Positions 1 to 22,177 of a DNA stretch of 22,177 nt are shown here, in pieces. Location of the stretch: the IMG/VR virus record IMGVR_UViG_3300014827_000305, positions 1 through 22,177 of that record; one strand, written 5' to 3'. Position 1 is the stretch's first letter. Every line of letters starts with the position of its first letter. The position numbers and the translations under genes were made by a program. Below the pieces are notes generated by a model. That model was not told the DNA's origin, did no database searches, and saw nothing but the letters and a program-made list of their open reading frames with translations. Source of the DNA: a virus.

Positions 1-1070
1 ATTCTAAAATACTTAGAATTAATTGAATACTTTATATAATCCACGTTATTTTCACTTTCATCTACAGATATTCTGATACCATCAGAACACATTAAATATC
101 TCTCTTCAATGCAAGGAATCTTACAAGCTCTTGCCACTGGTTCTGCCATTTTTGCAATTATAATATTTCCTGGATATATATTGCAACTTCTTAGTTCATC
201 AGCCTTTTTTTCTGATGTGTAAATAGTAGATTCATTATTAAAATATCCATCTCCTATATTCTGTAATTGTATTACTCTTACTCCTACTTCTGTATAATCA
301 CATGACTTTAAATTTGAACCAAAAGGTCCTCCCGTAAAAGAATACCTATCAGATTTGTCAGCTATATCAATCAACCTCTTTATTTTCCATTCTTCTGGCA
401 TCATTCCAATCTCCGCATCCTTAAACCTCTCATGCCCAATTCCTTTTGTAAGAAGCCTCTGCATAAGTCCTTTTTTAAGTTCCTTAGTCTTTTCAATAAG
501 TTTATCAGTATTTTCTATTTTTTCATCTAATAAGGATAGGATTAAAGAGATTTTTTGTTGTTCTTCCAGTGGTGGTGTAGTAATCATATATTCTTTTAAA
601 AACTCTGTTGGGACCCTTTTTTGACCTGCTGAACCAGTCATATTAGCCTTCGCCTTTTGAATAAAATTATTTGATGATATTATATAATAAATATATGATG
701 GTACACTTTCGTTCTTTTTTGCTCTTAACACATGAAATTCTGTGCTTCCAAAACCCACTTCATTAATTAATTTAGTTGCTATTACTTTTTTACCATTTTC
801 AAAGCAAGGAGTAATTTTAGCAAGTAAAACGTCATTATTTTTAAACGCTGTATAACCCTTTTTTACCTCACCATATGTCCGTACATTGTTCTTAATAATC
901 CATCCCTGATTTGATACATCCTCCATAGCTATAAAAGATACATCCTTATCATCTTCAATAATTTCTTTTTTAGGATTTATTTCAGATATATCACATAGCC
1001 TCTTTATCTCCCACTGAGTAGGTATCTCCCCTAACTCCGTCATCTTATATCCTTTTTTAACTTTACTCAC
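1..1070 (-). CDS. hsdS: HsdS, type I restriction-modification specificity subunit (C-terminus outside window)
   Basis: This is the DNA-recognition subunit of a type I restriction-modification enzyme; it directs HsdM (and HsdR) to a bipartite target. The minus-strand frame opens at a GTG at 1070 preceded by AGAGGTGA and stays open to the left edge, so about 356 codons are visible. The protein begins MSKVKKGYKMTELGEIPTQW, the usual start of the first target-recognition domain (roughly 1030-600). A conserved spacer helix with PLEEQQKI and LDEKIENTDKLIEKTKELKKG follows at about 430-570. The second recognition domain starts at EEWKIKRL near 400 and is cut by the window edge. It lies downstream of hsdM in the same direction, with a small membrane-protein ORF between them. 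An hsdR gene is not in view and may lie further left. Identity is from motifs and context. Confidence 0.93.
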   Translation of the reverse strand, partial: MSKVKKGYKMTELGEIPTQWEIKRLCDISEINPKKEIIEDDKDVSFIAMEDVSNQGWIIKNNVRTYGEVKKGYTAFKNNDVLLAKITPCFENGKKVIATKLINEVGFGSTEFHVLRAKKNESVPSYIYYIISSNNFIQKAKANMTGSAGQKRVPTEFLKEYMITTPPLEEQQKISLILSLLDEKIENTDKLIEKTKELKKGLMQRLLTKGIGHERFKDAEIGMMPEEWKIKRLIDIADKSDRYSFTGGPFGSNLKSCDYTEVGVRVIQLQNIGDGYFNNESTIYTSEKKADELRSCNIYPGNIIIAKMAEPVARACKIPCIEERYLMCSDGIRISVDESENNVDYIKYSINSKYFR

Positions 1071-1089
1071 TATTAAGTCACCTCTATCT

Positions 1090-1350
1090 CTATATAATCT
1101 TAATCACTAACCAAATAAGAAAACTGTTAATTAAATAATAAAGTATTTTCCCGCCTATACTTCCAAACCAAATTCCATTTGTTCTACCATAAATAAAAAT
1201 TCTTCCAACAATTCTGAATGTTATTATTGATACTGGAACCCCAATTACAGCAGATTTAAATTCATTAGTAGCCCATAATATCTTAAATGCCAGTAAAAAT
1301 CCATTTATTAATGGTTCATAAAACATCTTACTTATATCTGTATTATTCAT
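1090..1350 (-). CDS. Small hydrophobic protein between hsdM and hsdS
   Basis: This 86-residue ORF sits between hsdM and hsdS on the same strand, 29 bp after hsdM and 19 bp before hsdS. It is rich in hydrophobic segments: around FLLAFKILWA, around SAVIGVPVSIITF, and a C-terminal stretch YYLINSFLIWLVIKII. Two or three membrane passes are therefore plausible. I do not recognise the family. A purine-rich stretch (GGGGTTAGAGTGG) lies before the ATG, but the ribosome site is weak. It fills what would otherwise be a 309-bp gap inside an operon whose genes normally abut, which argues that it is a real insertion into the operon. It could be a membrane-linked accessory of the RM system, or unrelated cargo. 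Confidence 0.5.
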   Translation of the reverse strand: MNNTDISKMFYEPLINGFLLAFKILWATNEFKSAVIGVPVSIITFRIVGRIFIYGRTNGIWFGSIGGKILYYLINSFLIWLVIKII

Positions 1351-1379
1351 ATACCACTCTAACCCCTACATCCTCAATC

Positions 1380-2900
1380 CTATTTTATTTCTTCAAATCC
1401 CAATTCCTTCAAATACCCATTTAACATTAGTCCTATCTCATTTTCCTTAATGCCTAATTCATTTATTTCATCAATAACTGTTTCAATGTCTACTTCTTCC
1501 TCTTCTTCGCTGGTATCTACATATCTGCTGATATTAAGGTTATAATCATTTTCCTTTATAGCTTCCATCTCAACTACATTTGCATACTTTTCTACATCTA
1601 TATATTCATCAAATGTATTTACTATTTTCTCAATATCTTCATTTCTTAGTTTATTCTTACTTCCATCTTTTGCAAAGTCATTACTTCCATCTATAAATAA
1701 AATCTTATTTCTTTTTTGTTCTGTCTTATTCTTATTTATCACAAGTATTGCAGCAGGAATACCAGTACCATAGAACATATTTTGAGGTACTCCAATTATA
1801 GCTTCTATTAAATCATCCTTTATAAACCCTTCTCTTATCTTACCTTCTGCACCGCTTCTAAAAAGGACACCATGAGCCACTACAGAAGCCATTTTACCTC
1901 TTACATTTAAACTTGCTACCATATGACAAACAAATGCAAGGTCTCCGTATGATTTAGTTGGTATCCCATATGGGAACCTATGAAACTGGTCAGCACTTGC
2001 CTCTTCTAAACCCCAGTTGCTTAAAGAAAAAGGAGGATTTGCTAAAACTTTGTCATAGGTCTTCAAAACTCCGCCCTCTGTATGTTTAGGTTCTCTTATC
2101 GTATCTCCTTTTTGAATGTCAGCACCCTTTGCTCCATGAAATAACATATTCATCTTACAAATAGCCCAAGTCGAAAGGTTAATTTCCTGTCCAAATAAGG
2201 ATATATTTTTATAATTCCCACCTTGATTCTTTATATATTGTAATGATTGAATTAACATACCACCTGACCCAGCTGTAGGGTCGTAAATTCTCTCACCTTC
2301 TTGTGGTTTTAATACATTTACCATTGTTTTTACAATTTCTGTTGGAGTATAAAATTCTCCACCCTTTTTTCCACCTTCATCTGCAAATTGTTTTATTAAA
2401 TATTGGTATGCATCACCTAATATATCCTCTGATTCAAGGTTTGAGTTCGCAAGGTTAATCGTATCAAGCACCAATAGAAGTTGCGAAAGCTTCTTGTCAG
2501 GAACCCTTTCTTTATCATTATAATTAGCTGTCGTAAGCACTCCAATAAGCTCTGCATTTTTAGGTTCATCTTCTAATGCTTTAAAAGCCTTATCAAGTTC
2601 TGGTCCCACATTTAAATTCAAATTCTTCAACTTAGCCCATCTTGCAGTTTCAGGCACATAAAAAGTTTCATATATAGCGCTGTCGTTTAATAGCATCTCT
2701 ACTTCTTCCGCAACCATACCCTGCTCAATAAACTCTTTATTCCTTATTTCTCTTTCTTCATCAAACTCATCGTTTAATCTCTTTAAAAATAATAATCCAA
2801 ATATATAGTCCTTATATTCAGCAGCTGATAATTCGCCTCTTAGAATATCTGCACACGACCACAATATTCCCTCTAAATTTTGTAATGTCAGTTTCTCCAT
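1380..2900 (-). CDS. hsdM: HsdM, type I restriction-modification N6-adenine methyltransferase subunit
   Basis: This subunit transfers a methyl group from S-adenosylmethionine to adenine in the target set by HsdS, and it forms part of the restriction complex. The 506-residue length is normal for the family. An N-terminal HsdM helical domain covers about 1-150 (ILRGELSAAEYKDYIFGLLFLKRL). The methyltransferase domain carries GGEFYTPTEIV at 180-190, the SAM-binding motif DPTAGSGG at 207-214 and the catalytic NPPF at 288-291. The ATG at 2900 has GAGGAGAG just upstream. All key motifs look intact, so modification activity is expected. It is the first gene of a leftward operon with the small membrane-protein ORF and hsdS, and is divergent from the repeat-protein gene at 3154. 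Restriction would also need HsdR, which is not in the window. Confidence 0.97.
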   Translation of the reverse strand: MEKLTLQNLEGILWSCADILRGELSAAEYKDYIFGLLFLKRLNDEFDEEREIRNKEFIEQGMVAEEVEMLLNDSAIYETFYVPETARWAKLKNLNLNVGPELDKAFKALEDEPKNAELIGVLTTANYNDKERVPDKKLSQLLLVLDTINLANSNLESEDILGDAYQYLIKQFADEGGKKGGEFYTPTEIVKTMVNVLKPQEGERIYDPTAGSGGMLIQSLQYIKNQGGNYKNISLFGQEINLSTWAICKMNMLFHGAKGADIQKGDTIREPKHTEGGVLKTYDKVLANPPFSLSNWGLEEASADQFHRFPYGIPTKSYGDLAFVCHMVASLNVRGKMASVVAHGVLFRSGAEGKIREGFIKDDLIEAIIGVPQNMFYGTGIPAAILVINKNKTEQKRNKILFIDGSNDFAKDGSKNKLRNEDIEKIVNTFDEYIDVEKYANVVEMEAIKENDYNLNISRYVDTSEEEEEVDIETVIDEINELGIKENEIGLMLNGYLKELGFEEIK

Positions 2901-3072
2901 AATTCTCTCTCCTCATCAATCTATATCCTTTATTTCAGTATATTTATTTTAATAATCTATACATTTTAGTTTACCACATTTTTGAATTTTTTTGGCTATT
3001 AAGAAGTGAATTTAGAAATCTTATATCAAATACTATTATTAAAGTTATTGACTATAAATAAAATATAAATTT

Positions 3073-3093
3073 CAACATTATATTTAAATGTTG
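3073..3093. promoter_or_regulatory. Inverted repeat upstream of the repeat-protein gene
   Basis: CAACATT and AATGTTG form perfect 7-bp arms around a 7-nt AT-rich spacer, about 60 bp before the ATG at 3154. It lies in the 253-bp divergent gap between hsdM and the repeat-protein gene. A TTGACT hexamer is at 3048-3053, but no well-spaced -10 partner is evident. An operator for one of the two divergent genes is plausible, though not shown. Confidence 0.35.
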
Positions 3094-3153
3094 TAATAAT
3101 TTTAGCATTTGAACTTATATAATAATATAGTAATACTTAGGAAAGAGGTTTAT

Positions 3154-4281
3154 ATGTCTGATGTAAAAACAGTATTTTTAAAAATTGAAGAATTAAGGAA
3201 ATTTTGTGAAGAAAACGACCTAGTTGTTAAAGTTAAAAATGCTCCAAATGTTACTGAAGCAAAGGAACTAATTAAAAAAGAACTTCCTACAGGAAAAGAT
3301 GTTAAGATTGAAGTAGTTAGAAACTACAGGAGAGAGCTAAAAAAAACGACTCTTCTTGATACAAAAGAACAAATTGAAATAAAAGAATGTAAAAAGTTTT
3401 GTGAAGATAATAAACTCGTAGATAAAGTTAAAAAAGCAATAAATGATAATGAAGCATTTGAACTAATTAAAAAAGCACTACCAGAAGGAAAAAATTTTAG
3501 TCTAGCAACTGTCAAAGCTTATAGAGCAATACTTAAAAATATTGAACTAAAAATATTCCAAAAGTTTTGTGAAAAAAATGAATTAAACGATAAAATTAAA
3601 AATGCAAATAATGATAATGAGGCATGGAACCTTGTAAAAATACTACCTGAAGGAAAAGATTTTAGTCTTGACATTGTAACTGCATATAGGGAATACCTTA
3701 ATAAATATATTCAACTGGATGAATTGAAAAAAATTGATGTAGAAAAAAATATATTAGATAATATTAAGAACGCTAGCAATGATAATAAAGCATTAAAACT
3801 CATCAAAAAATTATTACCTGAAGGAAAGGATGTTGAAATTGATACTGTAATAGCCTACAGAAAATTTATTAAGGAAACGTATGTAGGTTTAGCACAAGGA
3901 GAAAAAACCGTATATTCAACCACTGAAAAGCAATCAAAAGAAATAGATAATTTAAAAGCTAAAAATAAAAACCTTAATGATGAAAATGACTCATTAAAGA
4001 ATCAAAATGAATTATTAAAACAACAGGTGAAAGCATTAAATAACCAAAGAGAGATAAAAAATGATTTTACATCTAAAATTCCAAGTCTAAATGATATTGC
4101 GAGCAGTGAAGATAAAACTAGCGTTTTTATAAATAAAGATATTCTAGTTAAAGCCACTAAATATGTTGATTCCCATAGTCTTGTAAAGCTTGAGAACATA
4201 ATTATAAATGGTCATGATTTAAATTCTGCAATAGTTCAAAGTGTATTACTTGAATTTATACTTCAAAATTCACTATTATAA
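3154..4281 (+). CDS. Four-repeat, coiled-coil protein of unknown function
   Basis: I do not recognise this 375-residue family. The ATG at 3154 is chosen because AGGAAAGAGG lies just upstream; an upstream TTG would add 15 residues without a ribosome site. The first ~240 residues hold four tandem copies of a ~50-residue helical module. Its consensus is KFCEENxLxxKIKNAxNDNEA, then LIKKxLPEGKDFSLxTVxAYRxxL. The copies begin near KIEELRKFCEEN, EIKECKKFCEDN, ELKIFQKFCEKN and QLDELKKIDVEK. A charged coiled coil follows, with leucines spaced through IDNLKAKNKNLNDENDSL and ELLKQQVKALN. The C-terminal ~60 residues include SVFINKDILVKATKYVD and AIVQSVLLEFIL, a strand-helix-helix pattern reminiscent of ribbon-helix-helix DNA-binding proteins. 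A multimeric DNA-binding or scaffolding role is an inference. It lies just before an Xre-type regulator on the same strand. Confidence 0.85.
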   Translation: MSDVKTVFLKIEELRKFCEENDLVVKVKNAPNVTEAKELIKKELPTGKDVKIEVVRNYRRELKKTTLLDTKEQIEIKECKKFCEDNKLVDKVKKAINDNEAFELIKKALPEGKNFSLATVKAYRAILKNIELKIFQKFCEKNELNDKIKNANNDNEAWNLVKILPEGKDFSLDIVTAYREYLNKYIQLDELKKIDVEKNILDNIKNASNDNKALKLIKKLLPEGKDVEIDTVIAYRKFIKETYVGLAQGEKTVYSTTEKQSKEIDNLKAKNKNLNDENDSLKNQNELLKQQVKALNNQREIKNDFTSKIPSLNDIASSEDKTSVFINKDILVKATKYVDSHSLVKLENIIINGHDLNSAIVQSVLLEFILQNSLL

Positions 4282-4331
4282 TTTTTATTTTTTTTTGCTT
4301 TAGATGATAATAATAATGCATGAAAATATTC

Positions 4332-4375
4332 TTGTAAAATTTCAATTTAAATATTTATTTAATATATTTTTACAA
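4332..4375. promoter_or_regulatory. Inverted repeat upstream of the Xre-type regulator gene
   Basis: TTGTAAAA (4332-4339) and TTTTACAA (4368-4375) form perfect 8-bp arms separated by 28 bp of nearly pure A/T, about 75 bp before the regulator's ATG. This arrangement suits a dimeric Xre-type repressor controlling its own gene, but nothing in the sequence assigns the protein. Confidence 0.35.
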
Positions 4376-4447
4376 TAAAAGGTATTTTATATTTTATGTA
4401 GAATAAATAAAGTAACATATTTGATATTGGGGATGAGGGGATTACAA

Positions 4448-4849
4448 ATGGATAATTTAATTATTAGAATAGGTAAATTAGTAAAAGAAAAGCGTCTTGA
4501 AAAAAATTTCTCTACACAGTTGTTAGCAGAAGAACTTGATGTATCTGTTGGTCTAATTAACAATATTGAAAATGGAAAGACCGATACTTTTAATGTAGTT
4601 TTAATGGATAAGTTATGTTCAACCTTAGGTATAGATACAATATCTTTGTTTGCTAATAAAGTTGATGATGTCTTAGACCTCCTTAATATATCTAGCGATG
4701 TACCTTTAGAATTATCAGTATATTCTAATAAACTCATACACGAATATGCTACAGCAGCTATTGAGCTAAACTTTAATTCTAGTAAATTAGAGACTTTATT
4801 AAATAAGCTTATATACGAAATTAAATTTGTGGTAGATATTGAAAAATAA
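4448..4849 (+). CDS. Xre-family helix-turn-helix transcriptional regulator
   Basis: This is a 133-residue DNA-binding regulator with an N-terminal Cro/C1-type helix-turn-helix at about residues 8-62. The pattern IGKLVKEKRLEKNFSTQLLAEEL, then VSVGLINNIENGKTD, then MDKLCSTLGI is typical. The C-terminal half (from about 63) is helical with no motif I recognise and may mediate dimerisation. The ATG at 4448 follows GAGGGG with 7-nt spacing; the longer version starting at 4421 has no ribosome site. It is followed by a strong terminator, so it is the end of a transcription unit that may include the repeat-protein gene. Its place among mobile-element genes suggests control of the element's own genes, possibly through the inverted repeat upstream, but its targets are unknown. 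Confidence 0.9.
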   Translation: MDNLIIRIGKLVKEKRLEKNFSTQLLAEELDVSVGLINNIENGKTDTFNVVLMDKLCSTLGIDTISLFANKVDDVLDLLNISSDVPLELSVYSNKLIHEYATAAIELNFNSSKLETLLNKLIYEIKFVVDIEK

Positions 4850-4892
4850 TATTTAAATCTAAATATAAGAAAATATTAATGCTGGATTTTAT

Positions 4893-4933
4893 AGAGCTTA
4901 CTTTTGCATAGTAAGCTCTTATTTCATTTTTTG
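4893..4933 (+). terminator. Intrinsic terminator after the regulator gene
   Basis: AGAGCTTACT (4893-4902) pairs perfectly with AGTAAGCTCT (4910-4919) across a 7-nt loop, and is followed by a T-rich run to about 4933. It lies 44 bp after the regulator stop codon, a clear Rho-independent terminator. Confidence 0.88.
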
Positions 4934-5030
4934 TGAAAATCATAATTAAACATGCAATAAATATTAATACATTCTAAATACATGAAAATCTATCTACAAT
5001 TTACTTTTAATTAGTAGACAAGTATTATTA

Positions 5031-5060
5031 TTCATTATGATGAATAAATTCATTATAATG
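5031..5060 (+). promoter_or_regulatory. Candidate promoter and repeated operator before the Fe-S nuclease gene
   Basis: TTCATTATgATGAAT (5031-5045) and TTCATTATaATGGGT (from 5049) form direct repeats 18 bp apart; the first copy is itself a short inverted repeat (TTCAT...ATGAA). The second copy contains TATAAT (5054-5059), a good -10 hexamer, with TTCATT 17 bp upstream as a weak -35. The nuclease ATG is about 55 bp downstream. A regulator binding these repeats would cover the promoter. Confidence 0.45.
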
Positions 5061-5112
5061 GGTAATACTTATAATTATAGATATGAAAAATTAAACTTTG
5101 GAGGTGAGAAAT

Positions 5113-5859
5113 ATGCAAAATAAAACTTTATTTATTAGCAATACAAGTATTAATATGTTTAAAAATTGCAAGAAAAAATTTAAGTATAAATACATTGATA
5201 AAATTAATATTACCCCAATAAAATCTCATTATTTAAGTTTTGGAACTTCACTTCATAATACCTTAGCAGAGCTTAATAAACTTAATATAGAACTACAGAC
5301 CTATGAAAGCTCCATTCCTATTTTAGAAAAACATTGGATTTCAGAGGGATATGAATCTGATGAAGATGAACTTAGTTATTTTTTACAAGCCAAGGAAATG
5401 CTTGAAAATTACTGTGCTGACAGAAAAGATTTAGGTAGAATTATTTTTAGTGAAGAGATGATAAAACATTATTTAAGCAAGAATTTAACACTATGCGGTA
5501 AAATCGATAAAGTTTATGTTAATGAAAATGAAAAAATAGAAATTCTAGATTTTAAAACTGGTAATTCTTTTATCCCTTTCATAGACCTTCGTGAAGATAT
5601 ACAGCTTCCTATATATCTATTACTATTAAAATATAAGTTAGGTGTTTTTCCGTCTATTATTAGTTATTACTATATAAGCATTAATCAAAAGGTCTCGCTC
5701 GAAGTTACAAAAGAAGTTATAGATTATAGTTTATTACAGCTCAAAAATATTATTTCAGAAATCAATCTAGAAACTCAATATCCATTTACCCCTACCACTC
5801 GTTGTAATAGATTCTGCGAGTATTTCACATCATGTGAATTCTATAAAGGTATTACTTAA
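5113..5859 (+). CDS. RecB/Cas4-like PD-(D/E)XK nuclease with putative 4Fe-4S cluster
   Basis: This 248-residue protein carries the RecB-family nuclease signature. SNTSINMFKNC opens the domain, and FGTSLH gives the conserved Gly44/His48. GKID supplies Asp132 and ILDFKTG supplies Asp146 and Lys148. DIQLPIY supplies the conserved Gln164. Cys19 plus a C-terminal cluster Cys231, Cys235 and Cys241 (CNRFCEYFTSC) match the four-cysteine iron-sulphur layout of Cas4 and AddB-type nucleases, so a Fe-S exonuclease acting on DNA ends is likely. The ATG at 5113 has a perfect GGAGGTGAG upstream. No other cas genes or CRISPR repeats are present, so this is not a CRISPR locus. Its position 480 bp before the recombinase trio suggests a role in the element's DNA processing or in defence, which is inference. 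All nuclease residues seem intact. Confidence 0.88.
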   Translation: MQNKTLFISNTSINMFKNCKKKFKYKYIDKINITPIKSHYLSFGTSLHNTLAELNKLNIELQTYESSIPILEKHWISEGYESDEDELSYFLQAKEMLENYCADRKDLGRIIFSEEMIKHYLSKNLTLCGKIDKVYVNENEKIEILDFKTGNSFIPFIDLREDIQLPIYLLLLKYKLGVFPSIISYYYISINQKVSLEVTKEVIDYSLLQLKNIISEINLETQYPFTPTTRCNRFCEYFTSCEFYKGIT

Positions 5860-6125
5860 AAGCACCTTCAAATATTTAGCGCATTTCTAAATGGTTTTTT
5901 GAGTTTTATAGTTTCTCAAAACGCGCATTTCGGTTATAAAAAATTAATAATCAATATCATATATAGCTTTTATATGATTTTTATATAATAACCTATTACC
6001 CTATAAGCGTATGGTTTTTAAGATATAAATAAAATAATTTATATTAATAATCAATTACGAAATAATTCCCTTTAAACGTTTGTATAATAAACTATACACA
6101 CTTTTAGATTGGAGAAACAAAACAT

Positions 6126-6152
6126 CGATGAATAATGCCATATTATTCATCG
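6126..6152 (+). promoter_or_regulatory. Perfect 11-bp hairpin containing a possible 9-codon leader ORF
   Basis: CGATGAATAAT (6126-6136) and ATTATTCATCG (6142-6152) are perfect arms around GCCAT. No T-tract follows, so it is not a standard terminator. The same bases encode ATG AAT AAT GCC ATA TTA TTC ATC GGC TAG (MNNAILFIG), 14 nt after GGAG at 6111-6114. A TATAAT is at 6083-6088. It could be a leader-attenuator or a protein-binding dyad; the sequence does not settle which. Confidence 0.35.
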
Positions 6153-6225
6153 GCTAGACACAAAAAAATAAAAATTTGTATCCTATATAGACTTTATATA
6201 TTATTTATATAACTTTTATTTAGGA

Positions 6226-6246
6226 TTTATATAGAACCTATATAAA
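6226..6246. repeat. 9-bp inverted repeat TTTATATAG / CTATATAAA
   Basis: Perfect arms flank AAC about 100 bp before the first recombinase operon gene. CTATATA and TTTATATA half-sites recur at 6183-6200 and in the sequence upstream. This could be a binding site, or chance structure in AT-rich DNA. Confidence 0.3.
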
Positions 6247-6341
6247 TTATATATAAAAATAAAAAATTAAGTATTTTTTGATATGACTATGATATCAAAT
6301 TATATACGATGATATTAAAAATGAAAGGTGAATTAAAATAC

Positions 6342-6491
6342 ATGAAGAAAACCAATGAAGAATCATTAAAAGTAACTATAAAATATTCTGAAAGTGCTGA
6401 TAGTTGGAATAATTTTATTAATTTCCTTATATCCTTTATGATAGATATCAATATTGTAGGTGAAATTAGCAAAAATGACGAAAACAATTAA
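6342..6491 (+). CDS. Tiny protein translationally coupled to the first serine recombinase
   Basis: This 49-residue ORF begins MKKTNEESLKVTIKY and overlaps the start of the first recombinase. The ATG at 6342 is preferred because AAAGGTG lies 11 nt upstream; in-frame ATGs at 6309 and 6321 lack ribosome sites. It has a short alternating strand (SLKVTIKY) followed by a hydrophobic helix (WNNFINFLISFMIDI). Two other tiny ORFs next to recombinases here, at 9956 and 13841, have the same strand-then-helix plan. The coupling implies joint expression with the recombinase. A role as accessory or directionality factor is only an inference from position; I recognise no known family. Confidence 0.6.
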   Translation: MKKTNEESLKVTIKYSESADSWNNFINFLISFMIDINIVGEISKNDENN

Positions 6492-8328
6492 TAGCAACAA
6501 TAAATTATTAAAAGACCCTAAAAACTATGTGGCAGTTTATGCTAGAACATCCTCAACAGTAGAGAATAACTCTATAGCCGCACAAATTAGTGAAGGAAAA
6601 CGAGTTATTAACAATAAAAATTTACTCCTTTATGCGGTGTACGTTGACCAAGTTTCAGGATTTAACACTTCCCCACCTGATAGAGTTGGCTTTGGCAAAC
6701 TTTTAGAAGATGCGAAATCAGGATGTTTTTCAACTCTGGTGGCTTATAGGCATGACCGAATTGCGAGGAACTTAAACGACTGGGTCAATCTTAAAAATCA
6801 ACTTAGAAAATTAAAAATTGAAATCATCTTTTCAGATGATAATGAGTATGCTTCTGATAATTCCGTACAGGGAGAATTTCTAGAAAACTTAATCGTAATG
6901 GTAGGAGAACTAGAGCCTAATACCATTAAGGAAAGAACCAGCGCTGGAAGATTACAAAGAAGAACTGAAGGTGCTTACAGCTCAGGTGGTCATTGCCCCT
7001 TTGGATACAATAAAATTGCTAATGATAAACTAACATCTAAAGGCAAATCCTATTACGAAGTTGACCCTTTAGCCGCAATTTTTGTACAACGCATCTTCTG
7101 TGAAGCGAAAGATGTGCTTGGTAAAAAAAAATTTACGATAGAAGATATTAAAAGAAGCCTACAAGACTATATAGACAATCTGCCAACATCAACTGTTGAC
7201 TCTCTTTCTGAAGTGCTCATACCGTATGCACATGATACTCAAGAAAGACTAATTAATTCTCACGAAAAAGAGGATATTTTTAAAAATTTTAATGAAATTT
7301 TGAATAATCACTTTAAAAAAACTAATCTGTTAGAAATTAAAAAAGACCTTATAAGAATTAAAGCCCACATAATCAAACCAGGCAATATAAACTCTTTACT
7401 AAGAAATTCAACATATGGTGGTTATATGCTAAAGAATACTAAGGAAAATGAAGAAGAAGGAGAAGAAGAAGAAGGAAAAAAAGAAAAGGAAGAAAGCATT
7501 ATCATTGAAGATAAAATTCCAAGGTTAAACAAAGCTGCTTTCATAAAACTTAATAATGTTGATTCCATTGTTGATGAAGATACCTTTGCAAAAGTTTATA
7601 GCTATATACGTATGCCTGATGTTTTAAAAGAAAAGGAACCCAATTATTTATTCAAAGGCAAATTAAAATGCGGCAATAGTAACTGCAAAACCATTCTTCG
7701 TTTTACTAATGGTTTACTTCAATGTAATTGTAAATCCTATGCTAAAAACAGTGTAATTGAAGCTTTACTAGACATTATTATTGATGATGCATTTGGAAAT
7801 AGCAAAAACGGATTTAATAATTTTCGTACCACTATCGAAGGAAAACTTGACGCCCTTAGACTCGCCCTTCAAAAGCTTAGAAATATAAAAATATGTCAAC
7901 TACAAAACTACTTAGAGGAAAAGAATAAAAGATGTATTAGAGATGTCCAAGAAAATCAGAAAGAAATAAATACTTTGCTTCAAAAAATTGCGACCTATGC
8001 AAACGAGCTTAGCTACATTAATAGACTCCAACAAGTTATTGAATGTTACAATAATTCAAGTTTTAAAAATGAAAAATCCGATTCTGATATTTTGAAAATA
8101 AAAACATCAATTATTGCTTATATTGAATCTAATCAGGATATTTTTAACCCGATTTTCAATAAATTAATTAAGGAAATAAAGGTGAGTACTTTTGAGCGAA
8201 AAAACAACATTAAATGTAGGTTCAAAATTAACTACGAATTCGAATATAAAAAACCAAAAGATAAAAAATCAAAAGGTAAAAAATCAAAAGATAAAAAACA
8301 TAGCGATATATCTACGAGTATCCACTGA
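6475..8328 (+). CDS. Large serine recombinase 1 of the trio
   Basis: This 617-residue site-specific recombinase cuts and rejoins DNA through a phosphoserine link. The catalytic domain shows VAVYARTSS, with the nucleophile expected at Ser26 after Arg24. RHDRIARN (92-99) provides the arginine/aspartate cluster. The Recombinase domain starts at GGHCPFGYN, and a zinc ribbon is suggested by LKCGNSNCKTIL...LLQCNC. The tail is very lysine-rich. ATG 6475 is chosen because TAGGTGA lies 11 nt upstream; an upstream GTG at 6460 would overlap that ribosome site. The motif GELEPNTIKERT differs from the usual QxEREtisxRt by a proline. An acidic insert (EEEGEEEEGKKEKEE) is encoded by a 47-nt purine run. The 3' end overlaps the next recombinase by 137 nt in another frame. 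Likely one member of a cooperating trio. Confidence 0.92.
   Translation: MTKTINSNNKLLKDPKNYVAVYARTSSTVENNSIAAQISEGKRVINNKNLLLYAVYVDQVSGFNTSPPDRVGFGKLLEDAKSGCFSTLVAYRHDRIARNLNDWVNLKNQLRKLKIEIIFSDDNEYASDNSVQGEFLENLIVMVGELEPNTIKERTSAGRLQRRTEGAYSSGGHCPFGYNKIANDKLTSKGKSYYEVDPLAAIFVQRIFCEAKDVLGKKKFTIEDIKRSLQDYIDNLPTSTVDSLSEVLIPYAHDTQERLINSHEKEDIFKNFNEILNNHFKKTNLLEIKKDLIRIKAHIIKPGNINSLLRNSTYGGYMLKNTKENEEEGEEEEGKKEKEESIIIEDKIPRLNKAAFIKLNNVDSIVDEDTFAKVYSYIRMPDVLKEKEPNYLFKGKLKCGNSNCKTILRFTNGLLQCNCKSYAKNSVIEALLDIIIDDAFGNSKNGFNNFRTTIEGKLDALRLALQKLRNIKICQLQNYLEEKNKRCIRDVQENQKEINTLLQKIATYANELSYINRLQQVIECYNNSSFKNEKSDSDILKIKTSIIAYIESNQDIFNPIFNKLIKEIKVSTFERKNNIKCRFKINYEFEYKKPKDKKSKGKKSKDKKHSDISTSIH
7450..7496 (+). 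repeat. 47-nt uninterrupted purine tract inside recombinase 1
   Basis: Every base on the plus strand from 7450 to 7496 is A or G, with GAA/GGA triplets and a run of seven A. It encodes an acidic-then-basic insert between the Recombinase domain and the zinc ribbon. Triplet slippage would keep the frame, while slippage in the A run would shift it. Confidence 0.8.
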
Positions 8329-9886
8329 CAAACAAGATAAAAACACCTCAAAAGAAACTCAAATGAAGACAATTGATAGGTATATTGAAGACCATAAAAT
8401 CATTGATACTAAAAAGTATATCTATGAGGACAAATATTCAGCCTCAAGAATGCCGAAAGGCTCAAGTATAGATGATGATAAACCATTTACAAGAAGAGGA
8501 TTAAATGAATTAATTAATGATGCAAAACTAAATAAATTTAATACAGTTATGGTATTTAATCATGATAGACTTACCAGAAACGTTCAAGAATCTCTACTTT
8601 TGAAATTCATCTTTAATAAACTAAGTATAAATGTGATTTACTGTAAACCTGGTGAAAATGTCGATACAGAAAGCAAAAAGATGAACACATTCTTTGAAAA
8701 TTTGTTAAATAATCTATCTGCTCTTGAATCTAATATAATAGGTTCAAGAACCAGACTAGGTAATGAATACAATATAAGAAAAGGTTTTTGGGCTGGTGGT
8801 CCACCTCCATACGGATATAAGTTAAGCCATATACAACCTGGCAGCAGAAAAAGTGTTCTTAAAATCTGCTATCCTGAAGCTAGAGTTGTAATAAAAATAT
8901 TTGATTTATATCTAAAAGGGCTTTCTCCCACTAAAATAGCTGAATATATTAAAAGCAACTACCCAAATAATAAAGATAGAAAGTGGACTAAGAACTCCAT
9001 CATATCTATAGTAAAAAACAAAGATTACACTGGTATAATGGAGTGGAATAAAAAAGGTGGAGTTCGATGTCCTACTAAACGCAAGGAAACCCAATTTATT
9101 ACTTCAGATATATACAAGGAAAATATAATTATTAAAGATGAGTTATGGGAGCAGGTTAAAAATATTAAAGCTATACAAAAAAAGCATCCTAAACTCTTCT
9201 CCTCGCCATTTCTTTTAAATGGATACCTTGTATGTGGAATATGTGGAAAAGTAATGATGGCTAAAAATAATGGTGTCAACAAAAAGAGAGTTTATTACTG
9301 CATAAAGGAAAAAAACAAATGGGAAACCTGTATAAATTCCGAATCAATAGAGACTATTGTTATCGAAAAGCTTGGAGAACATCTAACTTACATTCTTAGT
9401 AATGATGCTAAATTCAATTCATTTTATGAAAAGTATAACTTGAATTTCAACTCTAAAAAAAGTATATATCAAAAGGCTATTGCCGAACTTCAATTACAAA
9501 TCAATAAAAATAATAATTATTTAGTAGATTGTAAATCTGAAATAAATATGCTGGAAGACGAATTAAATCGTAGCGGCGAAGATTTAAATAATACTAACTC
9601 AGATTTTATAGACTCTTTAAAAGAATTACACTCCTATCTTGTTATTAATGGAAATATAATAGAAGATAAGAAACAAGAACTAAATAGTAAAGTTACTGCA
9701 ACTATCTTGAGTAAAGATACCATAAAAGAATTTATTCTACAAAAGAAAAACCTACTAGCTACTATAGAAAATAACATTATAGATAAAGAATTATATAGAA
9801 GAAGTCTATGTCTTTTGTTATACGACCTAATAGATAAAATAGTGCTTTCAGAAGACGCTAAAAATATAGAAATAATATTAAAATAA
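8192..9886 (+). CDS. Large serine recombinase 2 of the trio
   Basis: This 564-residue serine recombinase has IAIYLRVSTDKQ with the nucleophile expected at Ser44, NHDRLTRN at 123-130, and SALESNIIGSRT as the helix E region. GGPPPYGYKL opens the Recombinase domain, and the zinc ribbon is VCGICGKVM...YYCIKEKNKWETC. A coiled coil lies in the C-terminal part (INKNNNYLVDCKSEINMLEDEL). The TTG at 8192 follows AAAGGTGAG with good spacing. No ATG occurs before the catalytic serine, so the gene must start inside recombinase 1, giving a 137-nt out-of-frame overlap. The first 36 residues are a lysine/asparagine-rich extension built from 5-residue repeats (NQKIK/NQKVK), encoded by the same DNA as recombinase 1's basic tail. 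All catalytic motifs look intact. Confidence 0.93.
   Translation: MSEKTTLNVGSKLTTNSNIKNQKIKNQKVKNQKIKNIAIYLRVSTDKQDKNTSKETQMKTIDRYIEDHKIIDTKKYIYEDKYSASRMPKGSSIDDDKPFTRRGLNELINDAKLNKFNTVMVFNHDRLTRNVQESLLLKFIFNKLSINVIYCKPGENVDTESKKMNTFFENLLNNLSALESNIIGSRTRLGNEYNIRKGFWAGGPPPYGYKLSHIQPGSRKSVLKICYPEARVVIKIFDLYLKGLSPTKIAEYIKSNYPNNKDRKWTKNSIISIVKNKDYTGIMEWNKKGGVRCPTKRKETQFITSDIYKENIIIKDELWEQVKNIKAIQKKHPKLFSSPFLLNGYLVCGICGKVMMAKNNGVNKKRVYYCIKEKNKWETCINSESIETIVIEKLGEHLTYILSNDAKFNSFYEKYNLNFNSKKSIYQKAIAELQLQINKNNNYLVDCKSEINMLEDELNRSGEDLNNTNSDFIDSLKELHSYLVINGNIIEDKKQELNSKVTATILSKDTIKEFILQKKNLLATIENNIIDKELYRRSLCLLLYDLIDKIVLSEDAKNIEIILK
8248..8292 (+). repeat. 15-bp tandem repeat read in two frames by overlapping recombinases
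   Basis: Three copies of a 15-bp unit, consensus AAAAAATCAAAAGRT, run head to tail, and a partial fourth follows. In the frame of recombinase 1 they encode KPKDK/KSKGK/KSKDK; in the frame of recombinase 2 they encode KNQK(I/V). As 15 is divisible by three, gain or loss of a unit would keep both proteins in frame. Confidence 0.85.
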
Positions 9887-9907
9887 CTTGTACTAATTTT
9901 TTACCCT

Positions 9908-9945
9908 CAAGATGAATATACTTTAACATAGCAATATTTATCTTG
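9908..9945 (+). promoter_or_regulatory. Hairpin overlapping the ribosome site of a tiny ORF
   Basis: CAAGATGAATA (9908-9918) pairs with TATTTATCTTG (9935-9945) with one G-T pair across a 16-nt loop. The right arm runs into TTGGAGAG, the ribosome site for the ATG at 9956, so folding could limit translation of this gene relative to the recombinases. Confidence 0.4.
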
Positions 9946-9955
9946 GAGAGATTAA

Positions 9956-10132
9956 ATGCCTAATCAATATAGTAAAATAGAACTTACATTAGAGTTAAAA
10001 ATGCCTAAGGATATTACACTTCTTAAAAAGCAATATACAAAAGCGCTCTTTGAATTTCTGAAAGATAAATTTCCACAAAATTCTGAGTTTACAAATGATT
10101 TAATCAAAACAGTTAAAGAAGAGCTAACGTAA
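9956..10132 (+). CDS. Tiny protein between recombinases 2 and 3
   Basis: This 58-residue ORF begins MPNQYSKIELTLELKMPKD and has a good ribosome site (TTGGAGAG, 9943-9950). A short amphipathic strand (SKIELTLEL) is followed by charged helices (LLKKQYTKALFEFLKDK and FTNDLIKTVKEEL). The plan matches the tiny ORFs at 6342 and 13841, each also directly upstream of a serine recombinase. It lies 69 bp after recombinase 2 and 62 bp before the start of recombinase 3, in the same orientation. Function is unknown; a recombinase partner is an inference. Confidence 0.7.
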   Translation: MPNQYSKIELTLELKMPKDITLLKKQYTKALFEFLKDKFPQNSEFTNDLIKTVKEELT

Positions 10133-10194
10133 AAAGAAGGCATAATAATTTAAAATTATTGTGTCCAGAAAATAAATACAGGAGGGGTAGTGTT

Positions 10195-11805
10195 TTGACA
10201 GTTGCAGCTATATATGCTCGAAAAAGTAAGTTCACCGATACTGGTGATTCTATTACAAATCAAACTAATTTATGTAAGCGCTACCTAGAAACCTTAAATA
10301 TAACGGAATTTCAAATATATCAGGATGAGGGCTTCTCAGGCAAAAATATGGATAGACCTGGTTTCTCAAAAATGTACGAAGATGCTAAGCAAAAGAAATT
10401 TAATGTTCTCATTTGTTATAAGCTTGATAGAATTTCAAGAAGCGTTGCCGATTTTAGTAACCTTGCAAAAGAACTTGAAAAGCTCAATATCTCTTTTGTA
10501 TCTGTTAATGAACAATTTGATACTTCAACCGCTATGGGAAGAGCTATGATGTACATTTGTTCTGTATTCGGACAATTAGAACGTGAGACTATCTCCATAA
10601 GAATTAGAGATAACATGTACGCTTTAGCCGAAAATGGTAATTGGTTAGGCGGTGAGGTAGCAACTGGTTTTGAAAGTGAGAGGTTAACTTACTTAGATAC
10701 CAATGGTAAAGAAAAAACGTACTGTGTTTTAAAACCCATAGAAGATGAAATTGAATTAGTAAATCTTGCATTTACTAAGTATTTAGAATTGAAAAGCCTA
10801 AGCAAAGTTCAAAAATACATGCTTTCAAATTATATAAAAACAAAAAACGGTAAAGATTGGTCTAGAAACGGTTTAAGAAGTATTTTAACAAATCCTGTAT
10901 ATGTAAGAGTTGATGAGAATGTATTAAACTATTATAAAGCACAAGATATTAATGTATTTGGCAAAGTGGATAATGTACATGGAATTCTTATATATAGTAA
11001 GCGTAGTGGCAAATCTGGAAAAAACAAAGACCCAAAAGAATGGATATATGCCATATCTTCACATGAAGGGATAATAGATTCTAATAATTGGCTTAGGGTC
11101 CAAAAACAAATAAGCATAAATAAAGATAAAGCCCCTGCACTGGGAAGCAGTTCAGTTGCGCTTTTAAGTGGCTTAATACGATGTTCTAAGTGTGGAAGTT
11201 ATATGCGTGTGGCGTATGGCAAACAGTATGCAGATAGTAATATTAAAAAATTCTACTATGTTTGCAGCCTTAAAAATGATTCAGGTAAAACCCGTTGTAA
11301 TAACAGAAATGTTAACGGTATTGACCTTGATACTATGATTATTAATAAACTAAGAGATATGTCTGTTGATAAAGGTACCCTAATAAATGAATTGCAAAAA
11401 TATAAAGCAGAACTTGAAAATTCTACAGAAAATACAGAGTTTAAAAATATATTGCACGGTATTAAACAAAATAACGCTATGCTAGAAAACCTATTACACA
11501 ATGTCTCTATGACAACAGAAAAGGAAATGGTAGAGTTGCTTTTTGAGCGTATTAGTTCTCTCAAAGAGAATAACAAAGTCTTTGATAAAAGGCTACTAAA
11601 TCTTAAGGAAGAGACAGAATCGCAATCAACCACTATTCACAGCTGTGATGCTTTTATGAAGCTAATTAGGAATTTTTCTATGGCTACCGATATTGCTACA
11701 GTAAAAGAGAAAAGATTGCTGCTTTCATCCATTCTAGAGAGGGTATTTGTAGATGGAGATAGTGGAAAAGTGACAATAAAATTTTGGGGAGTAGATGACT
11801 TATGA
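10195..11805 (+). CDS. Large serine recombinase 3 of the trio
   Basis: This 536-residue serine recombinase has the clearest canonical motifs of the trio. VAAIYARKS puts the nucleophile at Ser11, followed by YKLDRISRS (75-83) and GQLERETISIRIRDNM. The Recombinase domain follows NGNWLGGEVATGFE, the zinc ribbon is IRCSKCGSYM...YYVCSLKNDSGKTRC, and the C-terminal region is helical. The TTG at 10195 is chosen because AGGAGGGG (10180-10187) precedes it; the longer frame upstream lacks a ribosome site. The gene ends inside a 10-bp dyad and only about 45 bp before manC coding sequence resumes on the opposite strand. This is where an integrase gene lies when it is next to its attachment site. It is therefore the trio member closest to the element boundary. 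Confidence 0.95.
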   Translation: MTVAAIYARKSKFTDTGDSITNQTNLCKRYLETLNITEFQIYQDEGFSGKNMDRPGFSKMYEDAKQKKFNVLICYKLDRISRSVADFSNLAKELEKLNISFVSVNEQFDTSTAMGRAMMYICSVFGQLERETISIRIRDNMYALAENGNWLGGEVATGFESERLTYLDTNGKEKTYCVLKPIEDEIELVNLAFTKYLELKSLSKVQKYMLSNYIKTKNGKDWSRNGLRSILTNPVYVRVDENVLNYYKAQDINVFGKVDNVHGILIYSKRSGKSGKNKDPKEWIYAISSHEGIIDSNNWLRVQKQISINKDKAPALGSSSVALLSGLIRCSKCGSYMRVAYGKQYADSNIKKFYYVCSLKNDSGKTRCNNRNVNGIDLDTMIINKLRDMSVDKGTLINELQKYKAELENSTENTEFKNILHGIKQNNAMLENLLHNVSMTTEKEMVELLFERISSLKENNKVFDKRLLNLKEETESQSTTIHSCDAFMKLIRNFSMATDIATVKEKRLLLSSILERVFVDGDSGKVTIKFWGVDDL

Positions 11806-11825
11806 CACCGTCTAAATCTACTCCC
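11787..11825. repeat. Dyad at the end of recombinase 3, candidate attachment-site arm
   Basis: GGGAGTAGAT (11787-11796) and ATCTACTCCC (11816-11825) are perfect 10-bp arms around a 19-nt spacer that contains the recombinase 3 stop codon. No T-tract follows, so it is a poor terminator. A second small palindrome, TCACA-GTTT-TGTGA, lies at 11844-11857 on the manC junction. Together they could be the recombinase-binding arm and core of an attachment site. Confidence 0.4.
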
Positions 11826-11849
11826 AATATTGGCACTTCTGCGTCACAG

Positions 11850-12228
11850 TTTTGTGAAGAGAACATCTGCTCTCCATACAAACATTCCACTATTCCAAAG
11901 GAAGTTTCCTTTTAAAAGCAAATCTTTGGCTACTTCAGTGTTAGGTTTTTCTAAAAATCGTTCTACCCTGAATGTTGGCATATCGCCGTACACCCTATCC
12001 CCCATTTCTATATAACCATAACCGGTTTCTGGTCTTGTGGGCTGTACCCCAATGGTTACTAGCCCTCTTTTCTTATTTGCAATTTCAACCCCTTGCAGCA
12101 CAGTTTCTTTAAACTCCTTTTCATTCTCTATATAATGATCAGAAGGTAATACTATCATAGTTGCTTCCTTGTCTTGCTTTAATAGTTTGGCAGCAGATAG
12201 ACCAATACATGTAGCAGTCCCTTTATTA
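11850..12228 (-). pseudogene. manC: Internal fragment of mannose-1-phosphate guanylyltransferase (manC)
   Basis: This minus-strand fragment encodes the middle of a GDP-mannose pyrophosphorylase, starting at NKGTATCIGLSAAKLL. It continues with the family motifs MIVLPSDHYI, RPETGYGYI, RFLEKP and NFLWNSGMF. The enzyme makes GDP-mannose from mannose-1-phosphate and GTP for surface polysaccharides or glycoproteins. Neither end is a natural gene end: the upstream edge meets the recombinase 4 element at a CTTTATTA core, and the downstream edge fades after WRADVLFTKL beside the recombinase 3 dyad. Coding is open across the piece, so it is not decayed, only separated. The 5' piece is at 17811-18063, and the C-terminal part is not in the window. 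On its own it cannot make an active enzyme. Confidence 0.93.
12214..12228. other. Attachment site (one end of the 5.6-kb element)
   Basis: GCAGTCCCTTTATTA here matches GCGGTCTCTTTATTA at 17804-17818 in 13 of 15 positions, with CTTTATTA identical. On the minus strand it reads TAATAAAG, and manC coding starts exactly at this point. Together the two copies behave as attL and attR of a serine-recombinase insertion. Confidence 0.75.
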
Positions 12229-12281
12229 ACCTCATTGGTTCTTAAACAAATGCTACCTCATTAAATAATCGCCTTTGGAAC

Positions 12282-13844
12282 TTAAATATGGAATTTATAA
12301 AATATATCAATACTCTTTTCTTTACTTTCTTTATCTTCTGAAATAATGATTTTTTCTATCAAATTTTCTACCATATTTCTATCTAAGTTTTGAAAGCTCA
12401 AAATTTTATCAATTTCACTTTTATAGAATTTATCCTTATCATTATAATTCTCATCCATCTCGTTATATGAAGGGATTTCATTTTTTCGGCTAATTAACTC
12501 CTGTTGTTTTGTTTCAATAGTGCTAGAAATGACTTCAAAATTTCTTTCACTTACTTTTTTATTGAACTTATCTAAATATAACCCTTCAAATTGTCTATCC
12601 AGCTTTCTTAATTCTCTTTCTATGTTTATTAATTTATTATCTTTGTTTCCTTTTTTATTAACAGACTTATCTATTTTATTATAAATATCTAAGGTGTTAA
12701 ATTTTGTTATAGCGCAATTCGATAAATCCGTAATTATAATTTTCTTCAATTCTTCCTCCTTAAGCGAGTGTGATGTGCACCTTCCTCCACCCATTTGACT
12801 GTTAGTACATTTATATCCTTTGTAACTTTTTCTAAATGACATACTTCCTCCACATTCGCTACATTTTAATACTGATGAGAAAATATATATATTTTGATCT
12901 TTGTATCTGTAACTTTTAGCCCTCTTAATTATAAGGTTTTGCACTTCATCAAATGTTTTTTTTGATACTATACCTTTAAATTCTCCTCCATATATCCATT
13001 CATCTTTTAAAGTTTTTTTTACTTTTTTTATTTTATAGCTAACTTTTTTCCATCTTCCTTGAACCATAACGCCACCATATTTGGGATTATTTAAAATTGA
13101 TTTAATTGTATTATTAGTCCATAACCCAAATTTAGAAAAAGCGAAATTATTTAATTTTGCTGAAGGTGGTTCTATTCCTTTTAAATTTAAATGTGTTGCT
13201 ATTTTTCCAAACCCGTATCCTTTAATGTACAACTTAAATATTTCTTTCACAATCTCAGTTGTTTCATCATCTGTAGCTACTAACCTTATTGTTTTTACAT
13301 TACCCTCATACTCTTCTTCAAATCTATATCCATAAGGTGGTTTACTTGCAATTGATGACCCTCTTATCATTCTTTGCTTTAATCCATCCCTGGATCTTCT
13401 TGAACAGTCTTTAATGTACATTTCATTTAGTATGTTCTTAAAAGGTATGATATCATTTATTTCCTCTAATGTGTCTACATTATCAAAGACTGATATAAAA
13501 CGAACTCCATTTACTTTAAAATACTCTTCTAAATAATATCCTGCTGTTATATAATTTCTGGAGAATCTTGAAAGATCACGAGTAACAATCATGTTTATTA
13601 TGCCTTTATCAATATCTTCCTTCATTTTGATAAAACTTTTTCTTTCAAAATTAGAGCCAGAAAATCCCGCATCTTCATATACCTCTATAAGATTATATAT
13701 AGACTCTTTATCTGCTTCACTTTTTTCAAGTAACCATTTTTTTAAACTTTGTACCTGTGCAGGCATTGACTCTTGCTGCTCCTTCTTATCTGTTGAAACT
13801 CTTGCATACAATGCTACATTCCATGTTTTTCTTAAACAATTCAT
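12282..13844 (-). CDS. Large serine recombinase of the manC-inserted element (TnpX/TndX-like)
   Basis: This 520-residue serine recombinase very likely inserted the surrounding 5.6-kb element. WNVALYARVSTDKK puts the nucleophile at Ser17; TRDLSRFSRNY (88-98) is the DLSR-type arginine motif common in TnpX/TndX transposon recombinases. SRRSRDGLKQRMIRGSSIASKPPYGYRFE opens the Recombinase domain, and the zinc ribbon is LKCSECGGSM...YKCTNSQMGGGRC. A lysine-rich coiled coil lies near the C-terminus. The ATG at 13844 overlaps the stop of the upstream tiny ORF as ATGA, so the two are translationally coupled. The stop codon is about 54 bp from the attachment core, the usual place for an integrase beside its site. 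All catalytic residues appear intact, so excision may still be possible. Confidence 0.96.
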   Translation of the reverse strand: MNCLRKTWNVALYARVSTDKKEQQESMPAQVQSLKKWLLEKSEADKESIYNLIEVYEDAGFSGSNFERKSFIKMKEDIDKGIINMIVTRDLSRFSRNYITAGYYLEEYFKVNGVRFISVFDNVDTLEEINDIIPFKNILNEMYIKDCSRRSRDGLKQRMIRGSSIASKPPYGYRFEEEYEGNVKTIRLVATDDETTEIVKEIFKLYIKGYGFGKIATHLNLKGIEPPSAKLNNFAFSKFGLWTNNTIKSILNNPKYGGVMVQGRWKKVSYKIKKVKKTLKDEWIYGGEFKGIVSKKTFDEVQNLIIKRAKSYRYKDQNIYIFSSVLKCSECGGSMSFRKSYKGYKCTNSQMGGGRCTSHSLKEEELKKIIITDLSNCAITKFNTLDIYNKIDKSVNKKGNKDNKLINIERELRKLDRQFEGLYLDKFNKKVSERNFEVISSTIETKQQELISRKNEIPSYNEMDENYNDKDKFYKSEIDKILSFQNLDRNMVENLIEKIIISEDKESKEKSIDIFYKFHI

Positions 13845-14026
13845 ACCTTACTTTCCTCATTATTAATTACTGTTGAATTAATGTCTATTTTGTAATATAT
13901 TTTATTATCCTTCTCTTCGCTAGGTTTGGAGTTTGAAATCTTCATTAATACTAACCTCTCCATTATAGTTTTTAAATTGTTATTCCCGTAATGCTTATTT
14001 ATTTTTAAAGTAATTTTTGTCACCAC
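13841..14026 (-). CDS. Tiny protein coupled to recombinase 4
   Basis: This 61-residue ORF overlaps the recombinase 4 start by ATGA. It starts at GTG 14026 or the adjacent GTG 14023, just after TGGAGGG. It begins MVTKITLKINKHYGNNN, a short strand, followed by the helix LKTIMERLVLMKI and a polar tail. The strand-then-helix layout and the position directly upstream of a serine recombinase match the ORFs at 6342 and 9956. A small accessory or directionality protein is plausible but unproven. Confidence 0.7.
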   Translation of the reverse strand: MVTKITLKINKHYGNNNLKTIMERLVLMKISNSKPSEEKDNKIYYKIDINSTVINNEESKV

Positions 14027-14392
14027 AAACCCTCCACTAAGTACTTCACTCTAATATATGCTATAAAAATAATAGTCATGTTTATTAAAGGTTATAATGC
14101 TTTTGCTAGTATTTTAATGATTCCTTTTTGATTATCTCTCAATTCGACATTTATTTCACAGTATTGTTAATTTAATCATAAACAATATGAACAATATTGC
14201 TTCTATGCTTAATCGAATATTTACTTTTATATACTTTATTGCTATAATTTCAATATAAACATTTTACAAATAATAACTTAATATGCTAGTTTGATAATTA
14301 ACAAACAAATTTGTTATATTATTACTTTAGTCAGTAAACGTTTTATTTTGTGAAAATGTTATCTATCTAACATAAACATAGGGGGGATTAAC
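14027..14392. promoter_or_regulatory. 366-bp divergent control region between recombinase 4 operon and surface-protein gene
   Basis: No gene is seen. Tandem 9-bp repeats AACAATATG/AACAATATT (14181-14198) lie near an inverted half-site ATTGTT (14163-14168). Further on, TTGATA (14291-14296) and TATATT (14315-14320) with 18-bp spacing form a good promoter for the rightward surface-protein gene. A perfect 12-bp palindrome AACAAATTTGTT (14304-14315) sits between the two hexamers, well placed for an operator. Confidence 0.6.
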
Positions 14393-17300
14393 TTGAATAA
14401 AATATTAAAGCCATTTACTTGTGCATTAGTAGCGATATTTGCACTTTCCACTTCAGTAACTAGCTCGACTTTAGGATCATTAGGTGTAGATACTGTTTCA
14501 GCAGCTACAGTTGCAACACCAGCACCAGCACCTACTCCAACACCTACTCCAAGTTCATCAGGATCATCAAGTTCATCAAGTTCATCAAGTTCATCAGGAT
14601 CATATAGTTCAGGATCATCAAGTTCATCAACAGCAACAACTCTAAGCGGTACACTCCAATCTGGATCTAGAGGTAGTGCTGTTACACTTTTACAAACTAA
14701 ACTTAATACCGTAGGGTATAAGCTTCATACTGATGGTATATTTGGAAGTTTAACTGTAGAAGCAGTTAGAAACTATCAAGCTCTTCATGGTCTTGCAGTT
14801 GACGGAATAGCTGGACCAGCTACTTTCTTAAAATTAACTCCACCTGTAGTTGCAAAAGTAACTTCATTTGCATTAGGTTCTACCGGTGTTAAAGTTAAAT
14901 CTCTACAAACTAAACTTAATACAGTAGGGTACAAACTTGTTGTTGATGGTACGTTTGGAAATTTAACTAAAATTGCAGTTGCAAACTATCAAGGTCTTCA
15001 TGCTCTTGCAGTTGATGGAATAGCTGGACCGGCTACTCTTGCAAAATTATTTCCAGTAAAAGCAACAGTTGCAGTAGCACCTGTACTTAAATTAGGTTCT
15101 AGGGGTACTGCTGTTAAAGCTCTACAAACTAAACTTAATACAAAAGGTTACAAACTTGTTCCAGATGGTATCTTTGGCAATCTAACTGTTGCTGCAGTTA
15201 AGAACTATCAAGCTCTTCATAATCTTGTGGCTAATGGAATAGTTGGCGCAACTACTTATGCAAAATTAAATGCAGTAGTTAAACCACCAGTAGTTACTCC
15301 ACCAGTAACAACACCACCAACTGATGTTACAACAACAGCTTCAATAGTAGATAATATAGCTGCTTTTAAAACAGCAATTAGCCCATCAGGTAAATGGATA
15401 GCAGCTACTGTAAAAGATTTAACTACTACTGATGCTCTTGTTTTAGATGGCGATTTAAATGAAGCTGGAGTTGTAAAACGTGAAATAGCTCTTTATGCTC
15501 AAACTAATGGTGTTGTTTCTGCTAGATACACTTTAACAGCTCCAAAATTAACTATTAAGAGTGCAAATGCTAATATCTCAAACGGAACTTTCAAGGGTGA
15601 TATTTACGTAACAGTACCAAACTTCCAATTGAAAGGCGCTAAAGTTGTCGGAAATATACATTTCACAACTCAAGCAATTAAAGATACATTCAAAATGGAT
15701 GCTACAAGTTCAGTATCAGGTTCACAAATTGTAGATGCACCACCAACTGATGTTGTAACAACTGCTTCAATAGTAAATACCGCAGCTAAACTAGAAACAG
15801 CAATAAGTGCTCCAGCAACAGGCGGCACATGGATTGTTGCTATTTTGAATAATATAACATCTACTAAAGATCTTGTTTTAGATGCCAAATTTTTAAATGG
15901 CAAAGCAGATGCTGTAACAGCTGTTCCTCTTGTTCAACGTAAATTAGCTCTTTATGCTCAAGACGCTGCTCATGTAGTAACTGCTAGATATACATTAACA
16001 GCTCCATCATTAACAATTAAGAGTCCTAATGCTAGTGTAGAACATGGAACTTTTAAGGGTGATGTTTACGTTAACTCTCGTAACTTCAAATTAATAGATA
16101 ATGTTATTGTAGGAAATGTTTATGTTCATTCAACTGAATTTGCTTTATCAAAAAATGCTAAAATACAAGGAAATGTATATTTTGATAATATAGAAGCACA
16201 AAAAACATTCACAATGGAAGCTGGAAGTACTGTAACAGGAACTCAAGGATATAAAGCAACAACAGCAGTAGATTCAGTAACATCTGCTTCAAGAGTAAAT
16301 GATCCAGTTGCTTTCGAAAAAGCAATAAGCCCAACAGGTACATGGATCATTGCTGCACAAAGAGATATGGTAGTTAATCATGAACTTGTCTTAGATGGTG
16401 ACGTTAGAAAGGTTGACACATCTGTTCCACCTGTACCAGCTGCAGCAGGACGTAAGATAGCTCTTTACTTCCATGATGGTGATAACTATACAACTGCTAG
16501 ATTTACTCTAACAGCTCCAAAATTAACTATTAAGAGTATAAAATCTAACATTTCAAAAGGAATCTTTAAGGGTACCCTTAATGTAGCAGCTACAGGCTTC
16601 AGCTTAGTAGATGCTAGAATTGAAGGAGATGTATATTTTGCTACTCAAGCTATCAAAGATTCATTTACAATGGATGCTACAAGTTCTATAACAGGACAAC
16701 AAATAGTAGGAACAGCACCTGATGTTGTAGCGGCTGCTTCAATAGTAGATAATGCTGCTGATTTTGCAACAGAAATAGGCACTCAAGCTACAGGCGGTAA
16801 TTGGATTGTTGGTCTTAACAAAGATATAGTTAGTCCAACTGAGCTTGTTATAGATGGACCTTTCTTAAATAAAGCAACTCCTCCAGTTTCACAACGTAAA
16901 ATAGTTCTTTACACTAGACAACTAAATGCAGCTGGTGTTAATGTTGAGACTGCTAGATTTACTATAACAACACCAAAATTAACAGTTAATAGCCCAGATT
17001 GTAGCATTAGTAACGGAACTATCAAAGGTGACCTTGTTGTTAATACAACTAACTTCAAGTTATCAGATGTTCATGTTACAGGAGATGTTCACGTTAATGC
17101 AACAAACTTCACTATACTTAAGGGCACTAAAATTGACGGAAAAGTAATTTTTGGTACTCAAGGATCTAAAGATACATTCAAAATAGATACAACTGCAACA
17201 GGATTATCTGGAGCTACAAGTTCTGTAACTGGAACACAGGCTGTAGAAGTAGTAGATGCTGTAACAACAGCTTCAATAGTAAAAACTGATACTGCGTTAG

Positions 17301-17722
17301 TAACAGCATTAAGTGCAAGTGGTAATTGGATTACTGCTATATTGAATAATATAACTACAACAAAGGCTTTAGTTGTAGACGGAAACTTTTCAAATACAAA
17401 AACTCCACCTGTTGTTTCACGTAAAATAGCTCTTTACACTCAAGCTAAACAGGATGGTGTAAATACTGTAACTAATAGATTTACTTTAAAAGCTCCATCA
17501 TTATCAGTTAATAGCCCAAGTACTAGTATTCAACACGGAACTTTTATAGGTGATGTTAATGTTTCAGCTGTAAACTTTGGTTTAATCGATGCCACAATTA
17601 CAGGAAATGTGCATTTCGCTACTCAAGCACTTAAGGATGCATTTATGGCTACTCCACTAGATGCTACAAGCAAAGTAACAGGAACAGTTGATGTTGTAGC
17701 AGCAGCTTCAGCAGCAGAGTAA
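14393..17722 (+). CDS. Secreted peptidoglycan-binding protein with five beta-rich repeats
   Basis: This 1109-residue exported protein starts at TTG 14393 after GGGGGG. A signal peptide covers about 1-37 (KPFTCALVAIFAL, then VSAA). A Pro/Thr and Ser/Gly-rich linker runs to about 83. Three PG_binding_1 domains lie near 88-148, 158-219 and 231-292 (LQTKLNTVGYK, then DGIFG, then NYQALH, GIAGPAT), which should anchor it to the cell wall. After a Pro/Thr linker come five ~150-residue repeats starting near 315, 457, 629, 780 and 958. Each has TASIV, LVLDG, RYTLTAPKLTIKS, GTFKGDVYV, GNVHF and ATSSVTG. The short strand periodicity suggests a beta-solenoid. There is no LPXTG motif and no catalytic domain. 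It is the only cargo of the manC-inserted element. Its composition is clearly less AT-rich than its neighbours, suggesting separate origin or high expression. Confidence 0.93.
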   Translation: MNKILKPFTCALVAIFALSTSVTSSTLGSLGVDTVSAATVATPAPAPTPTPTPSSSGSSSSSSSSSSSGSYSSGSSSSSTATTLSGTLQSGSRGSAVTLLQTKLNTVGYKLHTDGIFGSLTVEAVRNYQALHGLAVDGIAGPATFLKLTPPVVAKVTSFALGSTGVKVKSLQTKLNTVGYKLVVDGTFGNLTKIAVANYQGLHALAVDGIAGPATLAKLFPVKATVAVAPVLKLGSRGTAVKALQTKLNTKGYKLVPDGIFGNLTVAAVKNYQALHNLVANGIVGATTYAKLNAVVKPPVVTPPVTTPPTDVTTTASIVDNIAAFKTAISPSGKWIAATVKDLTTTDALVLDGDLNEAGVVKREIALYAQTNGVVSARYTLTAPKLTIKSANANISNGTFKGDIYVTVPNFQLKGAKVVGNIHFTTQAIKDTFKMDATSSVSGSQIVDAPPTDVVTTASIVNTAAKLETAISAPATGGTWIVAILNNITSTKDLVLDAKFLNGKADAVTAVPLVQRKLALYAQDAAHVVTARYTLTAPSLTIKSPNASVEHGTFKGDVYVNSRNFKLIDNVIVGNVYVHSTEFALSKNAKIQGNVYFDNIEAQKTFTMEAGSTVTGTQGYKATTAVDSVTSASRVNDPVAFEKAISPTGTWIIAAQRDMVVNHELVLDGDVRKVDTSVPPVPAAAGRKIALYFHDGDNYTTARFTLTAPKLTIKSIKSNISKGIFKGTLNVAATGFSLVDARIEGDVYFATQAIKDSFTMDATSSITGQQIVGTAPDVVAAASIVDNAADFATEIGTQATGGNWIVGLNKDIVSPTELVIDGPFLNKATPPVSQRKIVLYTRQLNAAGVNVETARFTITTPKLTVNSPDCSISNGTIKGDLVVNTTNFKLSDVHVTGDVHVNATNFTILKGTKIDGKVIFGTQGSKDTFKIDTTATGLSGATSSVTGTQAVEVVDAVTTASIVKTDTALVTALSASGNWITAILNNITTTKALVVDGNFSNTKTPPVVSRKIALYTQAKQDGVNTVTNRFTLKAPSLSVNSPSTSIQHGTFIGDVNVSAVNFGLIDATITGNVHFATQALKDAFMATPLDATSKVTGTVDVVAAASAAE

Positions 17723-17742
17723 AACATTACTCATGTTACAAG

Positions 17743-17774
17743 GCCCCCTATGTACGCATAGGGGGCTATTTTTA
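17743..17774 (+). terminator. Intrinsic terminator after the surface-protein gene
   Basis: GCCCCCTATG (17743-17752) and CATAGGGGGC (17757-17766) pair perfectly across TACG and are followed by TATTTTTA. It is 20 bp after the stop codon and lies just inside the element's end. It would also insulate flanking manC from cargo transcription. Confidence 0.93.
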
Positions 17775-17803
17775 CGCTAAAAATGACCTATAAAGTTAAT
17801 AAG

Positions 17804-17818
17804 GCGGTCTCTTTATTA
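17804..17818. other. Attachment site (other end of the 5.6-kb element)
   Basis: GCGGTCTCTTTATTA is the second copy of the core seen at 12214-12228. manC coding from 18063 runs in frame up to this core. After it the frame continues only as ETALLTL and stops, which is element sequence. Confidence 0.75.
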
Positions 17819-18063
17819 CTAGGCTCTACATATATATTAGCTTTATTGATTTCTGGAAGTTCATCACAAATTTTTTCAAAATACTCTTCATTAGTAACTA
17901 CATAAATATTTTCATTGCTAACTAAACATTTTATTCTATCCACAGTGCTTCTTAAAAAGCTCTTATTATTAATAATATTCAAAAACTGCTTTGGGTTTTG
18001 TGCCCGAGATAGAGGGTAAAGTCTTGTTCCTTTTCCACCTGCTAAAATTAGTACATATAACAA
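17811..18063 (-). pseudogene. manC: 5' fragment of mannose-1-phosphate guanylyltransferase (manC)
   Basis: This is the first 84 codons of a GDP-mannose pyrophosphorylase. It holds the nucleotide-binding signature LAGGKGTRLYPLS at residues 7-19 and NPKQFL at 23-28, then TVDRI and NIYVVTNEEY, ending at VEPSNK. The start is a TTG at 18063 after GGGGTGG. Reading on past the insertion point gives only ETALLTL and a stop. When joined to the fragment ending at 12228, the frame continues as GTATCIGLSAA, giving about 209 continuous residues before the second break. The expression signals are still in place, so a truncated, inactive peptide may be made. The gene is disrupted rather than degraded. Confidence 0.93.
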
Positions 18064-18153
18064 AATACCACCCCAAATTATTACTCATTTCATTTTATGA
18101 AACATAAGTCTATGTTGTGAGCATAATTTATAATATTGCTTTTATAGTAAATT

Positions 18154-18201
18154 AAAAAGTGTGTAATATGAAAAAAATATTTTTCATATTACGCACTTTT
18201 T
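18154..18201. terminator. Long hairpin, likely bidirectional terminator between manC and the HipA-N-like gene
   Basis: Arms of 22 nt (18154-18175 and 18180-18201) pair with a single T-G position around the loop AATA. The outer ends are A5 and T5, so either strand reads as a hairpin followed by a T-run. It lies 13 bp after the stop of the leftward gene ending at 18214, which it probably terminates. Confidence 0.8.
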
Positions 18202-18213
18202 ATTTAGAAGTTT

Positions 18214-18606
18214 TCATTCTTCTTCCACAACAATATATTCTTCCTCAATGGACGCAACAAATTCTATGCTGTCTGTTGACATTTTACCTCCGCTTCTTTT
18301 CAATAATTCTAAGTCATCATATTTCCTAAGTTTATATTCCTTTAATACAGAGGTCATACCCTTTTTCCCACGTCCTGGTAAACGCTTTGAAAATGTTCGA
18401 AACAGTTCCTCTCTAAAATATTCTGCATCTAATTTAGGGAAATATGGCAATGGAGAGAATCCATATTCCTGCGCCCGTTTGACACCATCAATATCATAAT
18501 TAAAATAGTATTTTCCAGATCGTCTACTTAATTCACCTACTTTAAAAGATTCATCTTGGTCATTTCTCCATATCATCCATATTGTGCATTCCACTTCGCT
18601 AGTCAT
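18214..18606 (-). CDS. Small protein resembling the HipA N-terminal domain
   Basis: This 130-residue protein resembles the stand-alone or N-terminal HipA-like domain. KVGELSRRSGKYYFNYD at 22-38, GFSPLPYFP at 49-57 and LFRTFSKRLPGRGKK at 69-82 fit its usual beta-rich pattern. It has no kinase domain, so it is not a full HipA toxin. The ATG at 18606 is preferred over the GTG at 18615, because AAGGTGA lies about 8 nt before it. It is 120 bp downstream of the large helicase on the same strand and is followed by a strong hairpin, so the two may form one unit. A role with the helicase in defence or DNA repair is inferred only from this pairing. The acidic C-terminus (SIEEEYIVVEEE) is notable. Confidence 0.7.
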   Translation of the reverse strand: MTSEVECTIWMIWRNDQDESFKVGELSRRSGKYYFNYDIDGVKRAQEYGFSPLPYFPKLDAEYFREELFRTFSKRLPGRGKKGMTSVLKEYKLRKYDDLELLKRSGGKMSTDSIEFVASIEEEYIVVEEE

Positions 18607-18734
18607 TCCTCTCACCTTCTTATTTAGAAAAATTACATTGCTGTTATATTATTATGATAGTTATTTAATAATTATCATAACAATAACCTTCATAAAATTT
18701 TTTTTTTATACATTAAGATATATTCTATTTATAT

Positions 18735-21700
18735 CTAAAATTTATTTAATTTTTGTGTTAATCTCTCCATAATTATATTAGGGTTTCTATAAAATTCACT
18801 TGCACGAATTTTATAAAACTCCCAACCAACTCTTTCAAGGCACATCTGCATCTCATACTTCTTTTGCCAATTATAAATCTCGCCTTCTGAGGTGCCAATA
18901 CATTTAATTGCTATTTTTTTATAATTCATACAACTACCTGATAATGAGGAATTCGATTCTACAACGAAATCTATGGTGTATTTTCCTACTTTAACCTTTG
19001 GCGTAACCTTGTAGCCGCAATCTTTTAAACACTTTTCTACGTGCTCCTCAAAATCATTTAATAATAAATATTCAGAAGATGCAATTTCTTCCTTAGGTTC
19101 ATTCTGCTCAAGACAATATTTTAAGAGAGAGTATCTAACACATTTATTGCTAAGATCCTCTAAATCAACTGAATGAAATAACCACATTTGATTCTTAGCA
19201 CGGCTGGCAGCCACGTTAAATCTTCTTATATCTGACCCTTTAGTTAAAGTCGAAAATTTAGTATTACTTGCAATAACCATAGATAGGAACATTATATCCC
19301 TCTCATCTCCTTGAAAGGAGTATGCATCCCCACATATAAGCCTTCTTTTAAGTATTTCCGCCATGCCAAGTTTATCTATCAACATGCTTAGTATTAATTC
19401 AGCTTGAATGTCCCCTAGTAGTGATATAACTCCCATAGTCATCCCATTATACCTCTCGTCACTACAACACCCTAATATCTTCTCTACAATGCTTTCTGCC
19501 TCTTTTATATTTAGAGACTTAGTTTCATCCTTAAATCCGTCGATGACCCTAAAAGTTACTATAGATGGCCCAACCCTTTCTTTACTATCTATTCTTCTTA
19601 AAGGTATTATTTCATTAGAATAACACAATTCATTACTAAATCCAATTATCTCAGGAGCGCATCTAAAATGTTCCTTTAATAATATTCTTGCTGGAAATAC
19701 TCTTAATGCTGTATTGTATAAACTAGTTTTTAAATCAAACCATAACGCATGTGGAATGTCCTGTAAATACGTATCTATTAAGGTTTCTACAATATTATTA
19801 TCTTTTCCAATGGCTTCAGGACTTATTTGCTTTTCATCCCCTACAATAATTGCCTTCTTAGCCCTCATTAAAACAGTTATAGCTGATATGTCACTTTGAC
19901 TGCTCTCATCAACAATTACCACATCGAATAAATTATCTGTTAGCTTTAAATTTTCCATAACTCTGTTTATCGGCATAATCCATACTGGAATTACATCCTT
20001 GCAATTGTCCATCTCTTTTTGAGCAATTTTTCTATACTTTGCTGCCTGAGTTCCTGTGCCTTTCCCTATCCTCTTTATGGCTTCCATCCAAGTAAATAAA
20101 CTTCTTTTCTGGACCTCAGTAGTTCGCTCAATTTGATTAAACCAGCTTTTTTTAGAAACAAGTTCTCTTATAATTATTTTTTCTTTATTTTTCTCATGTG
20201 TTATGTTTTTTTCTATTGCTTCTACATCGACCTCTTCAAATTTTAATAAAAGATCATTCCATTTTTTCCACTTCCATGAATTTTCCCAATCCAGATTTTC
20301 TAAATTCTTTTTGATTTTTCCTTTTTTATTAATAATGTTTTCAAGTAAAATGGGGCAACTTGCTTCTAATTTCTTGCTTAACTCTGTTAATTCTAACACC
20401 TTGTAAGCTATTTTAGTTAAACTTTCTATTTCCAAATATATAGCTTGTACACCCTTAATGTTTCTTTCATTTATAGCATAACGTAGTTTTAGTATACACC
20501 CCTCGCCTTTGAAGGTGTTTTTGATCCCTTCCATTTCATTTCTTAATTTATTATATTTATTAATAAGCTTTAAACTCTCTAATCCATTCTTAAGATAAAT
20601 ATATGATTGTTTTTCGTGCCACAAAAAATTACTTGTAAAATTTTTATCTAGGAAAAAATTAATTATATTATTTCTGAAGTCTCTGTCCCAATTTATAATT
20701 ATCTCAATGCTTGAAGTGCCACTTGCCACGTCGCTTACATAATTTAAATCTGAATCTTCTATAATATTCCCACCATATTCTTTAACTGTATTATTCCAAA
20801 TATTTTTAAGTTCTCTTTCTAATAACTGTTGCTTTATATATAAATCAATAACCATTACTTGCTTATGGTTATTGATTAACTCATAATCTACTTTTAAGTC
20901 ATCATATATGTATTTAAGATTTCCATGGAGAACCTTAAATAGGATTCCTAATTTACCTTTTTCACTAATTGTTTTTGCTACAATATCAAAGTCAACTTTA
21001 AATTTGTTTATATCAATTCCACTTGGCAATTCTAAATTATGATTATTTAATTCTTGCTTAAATTTACTTATATTTTTTATATATTCATTACTTTTATTTA
21101 CTAATTGCTGCCACATACCTTTAGCCTCATTACTAGAATAATAATGAGTCAAAACATTGCCTAGCCAGTTGTTTTCAAAGCCTTCTAGACTTTCTATAGC
21201 ATTATCTACAAGTTTTAGTAATCTTCTATTTCCATAATCTATAGAATCAACATTATTTAAGTCTTTTATATTATTTTCATAAGCATATTGCTGCTGCTCT
21301 AATTTTAATAGTTCTGATATTTTATTACATAAATCATCTTTATCAGGCAATACCGCAATGTATTTATCTATGTTATCTATTTCCTCAATTTGCTCTTTTG
21401 TAATTATTTTTGATAATGTAACTAGCTTTATAAATTCTTCATTAGATAGAGGATTTTCCTTATTAAAATTAATCTTATCTACTAGCCAATCATAATTATT
21501 TTCATTATCTTTAACCCACTTAGCCATAAACATTAAGGTATATTCTTTTCCTTCATATTCTATCTTCTCATTTTCTCTAATTTCAATACATTTCAACTCT
21601 TTATATAAACATTTCTGCATCTCCAGGCAATTACTTTGTTTATATTTTAAAAGTTTTATTTCTTTACGTAATTCTTTAGTGTCCATGGATAAATTTTCTG

Positions 21701-22177
21701 TTATTTTTCTTACAGACTCGTCCAATTCTTCTAATGCTTTTGTGTCATTTCCTAATATACTGATACATAATGCCCTAACCTCTTCTGGTATTTTGTTAGA
21801 CAAAACTCTGAGTGCTCTGTCTGTTTGGCTAGTCACGAGCACCCTTTTACCATGGGCCAAAAGATGACATACTAAATTAGCTATAGAGTGGCTTTTCCCA
21901 GTGCCTGGTGGTCCCTGTACAACGATGCCATAGTTTTCTGCAAGTCGTTTAGTTATTTCCATCTGCTCCTCATTTGCAGGCAATGGAAATAATACATCTT
22001 CTCCTACCTCAACCCATTCTTTAAGCTCTTCAATATCTTGCACTACTTCTTCCTCAGAAACCAAAACCTCTATAGTTTTGGGTATTGGAAATCCATTCCT
22101 TATTTGTTGGAGTACTTCATTTAATTCCATATTCCAAAGTCTTGTATCCACCTTTCTAAGGATGATACAAGGTGAGT
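18735..22177 (-). CDS. SF1 helicase with C-terminal nuclease-like domain (N-terminus outside window)
   Basis: This is a large UPF1/Dna2-type superfamily 1 helicase. Visible motifs include the Q-motif region LPANEEQMEI, Walker A GPPGTGKS near 21900, and Walker B VVIVDESSQSD near 19910. Motif III is GDEKQISP, the motif V region is SFQGDERDIM, and motif VI is NVAASRAKNQMWLF near 19200. A long helical insert separates Walker A from Walker B. The C-terminal ~110 residues resemble the REase_MTES_1575/Vsr-like nuclease domain: FEEHVEKCLKDCGY, KYTIDFVVE, then WEFYKIRASEFYRNP. In that domain the usual glutamate in AIE-C-DG appears as lysine (IAIKCIG), so nuclease activity is doubtful. The frame is open to the right edge (SPCIILRKVDTRLW), so the GTG at 22151 is not a reliable start and the protein is longer. 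Such helicases are common in defence islands. Confidence 0.88.
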   Translation of the reverse strand, partial: SPCIILRKVDTRLWNMELNEVLQQIRNGFPIPKTIEVLVSEEEVVQDIEELKEWVEVGEDVLFPLPANEEQMEITKRLAENYGIVVQGPPGTGKSHSIANLVCHLLAHGKRVLVTSQTDRALRVLSNKIPEEVRALCISILGNDTKALEELDESVRKITENLSMDTKELRKEIKLLKYKQSNCLEMQKCLYKELKCIEIRENEKIEYEGKEYTLMFMAKWVKDNENNYDWLVDKINFNKENPLSNEEFIKLVTLSKIITKEQIEEIDNIDKYIAVLPDKDDLCNKISELLKLEQQQYAYENNIKDLNNVDSIDYGNRRLLKLVDNAIESLEGFENNWLGNVLTHYYSSNEAKGMWQQLVNKSNEYIKNISKFKQELNNHNLELPSGIDINKFKVDFDIVAKTISEKGKLGILFKVLHGNLKYIYDDLKVDYELINNHKQVMVIDLYIKQQLLERELKNIWNNTVKEYGGNIIEDSDLNYVSDVASGTSSIEIIINWDRDFRNNIINFFLDKNFTSNFLWHEKQSYIYLKNGLESLKLINKYNKLRNEMEGIKNTFKGEGCILKLRYAINERNIKGVQAIYLEIESLTKIAYKVLELTELSKKLEASCPILLENIINKKGKIKKNLENLDWENSWKWKKWNDLLLKFEEVDVEAIEKNITHEKNKEKIIIRELVSKKSWFNQIERTTEVQKRSLFTWMEAIKRIGKGTGTQAAKYRKIAQKEMDNCKDVIPVWIMPINRVMENLKLTDNLFDVVIVDESSQSDISAITVLMRAKKAIIVGDEKQISPEAIGKDNNIVETLIDTYLQDIPHALWFDLKTSLYNTALRVFPARILLKEHFRCAPEIIGFSNELCYSNEIIPLRRIDSKERVGPSIVTFRVIDGFKDETKSLNIKEAESIVEKILGCCSDERYNGMTMGVISLLGDIQAELILSMLIDKLGMAEILKRRLICGDAYSFQGDERDIMFLSMVIASNTKFSTLTKGSDIRRFNVAASRAKNQMWLFHSVDLEDLSNKCVRYSLLKYCLEQNEPKEEIASSEYLLLNDFEEHVEKCLKDCGYKVTPKVKVGKYTIDFVVESNSSLSGSCMNYKKIAIKCIGTSEGEIYNWQKKYEMQMCLERVGWEFYKIRASEFYRNPNIIMERLTQKLNKF

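Follow-up and report, generated by a model that had tools for sequence, protein, structure and literature searches.

The window analysed here, a stretch of 22,177 bases, is an IMG/VR virus record, yet the genes read in it are those of a bacterial element. Their order is hsdS, hsdM, a gene encoding a four-module protein, an Xre regulator, a PD-(D/E)XK exonuclease, a small ORF, three serine recombinases and a piece of manC. The Xre regulator (4448..4849, + strand; HTH_19, E 1.5e-7) is a conserved companion, with 24-38% identical Xre proteins in nine sister loci, and is followed by a Cas4-like/PD-(D/E)XK exonuclease (5113..5859, + strand; PDDEXK_1, E 3e-22), which adjoins the first recombinase in sister elements. 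The small ORF, seen by eye (6342..6491, + strand), precedes recombinase SR1 (6460..8328, + strand; Resolvase, E 8.9e-27), after which come SR2 (8192..9886, + strand), with Resolvase, Recombinase and Zn ribbon domains, and SR3 (10159..11805, + strand; family match), located beside the manC junction. The integration site is marked by a middle piece of manC (11847..12227, - strand) that matches four Clostridium ManC proteins at 67-73%, the closest ManC found being that of Clostridium thailandense (74%), and manC also stops near the same residue beside SR3 in the sister stretches L118, L125 and L148. The claim of an earlier note, made from the DNA alone, that this is a mobile region is supported.

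The window holds two pieces of the interrupted manC (11847-12227 and 17803-18066), one cut adjoining SR3, and the first part of the gene is separated by an insert of ~5.6 kb carrying a further serine recombinase (12282-13844) and a peptidoglycan-binding repeat protein (14393-17722). A close copy (77%) of this insert recombinase lies beside the manC piece of L118, and the contig of L147 ends in another manC stretch. To the right of the manC site, 18735-22151 encodes a large SF1 helicase with an MTES_1575 nuclease domain, which approximates the candidate defence family PDC-S37 (E 2.7e-51). Three same-strand serine integrases at one element end, with an insertion that disrupts a gene, are described for streptococcal ICEs (PMC4701971), and the triplet layout of the window, which shares the element-end position, the common strand and the disrupted target gene, is therefore not new in kind. 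The window differs in its target, manC, and in the genes that accompany the recombinases, namely Xre, a Cas4-like exonuclease and defence cargo; along its 22 kb, no gene for conjugation was recognised. A C. difficile island was set aside as a parallel; its three serine recombinases are spread one per sub-element and not in tandem (PMC6814731).

The four-module gene (3154..4281, + strand) encodes a protein of 375 aa from an ATG at 3154, with a ribosome-binding site (ggaaagagg) at 3140-3148. Modules 1 (aa 8-64; 3175..3345), 2 (aa 75-128; 3376..3537) and 3 (aa 129-184; 3538..3705), all on the + strand, were delimited by pairwise repeat alignment, invariant columns and AF2, and module 4 (aa 186-242; 3709..3879, + strand) by repeat alignment and invariant columns, AF2 confidence being lower here. 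The earlier note had read the ORF as carrying four diverged modules, and these are real: all six pairs of the ~56-residue repeats aligned with z 15.7-22.6, and for each pair none of 2,000 shuffles was as good. The repeat alignment has 14 columns that are invariant across the four modules, and at the DNA level there are four 105-nt copies of the repeat, one of which is matched by the other three at 70-73% identity. The dN/dS among repeats is 0.29-0.55, indicating divergence under protein-level constraint, as for selected protein units. The module motif that had been quoted (KFCEEN...LPEGKDFS) is a blend of repeats: the exact match to KFCEEN is confined to repeat 1 and that to LPEGKDFS to repeat 3, and repeat 4 is without the KFC part. 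Modules 1-4 carry charges of +4, +4, -1 and +1, respectively, and are thus near neutral.

Structure prediction, which the note had proposed as a check, was performed with AF2 on the full protein without relatives (pLDDT 71.2 overall, most of repeats 1-3 reaching 76-92 and repeat 4 less) and on one repeat with a 4-row alignment in which the other three repeats served as rows (pLDDT 84.6). Helical modules and a long helix were predicted, each module folding as helix-short helix-helix-helix with short strands in repeat 1 only, but the C-terminal tail was at pLDDT <50 over most of its length. The helix is continuous at aa 229-307, and weak matches to coiled-coil families lie around aa 246-302 in the family libraries and the PDB sequence search. 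On the strength of the model and these matches, aa 246-307 (3889..4074, + strand) probably forms the coiled coil that had been claimed for this protein, although its heptad score is not above shuffles (79/200 as good). The C-terminal domain (aa 318-375; 4105..4278, + strand) was recognised by its likeness to L148_6, a protein of the sister stretch L148. The end of the protein had been described as ribbon-helix-helix (RHH)-like; it is a genuine conserved domain common to the two proteins, but its RHH character, seen by eye only, is unconfirmed, with no match to the tail or tail profile in Pfam and only insignificant matches in the PDB. By eye, the putative helices of the tail are ~14 residues apart, compared with the usual short turn in RHH.

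Neither the modules nor the tail matched anything significantly in Pfam, PHROGs, NCBIfam or PADLOC; the weak family-library matches mostly fall on the helix at ~aa 246-302, PADLOC returned 0 families at E <= 0.1 for the protein, and the whole protein gave weak coiled-coil matches in a PDB sequence search. No protease or ligand-binding domain was found by the family libraries, and no toxin fold or toxin family match by the family libraries or PADLOC. The protein is as unrecognised as first described, family libraries and the PDB having given weak matches only, and none of the searches matched it significantly to a DNA-binding family. A non-exhaustive literature search found no description of this protein. 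The pattern S-x-x-T-V-x-x-Y-R, which we take to be that of an integrase core-binding domain, was considered and dropped, there being no Pfam match to such a domain among those listed.

The modules weakly resemble HTH DNA-binding domains. A module profile matched the DNA-binding domain of Sleeping Beauty transposase in the PDB (E 0.093 over 44 profile positions), the DNA-binding domain of StbA (7pc1) came second in Foldseek (E 3.1), with Z 2.7 and an rmsd of 3.4 for 53 aligned residues, although its profile comparison with the module was not significant (hhalign probability 0.9%, E 0.061 over 14 columns), and Fur/PerR gave structural Z values of 2.6-3.0. Fold searches against the PDB and BFVD gave nothing at E <= 0.001 among the matches listed. 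Because these matches are weak and the top structural Z (5.2) is that of GIPC1 GH2, which is protein-binding and non-DNA-binding, the HTH likeness is treated as a lead only.

Tblastn of plasmids and phages, with the protein or L148_6 as query, found no relative of the protein, and neither did plasmid searches with SR2 and L127_15 (a sister-stretch protein) or megablast of the whole window against plasmids and phages. Viral contigs likewise yielded none with the protein, the module profile, a degenerate back-translated DNA pattern, L148_6, Xre or an Xre profile; the last of these searches identified L151, in which the recombinase unit has a distant sister but the four-module protein has no relative. 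Genome contigs gave no relative with short exact peptide patterns of the protein, which are able to detect close relatives only. In the family of the C. thailandense genome G001, read as Clostridiaceae, 7 of the 206 genomes had threshold matches with the protein as query, and the module profile matched 6/206 genomes of the family, 1/225 of the order, 1/398 of the phylum and 2/7 single genomes. Every one of these loci except L088 and L089 (E ~0.008, with internal stops) was read, and the matches, to enzymes, transporters, and low-complexity or coiled stretches, were judged to be chance. The module profile search that the earlier note had suggested, run against the PDB, viral contigs and genomes, gave no significant family or homologue. 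The genome-search negatives are weak, because the 206-genome protein search scored at most nine candidates per genome and missed a true homologue in genome G198 that synteny revealed later.

Searches of the same 206 genomes with the neighbouring genes gave matches to SR1 in nine (E <= 1e-30), to the exonuclease in five (E <= 1e-10) and to Xre in 17 (E <= 1e-12), of which the best 11 places, down to E 9.6e-24, were taken to be the element's own Xre. Twelve sister stretches (L118-L127, L147 and L148) were read. The Xre-(exonuclease)-SR1-SR2(-SR3) unit recurs across Clostridium relatives and is present as Xre-(exo)-SR1-SR2 in 10 of the 12, although SR2 is broken up in L127, as is SR1 in L148. No Xre was found in L124, where by eye IS3-type genes lie upstream of SR1, and L147 has an Xre with no recombinases within the stretch read. 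The small ORF before or overlapping SR1 was seen in the window (6342-6491), L123 (~7624), L125 (~8950) and L148 (~9750), and recurs in sister elements; a SWNN motif is visible by eye in three of these four.

Relatives of the protein were found in 3 of the 12 sister stretches. L148_6 (282 aa) sits between hsdM and Xre in an element beside manC, as in the window, which answers the question of flanking genes raised by the earlier note. In a four-sequence comparison it is 41% identical to the C-terminal 77 residues of the window protein over 83 columns (E 5e-6), and aa 299-375 align with it at z 10.5, with none of 5,000 shuffles as good. Two weaker relatives, a protein of 293 aa in L123 and, in L125, the product of a gene broken into ORFs of 161 and 63 aa, are encoded directly upstream of Xre and have a similar C-terminal end; their tails match the C-terminus of L148_6 better than most shuffles (29/5,000 and 9/5,000 as good, respectively), whereas the window protein C-terminus has no direct match to them (578/5,000 and 3,907/5,000 as good), and their kinship to the window protein runs through L148. 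A profile of the four tails, built including the carriers, found no further relative below E 0.2 in the fetched loci, and from the seven genomes belonging to the genus of G198 it recovered no relatives beyond the two already known. Four elements (the window, L123, L125 and L148) thus have a same-strand gene of this kind immediately before Xre, and the proximity to an Xre regulator pointed out in the earlier note reflects true companionship. An Xre without such a protein found upstream is present in L118-L122, L126, L127 and L147. The N-termini of the relatives differ in length and content. By eye, L148 and L125 each have one module-like stretch, compared with four in the window, which touches on the note's question of variable repeat counts, but the likeness of the relatives' N-termini to the modules is not significant (best 79/2,000 shuffles).

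L118-L127 and L148 form a family of defence-carrying elements in Clostridium relatives with a recurring Xre-(exonuclease)-serine recombinase unit. Type I restriction-modification (RM) cargo is near the protein or its relative in the window, L125 and L148, with hsdM as the next gene in all three, and Qat is the cargo in L123. Cargo of the other recombinase lineage includes Gabija (L121), Hachiman (L122), and Ppl and GmrSD (L127). A PADLOC scan of ten cargo proteins, in which L119, L120, L124 and L126 were not represented, gave no match for either L118 protein. In the SR2 tree, from which L127 (SR2 split) and L147 (no SR2) were left out, all four carriers form a five-row group with L124 (92/97), and in the Xre tree, from which L124 (no Xre) was left out, the four carriers form a five-row group with L118 (86/91). 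This clustering is suggestive and not strong, because the carrier groups are unstarred in both trees and the carrier label needs two changes in each, with 28/500 (SR2) and 27/500 (Xre) shuffles as low. The protein follows the recombinase lineage more than it follows the cargo, and is therefore probably an element-backbone gene of one recombinase lineage.

In the other lineage, further uncharacterised proteins are encoded directly after SR2, in L119 (14014-14661), L120 (4822-5511), L121 (13863-14414), L122 (13147-13749), L126 (13103-14074) and L127 (13024-13719). By eye, these have an N-terminal helical unit followed by a linker, with a RHH-looking end in those of L119 and L127 that is unconfirmed by Pfam and PDB. 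From this similar order of parts, they are possible counterparts of the window protein.

A palindrome, TTCATTATGATGAA, at 5031..5044 contains the only exact TTCATNNNNATGAA in the window. A scan of the window, L151 and all 12 fetched stretches except L124, left out for having no Xre, found 14 exact copies of TTCATNNNNATGAA in 13 loci totalling ~232 kb. Thirteen of the copies lie a short way upstream of exo, SR1 or the small ORF, and the remaining one (L151) is between Xre and a SR3-like gene. Outside the window, the copies are at 11156 and 11171 in L118, 9705 in L119, 9702 in L120, 9846 and 9860 in L121, 7533 in L123, 8834 in L125, 9053 in L126, 9082 in L127, 9600 and 9615 in L148, and 3359 in L151, and there is no exact copy in L122 or L147. 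With up to one mismatch allowed, each locus has 1 to 8 matches >1.5 kb from Xre, and the motif was picked by eye from the same sequences, without a shuffle control. Judged by its recurrent position, the palindrome is a good candidate for the Xre operator of the exo/recombinase operon. A second palindrome, CAACATT-N7-AATGTTG, upstream of the four-module gene was rejected, as its relaxed form is at chance level.

The window also has TATATA-like repeats in 11-bp phase, as a short cluster at 5957..5988 and as a possible binding array of seven repeats in exact phase at 6184..6255 (0/1,000 local shuffles as good). Arrays are present in L125 (7335-7406; seven TATATA-like copies upstream of the relative, 0/1,000 shuffles) and L118 (10211-10260; five copies between exo and SR1), so that 11-bp arrays lie in non-coding stretches of three sister elements; no array reached five copies in the other fetched stretches, L122 having four copies once. 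Among control AT-rich loci 2/44 had an array, both being the same place in genome G079 as L118, and TATATA repeats at 11-bp phase directly upstream of the four-module gene (2901-3153) are at chance level. That the array is the binding site of the protein finds no support in the sister elements, and it cannot be attributed to the protein, because L118 has an array with no relative found and L123 and L148 have a relative with no array.

Two plasmid protein families provide analogies. The KfrA protein of RA3, which has a part in plasmid maintenance, forms oligomers and binds a set of five direct repeats of 9 bp (PMC7783346); the KfrA-type proteins of IncP-1/IncU plasmids, as described there, and the window protein are alike in being element-encoded, with a small N-terminal unit (DNA-binding in KfrA) and a long helical tail (a predicted helix in the window protein). 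The window protein differs in having four units at the N-terminus, in ending with a distinct conserved domain, and in being carried by a chromosomal recombinase element instead of a plasmid. The N-terminal domain of the KfrA family is named KfrA_N in Pfam. It is absent from the Pfam matches listed for the whole protein (E <= 1) and for each module (E <= 10), in searches where HMMER filters may lose very weak matches. StbA of R388 binds two sets of five 9-bp repeats with a 2-bp spacing and thus an 11-bp period (PMC3098194). This period is shared with the window array, although that array does not track the protein, and the fold likeness of StbA/TraK-type proteins to the module is the weak one given above. 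StbA has one such unit, on a reading of its 141 aa, compared with four in the window protein. Likeness to KfrA and StbA is offered as analogy and not as membership of either family.

The reading we prefer, and to which we give an even chance on the basis of these analogies, is that the protein is an oligomeric DNA-binding partner of Xre that belongs to the element backbone and controls excision or maintenance. In this picture, DNA would be bound by adjacent compact helical modules at the N-terminus, of which the window protein has four and two relatives apparently one. The long helix would drive oligomerisation, and dimerisation or a contact with DNA or with Xre would fall to the conserved C-terminal domain, the net effect being control of element excision or of its maintenance. 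What the sequences show is repeats, a conserved C-terminus, a fixed place upstream of Xre and an association with lineage in place of a single cargo; DNA binding, oligomerisation, partnership with Xre and the role in maintenance or excision are inferred. The weak HTH likeness of the modules and the similarly ordered proteins of the other lineage speak for this reading, and the missing DNA-binding family match, the near-neutral modules and the GIPC1 GH2 match speak against it.

The leading alternative, though we think it unlikely, is that of an antirepressor or sensor, in which the fast-changing N-terminus would sense invading DNA or protein and the C-terminus would relieve Xre repression of the recombinase operon. 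The model for this is ICEBs1, in which ImmA relieves ImmR. The position of the gene, which immediately precedes Xre on one strand in all four carriers, the conserved palindrome before the exo/recombinase operon and the contrast of a conserved C-terminus with a diverged N-terminus are all consistent with it, but the family libraries revealed no protease or ligand-binding domain and the C-terminal profile shows no resemblance to Xre. Slightly less likely again is a structural scaffold that bridges element or host proteins and makes no DNA contact. The near-neutral charge of the modules, the long predicted helix and the protein-binding nature of GIPC1 GH2 point that way; Z values as low as 5.2 are, however, common among small helical domains, and the gene sits in a recombination element together with a regulator. 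The near-neutral modules and the missing family matches lend some weight to the scaffold and antirepressor explanations.

An anti-phage function, as a repeat scaffold or sensor in a defence system with or without the adjoining type I RM, was among the roles proposed in the earlier note, and we now regard it as improbable. The neighbours in the element family (Gabija, Hachiman, Qat, Ppl and type I RM) and the hsdM gene next to the protein in the window, L125 and L148 would suit such a role. The protein, however, has no PADLOC match, occurs with RM in three elements and Qat in one, tracks the recombinase lineage and no single defence system, and by eye has a similarly ordered protein after SR2 in the other lineage. 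Least credible is that the protein and Xre form a toxin-antitoxin or addiction pair by which the element is stabilised. In favour of this, Xre is weakly like HipB-type antitoxins (TIGR03070, E 1.4e-6, below the family cut-off) and adjacent to the gene on one strand, but no toxin fold or family match was found and the Xre of L118-L122, L126, L127 and L147 has no such protein found upstream.

A family of proteins with variable N-terminal modules, a long helix and a conserved tail, encoded directly upstream of Xre, was encountered in none of the libraries searched. Synteny places this apparent orphan, and makes it more likely to be among the moving parts of a defence-shuttling element than defence cargo. 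The recurrent Xre-exonuclease-recombinase unit and the conserved palindrome make control of element movement directly testable. A more speculative reading, on which we would place little weight, is that tandem-duplicated HTH-like modules read element-specific phased repeats, with module number and sequence setting which copy is recognised and the C-terminal domain signalling to Xre and the recombinases; if true, a change in module number or kind would set incompatibility between defence-carrying elements that compete for the manC site. Should the protein control excision or retention, it would provide a handle on the movement and mutual exclusion of Clostridium-type defence islands.
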